A stretch of 41,890 nt of DNA from the IMG/VR virus record IMGVR_UViG_3300048591_000756, positions 1 through 41,890 of that record, one strand, 5' to 3'. The translations under genes were made by a program, and so were the position numbers. Numbering within the stretch: the stretch's first letter is position 1; every line of letters begins with the position of its first letter. The stretch comes from a virus. Positions 1 to 41,890 of the stretch are shown one piece after another. Below the pieces are notes generated by a model. It had not been told where the DNA came from. It searched no databases and saw nothing but the letters and a program-made list of their open reading frames with translations.

Positions 1-254
1 GCCAACCTTCAGACTCTCGCGACGTTTGTGCAGAACAGTGGCACTTACAACGGCTGTGCACTTTTTTTCGCCGGGGCGACGGGCGGCGACCCGATGAGTT
101 TCAGCAAGTTCGGCGGCGTCCATGCCAGCAGCGTGGCGGGCTACTCGTCTGGCGTGTGGGTCGCCGCGGCAGGCCGCGCCAGCGGCGCAACGCAACTAGA
201 CATCGACCTCGACGGCACGGTGACGGCGGGCGCATCGACATCGGTGGCGTTTCC
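1..254. repeat. Terminal direct repeat, left copy (circular contig overlap)
   Basis: Bases 1-254 match 41637-41890 throughout except for one difference, G128 against A41764. The reading frame of the tail gene starting at 41529 continues without a break into base 1. The simplest reading is that the sequence is a circular molecule of 41,636 bp cut at an arbitrary point, with 254 bases read twice, not a biological terminal repeat. Confidence 0.93.
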
Positions 255-558
255 GACATCGCCGCCCCCGGCGGACGTTTTCATCGGCGCGCGATGGAAT
301 CCGACCCCCGGCAACCTGTTGACCGGCGCGGCCGCCTGCGTCGCCCTGTGGGCCGCCTATCTGGACGACGACGAGTGCATGAGCCTGGCGCGCGGCTTCT
401 CGCCCCGGCGCGTGCGGCCGCAGTCGCTCAAGTTCTACGCGCCCCTGGTGCGCGACTTGAAGGCCGTCGTCGACGCGATCGCGTCGGGCGGGCATTCGGC
501 CTGGACGACCACCGGCTCGCCCACCGTCTCCGACCACCCCCGCAGCTACGGATTCTGA
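1..558 (+). CDS. LamG-like tail protein (C-terminal part; gene starts at 41529)
   Basis: The window opens inside this gene. Joined to its start at 41529 across the circular closure it encodes about 221 residues. The sequence is rich in Gly, Ala, Ser and Thr and looks like a beta-sandwich. It ends with a pattern I associate with LamG/concanavalin-like phage proteins: a segment beginning MSLARGFSP, then RPQSLKFYAPLV, where a short helix precedes the last strands. It is the last gene of the tail-fibre block and a plausible virion receptor- or glycan-binding protein. Residue Ser43 (left copy) is Asn in the right copy. The exact role is inferred from position and composition. Confidence 0.72.
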   Translation, partial: ANLQTLATFVQNSGTYNGCALFFAGATGGDPMSFSKFGGVHASSVAGYSSGVWVAAAGRASGATQLDIDLDGTVTAGASTSVAFPTSPPPADVFIGARWNPTPGNLLTGAAACVALWAAYLDDDECMSLARGFSPRRVRPQSLKFYAPLVRDLKAVVDAIASGGHSAWTTTGSPTVSDHPRSYGF

Positions 559-560
559 GC

Positions 561-869
561 ATGCCGAACAGCGAAGCCACCATCCGCCGCCCGCAGGCCG
601 ACCGCCGCCATCACGAAGAGGTGACGACAGAGCAACTCGAGCGCGAGATCGAGGAACTGGCCGGCCACATCGACGAGCTTGAAAAGCAGATGCCGACCGC
701 GGCCGAAATCGCGCACTGGCGCGCGATGGCGGCGGCCGACAAGCACCGCGCATGGCTCATCACGTTGACGCTCAAGGTGGCCGGCACCGTGACGGCGCTG
801 ATCGTCATCTGGACGGCCGGCCTCGACGCGCTGCGCAACGTGGCGCGATTCGTCGGGATCATTCGATGA
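561..869 (+). CDS. Small coiled-coil, single-TM phage protein
   Basis: 102 residues starting two bases after the LamG gene. Residues about 22-45 are acidic and heptad-like (LEREIEELAGHIDELEKQM), suggesting a coiled coil. One hydrophobic span follows at about 74-95 (WLITLTLKVAGTVTALIVIW). A short amphipathic helix plus one membrane span next to lysis genes resembles XhlA-type or spanin/holin accessory proteins, but no diagnostic motif is visible. The stop overlaps the next start (ATGA, 866-869). Confidence 0.7.
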   Translation: MPNSEATIRRPQADRRHHEEVTTEQLEREIEELAGHIDELEKQMPTAAEIAHWRAMAAADKHRAWLITLTLKVAGTVTALIVIWTAGLDALRNVARFVGIIR

Positions 870-1345
870 CCGGCCTGCTGCACGCCGCGCTGCGCACCGC
901 GCGATGGACGTTCGCCGCGCTCGCGCTGCTGGGTGTGGTGCAGATCATCGTCTGGGCGCTCGACCGGCGCCCGCCCTTCGTGCTGCTCGACGTTGCGCCC
1001 GCGGTCGCGGTGCCGGGCGAATCCGTCGTGCTCACGATGGCCGTGCGCCGCGATGTTTCGCGCCACTGCGCAGCCACCTTCACGCGCTGGGTGTTCGACG
1101 GCAAGAACGTGCGCATCGACCTAGAGGGCCAGCAGACCATGAGCGCCGCCGGTGTCGCCAACATCGAGGCGCGCGCGCCAGGCCGGCTCACCGTGCGGGT
1201 GCCGATCCCGATCAGCGCCTTCCCCGGCCTTGCCGAGCTCGTGACGGATATCGACTACGTCTGCAACCCGTTGCAGAAGTGGTGGCCGATCAACGTCATC
1301 TCGCGCGCGCCGTTCGAGATCGTCGACCGCGACAGGATCGGGTAA
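866..1345 (+). CDS. Membrane-anchored hypothetical phage protein
   Basis: 159 residues, start overlapping the previous stop by four bases. One N-terminal hydrophobic anchor at about 12-31 (ARWTFAALALLGVVQIIVWAL) is followed by a soluble, beta-rich region with three cysteines (about 73, 132 and others), consistent with a periplasmic domain. I do not recognise the family. Its position between the fibre and lysis genes suggests a role at the envelope during lysis or infection, which is inference only. Confidence 0.7.
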   Translation: MTGLLHAALRTARWTFAALALLGVVQIIVWALDRRPPFVLLDVAPAVAVPGESVVLTMAVRRDVSRHCAATFTRWVFDGKNVRIDLEGQQTMSAAGVANIEARAPGRLTVRVPIPISAFPGLAELVTDIDYVCNPLQKWWPINVISRAPFEIVDRDRIG

Positions 1346-1348
1346 GCG

Positions 1349-1828
1349 ATGCCACCCGACGACGAAGCCATCATCGCCGGTTGCGCACGCCGTTTCTGGC
1401 GCGGCCTGAGCCCCGGCCTGACGCGCGATGACCTGATGCAGGAAGGCCGTATCGCTATCTGGCTCGCCGAACGCGCCGGGCGAGTGCCGACCGACCCCGA
1501 GCACCGATTGCGCTACATCCGCGCGCGGGCGCTCGGCGCCATGCGCGACGCCAACCGCCGCGCATGGCGCCAGTTGCCGATGACGATCGACGAGCTCGAC
1601 GAGGAAAAGCCACAAGCCGCCGGCGACGCGCAGCCCGACGCAACCCTCCAGCTGCGCCAGCTCATCGCGCACTTCGCCCGGCGCGGATCGGCGCGCGTGC
1701 AAGAGTGCGTCGAACTGTGTGCCAGCGGCTGCTCAGGCGACGAAATCGCAACCCGCATGGGCATCTCGCGCTCGCGCGTATCGCAACTACAGCATGAAGC
1801 ACGAACCACCGCCGCCGCGCACTGGTAA
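1349..1828 (+). CDS. RNA polymerase sigma-70-like factor
   Basis: 159 residues. The N-terminal half resembles sigma region 2: RDDLMQEGRIAIWLAER followed by RLRYIRARALGAMRDANRRAWRQLP, the usual DLxQEG helix and the basic helix after it. A short linker leads to a region-4-like HTH at about 118-150 (CASGCSGDEIATRMGISRSRVSQLQHEA). It is near the size of ECF or phage sigma-like regulators. It sits just before the endolysin-holin gene, so control of lysis or late transcription is plausible. The family assignment rests on motifs; the target promoters are unknown. Confidence 0.75.
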   Translation: MPPDDEAIIAGCARRFWRGLSPGLTRDDLMQEGRIAIWLAERAGRVPTDPEHRLRYIRARALGAMRDANRRAWRQLPMTIDELDEEKPQAAGDAQPDATLQLRQLIAHFARRGSARVQECVELCASGCSGDEIATRMGISRSRVSQLQHEARTTAAAHW

Positions 1829-1976
1829 TCGCGTCGTGCAAATGACGCGCGAGCAGCAGCGGCGCCAGGACATGCAGGTGCAATGGCTGCAGGAAGCCGT
1901 CGCCGCGCAGGCGCGATCGCCCGCCGACGAAACCTACGACCGCGCAACCCTCCACATCGCAAGGGCCAAACGATGA
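1794..1976 (+). CDS. Small hypothetical protein between sigma-like gene and endolysin
   Basis: 60 residues if it starts at ATG 1794, inside the end of the sigma-like gene; ATG 1842 is an alternative giving 44 residues. The product is polar, Gln/Arg/Ala-rich and probably helical. Its TGA overlaps the endolysin ATG (1973-1976), the junction style used throughout this genome, which is the main support that it is translated. No family recognised. Confidence 0.55.
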   Translation: MKHEPPPPRTGNRVVQMTREQQRRQDMQVQWLQEAVAAQARSPADETYDRATLHIARAKR

Positions 1977-3046
1977 ACGTCGAGCAGCTCGCCGACGCGC
2001 TGAAGCACCCGAACTTGCAGGCATTCCTGCGCGTCATCAGGGCCGGCGAATCGTCGCAGGACGACAGCGCCTATACGGCGATGTTCGGCGGCGAGCACTT
2101 CACCTCGTTCGCCGACCACCCGCGCCGCGTCATCACGAAGGGGCGCTACACATCGACGGCGGCGGGTGCCTACCAGTTCCTTTCGCGCACCTGGGACGGG
2201 CTCGTCCGGCAGTACGGCTTCGCCGACTTCTCGCCCGCCTCGCAAGACCTCGGCGCCGTCGCGCTCATCGCCGGCCGCGGTGCGCTCGCCGATGCGCTCG
2301 CCGGACGCATCGAAGCCGCCATCGCCAAGTGCGGCCGCGAGTGGGCCAGCCTGCCCGGCAGCCCCTACGGCCAGCCCGTGCGCACGCTGGCGCAGGCCCT
2401 CGCGACTTATGCCGAGTTCGGCGGCACGCGCGATGCCGCGCAACCCGAAACGACCGCGGCGCCCGCCGCATCCACCCCGCCGGCCCGCCCGGCAAAGGAG
2501 AAGACGATGCCGATCCCCCTCATCCTCGGCGCGCTGCTGCCCTCGCTCGTCCAGGCCATCCCGAAGCTCGGCGCCCTGTTCGGCAGCGGCTCCGAGGTTG
2601 CGGAGCGCAACGTCGCCGCCGCGACGACCGTGATGCAGATCGTGCAGGACGCCACCGGCGCGCGCAACGCGCAAGAAGCCGTCGAGATGATCCAGACCGA
2701 CCCGCAAGCCCTGCAGGCCGCCACCAAGGCCGTGCAGGACGACTGGTTCACGTTGACCGAAGCCGGCGGCGGCGGCATCGAGGGCGCGCGCAAGGCGGAT
2801 GCCGACTTTTCCGCATCCGGCCGCAAGTCCGTCGAGTCTCCCGCTTTCATCCTGAGCCTCGTCCTGCTCGCGATGCCCTTCCTGCTGCTGATCGACGTGT
2901 TCTTCGTGCACCCAGACAACTACCTGAGCGAGCTGCGCACGCAGATCGTGACCGGCGTACTGATGGTGATCAGTATGGTCGGCGCGTTCTGGCTGGGGTC
3001 GAGCTTCGGAAGCATGAAGAAGACCGAGGCCGGCGCACGCGAGTGA
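1973..3046 (+). CDS. Endolysin (lambda R-type lytic transglycosylase) fused to 3TM holin
   Basis: 357 residues. Residues 1-155 match the lambda R endolysin family (GH104 lytic transglycosylase): LQAFLRVIRAGES with the likely catalytic Glu26, then GGEHFTSFADHPRR, STAAGAYQFLSRTWD, DFSPASQDLGAVALI and WASLPGSPYGQP. An Ala/Pro/Thr-rich linker (about 155-178) leads to a domain typical of stand-alone 3TM phage holins, with hydrophobic spans near its start and at about 290-312 and 322-342. No stop separates the two, so one frame encodes both lysis functions. A ribosome-binding site and ATG inside the linker suggest the holin is also made alone. There is no signal peptide on the endolysin part. Confidence 0.85.
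   Translation: MNVEQLADALKHPNLQAFLRVIRAGESSQDDSAYTAMFGGEHFTSFADHPRRVITKGRYTSTAAGAYQFLSRTWDGLVRQYGFADFSPASQDLGAVALIAGRGALADALAGRIEAAIAKCGREWASLPGSPYGQPVRTLAQALATYAEFGGTRDAAQPETTAAPAASTPPARPAKEKTMPIPLILGALLPSLVQAIPKLGALFGSGSEVAERNVAAATTVMQIVQDATGARNAQEAVEMIQTDPQALQAATKAVQDDWFTLTEAGGGGIEGARKADADFSASGRKSVESPAFILSLVLLAMPFLLLIDVFFVHPDNYLSELRTQIVTGVLMVISMVGAFWLGSSFGSMKKTEAGARE
2507..3046 (+). CDS. 3TM holin from an internal in-frame start
   Basis: Alternative product of 179 residues beginning at ATG 2507, in frame with the endolysin. The sequence AAAGGAG at 2494-2500 lies six bases upstream, a near-ideal Shine-Dalgarno. The product begins MPIPLILGALLPSLVQAIP and has the length and three hydrophobic segments expected of a complete 3TM holin. 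That the site is used is inferred from the signal and from the family's normal start. Confidence 0.6.
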   Translation: MPIPLILGALLPSLVQAIPKLGALFGSGSEVAERNVAAATTVMQIVQDATGARNAQEAVEMIQTDPQALQAATKAVQDDWFTLTEAGGGGIEGARKADADFSASGRKSVESPAFILSLVLLAMPFLLLIDVFFVHPDNYLSELRTQIVTGVLMVISMVGAFWLGSSFGSMKKTEAGARE

Positions 3047-3151
3047 CGGGCCGCGCCTCCCCCGCAGAGAGAGTGTGAGCCACGCCTGTATTCCACGCGC
3101 CTTTACTGGTCCGGCGCACGCGGCGGCATCGCCAAGCTGCACGGCCACCTG

Positions 3152-3355
3152 GTGCAGCTCACCGAAGCGCCCGCGATCCCCGGCCTGCGCCTCGTCGCCA
3201 TCGACTACGTCCCCGAGATCGGCCTGCGCCAGGTGATGCCGCACGGCCACGCATGGCGCGACATGACCGACGCCGAAGCGGCGCACGCCGACAGGCTGCT
3301 CCAAACCCTGACGGCCGACCTGCGCGCAATGAGCCCAGCCTCGCCGTCGAGCTGA
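3152..3355 (+). CDS. Small hypothetical protein after the lysis genes
   Basis: At least 67 residues from GTG 3152. Protein-like sequence in the same frame extends upstream to about 3086 (LYSTRLYWSGARGGIAKLHG), but the only start codon there is CTG 3086. The true start is therefore uncertain, or a base is missing near 3078. The C-terminal part (WRDMTDAEAAHADRLLQTL) has the look of small proteins that follow phage tail or lysis genes. Function unknown. Confidence 0.5.
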   Translation: MQLTEAPAIPGLRLVAIDYVPEIGLRQVMPHGHAWRDMTDAEAAHADRLLQTLTADLRAMSPASPSS

Positions 3356-3487
3356 TCGACGTGTAGTGGGATGGGGCGCTCCGGCTTCTAACCGTCCCGC
3401 TACAGCCCGCATAAAACCGTGCTCGACCTGAGCGCTGTACGTTAGACGAATCGCCCGCCAGCCCGCGTGTAAACTAGTTTCTCTAGT

Positions 3488-3535
3488 TGGTTTGGGACCA
3501 GTAGGTCGCGAGTTCGAATCCCGCCACCACGACCA
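3488..3535 (+). other. attP core: 3' half of a tRNA-Pro(UGG) gene
   Basis: The segment begins in an anticodon stem, carries the loop TTTGGGA with anticodon TGG, then an arm with TTCGAATC, and ends in ACGACCA. A discriminator A after G72, implying a C1-G72 pair, is typical of bacterial tRNA-Pro. The 5' half of a tRNA is absent upstream, so this is not a tRNA gene but the usual phage att core that restores the host tRNA 3' end. The T-arm has one A-C mismatch (3511 with 3521). The integrase genes lie immediately to the right. The rest of 3356-3610 holds no convincing gene. Confidence 0.85.
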
Positions 3536-3580
3536 ATGAAATCAAGTAGTTACGTCTGTCGGTGCATCGCCTCTAGCGGT

Positions 3581-3604
3581 TTTTCTAACGACGTTTTCTA
3601 ACGA
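3581..3604. repeat. Direct repeats beside attP, candidate integrase arm sites
   Basis: The 11-mer TTTTCTAACGA occurs at 3581-3591 and again at 3594-3604. A related inverted element (CGTTAGA, 3440-3446) lies on the other side of the attP core. Repeats flanking a core on both sides are the layout of arm-type sites for tyrosine integrases or of Xis sites. Assignment is by position only. Confidence 0.45.
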
Positions 3605-3610
3605 AATGCC

Positions 3611-4018
3611 TCATGACAACTCAACATCGTCGCCGAACTTGCTGGCGACGTAGGCGCGCATCGCGGCGATCAACGCCGTTGCGCCTTTGTGGGAACGCCC
3701 GAGGATCGTGACGTAAATCGCTGAGGCAAATCCGCTTTCCTCATCCCGCCAGCCGCTCGCCGAGATTTCAGTCGCCGCGACGGCAAGCCACATATGACGG
3801 TCGTCCGAGATGACGGAAATATGTTCGCGCTCGATGATCGGCCATCCGTCGCAGGGGTCAGTTGAAGGGCGATACCCGCGTCCGCGCGGCCCCTGATCGT
3901 AGTTCACCCCGTCGTCGATCCATGGGCTCCCCCACATCGAAACGCGCGGGTCGTTAACCGCTTTCGCCACTGCCTCATCGAGCAACCGGCCTTCTAGTTC
4001 GTGGATCTTGTGCTTCAT
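3611..4018 (-). CDS. DUF2591-family phage protein
   Basis: 135 residues. It shows the hallmarks of DUF2591 proteins: an N-terminal LEGRLLDEAVAKAV helix, a central STDPCDGWPIIEREHI, and a C-terminal ATALIAAMRAYVASKFGDDVE. These are small phage proteins of unknown function. Its start overlaps the integrase stop by four bases (ATGA), making it the last gene of the long leftward operon, adjacent to attP. Confidence 0.85.
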   Translation of the reverse strand: MKHKIHELEGRLLDEAVAKAVNDPRVSMWGSPWIDDGVNYDQGPRGRGYRPSTDPCDGWPIIEREHISVISDDRHMWLAVAATEISASGWRDEESGFASAIYVTILGRSHKGATALIAAMRAYVASKFGDDVELS

Positions 4019-5070
4019 CTCGTCGCTCCAGTCTTCCGCGGCGTCTTGTGCCGCACATAGTCCGCCGTCTGCCCCTCGGTGCTGTGCTGCCCCATCTTCT
4101 GCGCCTCGCGGATGCCTTCGCGGGCTTCCTTGTCGGTCAGCGCCTTGGCCTTCAGATCGTGGAAGTGGCAGGCCGCCACGCCGGCGCGTTCCAGCGCGCG
4201 GCGCCAGGCGCTGGCGACGCCCCAGTAGCTCATCGGCTGGCCGTCCTGCTTGACGAACACGGCGGCGCCGAACGCGCGGCGGTGCTTGCGCAGATCGCGC
4301 AGGCGGCGCTCCACGTCGCGCAGCTTGTCGGTCCACCCGATCATCACCTTGGCGCCGGTGCTGTGCGCCACCTTGGCGCGCGCGAAGGTGATGCCGTCGC
4401 GGCCCATCTGGTGCCATTCGAGCGTGAGCAGGTCGCCGATGGCCTGGCCCGTCAGGTACGCCATGTCGATCAGCGCGCACAGCATCGGGCCGCTGCGCGT
4501 GTCGATGTCATTGCCGTGGCCGTCGGGCGCGCGCAGGGCGGCGACCTTGATGCGGCGCAGCTCGCTGTCGGTGATGTAGCGCCCGCGCGGCGGCGTGCGC
4601 AGCGTGCGGATCGACTGCAGCGGGTTGCTGCCGGCCGGGCGCAGGCCGCGCTCTTCCGCGAAGCGCATCAGCTCGCGCAGCTGCGCGCGGTAGGCGTTGT
4701 GCGTGCGCGGCTTGGCGCGGAACTGCGCGAGGAAGACGCTGCAATCCGGCGTCTCCACCTCGGCCGGCGTGAAGTCGGCGAACGCCTCGGCGATCGCGGC
4801 GCCGTAGCGGCGGTCGTCGGCCTGCGTCTTGGCGGCGTGCGCTGGCATGACCTCGCGCTCCCACAGGCTGACGAGCGCCGGCACGCGCCCGACGCCGGCC
4901 GCCTGCGCCTGCACGGCCGCGAGCGCGGTGTAGAGCGCCGGCAGCCCTTCGGAGATCTTCGACAGCCCCGTCCAGATGCGCTTCTTGCCCTGCGCGCTGA
5001 CGAGGTAATACCGCTTGCCCTTGGCGAACACGCTGCGGGGCAGGGCGTTGCGGTTGCGCGATGTCGTCAT
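4015..5070 (-). CDS. int: Phage tyrosine integrase with altered catalytic residues
   Basis: 351 residues with arm-binding N-terminus, SAM-like core-binding domain (about 85-160) and catalytic domain (about 165-345), next to attP as expected. The catalytic set is partly unusual. The motif normally read as TGQR-I-GD is LTGQAIGDLL here, so the first catalytic arginine is Ala210 (codon GCC). The HxxR box is H304-D-L-K307. His329 (MGQHS) and the nucleophile Tyr338 (TADYVR) are present. Loss of the first arginine usually abolishes cleavage in this family, so activity is doubtful unless another residue substitutes. It is coupled to flanking genes by ATGA overlaps. Confidence 0.88.
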   Translation of the reverse strand: MTTSRNRNALPRSVFAKGKRYYLVSAQGKKRIWTGLSKISEGLPALYTALAAVQAQAAGVGRVPALVSLWEREVMPAHAAKTQADDRRYGAAIAEAFADFTPAEVETPDCSVFLAQFRAKPRTHNAYRAQLRELMRFAEERGLRPAGSNPLQSIRTLRTPPRGRYITDSELRRIKVAALRAPDGHGNDIDTRSGPMLCALIDMAYLTGQAIGDLLTLEWHQMGRDGITFARAKVAHSTGAKVMIGWTDKLRDVERRLRDLRKHRRAFGAAVFVKQDGQPMSYWGVASAWRRALERAGVAACHFHDLKAKALTDKEAREGIREAQKMGQHSTEGQTADYVRHKTPRKTGATR

Positions 5071-5360
5071 GCTGCCGCTTTCTCGTGGACCATGAGCCGC
5101 ACCTTCGGCCGCGCCGGCTGGCCCGCGCCGGCGCAGACGGCATCATAGTGCGCCCGCTCGAGGATCACGCGCCCGAACCGATCCCGCCGCGCCCGCGCGA
5201 AGCCCTGCCGGTGCAGCTCGTCGAGCTGGCGCGCAGGCTGCGTGTAGCTGGTGAGGGCGTGCAGCTCGGCGGGGGTGAGGGTGAGGGTGAGATCGGGACT
5301 CACGCCACGCCGGGCGCACGTCGAGCAGGCCGGTATCCACTCGACGGCTTCGGTCGTCAT
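5067..5360 (-). CDS. DUF4224-family protein
   Basis: 97 residues. The central [27 protein letters not shown] and [14 protein letters not shown] match DUF4224, a small domain commonly encoded immediately before phage tyrosine integrases and thought to be excisionase-like or DNA-binding. An N-terminal CSTC pair is present. It overlaps intI upstream (5357-5360) and int downstream (5067-5070) by four bases each, so all three are translationally linked. Confidence 0.75.
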
Positions 5361-6412
5361 GCCTGCGCCATCCTGTCGAGTGGGCTCATCGCCCCGTGCC
5401 CGCCGGCCCGGTTGACGACGTGGGTGTAGATCTGCGTCGTGCTCACGTCGGCATGGCCGAGCAGCTCTTGCACGGTACGGATGTCGGCGCCGGCCTCGAG
5501 CACTTGCGTGGCGAATGAGTGGCGCAGCGTGTGCACCGTCGCGCGCTTTTCGATGCGCGCAGCCGTTACCGCGGCGCGCATCGCGCGCTGGACGTTGACC
5601 TCGTGCAGGTGGTGCCTGCGCACGACTCCCGTGCGCGGGCAGGTGCAGTAGCCGGGTGACGGGAAGACAAACTGCCAAGCCCACTCCGCGCCGGCGCGCG
5701 GGTACTTGGCGGCGAGTGCGTGCGGCAACTCCACGTCGGCCATGCCCTTGGCCAGGTCCACGTCGTGCAGCTTGCGCCGCGTGGCGAGCTGGGCGCGCAG
5801 TGTGGACACCAGCGTGTCGGGGAGCATCGTCGTGCGGTCCTTGCCGCTCTTGCCGTCGCGGATGGTGATGACGCGTCGCTCGATGTCCAGATCCTTCACG
5901 CGCAGGCGCAGCGCCTCCATCAGCCGCATGCCGGTGCCGTAGAGCAGCCGCAGCACGAGCCCCGGCGTGCCGTGGGTGGCAGCGAGAAGGCGCCGCACTT
6001 CGGCCTGGCTGAGCACTGCAGGCAGGTGCTGCGACGGCTTGGCGCGCACGAGGTTGTCTAGCCATGGCAAGTCGACGCCGAGCACGGCGCGATACAGAAA
6101 CAGCAGCGCCGAGAGCGCCTGATTCTGCGTGCTGGCGCTCACGCCGTGCTCGACGGCCAGGTGCGTGAGGTAGGCCTCGACTTCGGCCGCGCCCATGTTG
6201 CGCGGATGGCGCCGCCCGGACCACGCGACGAACTTGCGCGCCCATGCGACGTAGGTGCGCTCGGTGCTCAGCGAGTAGTGCTTGACGCGGCACGCGATGG
6301 CGATGCGCTCCCACAGGTTCGGCGATGCCGTGCTAACCGGCTCGCGCGTGTCGTGTATCGGCGCGAGTGTCGTAATACTCGGCGAGGTTGGTGCGACTTC
6401 GAGGTGGCTCAT
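5357..6412 (-). CDS. intI: Integron integrase IntI
   Basis: 351 residues with strong IntI character. Catalytic residues are all present: Arg163 ([14 protein letters not shown]), Lys in DGKSGKDR, His294-TL-Arg297 ([10 protein letters not shown]), His320 ([10 protein letters not shown]) and Tyr329 (IYTHV). The stretch from about 213 to 251, including [10 protein letters not shown], the [10 protein letters not shown] segment and AWQFVFPS, is the additional region found in IntI but not in ordinary phage or XerC/D recombinases. The N-terminus has about 30 extra residues. The gene points away from an attI-like site and cassette array, the standard integron geometry. Its TGA overlaps the DUF4224 start, so it is embedded in the phage operon. 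Confidence 0.95.
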
Positions 6413-6475
6413 GGGCGTCCGATCCAGTTATGCGACAGGCCGGCTCAGGTGGGTGTCGTAGACATCACGTTAGGC
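6413..6475 (+). other. attI-like site
   Basis: The 63 bases between the intI start codon and the first cassette contain one canonical core, GTTAGGC at 6469-6475. The partner core on the other side is only poorly matched (around 6426-6432). A single good core next to the intI 5' end distinguishes attI from attC. A weak GCGACA / TGTCG inverted pair lies inside. Confidence 0.7.
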
Positions 6476-6681
6476 CCCAACACATACGCGCGGCCTTCAG
6501 GCCCGCATACGCCGTTGGGCGCGCGTGCATCGGCACAGTAGCCCATCGCCGGCCAGCCTGGTTCGTGCCCTACTCGCAGTGCCATGCACTTCCAGATTCG
6601 GCCGCCCTTCTGTTGCCGCAGGTTTGCGCACTGGCGGCACTGTTGTGCCCACGGCGGCTCAGCTCTTTGTGGTTCAGCCAT
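6445..6681 (-). CDS. Cassette 1 gene a: small Cys-rich protein
   Basis: 78 residues with a CRQC pair (16 and 19) and further cysteines at about 32, 49 and 59, so a zinc-binding fold is possible. The segment MALRVGHEPGWPAMGYCADARAP is strongly protein-like. It is the last of three genes in cassette 1, runs opposite to attC orientation, and its final codons cross the cassette boundary at 6469 into attI. I recognise no function. Confidence 0.65.
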   Translation of the reverse strand: MAEPQRAEPPWAQQCRQCANLRQQKGGRIWKCMALRVGHEPGWPAMGYCADARAPNGVCGPEGRAYVLGPNVMSTTPT

Positions 6682-6684
6682 GTG

Positions 6685-6957
6685 TCAAGCCTTCCCTGTC
6701 AGGTCAAACGCAGCGCGCAGGCGAGCCAGGTGCTCTTGGTTCATGTGCCCATCGTCCAGCAGCCATTCCACGGCCTGCATCAGCGGCTTGTGGCGTTCAA
6801 GCTCTGCCGCGTAAGTCTCCGCTGCCTTGCTCCATGTGTGCGCCTCGCGCTTCAGGGCTGCGTTTTCGGCGAGCATCCGTGCCAACTCTTGCTGCGCCTC
6901 TTGCGTGGTCACATAGAGCGTGATGTTTCCGTCAGCCACGCTCGCCCCCAATACCAT
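6685..6957 (-). CDS. Cassette 1 gene b: hypothetical coiled-coil protein
   Basis: 90 residues from ATG 6957, with GGAG a few bases upstream; GTG 6939 is an alternative. Residues 20-60 are helical with heptad character (EAQQELARMLAENAALKREA), and the C-terminus is helical as well. It overlaps gene c by 26 bases and ends three bases before gene a. Function unknown. Confidence 0.65.
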   Translation of the reverse strand: MVLGASVADGNITLYVTTQEAQQELARMLAENAALKREAHTWSKAAETYAAELERHKPLMQAVEWLLDDGHMNQEHLARLRAAFDLTGKA

Positions 6958-7372
6958 GCGCACGCTCCAGCAGGCGCGCAAAGGCGTGGTGCACCTCGTC
7001 TGCAGTCTCGTCGGCGTTTGCCGCGTCCCACAGTTCCTCAATTTCCAGCGGGTCGCGGGGCTCCCTCTGCGCTTCGTGCAGCGCAGCGTGCATGGCGCGA
7101 AGTTGCGCGTTGGCCGCTGCGTGCCACGTCATGTCCCGCTTGTTCATCGGCACCCAAGACAAGTCGAGTGCCGCCCTGCGGCTCACCGGGGTTGCCCGCT
7201 CCATCGCCTCGCGCGCGTCCTTCAGGTCGCATTGCAGCCGCAGCACTTCCTGCCACAGCAGGCCCAGTATCTCGCCAGCCTTCTCGGTGTGCTCAATGGT
7301 CCCGAAGGCCACCGGGTGCGAGGTCATGCTCATTGCAAGCTGCCTCGCTTCTTCCAGTTTTTGCTTATCCAT
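6932..7372 (-). CDS. Cassette 1 gene c: hypothetical helical protein
   Basis: 146 residues, charged and helical throughout, without membrane segments. Segments such as LLWQEVLRLQCDLKDAREAMER and DPLEIEELWDAANADETADEVHHAFARLLERA look like real coding sequence. It starts 50 bases inside the cassette from the attC at 7422. Together with genes b and a it forms a three-gene operon within one cassette, which is unusual since most cassettes hold one gene. No family recognised. Confidence 0.7.
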   Translation of the reverse strand: MDKQKLEEARQLAMSMTSHPVAFGTIEHTEKAGEILGLLWQEVLRLQCDLKDAREAMERATPVSRRAALDLSWVPMNKRDMTWHAAANAQLRAMHAALHEAQREPRDPLEIEELWDAANADETADEVHHAFARLLERAHGIGGERG

Positions 7373-7421
7373 GTCGTTTAGTCATAGTACGGTTGCACTG
7401 TCTCGCTTCGGGTCGGTTGGG

Positions 7422-7496
7422 GCCTAACACGCCGGTCAAGGGCGACACCCTACGGGCTGACGCCCTCCGGGTGCGCCTTACCGGCAACGTTAGAGC
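7422..7496 (+). other. attC site of cassette 1
   Basis: Outer cores GCCTAAC (7422-7428) and GTTAGAG (7489-7495). Inside, GCCGGT pairs with ACCGGC, AAGG with CCTT and CACCC with GGGTG, with extra unpaired bases (C, G, A) all on the left arm. Extrahelical bases on the inverse-core side fix the orientation as left to right, away from intI. Confidence 0.85.
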
Positions 7497-7503
7497 TCAC
7501 GGC

Positions 7504-8232
7504 TCACTGGCCGTCATCCAGACTGCCGTCGTCGTACTCTGCGGCGAAGCTCTGCGCCAGCCGGTCGTGGAATGCGTCGTCGCTCTTGTCGAACAGGATC
7601 TGTTCGCAGTACACGTCGGGCTTCGACTCCAGCAGGAAGTGCGTCGCGCAGGTCCAGGCCTTTGCCTCGTCCTTCGCCTCGGGCGTCATGCGCTCGCTGC
7701 GGTCGATGGCCACCAGGTGCGGGCACTTCCGGCACTCCTGCCCCAGTGCGCACCGCAGGTGGTTGTCCTTCAGCGGGGTGGCCGGACGCGGGTCCAGCCC
7801 GCACATCTTGTAGCTGTCTGGCATGCCGCGCTCGCGCTCGTACTGGAACAGCAGCACCATGCGCGGCACCTCGTCGCTGACGGTCTTGGCCGTGTACATC
7901 ATTCGCGGGAACTCCTGCCAAGCGGCGCGCAGCCGGTCGCTCTCGGCGTTGATCGCGCCGTGCCACGCGCTGTCGCCGCAGCCGCGCTGGTCGGTGCCGC
8001 GGTTCGCGCGCTCCAGACGCATGCCGCGCATGTAGCCCGCGCCCTCCTTCAACTGCTCCAGCATGTTGCCGCGGTCGCTGGCGTAGCGGCGCAGGAACAC
8101 GCCTGCCATGTGCCGGTCCTTCTGCTCGGGCGTCATCTTGTCGTGGTCCATGCCAGCCCACTGCCACAGCTTCTCGTGGTCAATGCGGTCGGCCAGCGCG
8201 CGCAGTTCGTCGGGGTCGTTGTAGCTCGCCAT
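7504..8232 (-). CDS. Cassette 2 gene: hypothetical protein, Cys-containing
   Basis: 242 residues, the largest cassette protein. It is hydrophilic, with a Cys/His cluster in the second half (CGLDPRPATPLK, LRCALGQECRKCPHL, TCATHFLL), possibly metal-binding. It starts 25 bases from the attC at 8257 and stops eight bases before the attC at 7496, filling the cassette. Codon use is similar to the phage. I do not recognise the family; a role in host defence or counter-defence is only a guess from location. Confidence 0.8.
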   Translation of the reverse strand: MASYNDPDELRALADRIDHEKLWQWAGMDHDKMTPEQKDRHMAGVFLRRYASDRGNMLEQLKEGAGYMRGMRLERANRGTDQRGCGDSAWHGAINAESDRLRAAWQEFPRMMYTAKTVSDEVPRMVLLFQYERERGMPDSYKMCGLDPRPATPLKDNHLRCALGQECRKCPHLVAIDRSERMTPEAKDEAKAWTCATHFLLESKPDVYCEQILFDKSDDAFHDRLAQSFAAEYDDGSLDDGQ

Positions 8233-8256
8233 CGCTTCCTCGCTTCGGGGCCGGCG

Positions 8257-8342
8257 CTCTAACTCTTCGCCCGAGCGGACGGCCTCCAGGGTTGTTCAAT
8301 GGCCCGCACCCAGCGGGCCGCCTCTCAGCTCAAACGTTAGGC
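8257..8342 (+). other. attC site of cassette 2
   Basis: Outer cores CTCTAAC (8257-8263) and GTTAGGC (8336-8342). The right end reads GCTCAAACGTTAGGC, the classic R' side of attC elements, and GAGC on the left pairs with GCTC on the right. Central hairpin GGCCCGC / GCGGGCC gives a longer stem than the other two sites. Orientation is away from intI. Confidence 0.85.
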
Positions 8343-8639
8343 CCCACGAGGCTTTCCGTCAGGCCCGAACACAGTGGCATCGGCCAACTTCTCGGCGAGC
8401 AGGCGCCCGAAAAGGGTCTTCGCCCCCTCGTTGTTCGCGGCAGGCGTGCTTACCTTGGCAATCGCCTCAACCGCACTGGCCCAAACGGCCGATCCGTGGC
8501 CTGACGCGAGCAACGGGTCAATGATCCGCACGTCTTCAAACTTCGCCACCTTGACCGGCACCAAGCCGGCATCCCTCAGCGCGGCCAAGTCTTGCGGTGT
8601 CAGCTTGGCGCCGTCGCGGTACAAGAAAATCTGTGCCAT
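8337..8639 (-). CDS. Cassette 3 gene: hypothetical small protein
   Basis: 100 residues from ATG 8639, with GGAGAAG seven bases upstream. Starts MAQIFLYRDGAKLTPQDL, then a compact alpha/beta-looking sequence with no membrane segment. Its TAA stop (8337-8339) lies inside the attC core GTTAGGC, a typical cassette arrangement, but on the strand opposite to the attC orientation. Function unknown. Confidence 0.75.
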   Translation of the reverse strand: MAQIFLYRDGAKLTPQDLAALRDAGLVPVKVAKFEDVRIIDPLLASGHGSAVWASAVEAIAKVSTPAANNEGAKTLFGRLLAEKLADATVFGPDGKPRGA

Positions 8640-8665
8640 TCGTCTTCTCCATTTATTCGAGTGTG

Positions 8666-8721
8666 GCCTAACCATTCATTCCAGCCGACGCCTACGGCGC
8701 GGCTGAATTCAAACGTTAGCT
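8666..8721 (+). other. attC site of cassette 3 (terminal)
   Basis: 56 bp with GCCTAAC (8666-8672), AGCCG-A-CGCC, a TAC loop, GGCG-CGGCT and GTTAGCT (8715-8721). Spacing, the extra A on the left arm and the flanking words closely resemble the aadA-type attC read in its gene-to-GTTRRRY direction. This gives the clearest orientation evidence in the array: left to right, away from intI. Confidence 0.9.
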
Positions 8722-8936
8722 GGCAGTGCGCTGCGCAAAATCGCCACGCACGTCGGGGACGTCGCGTTGTGTGGATACCCAGCGCACGCGCGAGATATGG
8801 TCGCCCGCAATGCGCGAACTTCGCGCGCCAACGCATCCATCGCCATCTGGTCGCCGCTAGGTGCAACGGCTTCCACGACGCCCCATGTGTCTGCCCACTT
8901 CAACGCTGCATCCACAGTCCAACGATCGGCTGCCAT
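8709..8936 (-). CDS. Small early protein whose 3' end lies in an attC site
   Basis: 75 residues; its ATG overlaps the upstream stop (TGATG), so it belongs to the phage operon. The last codons and the TGA (8709-8711) fall inside the terminal attC, so the present C-terminus (LPANV) was created by the array junction. The body (WTVDAALKWADTWGVVEAVAP, then DALAREVRALRATI) is helical. Function unknown. Confidence 0.7.
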   Translation of the reverse strand: MAADRWTVDAALKWADTWGVVEAVAPSGDQMAMDALAREVRALRATISRACAGYPHNATSPTCVAILRSALPANV

Positions 8937-9226
8937 CACCCCTCCAGCCGATGCCGCACGATCGACGTGATGCCGTTTGGCAAAGCGGCGCTGTCGTCTG
9001 GCCGAGCGATGAAGCTGCTTTTCGCGTCGCCATCCGTCGCGCGGATGTGATCGACCTCGAGCCTGCCGGTGTCGATGATCGTTTTGCTGATCTCGTTGAT
9101 CGCGCGCGCCTTGTCCAGCTCGACGCTGCCGGCGCGCACCGCGCGCAGGGTTTCGAACAGGTGGGCGCGCAGCGTCGTGATGTCGTCTTGCGCGGGTGCG
9201 CTGGCGGGTGCGGTTGGCTCTGTCAT
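8936..9226 (-). CDS. Hypothetical early phage protein
   Basis: 96 residues. A helical central segment (TTLRAHLFETLRAVRAGSVELDKARAINEISKTII) resembles small phage early proteins found next to HNH endonucleases, possibly DNA-binding, with ISKTIIDTGRLEVDHIRA after it. ATG 9226 overlaps the HNH stop by four bases. No confident family. Confidence 0.75.
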   Translation of the reverse strand: MTEPTAPASAPAQDDITTLRAHLFETLRAVRAGSVELDKARAINEISKTIIDTGRLEVDHIRATDGDAKSSFIARPDDSAALPNGITSIVRHRLEG

Positions 9227-9927
9227 GGCGTGGGGCTTTCGGGGCTTTCGGTGGGACGGGCGCCGGCTTGGCGCGCCTTGCGGTTGATCTGCCGCGCGAG
9301 CGCGCCACGCAGCTGTACCAGGCGCGCGATCTCGGGCGGGTAGTTGGCGTGCACCGAGTTGCGGTGCATGTTTTCGGCGCGCGTGATGCACTCGACGGCG
9401 TCGAGCGTGATCTCGGCCTCGACGGTTGTTTTCTTGCCAGGTCGGAAGACAACCACCGAGCCCGCCGGCACGGCGCCGTGCGCGGCTTCCCAGATGCTGC
9501 GATGCAGGCCCACCCAGTCGCGCGGCGCGTAGCCGGTGTCGGTCAGTTTGCGTTGCAGGTAGCCGTCGGCATTCACGCGCAGGCTGCCGACGGGTTTCCA
9601 GGTGTGCGGCCGATTGCCCGGGCCGAAGTGATGCGCCGCGGTGTTCGGGTGCAGCCCGCTCACGCCGATCGTCCCCGCGTTCCACGGCCGGTGGTCGGGG
9701 CCGAAGCGCCACGCCATGCCCACGCCGTCGCCGCGGCGCAGGCGGCACGCATCGTCGCTCGCCAGGTAGGCGGGCGTCTTGCGCAGGCCAAGGTGCTTTG
9801 CCTTCATGTACACGCTCTTGAGCGGGACGCCGAGCGCGTCGGCGATGCGTGACGTGAGCATGTGCGGGTAGTCGCGGCGCAGGATGGCGGTGCGCTCGGC
9901 GGTCCAGGTGACGCGGGGGCTTTTCAT
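9223..9927 (-). CDS. HNH endonuclease with N-terminal HTH
   Basis: 234 residues. Residues 1-50 look like a winged-helix or Myb-like specificity domain (ERTAILRRDYPHMLTSRIADALGVPLKSVYMKAKHLGL). Residues about 110-190 are HNH-like: SLRVNADGYLQRKLTD, WVGLHRSIWEAAHGAVPAGSVVVFRPG and ITRAENMHRNSV, the arrangement of phage HNH_3-type enzymes. Either a homing nuclease or a phage-encoded DNase. It is joined to both neighbours by ATGA overlaps, so it is a settled operon member rather than a recent insertion. Confidence 0.85.
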   Translation of the reverse strand: MKSPRVTWTAERTAILRRDYPHMLTSRIADALGVPLKSVYMKAKHLGLRKTPAYLASDDACRLRRGDGVGMAWRFGPDHRPWNAGTIGVSGLHPNTAAHHFGPGNRPHTWKPVGSLRVNADGYLQRKLTDTGYAPRDWVGLHRSIWEAAHGAVPAGSVVVFRPGKKTTVEAEITLDAVECITRAENMHRNSVHANYPPEIARLVQLRGALARQINRKARQAGARPTESPESPTP

Positions 9928-10193
9928 AGCGGCTCGCGCGTCTGCGCATCGAACCAGCCGCGCTCGATGTCCCAGCGCAGCAGCACGGCGCCGAGGCGGT
10001 CGTCGATCGACACGCGCAGCGTCGGGCAGTGCTTCGGGTCTTCACTGTTGTGCAGCGTCTTGATGAGGTCTTCGGCGGCATCGAGCACCAGGCTCGTCTG
10101 CTCGTCGTCGGCGGCGTCGAAGCGGCCGAGCACTTTCCACGCGCCGGAATTGTTGAGCTCCAGGCGAACTGGTTTTGCGATGGCGGTGCTCAT
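9924..10193 (-). CDS. Hypothetical early phage protein
   Basis: 89 residues, soluble, beginning with a beta-like MSTAIAKPVRLELNNSGAWKVLGRFD and then a helix DDEQTSLVLDAAEDLIKTLHN. Resembles small early proteins of Burkholderiales phages but I cannot name a family. ATGA overlaps on both sides. Confidence 0.7.
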   Translation of the reverse strand: MSTAIAKPVRLELNNSGAWKVLGRFDAADDEQTSLVLDAAEDLIKTLHNSEDPKHCPTLRVSIDDRLGAVLLRWDIERGWFDAQTREPL

Positions 10194-10822
10194 CCGAACG
10201 GCCCCTCGTAAGCCGCCCCGCGCTCGGCGTCGGCGGCGGTTGCGAACTGCTGGCTGCGCGCATAGTCCAGCTCCGCGAAGCGGTCGATGAACGCCTGGCG
10301 CCAGTCCTGCCACGCCATCGCGTCACGCCCGTCCAGCCGCGCCCAGCCGAGCGGCGGGTGCGTCACGCTCACGGGCCATTCGGGGCCGCACGGCGGCATC
10401 AGCTGCGCGCGCTCGGTGCTGAGCGCGCAAAGATCGGCCCAGCGGATGTCCTTCGCCGCCGACGTGCTCGCGACAAGCACACCGAAGCGCCGCCGCACGC
10501 TCCACGCGACGCGGTTCTCCACCTCGTGCCACGCGGCGCCGATCGCCTGCTTCATCGGGCTCGACAGATCCGCCGTGTACGCCTCGTGCGCATCGTGCAG
10601 CAGCGCGGCCAGCAGCACCGACGGGCTGCGGATGCCGATCTCGCGCTCCGCGATCTCGCACACCAGCAGCGAGTGCTCGGCAACGCTGTACGGCCGGCTG
10701 CACGCGCCGGTGTAGCGGTTGAGCTGCGCCAGATGGTGCGCGATGTCGGCGAGGCGGATCTGCTCCGGCGCGACGAGGCGCAGGTCGATCGTCGCGCCGG
10801 TGGCGGTGAGCATCCAGGTCAT
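10190..10822 (-). CDS. HD-domain phosphohydrolase (YfbR-like)
   Basis: 210 residues. Metal-binding HD motif is clear: YSVAEHSLLVCEIA (His50), LLAALLHDAHEAYTADLSSPMK (His76-Asp77, His79, Asp85). This is the pattern of YfbR-type 5'-deoxynucleotidases and related phage HD proteins. A role in adjusting nucleotide pools during replication fits its early-operon location. Substrate is inferred from the family. Confidence 0.85.
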   Translation of the reverse strand: MTWMLTATGATIDLRLVAPEQIRLADIAHHLAQLNRYTGACSRPYSVAEHSLLVCEIAEREIGIRSPSVLLAALLHDAHEAYTADLSSPMKQAIGAAWHEVENRVAWSVRRRFGVLVASTSAAKDIRWADLCALSTERAQLMPPCGPEWPVSVTHPPLGWARLDGRDAMAWQDWRQAFIDRFAELDYARSQQFATAADAERGAAYEGPFG

Positions 10823-11061
10823 CGCTTCGGCTCCTCGGCCAGGCCGCGCCAGGGAGCGTCTTGCGTGATGGATTCGATGAGCTGGAAGCGCTCGGCGCGC
10901 TCTGGTGTCTGCGCGCTGTGGCCCCAGTGCTTGCCCGTGTAAAAGCTGTAGGGCGCGAGCGGGGTGTCGCGCTCGTAGACGCCGGGCTGGCCGGGCACGC
11001 AGGTGCCGCCGTGATACCAGCGGGTGACGGCCAGGCCGTGGCGGGGCGGGCGGCGCGTCAT
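10819..11061 (-). CDS. Hypothetical early phage protein
   Basis: 80 residues, aromatic and Gly-rich: WYHGGTCVPGQPGVYERDTPLAPYSFYTGKHW. This pattern (GxPGVYER, then a tryptophan-containing turn) occurs in small early proteins of proteobacterial siphophages. Function unknown. Overlaps the HD gene by four bases. Confidence 0.65.
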   Translation of the reverse strand: MTRRPPRHGLAVTRWYHGGTCVPGQPGVYERDTPLAPYSFYTGKHWGHSAQTPERAERFQLIESITQDAPWRGLAEEPKR

Positions 11062-11066
11062 GCTGC

Positions 11067-11939
11067 TTACGCGCACGCGCCCATGAACATCGGCATCGCG
11101 CCGAGGCCCGCGCGCACTTCTTCGATCAGCTCTTTCGCCGCGCCGTCGTGCACGCGATCCGGCCGCACCAGCTCGTAGTGAAAGTTCACCTTGCCGGCGG
11201 ACAGACGGTATTTCAGCCGTGCCGTGAGTGCCCATGCCGCGCTGCCGTGAAAGACCGGGATGCCGATCGCGAAGCGCTCGAACATCTGCATTGTCTCGGT
11301 CGTCCCGGCGTCCGGGTCGGCGATGTACGTCAGGCGCACGCCGCCGCTCTGCAGCTTCACGGTGGACTTGAGCACGCGCTCTTCGTTCGCCACGAACTCC
11401 GTCGCCATCGCGTGCATCTGCAGGCTCGTCGGCAGGCCGTTGGCGTTGCTCGTGATGTCGTCCTCGTGCTCCTGAATCCACTCCGCGAACGTCACCTGCG
11501 GCATGCTCGTCGTGTTCTTGCCCTTCCACGCCTTCCACTCGGCGCTCATCTCCGGCACCAGCGTGGCGCGGTGCGCGCGCCAGCCCGGTTTGCCCTTCTC
11601 GTGCTCGTCGAACACGGCCGTGAAATCGAGCGCGAAGGACTGCGGATCGAACGTGCACCAGACGGCCGACCCAGGCGTCGCGTGGCGCTCCACGTAAGCC
11701 AGGAAGCTCGGCACCGCGCTGAAGCGCGCTGTCGCTTTCGTGCGGCGCGGGTTGGGCAGCAGCGCTTCCAGGTCGATGCGCACTTCCTGCAGCACGCTCG
11801 CCTTCGGCACCGCGACATGCGCGATCGTCAGGCCCTCGATCTGCGTCTCGATCGTGCTCACGACCTTCGCTTCGGGCAGCACCTCGGCCAGGGTTTCGGC
11901 GATGTTCCGGGGGGCGGGCGTTTGGGCGGTGGTTTCCAT
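11067..11939 (-). CDS. DUF2303 family protein
   Basis: 290 residues matching DUF2303 (YfdQ-like), widespread in phage early regions: ETLAEVLPEAKVV, RFSAVPSFLAYVERHATPG, TAVFDEHEKGKPGWRAHRA, FAEWIQEHEDDI and a C-terminal HYELVRPDRVHDGAAKELI. Function is not established, though such genes travel with recombination or replication genes. Five bases separate it from the next gene downstream; 49 bases upstream of its start are non-coding. Confidence 0.88.
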   Translation of the reverse strand: METTAQTPAPRNIAETLAEVLPEAKVVSTIETQIEGLTIAHVAVPKASVLQEVRIDLEALLPNPRRTKATARFSAVPSFLAYVERHATPGSAVWCTFDPQSFALDFTAVFDEHEKGKPGWRAHRATLVPEMSAEWKAWKGKNTTSMPQVTFAEWIQEHEDDITSNANGLPTSLQMHAMATEFVANEERVLKSTVKLQSGGVRLTYIADPDAGTTETMQMFERFAIGIPVFHGSAAWALTARLKYRLSAGKVNFHYELVRPDRVHDGAAKELIEEVRAGLGAMPMFMGACA

Positions 11940-11988
11940 TGCGTGTGTGACCTTTTCTGTGATGTGAGGTGATGTGAGGTGGGGGCGT

Positions 11989-12345
11989 TCAGGCGGTGAG
12001 GATTTCGCCGCTGTCCGGGTCGATGTTGCGCACCTGCGTTGGCGCCCCGGGCGCCACGCGCAGATCCAGCTTGCGCTGCGTCGGGTTGTCCAGCACCAGG
12101 TTGCCCTCGACCGTCGGCCACAGCAAATCGGCATCGGGCGCCGCCTCGGGCACCTTGTTCGTCGCCTTCGCGGTGATCGCCAGCGCGCCGCCGGACTTCT
12201 TCAGGTCGAGCGTGATCGTCAGCTTGCCGGCCTTGCCGGTCTCGTCGACGCTGCGCACGACCTCGCTGAGCAGCTCGCTGCACTCGTCGAGAAAAACCCC
12301 GCCTTGCAGCAGGCGCAGGGTGTCGGTGATAGGTCGGATGCTCAT
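11989..12345 (-). CDS. Hypothetical early protein preceding DUF2303
   Basis: 118 residues. MSIRPITDTLRLLQGGVFLDECSEL and KLTITLDLKKSGGALAITAKATNKVPEA make a compact beta-rich protein that recurs beside DUF2303 genes in siphophages. Probably a nucleic-acid or protein-binding accessory; function unknown. ATGA overlap with the OB-fold-like gene. Confidence 0.75.
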   Translation of the reverse strand: MSIRPITDTLRLLQGGVFLDECSELLSEVVRSVDETGKAGKLTITLDLKKSGGALAITAKATNKVPEAAPDADLLWPTVEGNLVLDNPTQRKLDLRVAPGAPTQVRNIDPDSGEILTA

Positions 12346-12776
12346 GTGGTCCTCTCGGTGGTGGGTAGATCGGTGGTGAGTGAGTCGGTGGATGCGTGCC
12401 GCTCGGCGCTGCGCTGCTCGATCTCGATATCGCGCACGCTGCCCACGAAATAGGCCAGCGTGCCGTGCCGGTAGCGGATGCGCAGGCCGTCGCCGTGCAC
12501 CGTGACGATGTCGCCGGCGCGCAGCGCCTGCGCGCGCTCGGCGGCGTAGAACGCCGCGTCCGGCCCGTCGCCAACCCAGCGCGTGGCGACGACGACAGGC
12601 TCGCCCGCGCCCTGCGCCAGCGTGACCGAAAACGACGCCCGGCCGGTGGCCGGCTCGGTGCCGCTGAAGGCGTCTTCGAGCAGCGGGCCGGTGAGCACGA
12701 CACGCATCGGCTGCGCCGGGGCGCAGGGCGTGACGGCGGCGGGGGTGGGGCGGCGGATGAGGGTGCTGGGGGTCAT
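12342..12776 (-). CDS. OB-fold / single-strand-binding-like protein
   Basis: 144 residues. Residues about 24-120 follow the single-strand-binding-protein layout: MRVVLTGPLLEDAFSGT, then GRASFSVTLAQGA, VVVATRWVGDGPDAAF, LRAGDIVTVHGDGLRI and a final YFVGSVRDIEI. A short acidic/Thr-rich tail follows. If SSB-like, it would coat replication or recombination intermediates. Assignment rests on pattern and operon company, so moderate. Confidence 0.55.
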   Translation of the reverse strand: MTPSTLIRRPTPAAVTPCAPAQPMRVVLTGPLLEDAFSGTEPATGRASFSVTLAQGAGEPVVVATRWVGDGPDAAFYAAERAQALRAGDIVTVHGDGLRIRYRHGTLAYFVGSVRDIEIEQRSAERHASTDSLTTDLPTTERTT

Positions 12777-13105
12777 GCCAACCCCCAAGCCACCAGCCAC
12801 CCCTGCAGCGGCCCCCAGCCGATCCACAGCAGGCCGACTGCCATGCCGCCGGCGGCGATGCCGCAGACGCAGCCCCAGTGCCAGCCGAGCTGATACCCGA
12901 TGCGCTCGCCGCGGTCATAGCCGTCCTGCGTCGCGGCGCTGATGAGCAGGTCGCGGCGCTCCACCTGCGCTTGCCAGCGCTTGTTGTCGGCGTTGGCGCG
13001 GGTGCGGCAAATCTCTTCGACGTTCGGCCGGCTCGGGAAGCTGATCGGGCGCGGCGCGCGTGCCGGCGTTGCGCGCCCTGCGGTGCCGAGGATGCTGCCG
13101 CTCAT
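12773..13105 (-). CDS. Small membrane protein
   Basis: 110 residues. Soluble N-terminal half with a basic region, then one or two hydrophobic spans at about 74-108 (YQLGWHWGCVCGIAAGGMAVGLLWIGW). ATGA overlaps on both sides. A membrane protein made early suggests superinfection or host-envelope effects, but that is inference. Confidence 0.65.
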   Translation of the reverse strand: MSGSILGTAGRATPARAPRPISFPSRPNVEEICRTRANADNKRWQAQVERRDLLISAATQDGYDRGERIGYQLGWHWGCVCGIAAGGMAVGLLWIGWGPLQGWLVAWGLA

Positions 13106-13716
13106 GCCCGGCCCCTGGCGCGCCGAAGCCGCGCGCCGACAATCAGCGCCGTGGCGCCAGCGAGCAGCATCTGCCAGGCGGCCGGCTCCGGTACCGGAGA
13201 GATCGGCGCGGTGGGTGGCGTGGGTGGCGTGATGGCGAGCACCTCGGCCGGCAGTTCGTATCGGTAGCCGCAGTCCGTCCACCAGGTGGAAAGGCCGGCC
13301 GGCGTCTCGGCGGTGACGCGCGCGAAGTAGTCCACATCGCCCTGGCAGTTGATCGGTCCTGCCTGCGCGGCGGGGGCGAAGAGCGCGAGTGCGGCAACGG
13401 TGAGCACGATCAGCATGGCAAGCAGCCAGGCCGGAATCTCGCGCGATCCCGTCGGCGCGGGGGCGATGCGCGCCGGGTCGTCGGCGCTGGCGAGCACGCC
13501 CAGCACGCGCTGCATCCAGCGCGGCACTGGGCGTGCGGCGTGCGCCGCTGGCGCTGCGCTGCGCGCCAGTTCGCGGCGTGCGTCGATCGTCGCGGCCAGC
13601 ACGGCGTGCGCGGTGCGTTCGTTGCGCGGCGTGCGGTGCTGTGCTGCCAGCTCGGCGTTGATCGCGTCGCTCGCGGCCAGCAGCGCGCGGCGCTCGTCGG
13701 CATGCGCGGCGCTCAC
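13102..13716 (-). CDS. Phage protein with C-terminal PEP-CTERM sorting signal
   Basis: 204 residues. Residues 1-93 are soluble and helical. Residues 95-117 are hydrophobic and end in APAAQA, like a signal peptide, though internal. A small extracytoplasmic segment with two cysteines (124, 149) follows. The C-terminus is a textbook PEP-CTERM: VPEPAAW (175-181), a hydrophobic stretch (182-195), then RLRRARGRA. Such tails are processed by exosortase EpsH in Gram-negative bacteria. Met101 (13416) is an alternative start that would give a conventional secreted protein. Confidence 0.75.
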   Translation of the reverse strand: MSAAHADERRALLAASDAINAELAAQHRTPRNERTAHAVLAATIDARRELARSAAPAAHAARPVPRWMQRVLGVLASADDPARIAPAPTGSREIPAWLLAMLIVLTVAALALFAPAAQAGPINCQGDVDYFARVTAETPAGLSTWWTDCGYRYELPAEVLAITPPTPPTAPISPVPEPAAWQMLLAGATALIVGARLRRARGRA

Positions 13717-14021
13717 AGGGCCACCTCGGCGAAGCGGCTTTCCAGGTCGGCGACCATGCTCGCGCGGCGGCGTTCGAGCGCGGCGGCTTCGTCAACGGTT
13801 GGCACGCCGATCGCCCATTCGAGCGCGGCGATCAGCGCGCGCACCTCGCTGGCTGTCGGGCTCAGGTGCAGCGTGGCGCAGCCGGTGTAAAGCGCCAGCG
13901 AGACGCGATCCGTCTTGTCGGCGTGCTCGGCGGCGCCGGTGCCGAGCGGCCAGACCGAGATGTCGGCGCCGTACTTCGCGAGACCCAGCAGGCCGTCGAT
14001 CCGTATTTGTTTCTGTGGCAC
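13713..14021 (-). CDS. First gene of the leftward operon, hypothetical
   Basis: 102 residues from GTG 14021, chosen because GAAGGAG lies seven bases upstream; GTG 14039 lacks a good site. Contains HLSPTASEVRALIAALEWAI, a helical region, and a final helix with ESRFAEVAL. It follows the leftward promoter by about 40 bases. Unknown function; position matches small early regulators or antirepressors. Confidence 0.7.
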   Translation of the reverse strand: MPQKQIRIDGLLGLAKYGADISVWPLGTGAAEHADKTDRVSLALYTGCATLHLSPTASEVRALIAALEWAIGVPTVDEAAALERRRASMVADLESRFAEVAL

Positions 14022-14063
14022 TTCACCGCTCCTTCGCACCGGCGGAATTGGGTGCGTGGAGCG

Positions 14064-14105
14064 ATTACACCAAATGGTGTTTAGGTTGTCAACACCGTTT
14101 GGTGT
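14064..14105 (-). promoter_or_regulatory. Leftward early promoter (PL-like) with two operators
   Basis: On the minus strand, TTGACA (plus 14087-14092) and TGTAAT (plus 14064-14069) are separated by exactly 17 bases, a near-consensus sigma-70 promoter. Two 14-bp dyads of the form ACACC-N4-GGTGT overlap it: 14067-14080 over the -10 and 14092-14105 touching the -35. The same dyad occurs at the rightward promoter, so a CI/Cro-type repressor probably controls both. Confidence 0.85.
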
Positions 14106-14135
14106 GCTTTTTTGCGAATGGCGTATCGGCTGGCA

Positions 14136-14492
14136 CTACTGCACATTCATGATCTGCCACTCCCGCGTGGGGAGGGCGCGCAGCTTGCAGTGGTTGATGC
14201 GCGGCCCGCCGTGGTGAAGCACTTGATAGACGACGCGCACAGTCCAAACATCGCCCGCAACACGGGTTGCTTCGGGGCTGGGATCGGCCCATTCGATCGC
14301 GGCGCCTTCGGGCAACTCGCGCCGCAGAACGTAGTGGCATGTCGCGTGCGCTGAAGCGGCATCGGGCCATGGCGCAGCGTGTTCCGGCTCGTGCTGCCCA
14401 CACGCGCTGAGCCCGATGGCGCACGCGATCGTCGCCGCAGCGAATAGGCGGCGGCGCAGGGTTTCCACGCTACTTGGTCGGGGGGATGACAC
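14136..14492 (-). CDS. Putative lipoprotein (lysogenic-conversion candidate)
   Basis: 118 residues from GTG 14492; GTG 14468 is an equally likely start, placing the basic residues RRRLF directly before a hydrophobic stretch. The lipobox is LSAC-G with the cysteine at about residue 31, indicating a lipid-anchored periplasmic protein. The mature part has two more cysteines (CHYVL, HCKLR). It follows the repressor on the same strand, so it is likely expressed in the lysogen. Phage lipoproteins there often mediate superinfection exclusion; that role is inference. Confidence 0.7.
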   Translation of the reverse strand: MSSPRPSSVETLRRRLFAAATIACAIGLSACGQHEPEHAAPWPDAASAHATCHYVLRRELPEGAAIEWADPSPEATRVAGDVWTVRVVYQVLHHGGPRINHCKLRALPTREWQIMNVQ

Positions 14493-14550
14493 CGGGTTTG
14501 CGGGTAGCGGACGCAGGCGGGAAGACGTAGATTTTGGCGACGCCGATCAT
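14470..14550 (-). CDS. Small ORF (26 aa) between repressor and lipoprotein
   Basis: ATG 14550 overlaps the TGA that ends the second repressor frame (ATGA), and TAG is at 14470-14472. The peptide MIGVAKIYVFPPASATRKPG has no recognised domain. Support is only the overlap style, shared with the other genes of this genome, so it may not be functional. Confidence 0.35.
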   Translation of the reverse strand: MIGVAKIYVFPPASATRKPGVIPPTK

Positions 14551-14762
14551 GCGCGGCGACTGTTTGGTAGATCGAGCAGAGGGGGCAGCTCGAGCAAAGC
14601 GCGCAGGGTGTTTTCCAGCACGACCAAACGCGGGCGGCTGCATCGCTGGAGCGCGGCGATCAACTCGACCGAGAACGGCAGCGCGGCGGCTGCGGCCGGA
14701 GTGCCGCCAAAGCCAGCCGGGGCTCGCGCTCGTGGGCTTTCACGTAGCGCCTCTCGAGCGGC
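14547..14762 (-). pseudogene. C-terminal half of the repressor in a second frame
   Basis: This frame, open between a TGA at 14763-14765 and TGA 14547-14549, encodes LPFSVELIAALQRCSRPRLV then ENTLRALLELPPL. That is typical of the C-terminal tail of small HTH repressors (a helix, then a v-E-N-L-R-x-L-L pattern). It follows the HTH part only after a one-base shift between about 14660 and 14762. The HTH frame itself ends in Arg/Ser-rich sequence. A true indel or a sequencing error are the options. Confidence 0.5.
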
Positions 14763-14983
14763 TCATGAGGCTCGTCGAGCCAATTTCGCCCCAACTGGAG
14801 CTGGTCTTCAATGCGCCGCGCCGCCTTCTCGCCGAAAGACTTGTTCGGGTTTCCGAGCAGGTCGCGCCAATACGTATCGCGGCCCCAGCCGAGTTTGGCG
14901 GTGAGCATGGCGGGGGTCCAACTTCGCTGTTTGCACAGGTATTGCAGGTTGGCGCGGCGGATGGCGGCATCTTCACTTTTCAT
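14660..14983 (-). CDS. CI-like HTH repressor (N-terminal frame)
   Basis: 107 residues from ATG 14983 (ATG 15007 possible). Residues 9-60 form a lambda-repressor-like HTH: RRANLQYLCKQRSWTPAMLTAKLGWGRDTYWRDLLG, followed by GEKAARRIEDQLQL. It is transcribed leftward from between two operator pairs, opposite to the Cro-like gene, the expected place for the lysogeny repressor. No S24 peptidase domain is present. The C-terminal residues after about 80 look out of frame; a better tail lies in the neighbouring frame down to 14547. Confidence 0.75.
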   Translation of the reverse strand: MKSEDAAIRRANLQYLCKQRSWTPAMLTAKLGWGRDTYWRDLLGNPNKSFGEKAARRIEDQLQLGRNWLDEPHEPLERRYVKAHEREPRLALAALRPQPPRCRSRSS

Positions 14984-15008
14984 GATGCGACCGATTGCAA
15001 AGGTCATT

Positions 15009-15051
15009 CAACACTCAACGGTGTTGACCTGACAACACCAAATGGTGTAGC
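15009..15051 (+). promoter_or_regulatory. Rightward early promoter (PR-like) with two operators
   Basis: TTGACC (15024-15029) and TGTAGC (15046-15051) are 16 bases apart. Dyads at 15011-15024 (ACACTCAACGGTGT) and 15035-15048 (ACACCAAATGGTGT) overlap it; the second is identical to the dyad at 14067-14080. The predicted transcript would start almost at GTG 15061, so the first mRNA may be nearly leaderless. Confidence 0.75.
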
Positions 15052-15060
15052 CTTCGCTCC

Positions 15061-15324
15061 GTGGAGCTTACGGACTACATCAAGCCGCTTGACAGGCAAG
15101 CGCGCGCGGACCTTGCGCGGCGCGCCGGCACGAGCTTTCTGCACCTCAGAAACGTCGCCTTCAGCGGCAAAGCGTGCGGCATTCAGCTCGCGGTCGACAT
15201 AGAGCACGCCACCGGCGCCGTCCGCCGCTGGGATCTGCGCCCCGACGACTGGCACCGCATCTGGCCCGAGCTGATCGGCACGGATGGGGCGCCCGAAGTT
15301 CCTGCCGCGCAGGAGGCCGTTTGA
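15061..15324 (+). CDS. Cro/YdaS-like HTH regulator
   Basis: 87 residues from GTG 15061, the only start that retains the full fold. It resembles YdaS/Cro-superfamily proteins: LARRAGTSFLHLRNVAFSGK (HTH region), QLAVDIEHATGAVRRWDLRPDDWHRIWPEL, the last being the conserved tail of YdaS-type regulators. As first gene under the rightward operator-controlled promoter it is the likely Cro counterpart. Confidence 0.82.
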   Translation: MELTDYIKPLDRQARADLARRAGTSFLHLRNVAFSGKACGIQLAVDIEHATGAVRRWDLRPDDWHRIWPELIGTDGAPEVPAAQEAV

Positions 15325-15518
15325 TGCATCGCTTTGCGGAACCGGCGTTTTCAGCATGGCGCGCAATGTATTCGCGGCACGCGGCGGTTGCAATTGCGAA
15401 TCTAGGGATAACCCGAGAGCCTGGTGAAGCGGCTTACCCAGGCAAGCCCCTTGTGGTCGCGGTCGCGTCTCGCCGGGCACGGCGCGACCGCACGATGCAA
15501 TGCGGGATATCTGCATGA
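15324..15518 (+). CDS. Small hypothetical early protein
   Basis: 64 residues; ATG overlaps the previous stop (TGATG) and AGGAGG lies nine bases upstream, so translation is well supported. Basic, with no membrane segment or recognised motif. Confidence 0.65.
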   Translation: MHRFAEPAFSAWRAMYSRHAAVAIANLGITREPGEAAYPGKPLVVAVASRRARRDRTMQCGISA

Positions 15519-15613
15519 GCCCGCGCGCACGCCGCTGGGCGCTCGGCCTGGTCGTCGCGTACTGGGCGTTCCTGACGCTGCTCGCAGCGGTCGGTGAGGG
15601 GTGGCATCTGTGA
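15515..15613 (+). CDS. Small single-TM peptide
   Basis: 32 residues from ATG 15515 (ATGA overlap with the previous gene) to TGA 15611-15613, which overlaps the next start (GTGA). A basic start MSPRARR precedes one hydrophobic segment (WALGLVVAYWAFLTLLAAV). Translation is supported by the overlaps at both ends; role unknown. Confidence 0.6.
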   Translation: MSPRARRWALGLVVAYWAFLTLLAAVGEGWHL

Positions 15614-16614
15614 GCGAACGCACGACCATCGAGTGGTGCGACAGCACGTTCAATCCGTGGATGGGTTGCACGAACGTGAGCCCAGGCTGCGACCACTGCT
15701 ACGCCGAGACGCTGATGGACAAGCGCTACGGCAAGGTGCAGTGGGGGGCCGGCAAGCCACGCGTGCGCACATCGCCGGCGAACTGGCGCAAGCCGCTGCT
15801 TTGGGAGCGCGAGCACGAGGCATTCGAACTCATGCACGGTCGCCGGCGGCGCGTGTTCTGCGCGTCGCTTGCGGATGTGTTCGACAACGAGGTCGACCCA
15901 GCGTGGCGCGAGGATCTGTTCGAGTTGATCGACGCGACGCCGCATCTGGACTGGCTGCTGCTCACGAAACGAATCGGAAACGCGGCGAGGATGTTGCCAT
16001 GGACCGCCGACGATGACCAGCCCGGATGCACGCCGTTGCTGAACGTATGGCTCGGCGCCACGGTCATTAACCAAGAAGAAGCCGACCGCGACATACCGAA
16101 GCTGCTGGACGTGCCAGCGGCGAAGCGGTTTCTGTCGATCGAGCCGATGCTGGGAGACATCCGTCTCAGCTCATGGTTGCAGCGGTCGCCGAGTGCCGCC
16201 TTCGAGGCCGGACGTATCACTGCCGACATGCCGGCCTGGACGCGCTACGGATCGACCGCACTTGACTGGGTGATCTGTGGCGGCGAGAGCGGCACGCAGG
16301 CGCGGCCTATGCACCCGGATTGGGTGCGCTCGCTGCGCGACCAGTGCGCGTCAGCCGGCGTGCCGTTCCACTTCAAGCAGTGGGGCGAGTGGACCCCAGG
16401 CGAGAACGTCACGCGCGTGCGTGGCACCGTCGACACCGCGTTCTGGGATGACGGCTGGAGCGTCTACCCCCTCAATCTGACAACCGACCACGGTCACATC
16501 GACGACCAGCCGGACCTGTATCGCGTCGGCAAAAAGGCCGCCGGTCGCTTGCTCGATGGCATCGAGCACAACGGTTTTCCTGTTGCTTCCGGGGCGGGTT
16601 TCCGTGGAGGTTGA
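15610..16614 (+). CDS. DUF5131 (phage Gp37/Gp68) family protein
   Basis: 334 residues. IEWCDSTFNPWMGCTNVSPGCDHCYAE holds the characteristic C-x6-C-x2-C cluster (20, 27, 30), and FCASLADVFDNEV, WLLLTKRIGNAARMLPW, VWLGATVINQEEADRDI, RFLSIEPMLGDI and DWVICGGESG match the Gp37/Gp68 family. The cysteine cluster and barrel-like pattern have led to its being regarded as radical-SAM-like, but the reaction is unknown to me. Common in early regions of proteobacterial phages. Confidence 0.9.
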   Translation: MSERTTIEWCDSTFNPWMGCTNVSPGCDHCYAETLMDKRYGKVQWGAGKPRVRTSPANWRKPLLWEREHEAFELMHGRRRRVFCASLADVFDNEVDPAWREDLFELIDATPHLDWLLLTKRIGNAARMLPWTADDDQPGCTPLLNVWLGATVINQEEADRDIPKLLDVPAAKRFLSIEPMLGDIRLSSWLQRSPSAAFEAGRITADMPAWTRYGSTALDWVICGGESGTQARPMHPDWVRSLRDQCASAGVPFHFKQWGEWTPGENVTRVRGTVDTAFWDDGWSVYPLNLTTDHGHIDDQPDLYRVGKKAAGRLLDGIEHNGFPVASGAGFRGG

Positions 16615-16972
16615 TTTCTGTTTTGGGCCAGGTGCCGGGCCCGCGCCCGGTGCCGTCTGCGGCGCGGGCGCCCCACTCCTCCCGCCCACCGTGCGCGCGT
16701 TGGCGGCGGCCTGTTTTCTTCTCACGGGGATCGGCGCCAGTCTGGCAGCCATGAACGACGCAATACACCCCAGGGGGATCAACCGCGGTTTGAACGCGGG
16801 CGTGAAGGCATGGAGCCGAAAGCGTGCGAGAGCGCGATCGGCCGAGGCACAAACGGTGCTCCCGCTCTCGCCACGCTCCCCCATTACGCCAGCCCGGTCG
16901 GCGGACCTATGGGCAGCTTGGCAACCCGCCGCCGCGGGCCCCTTCGTGGCGTTGGAGCGAGCGCCCGCATGA
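16604..16972 (+). CDS. Hypothetical protein, possible membrane segment
   Basis: Up to 122 residues from GTG 16604, within the end of the previous gene; ATG 16751 would give 73 residues. The longer form has one hydrophobic span (VRALAAACFLLTGIGASLAAM). The TGA overlaps the next ATG (16969-16972), supporting the frame. Composition is low in information, so confidence is limited. Confidence 0.5.
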   Translation: MEVDFCFGPGAGPAPGAVCGAGAPLLPPTVRALAAACFLLTGIGASLAAMNDAIHPRGINRGLNAGVKAWSRKRARARSAEAQTVLPLSPRSPITPARSADLWAAWQPAAAGPFVALERAPA

Positions 16973-17487
16973 CCGCCCGCGGCGTCCTCACCATCGCCGA
17001 TCTGCGCGCGCGCAGCGTCCGCAAGGGCCTGTGCTGGCTCTGGCAGGGCGCGGCCAGCGGCGGCCATCCGCGCATCTGGACGTTCGACCACGCCGCCGGC
17101 GACAAGCGCACGATGACGGGCACGCGCGCGGTCTGGAACATCGCGATGCAGGCGGCCCCGCCCGCCCGGCTCGTCTTTCGCTGCTGCGGCGAGCGTGCGT
17201 GCGTGAACCCCGCGCACCTGCGACTCGCCGACGACAAGGCCTCGATGTTTGCCGCGCTCAAGCGCGACGGGCGCTTCCGCGGCACGTTCGTCGCGCAGCG
17301 CCGCGCCAACGCCGAGCTGGCCCGCATCGCAGCCGGCATCACGCCGACGCCGGCCGCCATCGTCGCCGCCATCCGCGCCGCACCGCTGCGCAGCGCCGGC
17401 GGCCCGACCAACATCGCGCTCGCCGCGCTGCACGGCATCACGCACAGCGCCGTAAGCCAGATCCGGCTCGGCAAGTCGCGCATATAG
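16969..17487 (+). CDS. HNH-like DNA-binding protein
   Basis: 172 residues. KGLCWLWQGAASGGHPRI, a central RAVWNIAM and FRCCGERACVNPAHLRLADDK reproduce the layout of phage HNH proteins (W-W start, RxxW, C..C.NP-HL). The catalytic first His of HNH is not obvious, so it may bind DNA without cutting. A C-terminal HTH-like region (GGPTNIALAALHGITHSAVSQIRLGKSR) is consistent with this. Confidence 0.75.
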   Translation: MTARGVLTIADLRARSVRKGLCWLWQGAASGGHPRIWTFDHAAGDKRTMTGTRAVWNIAMQAAPPARLVFRCCGERACVNPAHLRLADDKASMFAALKRDGRFRGTFVAQRRANAELARIAAGITPTPAAIVAAIRAAPLRSAGGPTNIALAALHGITHSAVSQIRLGKSRI

Positions 17488-17489
17488 GC

Positions 17490-18488
17490 ATGGACGCGCA
17501 CCAGGTGCTCGACCAGATGCTGGCCGCCGGGCTCGAGGCGCCGCCGCTGCCGCTCGACGTGACGGGCCGGCTGCATCGCTTCGGGCGCAAGAAGGCGAGC
17601 TGGTATCGGCTGCGCGAAGAGCGGCTCGATTCGGGCCGGCATGTGCTGCTCGGCAACTTCGGTTGCTGGCGTTCTGGCGTCTCGCAGCGCGTCAGCGTCG
17701 ACTGGCGCGGCATCGGCGAGGCCGAGCGCGCCGAGCTGGCCGCGCAGCGCGTGGTGCGCAATGCGGCGGACCAGGCCGCCCGCGCGAAGCTTGCGGCGCT
17801 GGCGCAGATGTCCGCCGGCGAGATCTGGCGCAGCGCCGTGCAGGCGGGCGAGAGCGCCTACCTGAAGCGCAAGGCGGTGCAGGCCGAGGCCTGCCGCTTC
17901 CTGCCCGACGGCTCGATCGTCGTGCCGCTGCTGCGCTACGACGCGCCGCGCGAGAGCGCGCTGCGCGCCGTGCAGCGCATCTGGCCGGACGGTCGCAAGC
18001 GCTTCACGCGCGGCTTCGAGAAGGCGGGCTGCAGCCTGCGCCTCGGCCTGGTCACGCTCGGCGAGACGATCCTGGTGTGCGAGGGCTACGCCACCGGGCT
18101 GACGCTGCGCATGGCGACATCGCGGCGCGTGCCGGTGTTCGTCGCGCTCGACGCCGGCAACCTGGCGCCGGTGTGCCGCCTGCTGCGCGATCTGTACCCG
18201 GCTTGCCCGCTGCTGATCTGCGCCGACGACGACTGGCGCACGCACGGGCCCGATGGCGCGGCGCTGAACGTGGGCCGCGCGAAGGCGCACCAGGTGAGCC
18301 GCGAGATCGAGCGGGTGAGCGTGACGTATCCGGCGTTTCGCATCGCGACGCGCGGCGATGGCGATACCGATTTCAACGATCTGCACTGTCGTGACGGCCT
18401 GCCCGAGGTGGCGCGCCAGATGCGCTGGGTGCTGCGCCATCTGTCGCCGGCGCTGTTCGGCGACGTGCCCGCGCTGGCCGCGGTCTGA
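17490..18488 (+). CDS. Toprim-domain primase-like protein
   Basis: 332 residues from ATG 17490. The second half is a Toprim domain: ILVCEGYATGLTLRMA with Glu198, FVALDAGN and LLICADDDW (Asp246-Asp248). An N-terminal phage-primase-type region (DVTGRLHRFGRKKASWYRL) precedes it. Lies directly upstream of a superfamily-3 helicase, the usual replication pair of such phages, so it is likely to prime phage DNA synthesis. Confidence 0.85.
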   Translation: MDAHQVLDQMLAAGLEAPPLPLDVTGRLHRFGRKKASWYRLREERLDSGRHVLLGNFGCWRSGVSQRVSVDWRGIGEAERAELAAQRVVRNAADQAARAKLAALAQMSAGEIWRSAVQAGESAYLKRKAVQAEACRFLPDGSIVVPLLRYDAPRESALRAVQRIWPDGRKRFTRGFEKAGCSLRLGLVTLGETILVCEGYATGLTLRMATSRRVPVFVALDAGNLAPVCRLLRDLYPACPLLICADDDWRTHGPDGAALNVGRAKAHQVSREIERVSVTYPAFRIATRGDGDTDFNDLHCRDGLPEVARQMRWVLRHLSPALFGDVPALAAV

Positions 18489-18518
18489 CGCGCCCGCATT
18501 CAACCGATTCGCACGCCC

Positions 18519-19988
18519 ATGGCCCCACCGACGCCCGCCGACAATGTGATGCCGCTCAGCGCCGGCCCGCCGGCAGACGTTGCCCCCCCACCCCCAGAGG
18601 ATGGCGGCGCGAACGCGCCAACCGGGGGAGAGGGGGCCGATGGCAAGCCGCCCCGCAACACGCCAAAGAAGCCGCGCGTCAAGAAGGAGCCGAACTGGGG
18701 CGACTACACGCGGCTGATGCGCAACTTCGCGCTGCTGTACGGCACCGACACGGTGTGGGATGGCGAGACGCGGCGCATCCTGAAGGTCAACGCGCTGCGC
18801 CTGGCCTTCGGTAGCGACCTGGTCAAGATGTGGCTCGGCAACCGCGAGCGGCGCATGGTGCTGGGTGAGGATGTCGTGTTCGAGCCGGCGCTCGACATCG
18901 AGGACGACCCCGCCCGCGTCAACCTCTACGACGGGTTGACGCTAGCGCCCAGGCGCGGCGATTGCGATGTGATCCTCGATCTGCTGCGCCACCTGTGCGC
19001 CGACAGCGCGCCGACGCCCGAGGGCGTGGCCGCCGTGATGGCGTGGGTGCTGCGCTGGCTGGCGCTGCCGCTGCAGCGGCCCGGCACCAAGATGCGCAGC
19101 GCGCTCGTCTTCCACGGGCCGCAGGGCGCGGGCAAGAATCTGCTGTTCGAGATCGTCGCCAAGATCTACGGCAAATACGCGCTCGTCGTCGGGCAGGACC
19201 AGCTCGAGGACAAGTTCAACGACTGGGCCAGCCAGAAGCTCTTCCTGATCGGCGACGAGGTCGTCGCGCGCGCCGAGCTGTACCACCAGAAAAACAAGCT
19301 GAAGGCGTTCATCACCGGCGAGACGATCCAGATCAACGCCAAGATGCTGCCGCTGCGCACCGAGGCGAACCACGTGAACGTGGTGTTCCTCTCGAACGAC
19401 CAGCAGCCGTTGGCGCTGGAGGAGGGCGACCGCCGCTACTTCGTCGTCTACACGCCGCCGATGCGCGACGACGGGCTGTACGGCCGCGTCGCCGCGTGCC
19501 TGGCCGATGGCGGGCACGCCGCGTTCATGCACTACCTGATGACGCTGAAGCTCGGCGAGTTCAACGAGTTCGAGATCCCGCCGATGACGCGCGCGAAGGC
19601 GGACCTGATCGAGCTCGGCCTCAAGCCGCACGAGCGCTTCGTGCGCGAATGGCTGGGCGGGTTTCTCCCGCTCCCTCTGTGGCCGTGTGCGACCGAGCAG
19701 CTCTACCGGGCATTCAAGCGCTGGACGCTGGCGACGGGCGAGCGCTTCCCGCCGGCGCAGGTGACGTTCAGCAAGGGCGTCGAGAAGATCGCGCGCGAGA
19801 AGCTGCGATGTCGCGTCGTGCACCTGGACGCGCCGGTGCACGGCAAGCTGCACCTGCGCATCTGGCAGCCCGAAGACGCCGGGCCGCCCGAGGGGCAGAG
19901 CCTGGGCGTGTGGGCGCGCGAGTGCGTGGAATCGTTCGAGGCGGCGCTCGGGCGCTTCATGGGCCATCAGAGCGAGGCTTCTGAATGA
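18519..19988 (+). CDS. Superfamily 3 helicase / DUF5906 replication protein
   Basis: 489 residues. A Pro-rich N-terminus is followed by the ATPase: Walker A GPQGAGKN (about 201-208), Walker B LFLIGDEV (about 239-246), and VVFLSNDQQPLALEEGDRRYF, the sensor and arginine-finger region of DUF5906/VapE-like phage helicases. Paired with the Toprim protein it should unwind phage DNA at the origin. Inverted repeats just downstream of it are a possible origin. Confidence 0.88.
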   Translation: MAPPTPADNVMPLSAGPPADVAPPPPEDGGANAPTGGEGADGKPPRNTPKKPRVKKEPNWGDYTRLMRNFALLYGTDTVWDGETRRILKVNALRLAFGSDLVKMWLGNRERRMVLGEDVVFEPALDIEDDPARVNLYDGLTLAPRRGDCDVILDLLRHLCADSAPTPEGVAAVMAWVLRWLALPLQRPGTKMRSALVFHGPQGAGKNLLFEIVAKIYGKYALVVGQDQLEDKFNDWASQKLFLIGDEVVARAELYHQKNKLKAFITGETIQINAKMLPLRTEANHVNVVFLSNDQQPLALEEGDRRYFVVYTPPMRDDGLYGRVAACLADGGHAAFMHYLMTLKLGEFNEFEIPPMTRAKADLIELGLKPHERFVREWLGGFLPLPLWPCATEQLYRAFKRWTLATGERFPPAQVTFSKGVEKIAREKLRCRVVHLDAPVHGKLHLRIWQPEDAGPPEGQSLGVWARECVESFEAALGRFMGHQSEASE

Positions 19989-20002
19989 GCCGCCTCGCCA
20001 GC

Positions 20003-20201
20003 CCGCGCAGTTACGTGAGAACGCGACGCGGAACGCGACGACCGGGCTGCAGGCCGCGCAGTTACGTGAGAACGCGAAGAACGCGACCTTCCCTACCCCA
20101 TGCGTGCGCGCGCACGCGAGGGCCGCGCATCGCCAAACATCAAACACGTTTTCCCATGGCTTTTTTCGTCGCGTTCCTCGCGTTCTCACGTAACTGCGCG
20201 G
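20003..20201. repeat. Direct and inverted repeats, candidate replication origin
   Basis: A 22-base word containing GCGCAGTTACGTGAGAACGC occurs at 20005-20026 and 20056-20077, and as an exact inverted copy at 20178-20199. GGAACGCGACG arms extend the first and third copies, and a partial copy (CGCGTAACTG) is at 20251-20260. An open frame crosses 19985-20260 but its sequence is dictated by the repeats and is unlikely to be a gene. The region lies right after the helicase gene. Iteron-like origin is the leading interpretation; a regulatory hairpin is the alternative. Confidence 0.6.
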
Positions 20202-20279
20202 GTTTGCGGGCACCTGTCGCGTTCCGCGTCGCGTTCCTGGACCCGCTGTCGCGTAACTGAATCACCACCCCCACCCATC

Positions 20280-20546
20280 ATGAAAGAAACTTGCAGCGAG
20301 AAGAAGAAGGGGATGCGGGAGCAGATGCCCGCCATCGCCGCCTGGGTGGACGAGCTGCGGGCAGCGCTGGGCGCCGAGATGGTGGATGCGGCGATCGCGG
20401 CCGGGCAGCAGGCGGCACGGCGCATGCGGCAGATGGAGATCGAGCAAGGCCCGGCGGCGGCGAAGGAATGGCTGCAGCGCCAGCGCTGGCCGGCCGGATG
20501 CTTCCACGCCGAAGAGGGCGGGCACACGGTGGGCGTCAGGAGGTAG
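20280..20546 (+). CDS. Hypothetical protein at the start of the packaging block
   Basis: 88 residues, charged, helical: PAIAAWVDELRAALGAEMVDAAIAAGQQAARRMRQMEIEQG. Resembles small proteins near phage terminase genes that contain a DELRxxxG motif. Starts four bases after an ACCCATC context without a strong RBS. Function unknown. Confidence 0.65.
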   Translation: MKETCSEKKKGMREQMPAIAAWVDELRAALGAEMVDAAIAAGQQAARRMRQMEIEQGPAAAKEWLQRQRWPAGCFHAEEGGHTVGVRR

Positions 20547-20549
20547 GCC

Positions 20550-21155
20550 ATGCAGCTCACCATCAAGACAGACTTCGCAGGCGTCGAGACCGCGCTCAAG
20601 CGGCTGCAGGACGACATCGGCAAGCGCGCGCTGGCGAGCGCGATGAACAAGACGGTCGACCTGGCGCGCACGCAGATGACGCGCGAGATCGCCGGCGAGT
20701 TCAACGTCACATCGGGCTACGTGCGCGAGCGGTTGCGCGTGCGCCGCGCGGCTGCGAAGGGGCTGGTGCTCGAGGCGGCGCTGATCGGCGGCAAGGGCGG
20801 GCGCCGGCGTTCGGCCAACATCATCGCCTTCGTCGAGAAGTCCGTCTCGCTCGCCCAGGCGCGCAAGCGCGCGAAGGCCGGCACGCTCGATCAGCTGTTC
20901 GTCAAGGTCAAGCGCCGCGGCGGCAAGAAGCCACTGCGCGGCGCGTTCATCGGCAACAAGGGCCGCACGGTGTTCGAACGCGTCGGCAAGGAGCGCCTGC
21001 CGATCAAGCCGGTGCAGACGATCGACGTGGCGCAGATGTTCAACACCCGCAAGATCAACGCAGCCGTCGTCCGGATGATCCGGCAGCGCTTCCCCGAAGT
21101 CTTCGAACGCGAGGCCCGCTTCTACGTCGACCGCTTCAACCGGGGCGGCAAGTGA
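20550..21155 (+). CDS. Minor tail protein Z-like (GpZ) protein
   Basis: 201 residues. A start at ATG 20550 is set by AGGAGG eight bases upstream. Features of the GpZ family: an N-terminal IKTDFAGVETALKRLQDDIGKRALASAMNKTVDLART, a basic middle, and a C-terminal FPEVFEREARFYVDRFNRG. In lambda Z is needed for the tail completion step. Here it lies ahead of the terminase, well away from the other tail genes. Confidence 0.75.
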   Translation: MQLTIKTDFAGVETALKRLQDDIGKRALASAMNKTVDLARTQMTREIAGEFNVTSGYVRERLRVRRAAAKGLVLEAALIGGKGGRRRSANIIAFVEKSVSLAQARKRAKAGTLDQLFVKVKRRGGKKPLRGAFIGNKGRTVFERVGKERLPIKPVQTIDVAQMFNTRKINAAVVRMIRQRFPEVFEREARFYVDRFNRGGK

Positions 21156-21280
21156 TGGCCACGAAAACTCTCGGGTCCTTCCCAGCCCCTCCCCGCACGG
21201 GTGCGAAACGGCTCGAAATCGCGCTAGTGAATGCGTCGGGGAAAAGTGAACTGTACGGTGAACGGTGGTGCCCGAAGTGA
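21155..21280 (+). CDS. Small ORF between GpZ-like and TerS genes
   Basis: 41 residues. Its ATG overlaps the GpZ stop (TGATG), and it ends inside the start region of the terminase small subunit. MATKTLGSFPAPPRTGAKRL is Pro-rich and may be a genuine coupled peptide, but no family is recognised. Confidence 0.4.
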   Translation: MATKTLGSFPAPPRTGAKRLEIALVNASGKSELYGERWCPK

Positions 21281-21891
21281 ACGGTGTGGCGCTGATCACC
21301 CAGTCCGAGTACGCCCGCCGTCGCGGCGTGGCGAAGTCGGCGGTGGCGAAAGCGGTGAAAGAGTCCCGCATCCGCCTGATCGACGGCCTCATAGATCCCG
21401 ATGTCGCCGACATTCAGTGGGAGCGCAACACCCGGGCGCGCGCCGACAGCGCCAAGCCGCCGGCCGCTGCGGGCGCGCCTGGCGTCACCTCCACCGGCGC
21501 CGGCCGCGCGCTGCTTCCGATCGAGGCCGCGGCCGCCAGCGGCACATCGACTTCGCCCGGCGCTCCGGCTGCCGCCTCGCAGCCACCTGACCCGGTCTAT
21601 TCCGTCGACCGCGCCCGGCGCGAGAAATTCGAGGCCGACATGGCTGAGATCCGGCTGGCCGAGGCCCGCGGAGATCTCGTCAACCTGGCTGCTGTACGTG
21701 TCGAGATCGCCAACCGCGTCGGTCAGCTTCGCGCCAACCTGCTGCAGCTACCCGCGCGTCTGGCGCCGCTGCTGGCGAACGAGTCCGACCAGGCCCGCTG
21801 CCACGCGCTGCTCGATGGCGAGCTGCGCGCCGTGCTGACAGACATCGTCGATCCCGCGCCAGCCACTGCTCCGGCGCTCGCGCCCGCCTGA
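21265..21891 (+). CDS. Terminase small subunit (Nu1-like)
   Basis: Up to 208 residues. The N-terminal winged-helix (LITQSEYARRRGVAKSAVAKAVKESRI) is the Nu1-type DNA-recognition domain, followed by an Ala/Pro-rich linker and a C-terminal coiled region (RREKFEADMAEIRLAEARGDLV and onward) that would contact the large subunit. GTG 21265, 21268 and 21277 are possible starts, none with a strong RBS. Directly upstream of TerL. Confidence 0.85.
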   Translation: MVPEVNGVALITQSEYARRRGVAKSAVAKAVKESRIRLIDGLIDPDVADIQWERNTRARADSAKPPAAAGAPGVTSTGAGRALLPIEAAAASGTSTSPGAPAAASQPPDPVYSVDRARREKFEADMAEIRLAEARGDLVNLAAVRVEIANRVGQLRANLLQLPARLAPLLANESDQARCHALLDGELRAVLTDIVDPAPATAPALAPA

Positions 21892-21907
21892 AGCACACCC
21901 GCACGCT

Positions 21908-23908
21908 ATGGGCTCATCAGACTCCGCACTCCTGGACGCTGCGCGCGCCGTCTCAGAGCTGCTGCGTGAGTTCCTGGAACCCCCGCGCCTCATGTCGTGC
22001 GCCACCTGGGCGGATGAGTTCCGCCAGATCGTCAAGGGCCCCGAGAAAGGCCGCTGGCGCACCAGCCGCACGCCCTATCTGCTCGAGCCCATGAACTGCA
22101 CCGACCCAGAGTCGCCGGTGCAGAAAGTCGTCATGCAGTTCGCCACCCAGCTCGGCAAGAGCGAGGTGCTCTACAACGCACTCTTCAAGCGCATCCACCT
22201 TGACCCGGTTGACATGATGATGGTGCAGCCCACGCTGCAAGACGCGAAGGATCACTCGCGCCAGCGCTTCATGCCGACCGCGCGCAAGATGGCCGACGTC
22301 GTCGATCGTCTGCCCGACATGCGCAGCCGCGACGAGACCAACACCTGGCAGACGAAGGAAGTGCGCGGCGGCGCCACGCTCTTTTTCGCCGGCGCCAACA
22401 GCGCGCGCAGCCTGGCCAGCAAGCCCCTCGGCTTCGCCGTGTGCGACGAGATCGACGGCTACCCGCTCGACGTCGACGGCGAAGGCGAGCCCGTCGCGCT
22501 TGTGTGGGAGCGCATGAGCAACTTCCCCGCCCGCAAGATGCTGCTCTGCTCCACGCCAACCCTGCGCGATTTCAGCCGCATCGAGGGCGAATACATCGCC
22601 AGCGACCGCCGGCGCTACTGGGTGCCATGCCCGCACTGCGGCGAAGCGCAGCTGCTCGAATGGGGAGCCGAGACCGAGCACGGCATCAAGTGGCTCAAGA
22701 CGCCCACCGGCCAGGCCCGCGCCGAAACCGCCGTCTACATCTGCATGCACTGCGGCGCCGCGATAGAAGAGCGCAGCAAGACGGCCATGCTCACCGCCGG
22801 CCAATGGCGTGCCGAGGCACCCGGCGCGCAGCGTGGCCTCGTCGCTGGCTTCCACCTCAACAAGCTCTACAGCCCGCTCGGCTGGAAGAGCTGGGCCATG
22901 CTCGTCGAAGACTGGACGAAGGCGCAAGACGCCGCCCGCGCCGGCGATGTGTCGCGCCTCAAGACCTTCGTCAACACATCGCTCGCCGAAACGTGGGAAG
23001 AGCAAGGCGACCGCGTCGCCAGCCACGAGCTCCAACGCCGCGCCGGCAACTTCCAGCTGCGCCAGGTACAGGCCAGCCTCTACGTCTGCACCATGGGCGT
23101 CGACACCCAGGGCGACCGCCTCGAGGCCTACGTCTGGGCTTGGGGCCGCGGCCTCGAGCGCCAGCTCGTCGACCGCCAGGTCTTCTACGGCGACCCGAGC
23201 CTTACCGAAAGCGAGGCCGGCTCCCCCTGGGCCGCGCTCACCGAATACCGCCGCACGCCCATCCTGCACGTCAACGGCCGCGCGGCGCCCATCCTCGCCG
23301 CCTTCGTCGACAGCGGCGGCCACCACACCCAGGCCGTCTACGCCTACGCCCGCGCGCACCAGCACGCGCATGTCTTCGCCGTCAAGGGCGCCAGCATCGC
23401 CGGCAAGGCCATCCTCGGCAAGCCGAGCGAGCAGGATGTCGACTGGCGCGGAAACCGCATCAAGCGCGGCGTAAAACTCTGGCCGATCGGCACCGACACC
23501 GCCAAGAGCGAGATCTACGGCCGCCTGCGCGCCACCGAGCCCGGGCCCGGCTACGTCCACATCAGCCGCCTGCAGCCGGTCGAAGTCTTCGAGCAGCTCA
23601 CCGCCGAGCGCCTCGTCACCCGCTACGTTAAGGGCCGCGCGCGGCTCGAATGGGTCAAGCCCGGCGGCAAGCGCAACGAGGCGCTCGACTGCGCCGTCTA
23701 CGCCCTCGCCGCCGCGCACTACGTCGGCATCGACCGCTGGAAAGAGGGCGACTGGGCCAAGTGGCAAGGCCGCGTCGCCGAGCCGGATCTGTTCGACGCG
23801 CCGCCCCAAGCCGCTGCGCCCACCGCCGCCACTCCAGAGGCCGCGCCCCGCCAGCGCGAGGCTGCCGCCACCCGCCCCAGCGCCCCGGACAACGCCCGCG
23901 AATGGTGA
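21908..23908 (+). CDS. Terminase large subunit (GpA family)
   Basis: 666 residues, the usual length. It has the GpA ATPase segment QFATQLGKSEVLYN (Walker A-like, about 77-90), FAVCDEIDGYP (Walker B, about 176-186), a CPHCG / CMHCG zinc pair (about 241 and 281), and the nuclease start MGVDTQGDRLEAYVWAWG (about 397). This is the lambda-type packaging motor that cuts at cos. Its stop overlaps the next possible start. Confidence 0.96.
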   Translation: MGSSDSALLDAARAVSELLREFLEPPRLMSCATWADEFRQIVKGPEKGRWRTSRTPYLLEPMNCTDPESPVQKVVMQFATQLGKSEVLYNALFKRIHLDPVDMMMVQPTLQDAKDHSRQRFMPTARKMADVVDRLPDMRSRDETNTWQTKEVRGGATLFFAGANSARSLASKPLGFAVCDEIDGYPLDVDGEGEPVALVWERMSNFPARKMLLCSTPTLRDFSRIEGEYIASDRRRYWVPCPHCGEAQLLEWGAETEHGIKWLKTPTGQARAETAVYICMHCGAAIEERSKTAMLTAGQWRAEAPGAQRGLVAGFHLNKLYSPLGWKSWAMLVEDWTKAQDAARAGDVSRLKTFVNTSLAETWEEQGDRVASHELQRRAGNFQLRQVQASLYVCTMGVDTQGDRLEAYVWAWGRGLERQLVDRQVFYGDPSLTESEAGSPWAALTEYRRTPILHVNGRAAPILAAFVDSGGHHTQAVYAYARAHQHAHVFAVKGASIAGKAILGKPSEQDVDWRGNRIKRGVKLWPIGTDTAKSEIYGRLRATEPGPGYVHISRLQPVEVFEQLTAERLVTRYVKGRARLEWVKPGGKRNEALDCAVYALAAAHYVGIDRWKEGDWAKWQGRVAEPDLFDAPPQAAAPTAATPEAAPRQREAAATRPSAPDNAREW

Positions 23909-23940
23909 ACCCACCCGACCCCGCCGCCCGAGGCCTCCCC

Positions 23941-24276
23941 ATGCCCCGCCCGAAAAAACAACCCCACCAGCTCGGCCCGGTGTTCGCCGACCCCGACATC
24001 GTCGACCGCATCTTCGACTACATCGCCGAGCAGTTTCCAGAGCGCTTCGGCGCCTGCCTCGATGCCGACTGCATGGCCAGGCTGAAGGACGCCACCCGCG
24101 CCGAGTTCGCCGGCAATCTGTTCTATGTCGCGAACGTCTCGCCCACCGATCGCCACCGCCGCGTCGCCGAAGTCCTGCGCCTCTTCGACGGCCGCAACGC
24201 CACCGAAGTCGCCCGCCGCCTGCAGATCTCGCGTGCCACGGTGTACCGGCTGCTGAAGCAGCCGGGCAGGCCGTGA
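23941..24276 (+). CDS. Mor-family transcription activator
   Basis: 111 residues from ATG 23941 (ATG 23902, overlapping the terminase stop, is possible). The sequence ADPDIVDRIFDYIAEQFPERFG starts the Mor dimerisation region, and GRNATEVARRLQISRATVYRLLKQ is the C-terminal HTH. Mor of phage Mu activates middle transcription by binding a dyad. Two identical dyads lie at 24290-24314 and 27289-27313, the first 14 bases after this gene, so it probably drives head and tail genes. Mor proteins are unusual between TerL and portal. Confidence 0.85.
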   Translation: MPRPKKQPHQLGPVFADPDIVDRIFDYIAEQFPERFGACLDADCMARLKDATRAEFAGNLFYVANVSPTDRHRRVAEVLRLFDGRNATEVARRLQISRATVYRLLKQPGRP

Positions 24277-24289
24277 CGGGGCGCAAACC

Positions 24290-24314
24290 GTCTCAGTTTT
24301 TATAGATTTGAGAC
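24290..24314 (+). promoter_or_regulatory. Dyad GTCTCA-N13-TGAGAC, copy 1: candidate Mor site/late promoter
   Basis: A 25-base sequence identical to 27289-27313, with a 6-base inverted repeat around an AT-rich core containing TATAGAT. AT-rich DNA is rare here, so the exact duplication 3.0 kb apart is not chance. It lies 24 bases before the gpW-like gene and just after the Mor-like gene. A terminator is a less likely reading: the stem is short and there is no trailing U-run. Confidence 0.7.
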
Positions 24315-24338
24315 ACCCAGCGGCATAGCCTGCCGCCC

Positions 24339-24542
24339 ATGGCTCTATCGCAGGCAGACCTTGACGCGCTCGACCTGGCGATCGCGTCCAGCGAGCTCGA
24401 AGTGCAGCTCGAAGGCCGGCGCGTCAAGTACCGCTCGACCGACGAGCTGCTGAAGGCGCGCGCCTACATCGCCGGCCTGCTCGCCGGCCCGAAGCGCACC
24501 ACGAGCTACCACTACAACATGACCACGCAGCGCGGAGACTGA
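24339..24542 (+). CDS. gpW-like head-tail joining protein
   Basis: 67 residues. LSQADLDALDLAIASSELEVQLEGRRVKYRSTDELLKARAYIAG is the compact gpW fold (two helices around a hairpin with YRS-DELL). In lambda gpW stabilises packaged DNA and prepares heads for tail binding. Its TGA overlaps the portal ATG. Confidence 0.88.
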   Translation: MALSQADLDALDLAIASSELEVQLEGRRVKYRSTDELLKARAYIAGLLAGPKRTTSYHYNMTTQRGD

Positions 24543-26437
24543 TGATGCCCAACGTCATCGACCGCCTCGTCGGCTACTTCGCCCCCGCCGCCGGCCGCGC
24601 GCGCCAGTACCACCGCGTGCTGCTCCAGCGCGCCTACGAGGCCGCCAGCCCGCGCGACAAATGGCGCCCGCGCCGGGCAGGCGCCAGCGCCAACGCCGAC
24701 CACCTGGCCGACGCTTCCCGCATCCGTGCCAAGGCGCGCGCGCTGCGCCAGAACGTACCCTACATCGCCGCCGGGCTCGAGGCGCTCGTCGATGCAACCA
24801 TCGGCACCGGCGTCGTCGTGCGCGCCACCGGCAGCCAGGCCGAGCGCATCAACGCCGTGCTCGCGCAGTGGAAGCGCGTCTGTGACGCCGATGGCCGCTT
24901 CGATTTCGACGGCCTCGTCGCCTGCGCCTACGACACCATGGAGCAGGACGGCGAAGTCCTCGTCCGCCTGCGCCCGCGCCTGATCGGCGACGGCCTGCCC
25001 GTTCCTCTGCAGCTCCAGCTGCTCGAAATCGACTGGCTCGACAGCGCACGCAACGGCAGCGCCGGCGGCAACCGCATCGTCAACGGCATCGAATACGACG
25101 CCCTCGGCCGTGTTGCCGCCCACTACCTTTTCGACGAGCACCCCGGCGACGTTGGCCCGTTGCGCTCGATGAGCACGCAAAGCAAGCGCGTGCCCGCCGA
25201 GTTCATCATCCACCTCTACTCCGCCAAGCGGCCGGGGCAGGGCCGCGGCTTCAGCCGCCTGGCGCCCGTCATCGTCCGCACGCGCGACCTGCAGCTCTAC
25301 GAAGACGCCGAGCTCGCTCGCAAGAATCTGGAGACGCGCCTCGGCGTCGTCTACAGCGGCGACGCCTCGCTGCTCGCCAACCCCGCCACCCTCGGCGGCG
25401 CCGCCGACGTTGACGAGGCGCGCCGCAGCGGCGATCTCGGCGAGCTCTCCAGCGGCGGCATCATCGAGCTGCCTGCCGGAGGCAACCTGATGAGCGTCGA
25501 GCCCAAGCCCGCCGGCGGCTATACCGAGTACGTCAAGCAGCAGCTCCACCTCATCGCCAGCGGCATGGGCGTCACCTACGAGATGATGACCGGCGACGTG
25601 AGCGAGACCAACTTCAGCAGCGCCCGCGTGCGCCTGCTCGATTTCCGCCGCGCCGTGCAGCGCATGCAGTGGCTCACGCTCGTGCCGCGCCTGCTGCAGC
25701 CGATCCACGCCGCCTTCATCGATGCCGGCATCCTCGCCCGCGCCTTCACCGCGCGCAACTACGCCGTCGAGTATTCCTTTCCGAAGTGGGACTACGTCAA
25801 CCCCGAGCAGGATGTCAAGGCCGACCTCGCCGAGATCTCCGGCGGCCTCGCCAGCCTCTCCGAAAAGCTGCGCCAGCGCGGCTACAACCCCGACGACGTG
25901 TTCACCGAGCTCGCCGCCGACCGCCAGAAGCTCGAAGACCTCGGCCTCATCGACTGGCTGCTCTTCAAAGAGACGAGCAAACAGCCCGTCGACCCGCAGG
26001 CCGCGGCCACCGCCGGCGCCGCCAACGCGCGCGCCTTCGACGCCCTCGCCACGCTGCTCGACCGCATGGACACGCGCCTCGCCGGCCTCGAGCAGCGCAG
26101 CACCAGCGTCACCGTGAACCAGGGCGACAACATCGTGCAGACGCCTGCACAGACGATCGAGAACCGCATCGACGTGCCGGCCCAAGCGCCGCCCGTCGTC
26201 AACGTCGCCGCCGGTGCCGCGCCCGAAGTGCGCGTCGTCAACGAGCTGCCGCCCCAGCCAGCGCCGATCGTCAACGTCACCGCCGCGCCAGCCGAAGTGC
26301 GCGTCGTCAACCAGGTCGAAGCCCCGGTCGTCAACGTCCACGCCCCCGACCGCGAAGAAGTCACCGACGTGCAGCGCGACAAGGCCGGCCGCATCACCCG
26401 CACCGTCAAGACACATCGCCGCGCTGACGGCGGCTAG
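24542..26437 (+). CDS. Portal protein (lambda GpB family)
   Basis: 631 residues. Lambda-type portal signature: RALRQNVPYIAAGLEALVDATIGTGV, ALGRVAAHYLFDEHPGD, FIIHLYSAKRPGQGRGFSRLAPVI and GMGVTYEMMTGDVSETNFSSARVRLLDFRR. The C-terminal 100 residues carry repeated EVRVVN / PxVNV units, a low-complexity extension after the normal portal end. It forms the dodecameric DNA channel of the capsid. Confidence 0.95.
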   Translation: MMPNVIDRLVGYFAPAAGRARQYHRVLLQRAYEAASPRDKWRPRRAGASANADHLADASRIRAKARALRQNVPYIAAGLEALVDATIGTGVVVRATGSQAERINAVLAQWKRVCDADGRFDFDGLVACAYDTMEQDGEVLVRLRPRLIGDGLPVPLQLQLLEIDWLDSARNGSAGGNRIVNGIEYDALGRVAAHYLFDEHPGDVGPLRSMSTQSKRVPAEFIIHLYSAKRPGQGRGFSRLAPVIVRTRDLQLYEDAELARKNLETRLGVVYSGDASLLANPATLGGAADVDEARRSGDLGELSSGGIIELPAGGNLMSVEPKPAGGYTEYVKQQLHLIASGMGVTYEMMTGDVSETNFSSARVRLLDFRRAVQRMQWLTLVPRLLQPIHAAFIDAGILARAFTARNYAVEYSFPKWDYVNPEQDVKADLAEISGGLASLSEKLRQRGYNPDDVFTELAADRQKLEDLGLIDWLLFKETSKQPVDPQAAATAGAANARAFDALATLLDRMDTRLAGLEQRSTSVTVNQGDNIVQTPAQTIENRIDVPAQAPPVVNVAAGAAPEVRVVNELPPQPAPIVNVTAAPAEVRVVNQVEAPVVNVHAPDREEVTDVQRDKAGRITRTVKTHRRADGG

Positions 26438-26475
26438 GAAGCCCGGGGCCACCCCCGACCAGAGGAGACAGACCG

Positions 26476-26751
26476 ATGAACATCCGCCTTGCACTCGCCA
26501 TCCTGTTCCTCACGTTCGCCATGCTGCCCGCAGCGCACGCCCGCACCCAATGCAAGCCCGCCGGAATGGAATACATCCACGCCTTCGAGCAGCGCCCGAA
26601 TTGGGGCGTTTACTGGTGGTGCGACTACAAGACCTACGACTACACCGTCATCATCCCCGAGGACTCTACGGGCCGAACGGGGCCGACTACATCGGCACGT
26701 TCGCCGCTCCGACAGCAGGCGACATCGCAAGCGCCGTGCTCGCCGCGCTGA
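26476..26751 (+). CDS. Signal-peptide protein, N-terminal frame
   Basis: 91 residues from ATG 26476, with AGAGGAG eleven bases upstream. A signal peptide (MNIRLALAILFLTFAMLPAAHA) precedes a short mature domain up to YDYTVIIPED (about 63); after that the frame runs out in random-looking sequence. The following frame (26664-26972) continues with phage-like sequence, so a single base loss near 26664 probably interrupts one gene. Confidence 0.6.
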   Translation: MNIRLALAILFLTFAMLPAAHARTQCKPAGMEYIHAFEQRPNWGVYWWCDYKTYDYTVIIPEDSTGRTGPTTSARSPLRQQATSQAPCSPR

Positions 26752-26972
26752 ACGCGACGACGATCCCGACGAACGTCAAGAAGGTCAACGACGTAGAAGT
26801 CACTGACGGCGTCCTCACCACCGACCAGGCCGCCCAGCTCGCCGCGCTGGCCAAGATCCACGGCCTGATCTCTGGCACGCCGCTCGTTGTCAGCGCAACC
26901 GCGCGCACCGCGGGCGACGTATCGCAGACCGTCGATGATGTCGGCGGTGTCGTGACCGTCACCCGCGTTTAG
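26664..26972 (+). pseudogene. C-terminal part of the frameshifted head-region protein
   Basis: This frame reads LYGPNGADYIGTFAAPTAGDI, then ALNATTIPTNVKKVNDVEV, and finishes with LAALAKIHGLISGTPLVVS and a VTVTRV end, a tail typical of small structural proteins in siphophage head regions. It has no good start of its own. One extra C after 26664 would join it to the signal-peptide ORF as ...IIPEDLYGPNG. Sequencing error, mutation or programmed shift are possible. Confidence 0.55.
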
Positions 26973-26989
26973 CCGCAGCAGGCCCGCGC

Positions 26990-27247
26990 ATGTTCGCGCT
27001 GACGCCGCTCGCGATCGCGCTGCAGGGCATCGGCTACGGCACGCTGCTCGCGTCGCTGCAGGGCCTCGTCGCCGTCACGATCGAGCCCGAGCCCGTCGAC
27101 GACACGGCAGGCTCCCTCGCCGCCGTCCAGCCGCGCCACCGCCCGCGCCGCTGGCGCCGCCTGTTCGACGTGCCGAACCCGGCCGACCTGCTCGCCGCGC
27201 TCGAGGCCGAGGACGAAGAGCTGCTGCTCGAAGCCGGCGCGCTGTAG
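26990..27247 (+). CDS. Small hypothetical head-region protein
   Basis: 85 residues, hydrophobic at the N-terminus (LTPLAIALQGIGYGTLLASLQGLVAV) and acidic at the end (LLAALEAEDEELLLEAG). Located between the portal and protease genes. Function unknown; possibly a capsid accessory or regulator. Confidence 0.6.
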   Translation: MFALTPLAIALQGIGYGTLLASLQGLVAVTIEPEPVDDTAGSLAAVQPRHRPRRWRRLFDVPNPADLLAALEAEDEELLLEAGAL

Positions 27248-27288
27248 GGGCCCGCCCGCGCGCGCCCGCGCGCACGTCATCGCAAATC

Positions 27289-27313
27289 GTCTCAGTTTTT
27301 ATAGATTTGAGAC
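27289..27313 (+). promoter_or_regulatory. Dyad GTCTCA-N13-TGAGAC, copy 2: candidate Mor site/late promoter
   Basis: Exact copy of 24290-24314, 25 bases before the protease/capsid start at 27339, the same spacing as copy 1 to its gene. It would give the capsid operon an extra dose of activated transcription, which fits the high capsid demand. Binding by the Mor-like protein is inferred, not shown. Confidence 0.7.
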
Positions 27314-27338
27314 AGCGCCGTGCGCACCATGGCCCTCC

Positions 27339-29408
27339 ATGACGAAACCCACCGCTGCCGGCACCCGCGAAGGGAACGGCGCCGCGACGCACGACATGCC
27401 GCTGCAGCTGCGCGGCGCGCAGCTCGCGCCGGCGACGTTCCGCGAATCCGACAACTCGATCGAGGTCGTCTGGACGACGGGCTTCCGCCGCCGCGCCTAC
27501 GACTGGTACAACGACCAGGTCTACGAGGAAGAGCTCGACGTGTCCACCGAAGCGGTGAACATGGAGCGCTTCGCCGCCGGCACGCTGCAGGTGATCGACA
27601 GCCACCGCACCTACGGCGGCGTCGAGTCGATCCTCGGCATCGCCATCGAGGGCAGCGTCGCCACCGGCGAAGGCCGCGCCCGCATCGCCCTCAGCACCGA
27701 CCCGGCCAAGGCCGGCGTCGTCGGCGACATCCGCGCCGGCGTCATCCGCGCGATGAGCTTCGGCTACTCGGTCGAGAAGTACGAAATCACCCGCGCGCAG
27801 GACCGCACCGACGGCGTCAACCTGCCGCTCTATCGCGCCGTGCGCTGGACGCCGATGGAGCTCACCTTCTGCGCCGTCGGCGCCGACCCCAACGCCGCGC
27901 CGCGCGCCGCCGAAGAGGCGCTCACCCGCTCCAAACCCGAACACGGCACGCCGTGCGAATTTGCCGTCCGATCCCTGGCCCAACCGAAAAAGGAAGCCAC
28001 CATGTCCGAAGCCGAACTCCAGGCCCAGCGCGACGCTGACGCCGCCGCCGCCACGCAACGCGCCGCGCAGGATGCCGCCGTCGCGGCTGCTGCCGCCGCC
28101 GCCGCCACCGCCGCCGCGCAGCGCGCCGCCGACATCACCGAGCTGTGCACCCGCCACCACGCGCCGCAGCTCGCCGCCGGCCTGATCCGCAGCGACAAGA
28201 CGGTCGAGCAGGCCGGCCTGGCCGTGCTCGAAGACATGGCCGCCCGCAGCAACGCCGCCGGCGGCAACCTGAACGTGCGCACCCTCGTCGACGAGACGCA
28301 GACGCGCCTGGCCGGCATCGAAGAAGCGCTGCTCTCGCGCGTCGACGCCCGCGCCCCCCTCACCGACAACGGCCGCCAGTTCCGCAGCATGAGCCTGCTC
28401 GAGGTCGGCCGCGAGCACCTCGAGCGCGCCGGCCTGAACACCCGAGCGATGGATCGGATGCAGCTCGCCACGCAGATCCTCATGTTCCGCTCCGGCGGCA
28501 TGATGGGCACGAGCGACTTCGCCAGCCTGCTGCAGAACGTCGCCACCAAGCGCCTGCGCGGCGGCTACGACGAGAACATGCCGTCCTACCGCATGTGGGC
28601 CCGCCGCGCGCCGAACGCGCCCGACTTCAAGACGATGAGCGTCGTCAACCTGGCCGGCGCGCCCGACCTGTTGCAGACGAACGAGCATGGCGAGTTCAAG
28701 TACGGCGCCATGACCGACGGCAAAGAGACCTACGCGCTCACCACCTACGGCCGCATCGTCTCGCTCACCCGCCAGGCGATCGTCAACGACGACCTGCGCG
28801 GCTTCGACCGCCTGGTCGGCGCCTTCGGTAACAGCGCGGCGCGGCTCGAGAACCGCACCGTCTACGCCATCCTCACCGCGAACGCGGCCATGGGCGACGG
28901 CGGCGCGCTGTTCAACGCCACGGCCGTCACCACCCCCGGCGGCCACGCCAACCTGACCAGCTCGGGCACCGCCATCAGCGTCGACTCGCTCGGCGTCGGC
29001 CGCGCCAACATGCGCGCCAAGAAGGGCCTGCAAAGCGAGGAGCTCAACCTCGCGCCGAAGTACCTGATCGTGCCGGCCGCCAAGGAGCAACTCGCCTACC
29101 AGTACACGAGCAGCCAGTTCGTGCCGGCCACGTCGTCGGCGGTGAACGAATTCCGCGCCGGCGGCCGCACCGCGCTCGAGCCGGTGGTCGAGGCCATCCT
29201 CGACGCCAGCAGCGACAAGTCCTGGTATCTGGCCGCCGACAGCGGCGCGATCGACACCGTCGAATTTTGCTACCTCGACGGCGCCGAAGGCCCCGTCATC
29301 GAAAGCGAAGTCGGCTTCGAAGTGGACGGCCTGTCCTACAAGTGCCGGCTCGATTTCGCCGCCAAGGCGATCGACTGGCGCGGCCTCTACAAGAACGCCG
29401 GCGCCTGA
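27339..29408 (+). CDS. Prohead protease-scaffold-major capsid fusion
   Basis: 689 residues. Residues about 20-215 match U35-type prohead protease: DSHRTYGGVESILGIAIEGS (His), RAGVIRAMSFGYSVEKYEI and WTPMELTFCAVGADPNA. An Ala-rich helical scaffold (AAAAAAATAAAQRAADITEL, about 245-268) links to a HK97-fold-like major capsid region from about 330 (MGTSDFASLLQNVATKRLRGGYDE, VVNLAGAPDLLQTNEHGEFKYG, GRIVSLTRQAIVNDDL). Fusions of these three functions are known. An internal start at 28002 may produce the scaffold-capsid alone. Confidence 0.92.
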   Translation: MTKPTAAGTREGNGAATHDMPLQLRGAQLAPATFRESDNSIEVVWTTGFRRRAYDWYNDQVYEEELDVSTEAVNMERFAAGTLQVIDSHRTYGGVESILGIAIEGSVATGEGRARIALSTDPAKAGVVGDIRAGVIRAMSFGYSVEKYEITRAQDRTDGVNLPLYRAVRWTPMELTFCAVGADPNAAPRAAEEALTRSKPEHGTPCEFAVRSLAQPKKEATMSEAELQAQRDADAAAATQRAAQDAAVAAAAAAAATAAAQRAADITELCTRHHAPQLAAGLIRSDKTVEQAGLAVLEDMAARSNAAGGNLNVRTLVDETQTRLAGIEEALLSRVDARAPLTDNGRQFRSMSLLEVGREHLERAGLNTRAMDRMQLATQILMFRSGGMMGTSDFASLLQNVATKRLRGGYDENMPSYRMWARRAPNAPDFKTMSVVNLAGAPDLLQTNEHGEFKYGAMTDGKETYALTTYGRIVSLTRQAIVNDDLRGFDRLVGAFGNSAARLENRTVYAILTANAAMGDGGALFNATAVTTPGGHANLTSSGTAISVDSLGVGRANMRAKKGLQSEELNLAPKYLIVPAAKEQLAYQYTSSQFVPATSSAVNEFRAGGRTALEPVVEAILDASSDKSWYLAADSGAIDTVEFCYLDGAEGPVIESEVGFEVDGLSYKCRLDFAAKAIDWRGLYKNAGA
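28002..29408 (+). CDS. Scaffold-capsid product from an internal start
   Basis: ATG 28002 is in frame (221 codons into the fusion), and AAAAAGGAAG at 27986-27995 provides a Shine-Dalgarno. The product (468 residues) starts MSEAELQAQRDADAAAA, ideal for a delta/scaffold domain plus capsid. This parallels lambda C/Nu3 internal initiation and would give the many capsid copies needed per protease. Use of the site is inferred. Confidence 0.55.
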   Translation: MSEAELQAQRDADAAAATQRAAQDAAVAAAAAAAATAAAQRAADITELCTRHHAPQLAAGLIRSDKTVEQAGLAVLEDMAARSNAAGGNLNVRTLVDETQTRLAGIEEALLSRVDARAPLTDNGRQFRSMSLLEVGREHLERAGLNTRAMDRMQLATQILMFRSGGMMGTSDFASLLQNVATKRLRGGYDENMPSYRMWARRAPNAPDFKTMSVVNLAGAPDLLQTNEHGEFKYGAMTDGKETYALTTYGRIVSLTRQAIVNDDLRGFDRLVGAFGNSAARLENRTVYAILTANAAMGDGGALFNATAVTTPGGHANLTSSGTAISVDSLGVGRANMRAKKGLQSEELNLAPKYLIVPAAKEQLAYQYTSSQFVPATSSAVNEFRAGGRTALEPVVEAILDASSDKSWYLAADSGAIDTVEFCYLDGAEGPVIESEVGFEVDGLSYKCRLDFAAKAIDWRGLYKNAGA

Positions 29409-29456
29409 CGCCCCCGCGCCCGAGATCCAACCTGCCCATCACCCGGAGCCATCACC

Positions 29457-29801
29457 ATGATCAACTACGTGCAAGACGGCGACACGCTCGACCTCGACGC
29501 CGGCGCCGTCGTCGCCGCCGGCGTCGGCCACCTGTTCGGCACCGCGCTCTTCGGCGTCGCCTGCGTCGATGCCGTCAGCGGCACCGCCAGCTCGTTCCAG
29601 ACCAAGGGCGTCGTCGAGATCGCCAAGACCTCGGCGCTCGCCATCAACGTCGGCGACGTGCTGTACTGGGACGCCACCAACAGCGTCGTCAACAAGACTA
29701 CCAGTTCGCAGCGTGCCGTCGGCGTTGCCGTCGCCGGCGCTGCCAACCCGAGCGCCACCGTGAAGATGCGCCTCGGCGTAGGCACGCTGGCCGGCACCTG
29801 A
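29457..29801 (+). CDS. DUF2190 capsid decoration-like protein
   Basis: 114 residues. MINYVQDGDTLDLDAGAVVAAGVGHLFG followed by a VVEIAKTSALAINVGDVLYWD and AVGVAVAGAANPSATVKMRL is the DUF2190 beta-fold found just after the major capsid gene of many siphophages, probably decorating or cementing the shell. Confidence 0.88.
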   Translation: MINYVQDGDTLDLDAGAVVAAGVGHLFGTALFGVACVDAVSGTASSFQTKGVVEIAKTSALAINVGDVLYWDATNSVVNKTTSSQRAVGVAVAGAANPSATVKMRLGVGTLAGT

Positions 29802-29808
29802 TCACGAA

Positions 29809-30105
29809 GTGATCTGCATCACCGAGCGCCTGCGCCGCTGGCTGCTGGCGCCGGTGATCACCCTGCAACAGGAGCTCGCCATGAACCAGCAAGAACTCGC
29901 CGACCAGCTCACCGCACTCGGCACCACCGTCGAGAAGATCGGCACCGAGACCACCGGCCTGATCGACGCCGTCGCGGCCCTGCAGGCCGCGCTCGACGCC
30001 GCCGGCGAAGTGAGCCCCGAAGTGCAGGCCGCCCTGGCCGACGTGCAGGCCCGCGTCAAGGCCGTCGACGACCTGGTGCCCGACGCGGCCCCGCCGGACG
30101 CCTGA
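29809..30105 (+). CDS. Small coiled-coil head-region protein
   Basis: 98 residues from GTG 29809; ATG 29881 has a good GGAGC signal and gives 74 residues. The longer start adds an amphipathic RLRRWLLAPVITLQQELA helix found in related small proteins. The rest is a helical coiled coil (QQELADQLTALGTTVEKIGTE). Role unknown. Confidence 0.65.
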   Translation: MICITERLRRWLLAPVITLQQELAMNQQELADQLTALGTTVEKIGTETTGLIDAVAALQAALDAAGEVSPEVQAALADVQARVKAVDDLVPDAAPPDA

Positions 30106-30134
30106 GCCGAGACCCGAGGCAGCCGAGCCACGCC

Positions 30135-30470
30135 ATGAGCTTCGCCGACATCGAGCAGCGCGCCACCGCAGCGGTCTTCAAGACGCTGACGAACGCGACC
30201 GCGACCTTCCCGCCGGTCGGCGGCGCAGACCCCGTCGTCGCCGACGTGGTGTTCGACGCGGCATTAGGCACCATCGACGATCTCGGCATCCAGACGCTGC
30301 AGCCGAGCTTCATGGCCAAAGCCGAAGTCGCCGTGCTCGCGGCCGAGGGCATGACGCTCACGCTCGACGCCGCGCCGCTTTCCATCGTCGCCGTGCCATA
30401 CAAGGTGCGCGCCGTCATTCCGCAGGCCGAGGGCGCGATGAGCCGCGTCATCCTCGCCCGCGCCGCCTGA
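30135..30470 (+). CDS. Head-tail joining protein
   Basis: 111 residues with the layout of small connector/FII-like proteins: FADIEQRATAAVFKTLTNATATF at the N-terminus, ADVVFDAALGTIDDLG, and a closing IVAVPYKVRAVIPQAEGAMSRVIL beta region. Placed after the capsid genes and before the tail completion gene, as lambda FII. Name assigned by position and pattern. Confidence 0.7.
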   Translation: MSFADIEQRATAAVFKTLTNATATFPPVGGADPVVADVVFDAALGTIDDLGIQTLQPSFMAKAEVAVLAAEGMTLTLDAAPLSIVAVPYKVRAVIPQAEGAMSRVILARAA

Positions 30471-30473
30471 GCC

Positions 30474-30932
30474 ATGGCGCTCGCCGCGGCGCAGGTCGTG
30501 GCCGCGATAGCGGCCCGCATCCCCGGCACCGCCTACACCTCGCGCATGTGGCCGATCGCAGAGGCCGAGCTGCCCGCCTGGCGCGTCGTCGCCGCCGGTG
30601 AAGACATCACCGCCGAGACGCTCGCGCCCGACGCGCTGCAAAAGCACGAGCTCGCCGTCGAGCTGCGCGGCTACGCGTCGGCCGTCGAGAGTCTCGACGA
30701 CGACCTGCACGCGCTGGCGGCCGGCGCGCTCGCCGCCATCTTCGCCGCTGCCCCGCAAGCGCCGCCCGACGCGCTCGACGCGCTGCGCAGCGCCGGCCTG
30801 GCGCAGATCGAGCTGCGCCACATCGAGCGCGAGCTGACGAGCGAAGGCCAGGCCACCGTGGGCGTCGTCACGATCACCCTGCAGGCGCTCTTCTTCACCC
30901 AGGCCAGCCTGCCAGAAACCATCTTCAACTGA
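30474..30932 (+). CDS. Minor tail / tail terminator protein (GpU-like)
   Basis: 152 residues. ALAAAQVVAAIAARIPGTAYTSRMWPI, LQKHELAVELRGYASAVESLDDDLHALAAGALAAIF and VTITLQALFFTQASLPET resemble tail-terminator proteins that cap the tail and join it to the head. Position between connector and tail tube agrees. Confidence 0.75.
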   Translation: MALAAAQVVAAIAARIPGTAYTSRMWPIAEAELPAWRVVAAGEDITAETLAPDALQKHELAVELRGYASAVESLDDDLHALAAGALAAIFAAAPQAPPDALDALRSAGLAQIELRHIERELTSEGQATVGVVTITLQALFFTQASLPETIFN

Positions 30933-30954
30933 CCCCACCGCAAAGAGGCCCATC

Positions 30955-31599
30955 ATGTCCAAGACCCTAGCCGTCGGCACCACCGTCCAGATCGCCAGCA
31001 CCTACGGCGCGGCGAAGGCGGTCAGCGCCATCTCCAACGCCAACCCGGCCGTCGCCACCCTCGAGGCCTCGCACGGCGTCATCGTCGGCGACATCGTGCA
31101 CCTCAGCTCCGGCTGGGGGCTGGCCGACAACCGCGTCTTTCGCGCATCGGTTGTGGATGTGAACGACGTGACGCTCGAAGGTTTCAACACCCTCGACACC
31201 GACCTCTACCCCGCCGGCACCGGCGTCGGAAGCGTGCGCGAGATCACCGCCTTCACCGAAATCACGCAGATCACGCGCCAGTACCAGGTGAGCGGCGGAG
31301 AGACCGCCTACGCCGACGTGTCCGACCTGAAAGACCGGCAGGACAAGAAGATCCCCGTCAGCCGCGGCGCGGTCGACGTGCAGCTCCCCGTCTACGACGA
31401 CCCGACGCTCGCCTTCTACGCCGCCATCAACGCCGCCGACGCGACCGAGACCGGCGGCGCCTTCATCTACCCGAACGGCCGCAAGGTCTACTTCACCGGC
31501 TTCTGGACGGTCGGCGACGTGGCGACGGTCGAAGACAGCACGCTGCGCAACCGGGTCGACATCACCTTCGCCTCGCGCCCGACGAGCTACGCGAGCTGA
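30955..31599 (+). CDS. Major tail tube protein
   Basis: 214 residues. Start MSKTLAVGTTVQIASTYGAAKAVSAIS, a central ITQITRQYQVSGGETAYADVSDLKD and FYAAINAADATETGGAFIYPNGRKVYFTGFWTVGDVATVEDSTLRNRVDITFASRP match siphophage tail tube proteins. Clean 22-base leader with AAAGAGG before the ATG. Stacks to build the tail shaft. Confidence 0.85.
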   Translation: MSKTLAVGTTVQIASTYGAAKAVSAISNANPAVATLEASHGVIVGDIVHLSSGWGLADNRVFRASVVDVNDVTLEGFNTLDTDLYPAGTGVGSVREITAFTEITQITRQYQVSGGETAYADVSDLKDRQDKKIPVSRGAVDVQLPVYDDPTLAFYAAINAADATETGGAFIYPNGRKVYFTGFWTVGDVATVEDSTLRNRVDITFASRPTSYAS

Positions 31600-31618
31600 T
31601 CGCGCGAGGGCCTGAGCC

Positions 31619-32011
31619 GTGGAGTTCATCAACGCGCGCGACGTTGCCGCGCCGGTGCTGCCGTTCGAGCGCGTCGACTGCGAAGCGCTCGGCGGTGCCG
31701 TCAAGGTGCGCTCGCTCGGCCTGGCCGAGCGCCGCGTCTTCCAGCGCACCGTCGAGCGCCTGCGCGTCGAGCAGTACGGCAGCGAAGAGGCCGCCCGCAG
31801 TGCCCCCGGCGGCAGCGACGGCGAAGTCGTCGTCTACAAGGCGGTGGCGCACCTGCTCGCCGCCACCGTGCTCGACGGCGCCGACCAGCCCGTCTACTCC
31901 GTCGCCGGCTGGAACGTGTTCGGCCGCATGCACGAGGCGGCCGTCTTCGAGCTCTTCGACATCGCCTGGCGCATCTCGGGCCTGAGCGGAGACGAGGCCA
32001 AAAAAAACTAG
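31619..32011 (+). CDS. Tail assembly chaperone G-like
   Basis: 130 residues ending AKKN-stop. Beginning GTG 31619: EFINARDVAAPVLPFERVD, then a helical VYSVAGWNVFGRMHEAAVFELFDIAW. Sits between tail tube and tape measure, the position of lambda G. It ends right at a slippery heptamer that can extend it into the T frame. Confidence 0.85.
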   Translation: MEFINARDVAAPVLPFERVDCEALGGAVKVRSLGLAERRVFQRTVERLRVEQYGSEEAARSAPGGSDGEVVVYKAVAHLLAATVLDGADQPVYSVAGWNVFGRMHEAAVFELFDIAWRISGLSGDEAKKN

Positions 32012-32205
32012 ACGCCGAGCCCGAACTGGCCTTCGCCATCGAGCTTGCGCAACGGCTCGGGCGCACCCTGGGCGAACTGGAGCAGACGATGACCAGCGCC
32101 GAATTCTCCCTCCACCTGCAGCTCGAGCTGCAGCGCCGCGGCCAGGGCGGCGCCGATGAGCCGGCGTCGGACGGCAGCGAGTGGGATGACGAGTGGGATG
32201 AATAG
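31619..32205 (+). CDS. Tail assembly chaperone G-T via -1 frameshift
   Basis: The slippery heptamer A-AAA-AAC at 32002-32008, in register with the G frame and followed immediately by TAG, permits a -1 slip that continues as LDAEPELAFAIELAQRLG and ends at TAG 32203-32205. The extension is acidic at its end (SEWDDEWDE) as in many GT products. Total about 195 residues. G and GT together escort the tape measure in lambda-like tails. Confidence 0.85.
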
Positions 32206-32207
32206 CC

Positions 32208-35042
32208 ATGGCTGACCAGCAGGCAAACATCGTCATTCGCGCGTCGGATCGCACGCGCGAGGCCTTCGCCAGCGCGCAGCGCAACCTCGGCAACCTCGAA
32301 AAGGGAATCACGCGGCTGAACGCGCTGCCGGCCGCGCTCGCCGGCGTCACTGCCGCCGTCGCGGCCGTCGCCGCATCGTTCGAGCTGATCAACCCGCGGC
32401 CGATGATCGACCTCGGCGACGAGCTTGCCAAGCTCAGCCAGCGCACCGGCATCGGCGTCGACAAGCTCGACGCATTGCGCTACGCCGGCCAGCTCGCCGA
32501 TGTCGAGTTCGACGCGATGGGCAAGACGCTCGCGCGCCTGAACGTCAACATCGCCGCCGCCGCCGCGGGCGAAGAAGAGCAGGCCGACGCCTTCCGCAAG
32601 ATGGGCGTCGCCGTCGTCGACGCCAACGGCAAGGTGCGCAACCAGTACGACGTGCTGCTCGACGTGGCGGATGCCCTCAGCGGCTACGAAGACGGCGCCA
32701 ACAAGGTCGCCCTTGTGAACGCCGCGATGAGCAAGAGCGGCGTCGCGATGATTCCGCTGCTCAACGGCGGCGCGGCCGCGATCCGCGAATCCGCAGAAGA
32801 GCTCGACAAGCTGCGCGGCACGATCGACCCCGAGTTCGCGCGCCGCTCCGAGCAGTTCAACGACAACATGACGAAGCTCGGCGTCGCCGCCGAGCGGCTC
32901 AAGCTGGCGGTCGCGTCAGGCCTGCTGCCGGGCCTGGTGCGCTACTCCGAAGAGCTTGTCACGGCGGCCAAGAACAGCGACCTGCTCGGCCTGGCGATGC
33001 GCCGGCTGCCCGACTTTCTCACGCTCAAGACGCCGTCGAAATTCTTCGCCGACCTGGCGGGCGGGCCCGACAAACCCGAAGGCACCTGGGATGCGCCCGA
33101 CAAGCCCAAGACCGAAGCCCCCGCGCTCGACGCCCCCGGCGCCAAGGCCGGCGCCGCCGCGGCATCGGCCGCGCGCGCCAAGGCCCTCGCGCAGGCGCTC
33201 GCCACCGAGCGCCGTGTGACCGATCGCCACCTGAAGGCGATCCAGACCACGCAGGCCGCCACGCAAGACACCTTGCGCTTCGGCCAGCAGTATTCGCAGG
33301 CGCTCTACGAAGCCGGCCTCACCAGCCTGGAGAAGTACTACGCCGACCAGGACGCCGCGCGCCAGGGCAACCTCGAGGCCGTGCGCAAGGCCGTCGCCGA
33401 CGAGATCGCGATCCGCACGAAGGAGATGCAAAGCCCGCTGCTCGCCGGCGCCGACAAGGCAGACGAGCGCGAAGCGATCGCCACCCAGATCGAATCCGCG
33501 CGCGACCGCCTGCGCGCCGCCCAGCGTGAGGCCGACCAGGCCGGCCAGCTCGTCACGCTCGAGCGTGGCCAGGCCGTGCAGCAACTGCGCGACGACGTGG
33601 CCGCGCTCGACGCGCAGATCCACGATCTCGCCACCGGCAAGACCGTCGAGGCCGATCTGCTCGGCATCGCGCAGCGCGTGCGCGACGCGAACCGCCTGCT
33701 GCTGCAGGCCGGCGCCAGCCCCGAGGATGCCGGCGCGCGCGCGGCCGACCTCGGCGCCAAGCTCACCACCCTGCAGCGCCTGAACACGATCCGCGAGCAG
33801 TTCACCGACCTCACGGACGCAGCCGCGAACGCCGAAGCGCGCCTCGCCGCCACCGAATCGCAGCGCGGCGACGGCCTGCTCGAAGCCGAAGGCCGCATCC
33901 GAGACGTGCGCACGCGCGCGCTCGGCGAGCTCGAAAAGCTGATCGAGGCGACCCGCGAGCTGGCGAACCAGAACCCGCAGAACACGCCACTGCAAAAGTA
34001 CCTGGCCGACCTGCAGACGCAGGCGCTCGGCCTGCGCGCCGCGCTCGACCCGACCAAACTGCGCCTCGACCAGGCCGCCAACGACATCGGCGCCACGCTC
34101 GCCGCCGGCCTCGAGCGCGCCGCGTTCGAAGGCGGCAAGGTGAGCGACATGCTCAAGCAGATCGGCCTCGACGTGCTGCGCATCACGACCAACGAGCTCG
34201 TCACCAAGCCGGCCGCCACCGCGTTCTCGAACATCGTCAAGGGCGCCGGCGGGCAGGGCACCGGCGAGAACATCCTCGGCCAGCTCGGCCAGCTCGTCGG
34301 GCTGATCCCGGCCGGGCAGGGCACCGGCGCCGCTGCAACGTCCGACGCCAGCGCGCAGGCCGCGAAGAACATCGAAAGCCTCGCCACCGCCGCCGGCGGC
34401 TCGGCCGATGTGCTCGGGCAGCTGCCGTCGCTTGCCGCGATCCCGGCGACGACGGCGCTCGGCTCGCTCGCCGGCGCGGCGCATATCGCCGCCGCCGCAC
34501 TCGCGCAGATCGGCGGCGGTGCGGCGGCCGGCAAGAGCGCCAGCCTGCTCGACACCGTCGGCAGCCTGTTCGGCGGCACCGGCGGCGGGTTCGGCAGCGG
34601 CACCGCCTTCGGCAACCAGGATCTGGGCCAGTACTTCGACACCGGCGGCTACACCGGCAACGCCGGCGTCGCCGAGGCGGCCGGCATCGTCCACGGCAAG
34701 GAATACGTTTTCAGCGCGCCGGCCACGCGCGCCATCGGCGTCGGCCGGCTCGACGCCATGCACGCCGCCGCCAAGGCCGGCGCGGTGCGGCTGCCCGGCT
34801 TCGCCGCCGGCGGCTTTGTGGGCGCCACGCAGCGCCGCGTGCCGGGGTATGCCCAGGGTGGCTACGTCGGCGCCCCTGGCGCTGCGGCGGGGGCCGCGCC
34901 GGGCATTCCCGCACGCGCGCCGCTGCGCCCGGTCAACCTCGTGCAGAACTTCTACGGCCCGGCCGACCGGCGAACCGTGCAGCAGGCCGCCGTCGACGGC
35001 ATGCGCGCCGCGCTGGCGTCCAGCGCGCGGGGAACCGCCTGA
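32208..35042 (+). CDS. Tape measure protein
   Basis: 944 residues. N-terminal IVIRASDRTREAFASAQRNLGNLEKGI, LAKLSQRTGIGVDKLDALRYAGQLADVEFD and DVADALSGYEDGANKVALVNAAMSKSGVAMIPLLNGG are classic tape measure phrases. A long helical middle (300-650) is followed by Gly/Ala-rich hydrophobic C-terminus. By the usual proportion to length this suggests a tail of roughly 130-150 nm. Confidence 0.93.
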   Translation: MADQQANIVIRASDRTREAFASAQRNLGNLEKGITRLNALPAALAGVTAAVAAVAASFELINPRPMIDLGDELAKLSQRTGIGVDKLDALRYAGQLADVEFDAMGKTLARLNVNIAAAAAGEEEQADAFRKMGVAVVDANGKVRNQYDVLLDVADALSGYEDGANKVALVNAAMSKSGVAMIPLLNGGAAAIRESAEELDKLRGTIDPEFARRSEQFNDNMTKLGVAAERLKLAVASGLLPGLVRYSEELVTAAKNSDLLGLAMRRLPDFLTLKTPSKFFADLAGGPDKPEGTWDAPDKPKTEAPALDAPGAKAGAAAASAARAKALAQALATERRVTDRHLKAIQTTQAATQDTLRFGQQYSQALYEAGLTSLEKYYADQDAARQGNLEAVRKAVADEIAIRTKEMQSPLLAGADKADEREAIATQIESARDRLRAAQREADQAGQLVTLERGQAVQQLRDDVAALDAQIHDLATGKTVEADLLGIAQRVRDANRLLLQAGASPEDAGARAADLGAKLTTLQRLNTIREQFTDLTDAAANAEARLAATESQRGDGLLEAEGRIRDVRTRALGELEKLIEATRELANQNPQNTPLQKYLADLQTQALGLRAALDPTKLRLDQAANDIGATLAAGLERAAFEGGKVSDMLKQIGLDVLRITTNELVTKPAATAFSNIVKGAGGQGTGENILGQLGQLVGLIPAGQGTGAAATSDASAQAAKNIESLATAAGGSADVLGQLPSLAAIPATTALGSLAGAAHIAAAALAQIGGGAAAGKSASLLDTVGSLFGGTGGGFGSGTAFGNQDLGQYFDTGGYTGNAGVAEAAGIVHGKEYVFSAPATRAIGVGRLDAMHAAAKAGAVRLPGFAAGGFVGATQRRVPGYAQGGYVGAPGAAAGAAPGIPARAPLRPVNLVQNFYGPADRRTVQQAAVDGMRAALASSARGTA

Positions 35043-35056
35043 CGGGGCACTGCCTG

Positions 35057-35683
35057 ATGGCCGCGCTCGCCTTCCTCGAAGCCCGCATCGACGACGCCGT
35101 CGCGCGCGGCATGCAGAGCACGCCCACCGTGCCCGGCCGCGTCAAGCGCTACACGCCATCCGGCGCGCTCGGGCAGAACTACGTCGCCTCGCTGCCGATC
35201 CACCGCTACGAGCTCTCGCACGGCGTGCGTACCGCGGCGCAATACCAGGCGCTGCTCGACCTGTTCTACGTCGTCCACTTCACGCCGTACATGGGTTTTC
35301 GGCTGCGCGACTGGCGCGACTACAAGCTCACGCAGGCCAATTCGCGCCTCGTGTTCGTGAGCGGCAGTGATTGGCAGATCCACCGCCTGCACACCTTCGG
35401 CGGCGCCGAGTTCGTGCGCCCGATCTACAAGCCCGAGACGGGCATCGTCGTCAAGCGCACGCGCTCGGGCGTCGTCAGCACCGCCACCGCCACCGTCGAC
35501 ACCACTACCGGCGTCGCCACCATCAGCGGCCACGTCGGCGGCGACACCTACACCGCCGAGGGCAGCTTCGACATGCCCGTGACGTTCACCGACGACGAGT
35601 GGAGCGCCGAAATCATCGGCGGCGAGCCGGGCGGCCACATCGTGCTCGCCGGCCAGATCAAGCTCGAAGAGGTGCGGTTGTGA
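35057..35683 (+). CDS. DUF2460 distal tail protein
   Basis: 208 residues. FLEARIDDAVARGMQSTPTVPGRV, HRYELSHGVRTAAQYQALLDLFYVVH, and GFRLRDWRDYKL are signature phrases of DUF2460 (TIGR02217), the distal tail component of GTA-like tails. GTGA overlap with the next gene. Confidence 0.92.
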   Translation: MAALAFLEARIDDAVARGMQSTPTVPGRVKRYTPSGALGQNYVASLPIHRYELSHGVRTAAQYQALLDLFYVVHFTPYMGFRLRDWRDYKLTQANSRLVFVSGSDWQIHRLHTFGGAEFVRPIYKPETGIVVKRTRSGVVSTATATVDTTTGVATISGHVGGDTYTAEGSFDMPVTFTDDEWSAEIIGGEPGGHIVLAGQIKLEEVRL

Positions 35684-36528
35684 AAACCGTTCCGGCCGAC
35701 CTCGTCAACTGCGGCACGCTCGTCTTCGGCGTGCGCATCGTGCGCCGCGACGGCGCGGTGATCGCATGGACGCAGCACGACCGCGACCAGACGGTGACGG
35801 TCGACGGCGAATCGACCCTGCTCGCCGCCAACCCGGGCTTCACCGTCAGCAACTTCGCCAGCGCCGCCGGCCTGGCCGTCGACAACGCGGAAATCTTCGT
35901 CGCGGCCGCCGTCGACCTCACCCGCGCCGACATCCTCGCCCGCAAGTGGGACGGCGCGCGCGTCTACTTCTTCCGCTACAACTGGAAGCTCCCAGCCTCC
36001 GGAATCATCCCCGTCAAGCGCGGCAGCTTCGGCAACTTCGCGCCGCAGCAGGGCCAGTTCAAGGTCGAATTCCGGGACCAGCGCCAGGCGCTGCAGCAGA
36101 ATTCCACGTGGGTGATCCAGGAGGCCTGCCGCTGGCGCCTTGGCGACGCGCGCTGCACCGTCGATCTCGGCCCGTTCACGTACGCCGCCGAAGTGACGGC
36201 CGTCGCCAGCCCCTACGAGTTCACCTCCACCGATCTCGACCAGGCCGACGACTACTTCGGCGAAGGCTTCGTCAACTGGCTCACCGGCCTGAACGCCGGC
36301 ACGCCCGGCCACAAGGTGAAGACGTTCGCAGCCGGCGTCGTCACGCTGAGCGAGTTCGCTGTCTACGCGATCGATGTCGGCGACACCTTCGAGATCACCG
36401 CCGGCTGCCGCAAGCGCTGGGACGCTGACTGCCGCGACAAGTTCGACAACATCATCAACTTCGGCGGTGAGAAAGACAAGCCCACGCGCGATGAGCTCGT
36501 CGCGGCCACTGACGAGATGGCGCCATGA
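35680..36528 (+). CDS. DUF2163 tail protein (BR0599 family)
   Basis: 282 residues from GTG 35680, overlapping the preceding TGA. It has the N-terminal DUF2163 pattern (AWTQHDRDQTVTVDG, AGLAVDNAEIFVAAAVDLTRADILARKWDGARVYFFRYNW) and the C-terminal BR0599 segment with Cys-rich ACRWRLGDARCTVDLG and ITAGCRKRWDADCRDKFDNIINFGGE. Part of the tail-tip hub set with DUF2460 and NlpC. Confidence 0.92.
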   Translation: MKTVPADLVNCGTLVFGVRIVRRDGAVIAWTQHDRDQTVTVDGESTLLAANPGFTVSNFASAAGLAVDNAEIFVAAAVDLTRADILARKWDGARVYFFRYNWKLPASGIIPVKRGSFGNFAPQQGQFKVEFRDQRQALQQNSTWVIQEACRWRLGDARCTVDLGPFTYAAEVTAVASPYEFTSTDLDQADDYFGEGFVNWLTGLNAGTPGHKVKTFAAGVVTLSEFAVYAIDVGDTFEITAGCRKRWDADCRDKFDNIINFGGEKDKPTRDELVAATDEMAP

Positions 36529-36944
36529 CGCTCGACGACGCCGCGCGCACCCTCATCGGCACGCCCTACCATACCAAGGGCCGGCTGCCCGGCGTCGGGC
36601 TCGACTGCATCGGCGTGCCGATCGTCGCCGCCTGGATCGCAGGCCTCAAGCCGCGCAGCTTCGATGTCCGCGGCTACAGCGATGTTCCCGACGGCTCGCT
36701 GCTGCCGCTGTGCGACAAGCACATGCAGCGCGTGCCACGCGCCGAGATGCGCGCGGGCGACGTGATCGTCGTGCGCTACGGCGCCACGCCTCACCACGTC
36801 GGCGTGCTCGGTGCGTACCGGCACGGCGGCCTGTCGATCATCCATGCGGAGAACGACCGTCACCGCAAAGTGATCGAACACCGCCTGTGGCTCGATGGCG
36901 CGATGAAGTTCGTCGCCGCCTACCGCATCGAGGCCGCAGCATGA
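36525..36944 (+). CDS. NlpC/P60 tail-tip peptidase
   Basis: 139 residues. The catalytic Cys is in VGLDCIGVPIVAAW (about 27), and the His in GATPHHVGVLGAY (about 92). Membership in the NlpC/P60 family of tail peptidases (lambda K-like) is supported by position after DUF2163. It probably opens peptidoglycan during DNA entry. ATGA overlaps on both sides. Confidence 0.9.
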   Translation: MTLDDAARTLIGTPYHTKGRLPGVGLDCIGVPIVAAWIAGLKPRSFDVRGYSDVPDGSLLPLCDKHMQRVPRAEMRAGDVIVVRYGATPHHVGVLGAYRHGGLSIIHAENDRHRKVIEHRLWLDGAMKFVAAYRIEAAA

Positions 36945-39900
36945 CCGCGCGCGCAGGCCTCATCGTCGTCGGCCAGGTCGCTGGCGCATTCGTCGGCGGC
37001 CCGATCGGAGCGGCCATCGGCGGCGCGATCGGCGGCGCGATCGGCGGCGCGATCGGCGGCCCGCAGCGCAACACGCAGGCGCTGCTCGACGACCTGGGCG
37101 CCGTCAAGTTCGACTACGGCAGCAGCTGGCCGCGCATCTACGGCGTCTACCGCGTCAAGCTCACGCCGATCTGGTCGAGCGAAAAGCGCCCCGTCGCGCA
37201 CGAGGAAGAAGTCAATTCCAAGGGCGGCCCGGATCAGGTGAACAGGACATTCACGTATGAGCAGGACTGGCTCTGCTGGGCGCCGCTCAACGCCGTCGGC
37301 TGGGCGCGCATCTGGATCAACGGCAAGTTGCGCGCGAGCCGCCTGGCCGATGCCGACGCGGACACCATCGAGGCCAGCGCCGCGCAGCCCGCCTGGGCCG
37401 ACGTGACCTTCTTCGACGGCGCCGCTGACCAACTGCCATGGGCTGTGTACGAAGCCGCAGTCGGCACCGAAAACGCCTGCGCCTACCGATTCCGCCCGAC
37501 GCTCGCCTTCAGTTCGCTCGACCTCGGCAACAGCGGCCAGCCGCCGCTGATCGAGGTGGAGTTTGCGAGCGGCGATTCGAGCATCGAAAGCCTCGACACG
37601 ATCCAGTTCGCCGACGCGGTTGCGATGACGGGCTCTCTGCAGAGCAACCTGCGCCCGTGGGGCGCTATCGCCTTCGGCAACCCGACGCGCGTGCCGACGT
37701 TCGCGGTCAGCGCCGATCTGATCCCCGTCACTGCCCCGGGCTGCTGCCCACTCGACGGGGAAGGCTTCCCGCGCTGGAGCCCGCCGGATGTGGCGGCCAT
37801 CATCTGCTGGGATGTTGACCACAACGGCGTCGAAACGCAGGTTTCGCAAAACGTGCTGCCCGGCGGCTTCGGCCGCACCCCGGGCATCGGCAGCGGCAAC
37901 CGCGCGATCTGCGTCGTCGCGACATCGGGCATCTTGCCGATCAAGGTCGCCATTGCGGGCGATGGCGCGTCGGCGGTCTACGAGCTGCCGGACGAAGACA
38001 ACTGGCTCGGCGTTGCCGAACTTCGCTTCGCGGTCTGGGGCGCGACGCTCGCGCTCGGCACCACGCTCGGGGTCGATGCAAAGCCGGAGGATGTCACCGG
38101 CACCTACGTCGGCAACCGCGGCAACATCTACCTCTGCACCGACGCAGGGGCGCACGTTGCAACGATCCCCGCTGCGATCCCTGTCGAATCGCTCGCGATG
38201 AACGGCGAGACCGTGTGGGCGCTGCATGACGGTGATGTCTACCCATTCACGCGCACCACGCTCGCCGCCGGCACCCCGTTCGCGTGCGAGGGCTCGGCAA
38301 TTTTTGTCGACGCGTCCGGCACGCTTTGCCATGTCCACGGCAGCGCGGTCTATCGGCGCGCCGATGACGCGTGGCTGCTGCTCGGCACGATGACCGGGCC
38401 GGTCGATACGACGCATTTCTTCGGCGCGACCGCTACGCAGATCTATGCAGCCTGCGGCACGGAAAAAGAAGTTTCCAACGTCGGTCTGTTCGTCCAGCGC
38501 TCGTATGACGGCCATGGATTCGACACTCTTGATGGCGCGGTGCAGCACTATGCTGAATACTATTTCAACAGCTTCTACACCTTAGCCTACACGCACCGTG
38601 CAGTCAGAAATCAGTGCATCTGCGTCTACCAGATCGAGACAGGCCCCTACAAGGTTGCAACGTGGGAGGCGGTTTTCTCGTGCGAACGTCTCTACGGCTA
38701 CCCGGGGGACACCTCAGGCATCTTCGACGACCCGCTCGACGAATGGGTATGGGAGCCGGCGTCGACTACAGGCATCTTCGATCTGAATGATGGCGCGGAC
38801 TTTGACCTCAAGTTCCACGACCTCTTCCGCCAGCCGTTCCAGTCGGTCATCGATCCCGAGACGATCCCGCTCTCCGAGATCGTGCAAGCCGAGGAACTGC
38901 TCGAATGGACGGGCGAAGCCGGCGCGCTGACGGTGGCCGACATCGACGTGACCGAGCTTGAAGAGACGCCAGTACGCGGCTTCCTCACGACGAGCAGCCC
39001 GCGCGAATCCGTCGCGCAGTTGATGGACATCTTCTACTTCGGAGCGGTCTGTTCCGACAAGCTCTACCACCGCCTGCGCGGCGCAGCCTCGATCGATACC
39101 GTCACGGCCGACGACGCAGGCGCGGGCGTCGGCGGCGCGGGCGAAGTGTTCGCCGGCCTCGCTCGCGGCAACGACCTCGAGCAGGCGATCCAGGTCGCCG
39201 TCACCGGCCCGAACGTGCTCACCGACTACGAGCCCGGCACCGAGACCAGTGACCGCCTCGTCGGCGAGTCCGTCGAGCTGCGCCGCTACAGCACCGCCGT
39301 CGTCCTCACCCCGCCCGAGCGCAAGGGCCGCGCCGACACGATGGTGCTCGACGGCCGCGTCGCATCGCACACCGGGCAAGTCTCGCTCGACGACCGCCAC
39401 GCCGAGAAAGAGCCGTTCGACGTGTGGACGCAGCTCGACGATGAAGGCAACGCCTACCGCGTGCGCGCCGACCGCGAGACCTACGCCGACGGCGTGCGCA
39501 CGTTCGATGTCGTGCTCGATGACGCCACCGTGCTCTCGTCGGTCGGCATCACCACCGAGACCGACAGCCGCGCGTTGACGGTGCGATCCGCCGACGGCAC
39601 CGACCTGCTGCTGCTCGACATCCCCGCGCTGCGCGACACCGACGCCACCGGGCCCGGCTTCTACGCCGCAGGTCGCGGCGCCGGCCCGCGCTGGTCGGGC
39701 TACAGCCTGTTGGAAAGCGCCGACGGCGTGAGCTTCGGCAAGGTGCTCGACGCCAGCGTCGCCGCCGTCTCCGGCACCTGCTCCACGGTGCTCGGGGACT
39801 ATGCCGGCGGCAACGTCGTTGACAACGCCAACAGCGTCACCGTCAACAGCAGCGCAGCGCTCGCGAGCTACACCGACGACCAGATCATCGCCGGCACCGC

Positions 39901-40492
39901 GCAGGCGTACCTGATCGGCGCCGAGATCATCGTCGCGCGCGAGGCAACACTCGTCAGTGCGGGCGTCTACACATTGAGCGGCCTGCAGCGCGGCCTGCGC
40001 GGCACCGAATGGGCGATCGGCGCCCACGTAGCCGACGAGCGCTTCGCGCAACTCGACACCGGCGCCCGCCGCGTCACCGACGAGACGCCAGACCTCGCCG
40101 TCACGCGCTTTTGGAAGGGCGTCACGTACGGCCAGCGCGCGAGCGATGTGGCAGCGGTCACATTCGCCGACACCGGCGTCAGCCTGAAGCCGTTCGCCCC
40201 GGTGGATCTGGAAATGACGCTCGACGCCGGAGACGACGTGCTGACCTGGCACCGCCGCAGCCGCATGGCCGGGCGCCTGCTCAACACGACGCAGCCGCAA
40301 CTCGGCGAAGCGAGCGAGGAATACAGCGTCGAGCTGCGCGACGGCAGCGACGCACTCGTCAGCACCGACACCGTGACCGAGCCGCGCTGGGTCAGCCCCG
40401 GCGGCAGCCTCGCCGGCTACAGCCTGACCGTCTACCAACTCTCGTCCATCGTCGGCCGCGGCTACCCCGCGACCCTGGAGATTCCCGCATGA
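36941..40492 (+). CDS. Tail tip attachment protein (J/Phage-tail_3-like)
   Basis: 1183 residues. It begins with a hydrophobic glycine-zipper made of repeated IGGA units from a 12-base tandem repeat (37012-37060). J-like elements include FDYGSSWPRIYGVYRVKLTPIWSS and, near the end, LRGTEWAIGAHVADERFAQLD and LTVYQLSSIVGRGYPATLEIPA. A 300-residue middle stretch (about 260-580) with repeated short beta motifs (NIYLCTDAGAHVATIP, SAVYRRADDAWLLLGTM) looks like an inserted propeller-like domain. It should carry host-receptor specificity. Confidence 0.9.
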   Translation: MTARAGLIVVGQVAGAFVGGPIGAAIGGAIGGAIGGAIGGPQRNTQALLDDLGAVKFDYGSSWPRIYGVYRVKLTPIWSSEKRPVAHEEEVNSKGGPDQVNRTFTYEQDWLCWAPLNAVGWARIWINGKLRASRLADADADTIEASAAQPAWADVTFFDGAADQLPWAVYEAAVGTENACAYRFRPTLAFSSLDLGNSGQPPLIEVEFASGDSSIESLDTIQFADAVAMTGSLQSNLRPWGAIAFGNPTRVPTFAVSADLIPVTAPGCCPLDGEGFPRWSPPDVAAIICWDVDHNGVETQVSQNVLPGGFGRTPGIGSGNRAICVVATSGILPIKVAIAGDGASAVYELPDEDNWLGVAELRFAVWGATLALGTTLGVDAKPEDVTGTYVGNRGNIYLCTDAGAHVATIPAAIPVESLAMNGETVWALHDGDVYPFTRTTLAAGTPFACEGSAIFVDASGTLCHVHGSAVYRRADDAWLLLGTMTGPVDTTHFFGATATQIYAACGTEKEVSNVGLFVQRSYDGHGFDTLDGAVQHYAEYYFNSFYTLAYTHRAVRNQCICVYQIETGPYKVATWEAVFSCERLYGYPGDTSGIFDDPLDEWVWEPASTTGIFDLNDGADFDLKFHDLFRQPFQSVIDPETIPLSEIVQAEELLEWTGEAGALTVADIDVTELEETPVRGFLTTSSPRESVAQLMDIFYFGAVCSDKLYHRLRGAASIDTVTADDAGAGVGGAGEVFAGLARGNDLEQAIQVAVTGPNVLTDYEPGTETSDRLVGESVELRRYSTAVVLTPPERKGRADTMVLDGRVASHTGQVSLDDRHAEKEPFDVWTQLDDEGNAYRVRADRETYADGVRTFDVVLDDATVLSSVGITTETDSRALTVRSADGTDLLLLDIPALRDTDATGPGFYAAGRGAGPRWSGYSLLESADGVSFGKVLDASVAAVSGTCSTVLGDYAGGNVVDNANSVTVNSSAALASYTDDQIIAGTAQAYLIGAEIIVAREATLVSAGVYTLSGLQRGLRGTEWAIGAHVADERFAQLDTGARRVTDETPDLAVTRFWKGVTYGQRASDVAAVTFADTGVSLKPFAPVDLEMTLDAGDDVLTWHRRSRMAGRLLNTTQPQLGEASEEYSVELRDGSDALVSTDTVTEPRWVSPGGSLAGYSLTVYQLSSIVGRGYPATLEIPA

Positions 40493-41529
40493 GCACCTTC
40501 CCGCAGATCACATCGCCGCCGCAGGCATCGGCCGAGGTGCTCGTAAACCGCATGGGCGAGTCGCTCGAGCACCAGGCCGTCTACGGTCTCAAGCACAGCA
40601 CGACGACCGGCCTGTCGTGGGCCTACTACGGCGGCCGATGGGGCGGCTTCGCGATCACCGACGGCGTGCTGATGCTGACCGATGCGTCGGCGAACTACAT
40701 CGTCGTCGAGATCGCCAGCGGCGACATCAGCGTCGACACCGCCAGCACCGACTGGGACGACGACACCAACTACGTGCGCGTCTACAAGGTGACGACCGTG
40801 GGTGGCGTGGTGACGGCGGTGGAAGACCACCGCGCTGGGCCGGGCGGGGTACATGGCGGGGCGGGTGGCGGTGGTGGCGGCAGCGGCACCGTCACGAACA
40901 CCGGCGGCGACCTGGACGCGAACGCGGTCGTGCTCGGCGCCGGCGGCGACGATGCGACGGTGATGGCCTCGCTCGGCAGTTCGGGCCAGGTGCTGACGAG
41001 CGCTGGCGTCGGCGCGCCGCCGACGTGGGAGACGCCAAGCGGAGGCGGCAGCGGCACCAAGACCTACGCCGTCTTCACCCCGATGACGAGCCAGCCGCCG
41101 GCGTCGAACTACGCCACGCTCGACACGCGCAACAGCATCGCGGTGCTGGATTTCGACGCGGTGACCGAAGAGGCTGTGCACTGGGTTGGCGTCATGCCCG
41201 AGGGCGCGTCGCTCGGCTCCGGCCTGAAGGTGCGCATTCACTGGATGGCGACGAGCGCGACTGCCAATGATGTCGTGTGGGGCGCAAGTTTCGAGGCGAT
41301 GACGACCGACCTCGATTCCGACTCGTTCGACACCGAGACCACCGCCACCGGCACCGCTAACGGCACGAGCGGCATCGAGACGGTGACGGAGATCACCTGC
41401 ACGACGATCGACAGCATCGCCGCGGGCGGGCTGTACCGCCTGAAGATCGCGCGCAAGGCGGCGGCGGGCGGCGACAACATGAGCGGCGACGCCGAGCTGA
41501 TCGCCGTCGAGGTGCGGAGCGCCGCCTGA
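40489..41529 (+). CDS. Tail fibre protein
   Basis: 346 residues, ATGA overlap with J. N-terminal 110 residues (AYYGGRWGGFAITDGVLMLTD) form an attachment domain. A Gly-rich hinge (about 120-136) and a fibre-spacer segment (TVTNTGGDLDANAVVLGAGGDDATVMASLGSSGQVL) follow, then a beta C-terminus. This spacer repeat is a common phage fibre unit. Likely trimeric host-recognition fibre. Confidence 0.82.
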   Translation: MSTFPQITSPPQASAEVLVNRMGESLEHQAVYGLKHSTTTGLSWAYYGGRWGGFAITDGVLMLTDASANYIVVEIASGDISVDTASTDWDDDTNYVRVYKVTTVGGVVTAVEDHRAGPGGVHGGAGGGGGGSGTVTNTGGDLDANAVVLGAGGDDATVMASLGSSGQVLTSAGVGAPPTWETPSGGGSGTKTYAVFTPMTSQPPASNYATLDTRNSIAVLDFDAVTEEAVHWVGVMPEGASLGSGLKVRIHWMATSATANDVVWGASFEAMTTDLDSDSFDTETTATGTANGTSGIETVTEITCTTIDSIAAGGLYRLKIARKAAAGGDNMSGDAELIAVEVRSAA

Positions 41530-41890
41530 TGGCCTGGACGTTCAGCGGCTCGGGGCAGCACGCGCGGGCGAACACCGGCGCCATCGTGTCGGCGTACCCG
41601 ATCACGATCTTCGCGCGCGGCAAGAGCACCGACCTCGCCAACCTTCAGACTCTCGCGACGTTTGTGCAGAACAGTGGCACTTACAACGGCTGTGCACTTT
41701 TTTTCGCCGGGGCGACGGGCGGCGACCCGATGAGTTTCAGCAAGTTCGGCGGCGTCCATGCCAACAGCGTGGCGGGCTACTCGTCTGGCGTGTGGGTCGC
41801 CGCGGCAGGCCGCGCCAGCGGCGCAACGCAACTAGACATCGACCTCGACGGCACGGTGACGGCGGGCGCATCGACATCGGTGGCGTTTCC
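41529..41890 (+). CDS. LamG-like tail protein (N-terminal part; continues at 1)
   Basis: ATG 41529 overlaps the fibre stop. MAWTFSGSGQHARANTGAIV starts a beta-sandwich; the frame is open to the window end. The equivalent bases at 1-558 finish the gene in the same frame with about 221 residues overall. Asn44-equivalent here versus Ser in the left copy is the one difference (base 41764). Confidence 0.72.
   Translation, partial: MAWTFSGSGQHARANTGAIVSAYPITIFARGKSTDLANLQTLATFVQNSGTYNGCALFFAGATGGDPMSFSKFGGVHANSVAGYSSGVWVAAAGRASGATQLDIDLDGTVTAGASTSVAF
41637..41890. repeat. Terminal direct repeat, right copy
   Basis: Identical to bases 1-254 except for A41764 against G128. See the left copy; together they close the circle at 41,636 bp. 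Confidence 0.93.

Follow-up and report, generated by a model that had tools for sequence, protein, structure and literature searches.

The window analysed here is the complete IMG/VR virus record IMGVR_UViG_3300048591_000756 (41,890 nt), which encodes terminase, portal, capsid and tail proteins and belongs to a temperate, siphovirus-like phage. The termini (1-253 and 41638-41890) carry a direct repeat of about 253 bp, with one mismatch or more, which is consistent with a complete genome that is circularly permuted, or circular with an assembly overlap. A primase-helicase is split into two ORFs (17490-18488 and 18549-19988), the two matching successive portions of a single PHROG primase family. 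The structural genes lie mostly on the plus strand, and every gene from an integron integrase gene (intI) to about 14 kb lies on the minus strand. Between intI and the leftward phage genes is an array of three cassettes, the first of which carries three genes. R1 and R2 below are the two rounds of an attC covariance model.

4015-5070, minus: phage tyrosine integrase for prophage integration (Pfam PF00589, 2.2e-11; phrog_1, 3.8e-28)
5357-6412, minus: integron integrase IntI (NCBIfam TIGR02249, 427.3 bits against a cut-off of 265)
6413-6475: attI, with the insertion point at 6469^6470, 57 bp from the intI start codon
6445-6681, minus: cassette 1 gene, likely coding, 78 aa, Cys-rich; the ORF crosses the cut site and stops inside attI
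6470-7489, attC polarity plus: cassette 1, between the attI and attC cut sites
6685-6957, minus: cassette 1 gene, 90 aa
6932-7372, minus: cassette 1 gene, 146 aa
7422-7496, plus: attC of cassette 1 (R2, 44.9 bits; none on the minus strand)
7490-8336, attC polarity plus: cassette 2, between cut sites
7504-8232, minus: cassette 2 gene, 242 aa, conserved protein
8257-8342, plus: attC of cassette 2 (R2, 50.2 bits)
8337-8639, minus: cassette 3 gene, 100 aa, with the R' box TTA serving as its TAA stop
8337-8715, attC polarity plus: cassette 3, between cut sites
8666-8721, plus: attC of cassette 3, the array's last (R1, 46.5 bits; R2, 55.2 bits)
8709-8936, minus: flanking phage gene, an ORF whose end lies in the last attC, 7 nt to the left of its cut
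8936-9226, minus: flanking phage gene, phrog_2044
9223-14021, minus: leftward phage genes (HNH nuclease, dNMP phosphatase and others), in the same direction as the cassette genes

The tyrosine integrase at 4015-5070 gave no match to the integron-integrase model. The tyrosine-recombinase motifs R, HxLRH, H and Y are invariant in the IntI alignment. The attI site lies on the start-codon side of intI; across the IntI clade described below, the motif GTCG-N-GAATTYAAG^TT or a near variant adjoins intI (in the window, GTCGTAGACATCACG^TT), with a distance to the intI start of 37-82 bp for almost every member examined and 112 bp for L010.

Polarity of the attC sites and strand of the window genes

A home-made attC finder, first too strict and then too loose, was used only to seed the covariance model, which was built in two rounds from other loci only (R2 from 67 attC, with the window excluded). 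R1 missed two of the window attC because of their bulges and loop length; R2 recovered both and found exactly three strong attC, all on the plus strand, the sole scoring site on the minus strand being 8666-8721 at 18.7 bits. Extra-helical bases lie on the left arm of the window attC, as they do in the aadA7 attC. Scoring on both strands thus upheld the polarity away from intI that the first-pass annotation had read from this asymmetry (55.2, 50.2 and 44.9 bits on the plus strand), and the minus strand was not favoured. The geometry of attC to intI was likewise canonical across the loci surveyed, barring a few weak hits.

The R boxes are palindromic, so few bases decide polarity, and a misread polarity would turn these genes into ordinary forward ones. 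We reject this very improbable reading: the plus scores of R2 far exceed the minus scores at all three sites, attI adjoins intI with the expected cut site, and a natural insertion in two related contigs (described below) reveals the direction of entry.

The G^TTA cuts (6469^6470 in attI, then 7489^7490, 8336^8337 and 8715^8716) delimit three cassettes, in place of the five that the initial annotation implied. Four of its five proposed minus-strand genes were called on that strand. The fifth, 6445-6681, has a codon score of -14.9 and is likely coding, its minus assignment coming from position and cysteine-rich composition only. Strand evidence is strongest for the 242-aa gene (7504-8232), with a codon score of +38, minus-frame homologues of 62-84% identity and an excess of third-codon-position substitutions that also places it in the minus frame; a long plus-strand ORF across the array has a codon score of -39. 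The assignments of 6685-6957 and 6932-7372 (codon score) and of 8337-8639 (the cassette test described below) are supported by weaker scores.

Homologues of these genes in other arrays, which the first-pass annotation had proposed to look for, were found for some. Those of the 242-aa gene are reversed in the L025, L029 and L200 arrays; 6685-6957 shares 45% identity over 49 aa with a reversed cassette of L002; and 6932-7372 has a partial minus-frame homologue in L030, where its N-terminal 39 aa are 90% identical to 8001-8117 (a reversed cassette) before similarity ends, suggesting a mosaic cassette gene. Viral scans with two small window cassette proteins, that of 8337-8639 among them, gave no match, and neither did a plasmid search with the 242-aa protein, whose AlphaFold model has a pLDDT of 43.7. 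Phages L026, L027 and L028 encode homologues of the 242-aa protein with no attC detected, so the gene also occurs as an ordinary phage gene. None of the five window proteins has a known function.

Stop codons sit at the cassette boundaries, as had been noted at first pass. The gene nearest intI extends into attI and stops there both in the window and in L200. The stop of the flanking gene 8709-8936 falls in the same -7 register as those of other reversed genes; this phage-side gene may be a former cassette.

Cassette orientation in related arrays

Homologues of IntI and of the 242-aa cassette protein pointed to relatives of the array in viral contigs; duplicates among the contigs were filtered or dropped from the tallies. 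Each cassette was assigned by the best ORF score per strand between attC pairs, with codon models from GC-matched loci; the gene caller was home-made and left about 40% of cassettes uncalled. Under the strict rule the viral set held 46 reversed, 2 forward and 42 uncalled cassettes. A lax rule, permitting a stop as far as 75 nt to the left of the cut, gave 55 reversed against 2 forward in 19 viral contigs; the strict tally drops an L010 interval that holds intI, and the lax count still includes one such interval. First cassettes of viral arrays were reversed in nine cases and forward in one.

Integrons from bacterial genomes, fetched with the same IntI alignment and scored by the same measure, served as controls and gave 0 reversed and 28 forward cassettes under strict and lax rules alike (Fisher p = 8.7e-19 for viral versus cellular on strict counts, although cassettes of one array are not independent of each other). 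Counted by locus, mostly reversed arrays numbered 14 and forward ones 2 in the viral set; 14 cellular arrays were forward and none reversed. A held-out set of new viral contigs, drawn from the best 80 of 340 confirmed viral-contig IntI relatives with near-copies removed, gave 51 reversed cassettes and 1 forward in 30 contigs (25 loci reversed, 0 forward); the contigs are metagenomic, and shared descent lowers the independence of these orientation counts. The few forward cassettes are in L005, L006 and L207, together with the first cassette of L011. Reversal is thereby confirmed as general in this phage lineage, a near-universal rule, and the class of reversed cassettes suggested at first pass extends over about 50 viral contigs, held-out set included, set against the cellular controls.

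One candidate phage integron, L020, was reclassified as a host integron: its cassettes are forward and its IntI groups with Lysobacteraceae, so it is best read as host DNA. This IMG/VR record carries a chromosomal Lysobacteraceae-type integron, probably through over-extension of the provirus.

Comparison of reversed genes in 11 homologous pairs counted 366, 304 and 678 differences at the first, second and third codon positions of the reversed frame. The stops of reversed genes cluster at the R' box, with 21 of 71 using the TTA of the box as TAA and those in other frames often lying 7 nt either side of it; stops at cassette boundaries are thus general among reversed genes. Array genes run the same way as intI and, at most loci, as the phage genes past the array's end. 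In the window, the match to leftward phage genes that the initial annotation described extends over every gene between intI and about 14 kb. The genes flanking the window array, phrog_2044 included, also adjoin arrays in other phages.

In a first tree the window IntI fell in a clade of 22 viral sequences and one contig from a bacterial bin (SH-aLRT 96); in an enlarged FastTree analysis the same clade comprised 68 viral sequences and the same bin contig (support 99). That contig, L039, is 34,391 bp long, as is viral record L191, and has a serine integrase beside intI. The neighbour of intI in clade members is usually the phage's own integrase or a ParB gene. In L011, L013 and L014 a ParB-domain protein of 620-640 aa is encoded immediately downstream of intI, hinting at integron-carrying phage-plasmids. 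Terminase, portal, tail or tail-sheath genes share contigs with arrays in about 12 other records, and the array-bearing phages have terminases of three families and tails of either siphovirus-like or myovirus-like type. L010, a myovirus-like phage, has an unusual layout with attC on both sides of intI (1714-5118 in reverse-complement coordinates). IntI was not detected in two phage contigs with reversed arrays, L025 and L029, each an attC cluster without integrase.

Cassette mobility and gene content

Around attI, contigs L199 and L200 match without a difference over 1093 bp and 578 bp, and L200 has one extra cassette of about 520 bp, with two reversed genes, at the attI G^TT. This pair of empty and filled attI sites indicates that canonical insertion delivers reversed cassettes. 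Whole-cassette differences at cut sites separate the members of the near-identical pairs L013/L014, L138/L139 and L165/L169, and L022 and L196 have a methyltransferase cassette in common, cut to cut, at 97.5% identity. From such indels and sharing, the reversed genes are ordinary mobile cassettes with canonical entry; this mobility was seen in relatives of the window array, not in the window itself. The same observations lead us to reject the notion that the attC are fixed, hairpin-like punctuation between the genes of an ordinary phage operon with nothing mobile. The homologues of the 242-aa gene in L026-L028, where attC went undetected, speak for that notion, which becomes extremely unlikely given the cut-site indels between contigs with no other difference and the cassettes shared cut to cut.

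The reversed ORFs match 64 PHROG families. Many of 65 reversed cassette proteins match families of N6/N4- and C5-DNA methyltransferases, MT-A70 and Dam, and further families are Mom-like, dATP/dGTP pyrophosphohydrolase, PAPS reductase, DHH and HD. When the longest forward ORFs were taken from these same cassettes (56 proteins), none matched a PHROG family; plus-strand homologues, which would have spoken against the minus-strand assignment, thus failed to appear among family matches. The DNA methyltransferases and the Mom-like, dNTP pyrophosphohydrolase and PAPS-reductase-like genes suggest that such an array is possibly a repository of exchangeable genes for DNA modification or counter-defence, a function drawn from the family names of relatives' cassette genes.

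Expression from the phage operon and relation to known integrons

Since recombination polarity is canonical, the reversal resides in the cassettes themselves. Our main reading, at a probability of roughly 0.78, is of a complete phage-resident integron whose reversed cassettes are read by the phage operon and selected for that direction. Circular cassettes would be drawn from a pool whose genes run antiparallel to attC and would enter at attI in the usual direction, each gene starting just inside attC and ending at the leading edge of the cassette, where the TTA of the R' box would be read as TAA. Ordinary insertion would then place the genes head to tail with intI and the leftward phage genes. 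Transcription of the cassettes would come not from Pc but from phage-operon read-through entering at the array's far side; intI would be co-transcribed with them, replacing a LexA-controlled promoter of its own, and phages would retain only those cassettes readable in the operon direction.

LexA-like boxes upstream of intI were found in 0 of 21 phage loci versus 7 of 28 cellular loci. Shared direction, the lack of LexA boxes and the short gap between intI and attI lead us to infer selection for expression. The proposal made at first pass, that the phage selects cassettes its own promoter can express, therefore stands in part: a reversed class and co-direction were found, but a promoter scan found no sigma-70-like consensus promoter.

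The main rival is a founder effect, in which genes antiparallel to attC were made once in a pool closed to the clade, and orientation was inherited, not selected. Co-direction fits selection and descent alike, because the intI-bearing reversed arrays form one IntI clade; the cassettes common to clade members and the outcome of the promoter scan also agree with descent. We nevertheless consider a founder effect unlikely. The cassette families are very diverse and reversed nearly throughout, so that a leaky pool would need selection; the rule is common to phages with different terminases and tails; and Shewanella phage M16-3, whose cassettes are forward, still matches its neighbouring phage genes in direction, as a co-direction rule would predict (a single case).

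Orientation could also act through the DNA strand, if transcription of reversed genes left the recombinogenic bottom strand of attC displaced and so raised cassette turnover. Folded bottom-strand attC do recombine, and the orientation of an array relative to replication alters excision rate (PMC11023631). The whole-cassette differences between near-identical phages would fit such turnover, but exposure of the strand by transcription is conjecture here, and we regard this account as less probable still than a founder effect.

Understanding of integrons centres on forward cassettes expressed from Pc. The window element is an integron by the defining features: a TIGR02249 IntI, attI, attC of one polarity and, in relatives, mobile cassettes. 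It departs from a typical, not strictly defining, trait in that its genes are not readable from the intI side by Pc, and LexA control of intI, common but not defining, is absent. Sedentary chromosomal integrons (Lysobacteraceae, Burkholderiales, Nitrosomonadales and Vibrio) share the TIGR02249 IntI, attI beside intI, attC structure and polarity, and an array extending away from intI. Their genes, however, are forward and Pc-readable, several have LexA boxes and they lie on the chromosome, whereas the phage lineage has reversed genes, no LexA boxes and a phage genome as its setting.

Published phage integrons (Shewanella phage M16-3, Vibrio phages and P1; Qi et al. 2023, PMC9892861) likewise combine phage-borne intI, attI and attC, and their attC are recombinogenic with IntI1 (PMC9892861). 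Their IntI are only 43-54% identical to that of the window, and M16-3 differs from the window lineage in having forward cassettes and a LexA site; a search of the text of PMC9892861 for cassette orientation found no mention of reversed cassettes. In the 'reverse' integrons of Treponema (PMC3607928), intI and cassette genes are also transcribed one way, but there intI is turned towards attI, whereas in the present lineage it is the genes inside the cassettes that are turned, next to a canonical intI. Single reversed cassettes, such as symE in Xanthomonas (PMC12444791), similarly have a gene running against the Pc direction, as isolated exceptions where the present lineage makes it a near-universal rule. 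We found no report in the open-licence PMC literature of an integron lineage with reversal as its rule. No bacterial integron among those tested had this arrangement, suggesting a phage-specific integron lineage with reversed cassettes. The fuller view, of a lineage exclusive to phages that keeps its genes back to front, uses the phage operon and not Pc, and holds swappable modification or counter-defence stores, seems to us slightly better than an even bet.

Canonical recombination combined with turned genes indicates that the integron platform can be rewired to another promoter, and the lineage offers a natural test of what determines cassette orientation. How cassettes with antiparallel genes form bears on the unsolved origin of cassettes. 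Bacterial integrons have lately been described, in papers cited in PMC12444791, as libraries of anti-phage defences. If our reading is true, these phages would possess a counterpart to the integrons in which bacteria store anti-phage systems, and the arms race would have such a gene-capture device on the phage side too, partly filled with DNA methyltransferases and other modification genes.

Follow-up and report, generated by a model that had tools for sequence, protein, structure and literature searches.

The closest described systems are the activators Mor and C of phage Mu. In Mu, the Mor/C relatives are activators that replace the −35 element (PMC4390567; PMC4287176), and the single middle promoter, Pm, has a 16-bp dyad with 5-bp arms and a 6-bp spacer, centred at −43.5. 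One Mor/C protein can also act on several dyad-bearing late promoters, as described for Mu C at Plys, PI, PP and Pmom (PMC4287176). A literature search limited to open-licence PMC articles returned no paper on the dyads described here or on a Mor-driven late switch in a lambda-like phage.

The locus lies in a 41,890-nt viral sequence, IMG/VR record IMGVR_UViG_3300048591_000756, the whole of which we call the window. Here a Mor-like protein would very probably bind two dyads and activate two σ70-dependent head-gene promoters, although no binding or transcription data are available. At the level of sequence comparison, the pair is conserved, the dyads are in fixed phase with the −10 element, and recognition-helix residues covary with both dyads; binding, activation rather than repression, and the start positions are inferred. 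The genes and dyads are as follows.

23941..24276, + strand: Mor-like activator gene, 111 aa, C-terminal helix-turn-helix (Pfam, PHROG and PDB profile matches)
24229..24240, + strand: codons 97–100 (S R A T), where the recognition helix begins (AlphaFold helix 98–105; 97 and 99 covary with the arms)
24290..24314, no strand: dyad 1, GTCTCA-N13-TGAGAC, predicted activator site of the gpW promoter
24339..24542, + strand: gene of the gpW-like head-tail adaptor, which opens late block 1 and lacks an SD (phrog_2545, E 3e-15; SD energy −1.7)
24542..26437, + strand: portal protein gene (PF05136, E 3e-87)
27289..27313, no strand: dyad 2, identical 25-mer, predicted activator site of the protease-capsid promoter
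27339..29408, + strand: gene of the protease-major capsid fusion, which opens late block 2 and lacks an SD (phrog_4523, E 1.6e-200; SD energy −1.5)

The gene at 23941–24276 most likely encodes a Mor/C-type activator. Its product matches Pfam PF08765 Mor just below the gathering score (E 4.7e-5, 23.8 against 24.9 bits), PHROGs 532 and 836, annotated 'late transcriptional activator', and, by profile, the Mor structures 1rr7 and 9l0y (E 8e-4). In addition, 15 of the 16 members of our alignment A1 match the Mor model at E ≤ 1e-3 (best 1.1e-8), and 15 of the 16 match PHROG 532/836. The F(N/D)GRN motif of Mu Mor and its C-terminal helix-turn-helix are shared: FNGRN and the helix-turn-helix align with 1rr7, the latter comprising helices 87–94 and 98–105 in the AlphaFold model. 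The model itself is of limited quality (pLDDT 74, pTM 0.40); Foldseek returns 1rr7 as its top match, but weakly (E 0.069), and the VIA-align similarity to the Mor fold (Z 6.1, rmsd 10.4) is equalled by other helix-turn-helix proteins. On the reading proposed here, an unstudied branch of the Mor/C family would gain a defined target, a promoter layout and a reading code.

The first-pass annotation had placed identical 25-base dyads before the gpW and protease/capsid genes and the end of the Mor-like gene at 24276, and both statements were confirmed. Specifically, GTCTCAGTTTTTATAGATTTGAGAC occurs as exact matches at 24290–24314 and 27289–27313, 24 nt before the gpW ATG at 24339 and 25 nt before the protease-capsid ATG at 27339, and the gene end follows from the sequence and the open reading frames. 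No further copy was found in the whole window at up to 2 mismatches or record-wide at up to 3, where a reversed-pattern control gave 0. The arm pattern alone, at up to 2 mismatches, has a chance expectation of 1.17 and is not improbable; the improbable part is the occurrence of two identical 25-mers, each just 5′ of head genes.

Alignment of 157 distinct sites from 85 loci reveals a common promoter layout. A σ70-like −10 element, xAnnnT, begins exactly 11 nt past the right arm in 153 sites and within 1 nt of that offset in the other 4, whatever the dyad gap (13–16 bp). The columns just 5′ of the left arm are 97%, 91% and 82% A/T. The −35 region is poor, TTGACA being matched at 4 or more positions, with a 17-bp spacer, in only 31 of the 157 sites, and TGn precedes the −10 in 4. 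The set leaves out sites with less than 350 nt of following sequence. The original finding had already set the canonical arms; for variant arms, the inverted-repeat search gave a bonus for a −10, so that the arm list is not wholly independent of it. In the window the elements are as follows.

24285..24288, + strand: A-rich patch upstream of dyad 1, proximal UP-element-like (A/T columns over 157 sites)
24326..24331, + strand: late promoter 1, predicted −10 TAGCCT (153/157 sites have xAnnnT at the equivalent offset)
24338..24338, + strand: predicted transcription start 1, 1 nt ahead of the gpW ATG (inferred by counting 7 nt from the −10)
27284..27287, + strand: A/T patch upstream of dyad 2 (sequence and A/T columns of related sites)
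27325..27330, + strand: predicted −10 CACCAT of late promoter 2 (offset as in site 1; CACCAT is the −10 at 4/72 capsid sites)
27337..27337, + strand: predicted transcription start 2, 2 nt before the capsid ATG (inferred)

The AT-rich core with TATAGAT, singled out from the sequence at first, does exist in this phage, but relatives do not keep it: 3 of the 157 related sites contain TATAG, and two of these belong to the window itself. As a −10 element the core is thus ruled out, the −10 lying 11 nt downstream of the dyad instead. Such a dyad pattern would allow late promoters of prophages to be called without experiments.

At all 72 capsid sites and at 53 of 76 gpW sites, transcription is predicted to begin at the start codon or immediately ahead of it (9 of the 157 sites are unclassified in these spacing statistics). 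The mRNA of the capsid gene and the majority of gpW mRNAs are thus inferred to be leaderless, their 5′ ends being untested. The lambda cI mRNA is leaderless. The promoters could be as described and translation still be leadered, the capsid ORF beginning at a later codon with an SD, and an in-frame ATG or GTG with a good SD lies within 30 codons in 11 of 72 capsid ORFs, compared with 4 of 72 in a control frame. We nevertheless regard a later start as unlikely, because codons 2–17 of the capsid ORF look translated from their third-position excess: 533 of 1084 changes (49%), against 2811 of 7585 (37%) upstream and 1463 of 2717 (54%) in later codons. With 5′ ends at the predicted positions, a phage capsid gene of high output would be read from a leaderless mRNA, and it would need explaining how this mRNA is translated efficiently late in infection.

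We propose that a dimer, or a higher oligomer, of the Mor-like protein would bind the two dyads, and that the bound activator would recruit host σ70 RNA polymerase to both promoters, which have a −10 11 bp past the right arm, an A-rich proximal UP-like patch and no good −35. Promoter 1 would serve the gpW and portal genes and those that follow, while promoter 2 may restart or boost transcription at the protease-capsid gene. A C-terminal helix-turn-helix activator, a dyad over the −35 region, a −10 without a −35 and an A/T-rich proximal UP element directly upstream are common to Mu Mor/Pm and to this system (PMC4390567; PMC4287176). The first-pass annotation had likened the locus to Mor binding a dyad near a weak promoter; the likeness holds for the −10 without a good −35 and the UP-like patch, but not for the dyad geometry. 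The dyads here are 25–28 bp long, with 6-bp arms and a 13–16-bp spacer, and span about −48 to −24 relative to the predicted start, with the centre near −36. They are thus wider and closer to the −10 than that of Pm, and they serve a pair of late promoters that follow the activator gene and whose transcripts are for the most part predicted to be leaderless. The right half-site, at about −29 to −24, occupies the place of σ region 4 and spacer DNA, unlike in Pm, and the mechanism is therefore not transferable from Mu. Mu C, whose solved complexes 9l0x and 9vw8 were matched by profile, differs in having the transposable Mu genome plan and another dyad, whereas the sites here lie on either side of the portal region in a head module of lambda-like type.

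A protein bound at these positions might instead repress the late promoters, and repressors do act from a span overlapping the −35 region. We give this little credence: a −35 usable by RNA polymerase alone is absent, and the named relatives, Mor, C and PHROG 532/836, are activators.

A comparative search for conserved pairs, suggested in the first-pass annotation, was run and supports the idea of a local Mor-type activator with two sites as a late switch. The layout with one dyad before gpW and one before the protease-capsid gene is kept in related phages and prophages, mostly of Burkholderiales hosts; lysogens in the set include Massilia alkalitolerans DSM 17462 and Comamonas terrae NBRC 106524. 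Of 30 Mor relatives, 29 have a dyad, which directly follows the Mor gene or, when other genes intervene, stays with gpW (L018, L024, L288, L342, L355); the sequence of the exception, L032, ends at Mor. A dyad is also present at 18 of 21 genome loci, the 3 misses matching Mor over only 22–27 residues. A DNA-only scan, blind to the protein, finds a Mor in 56 of 119 loci among the matches listed, and a scrambled-arm control in 0 of 120, likewise among the matches listed. Loci of one contig may recur across these counts, and 80 of the 206 Mor relatives collected were kept.

Furthermore, arm sequence tracks the recognition helix. Residues 99 and 97 rank first and second among alignment columns for association with the arms, and none of 20000 permutations attained that strength of association (n=84; relatedness is ignored). 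For this test, 88 protein-collected rows (86 unique cores) were kept, three without assigned arms (L036, L041, L028) were dropped and the window was added; L041 and L028 do have GTCTCA arms (gaps 16 and 15), their −10 being displaced by 1. The code reads A99 with GTCTCA, T99 with GTCCCA, R99 with GTGnCA and H97 with GTCGCA. Exceptions are L333, with A99 and GTCCCA/TGAGAC, the S99 proteins, with GTCTCA (2) or GTCCCA (L040, L381), and L036, in which no dyad is recognisable. In two-site phages, variant classes included, the right arm is the same at both sites in 72 of 72 and the gap in 71 of 72; the 'far' sites were located with the family pattern and the −10, not blindly.

When the helix residues are masked, the tree joins L039 (T99/GTCCCA) as sister to canonical L289 (100/84), L035 to L292 (97/84) and L317 (R99) to canonical L351 (100/91). 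On this tree, which rests on few columns and has many open forks, T99 has more than one origin, and so has R99. Activator and dyads thus covary, and the protein and both sites appear to change together in related phages. We lean, with reserve, towards a widespread prophage lineage in which a pair of activator-dependent promoters drives the head genes, with mRNAs beginning at the start codon and hence a leaderless capsid message. Residues 97 and 99 would then form an evolvable code that changed repeatedly and in parallel, each time along with the two sites, and so gave rise to naturally insulated late switches. If one protein and two sites did switch in parallel, these phages would offer a clear example from nature of a regulator coevolving with its sites, and the activator/promoter pairs would be usable as orthogonal parts.

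Another phage or host regulator could bind the dyads, the Mor-like gene being a mere neighbour. Many GTGCCA-N15-TGGCAC elements have an equal offset to the −10 and start codon without an evident Mor gene in the neighbourhood; the layout may therefore be used by another regulator, and 63 of the 119 dyad loci among the matches listed lack a Mor match (many are fragments or chance matches). We hold this to be very improbable, as residues 97 and 99 of the Mor-like helix best predict the arms, with parallel changes. In a blind DNA-to-protein test, moreover, the three strong Mor matches at GTGCCA loci (86–139 bits; L399, L407, L422) all carry SRRTVYR, and the single GTCCCA match having a Mor, L381, carries GRSTVYR; L434 and L457 (GTGCCA) have only a weak 23.5-bit match, SRSTFYR, away from the dyad. 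Scarcely credible is that the dyads are RNA hairpins acting as terminator, attenuator or processing signal: they fold at −8.1 kcal/mol (z −4.8 and −3.1) and a terminator-like match at 24278–24294 overlaps the left arm of dyad 1, but a T-rich tail follows only 5 of 157 sites and the arms are mismatched in 23, the terminator version was rejected for its weak hairpin and the lack of a T-run in relatives, and hairpins leave the −10 phasing and the recognition-helix association unexplained.

Most matches of the GTGCCA scan fell in a different group of phages, in which the gap is 15 bp and a clear Mor is lacking, and they were set aside. Among 399 sampled genomes of one bacterial order there were only 2 matches, one being the genome used as centre. 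In tblastn searches of isolated phages, the Mor proteins of the window and of L287 had no match, and that of L284 had only distant Mor-family matches, in Shewanella and Vibrio phages. By portal protein, the closest named phage is Stenotrophomonas phage S1 (51% over 76%), in which no GTCTCA dyad and no Mor HMM match at E 1e-5 were found. Its gp5, between terminase and the gpW-like gp6, ends by eye in a VYR-type helix, and gp5 is separated from gp6 by an inverted repeat other than the dyad.

The window, a virus record of 41,890 bp, carries two identical 25-mers, and sequence and pattern matching of the window confirms the positions assigned to them in the first-pass annotation, as well as their distance from the following start codon, 24 nt for gpW and 25 nt for the protease-capsid gene.

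23941–24276 (+): Mor-like gene, 111 aa
24290–24314: dyad 1, GTCTCA-N13-TGAGAC, before gpW (ATG at 24339)
27289–27313: dyad 2, same sequence, before the protease-capsid gene (ATG at 27339)

The gene preceding dyad 1 encodes a helix-turn-helix protein of 111 aa, which scores slightly below the family cut-off of Pfam Mor, matches PHROG late transcriptional activators, and yields a profile that matches the PDB structures of Mu Mor and C. The exact 25-mer occurs elsewhere in IMG/VR in one other contig, in two copies at the same places, and that contig is a phage whose Mor protein is identical.

A comparative search in related phages, proposed with the original annotation, found the pair of Mor gene and dyad kept. 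Among 30 IMG/VR loci encoding relatives of the Mor-like protein, 29 contain the dyad GTCTCA-N13..15-TGAGAC with no more than a single mismatch, and the sequence of the sole exception stops within the Mor gene; most sufficiently long loci carry another dyad ~1.8 to 5.5 kb on, ahead of the protease-capsid gene. The genome-contig search gave 21 matches, including 18 clear relatives from Massilia, Delftia, Comamonas, Rhodoferax, Undibacterium, Rubrivivax, Variovorax, Acidovorax and bins labelled just Burkholderiales or Proteobacteria. All 18 have the dyad and 17 have two, about 1.7 to 5.9 kb apart; the remaining three matches, similar over only 22–27 residues, lack it. Furthermore, a DNA-only search (arms plus an xAnnnT hexamer) recovered a Mor-like gene in 56 of 119 new loci among the matches listed, and its scrambled-arm control in 0 of 120 loci among the matches listed.

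The promoter statistics draw on 85 sources, namely the loci collected by protein and the window itself, which supply 157 distinct sites. The xAnnnT hexamer begins 11 nt past the right arm in 153 sites and is displaced by one in the other four, while any other offset between 4 and 29 is used by 0 to 6 sites. A−11 and T−7 are the strongest positions of a σ70 −10 element. The offset is constant across dyad gaps of 13, 14, 15 and 16, and the hexamer is therefore phased to the right arm, not to the dyad centre. Columns directly upstream of the left arm reach 97% A/T, and TTGACA is matched at four or more positions, at the normal 17-bp spacer, in 31/157 sites; a promoter scan of the window stretch found none. 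In loci where extra genes separate Mor from gpW, the dyad keeps its place beside gpW, which fits a gpW promoter and not a mor terminator. The proposed late switch, a local activator with two sites, stands as a prediction well supported by sequence comparison, with the promoter position corrected to a −10 element 11 nt past the right arm.

With +1 placed 7 nt past the predicted −10, dyad 1 spans −48 to −24 and is centred at −36; the 16-bp site of Mu Mor is centred at −43.5 and has a proximal UP element adjoining it (PMC4390567). The A/T columns before the left arm resemble this element. Entries 1rr7 and 9l0y together contain five chains, so that an assembly larger than a dimer is possible in the solved Mu complex. 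The window system appears to use the same sort of protein as the Mor/C kind, but with a wider and differently phased dyad; as inferred from sequence alone, it would also have a pair of late head promoters, probably leaderless mRNAs and a specificity code that can be read.

Mor relatives without GTCTCA have different dyads at the same place. Inverted repeats were chosen without reference to arm sequence (the search favoured a −10), and they fall into groups that follow the recognition helix; L-numbers denote loci or stretches from relatives in database sequences. Proteins with A99 and S/G97 have GTCTCA, or its ATCTCA/GTCTCG forms, in 69/70 cases, the remaining one having GTCCCA/TGAGAC. T99 goes with GTCCCA/TGG(A,G)AC (3/3), R99 with GTG(C,A,T)CA/TGGCAC (3/3), H97 with GTCGCA/TGCGAC (4/4), H97 plus T99 with GTAGCA/TGCGAC (1/1), and S99 with GTCTCA (two) or GTCCCA/TGAGAC (one). 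The exceptions to the pattern are L333 (the A99 protein with GTCCCA/TGAGAC), L036 (no recognisable dyad) and the S99 proteins. The mutual information between arm and helix was not reached in 20000 permutations, a test that ignores relatedness, and residues 99 and 97 rank first and second among all columns by association with the arms. In the AlphaFold model, the recognition helix comprises residues 98–105, with residue 97 just before it and residue 99 at its start; for the fold as a whole, Mor is the top Foldseek hit, yet the match is weak.

The same arm change is present at the second site in L039, L040, L346, L305, L309, L337, L317, L308, L342 and L381, with single-base left-arm differences within L346 and within L342. 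Across two-site phages, right arms are identical in 72/72 and gaps in 71/72. In a tree that masks the helix residues, several changed forms have an unchanged form as a close sister (L039/L289, L035/L292, L317/L351), and L305 and L342 stand beside L321, which argues that the change, as inferred from this tree, arose at least twice. Conversely, protein-blind scans yielded 16 stretches with GTCCCA promoters and 85 with GTGCCA promoters, in which the strong Mor matches were S99 (L381) and R99 (L399, L407, L422), respectively; two more GTGCCA stretches have a weak 23.5-bit match of a different kind.

The most likely mechanism, resting throughout on sequence comparison, is that the activator, whose own gene is upstream of both sites, would be expressed ahead of the late phase as part of the terminase transcript and would then turn on promoter 1 for gpW-portal and promoter 2 for protease-capsid. 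Promoter 2 would keep capsid output uncoupled from any cargo genes acquired behind portal. In the proposed promoter the right half-site would occupy about −29 to −24, where σ region 4 and spacer DNA are placed, so that the mechanism cannot simply be carried over from Mu.

The −10 lies 6, 7 or 8 nt from the start codon in 67/72 capsid sites and 0–2 or 9 nt in the others, some of which are GTG picks slightly upstream of an ATG; for gpW, it lies at most 10 nt away in 53/76 sites and 23–58 nt in 23. Good Shine-Dalgarno (SD) matches (−4.5 kcal/mol or lower) precede 4% of capsid starts, 13% of short gpW starts and 18% of random places. Clear SDs precede the window portal and several other window genes, not every gene. 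The first codons of the capsid ORF show the evolutionary pattern of coding DNA. Taken together, the short spacing, rare SDs and coding-like codons indicate that late transcripts should begin on the ATG or 1–2 nt before it, an inference that depends on the −10 assignment without mapped 5′ ends, and that late head mRNAs are probably leaderless.

Related dyads occur elsewhere. A divergent Mor-like group (28–39 bits; L045, L060, L064, L065, L073, L095, L101, L117, L119) has GTCTCA dyads with a gap of 14 or 15, three of them in L065. GTGCCA-N15-TGGCAC dyads with a core near CCGGTAAA are found in L391, L397, L410, L421, L437, L452 and others of L390–L469, with xAnnnT at the same 11-nt offset and an ATG ~24 nt past the dyad. 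A contig has up to three of them, placed ahead of genes that by eye resemble gpW, tail and lysozyme genes. No clear Mor gene lies close to them, and they may form a parallel late-promoter system whose activator is unknown. Stenotrophomonas phage S1 (L161) has, by eye, a long GC-rich inverted repeat at ~5678–5715, with arms GGTGCGGGTGAGT, between gp5 and the gpW-like gp6, which may be where another Mor-like protein binds.

Other window features were recorded.

1883–3046: endolysin gene, at the left end
8936–10081 (−): ORF with a short phrog_2044 match, labelled RNA polymerase beta subunit (E 1.5e-7)
16824–18488 and 18519–19988: adjoining ORFs, one matching the front part and the other the back part of primase family phrog_2249, resembling a split gene
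36374–41888: tail genes continuing past the right end

The endolysin gene at the left end and the tail genes left open at the right end point to a circularly permuted record in which a single late block spans the ends.
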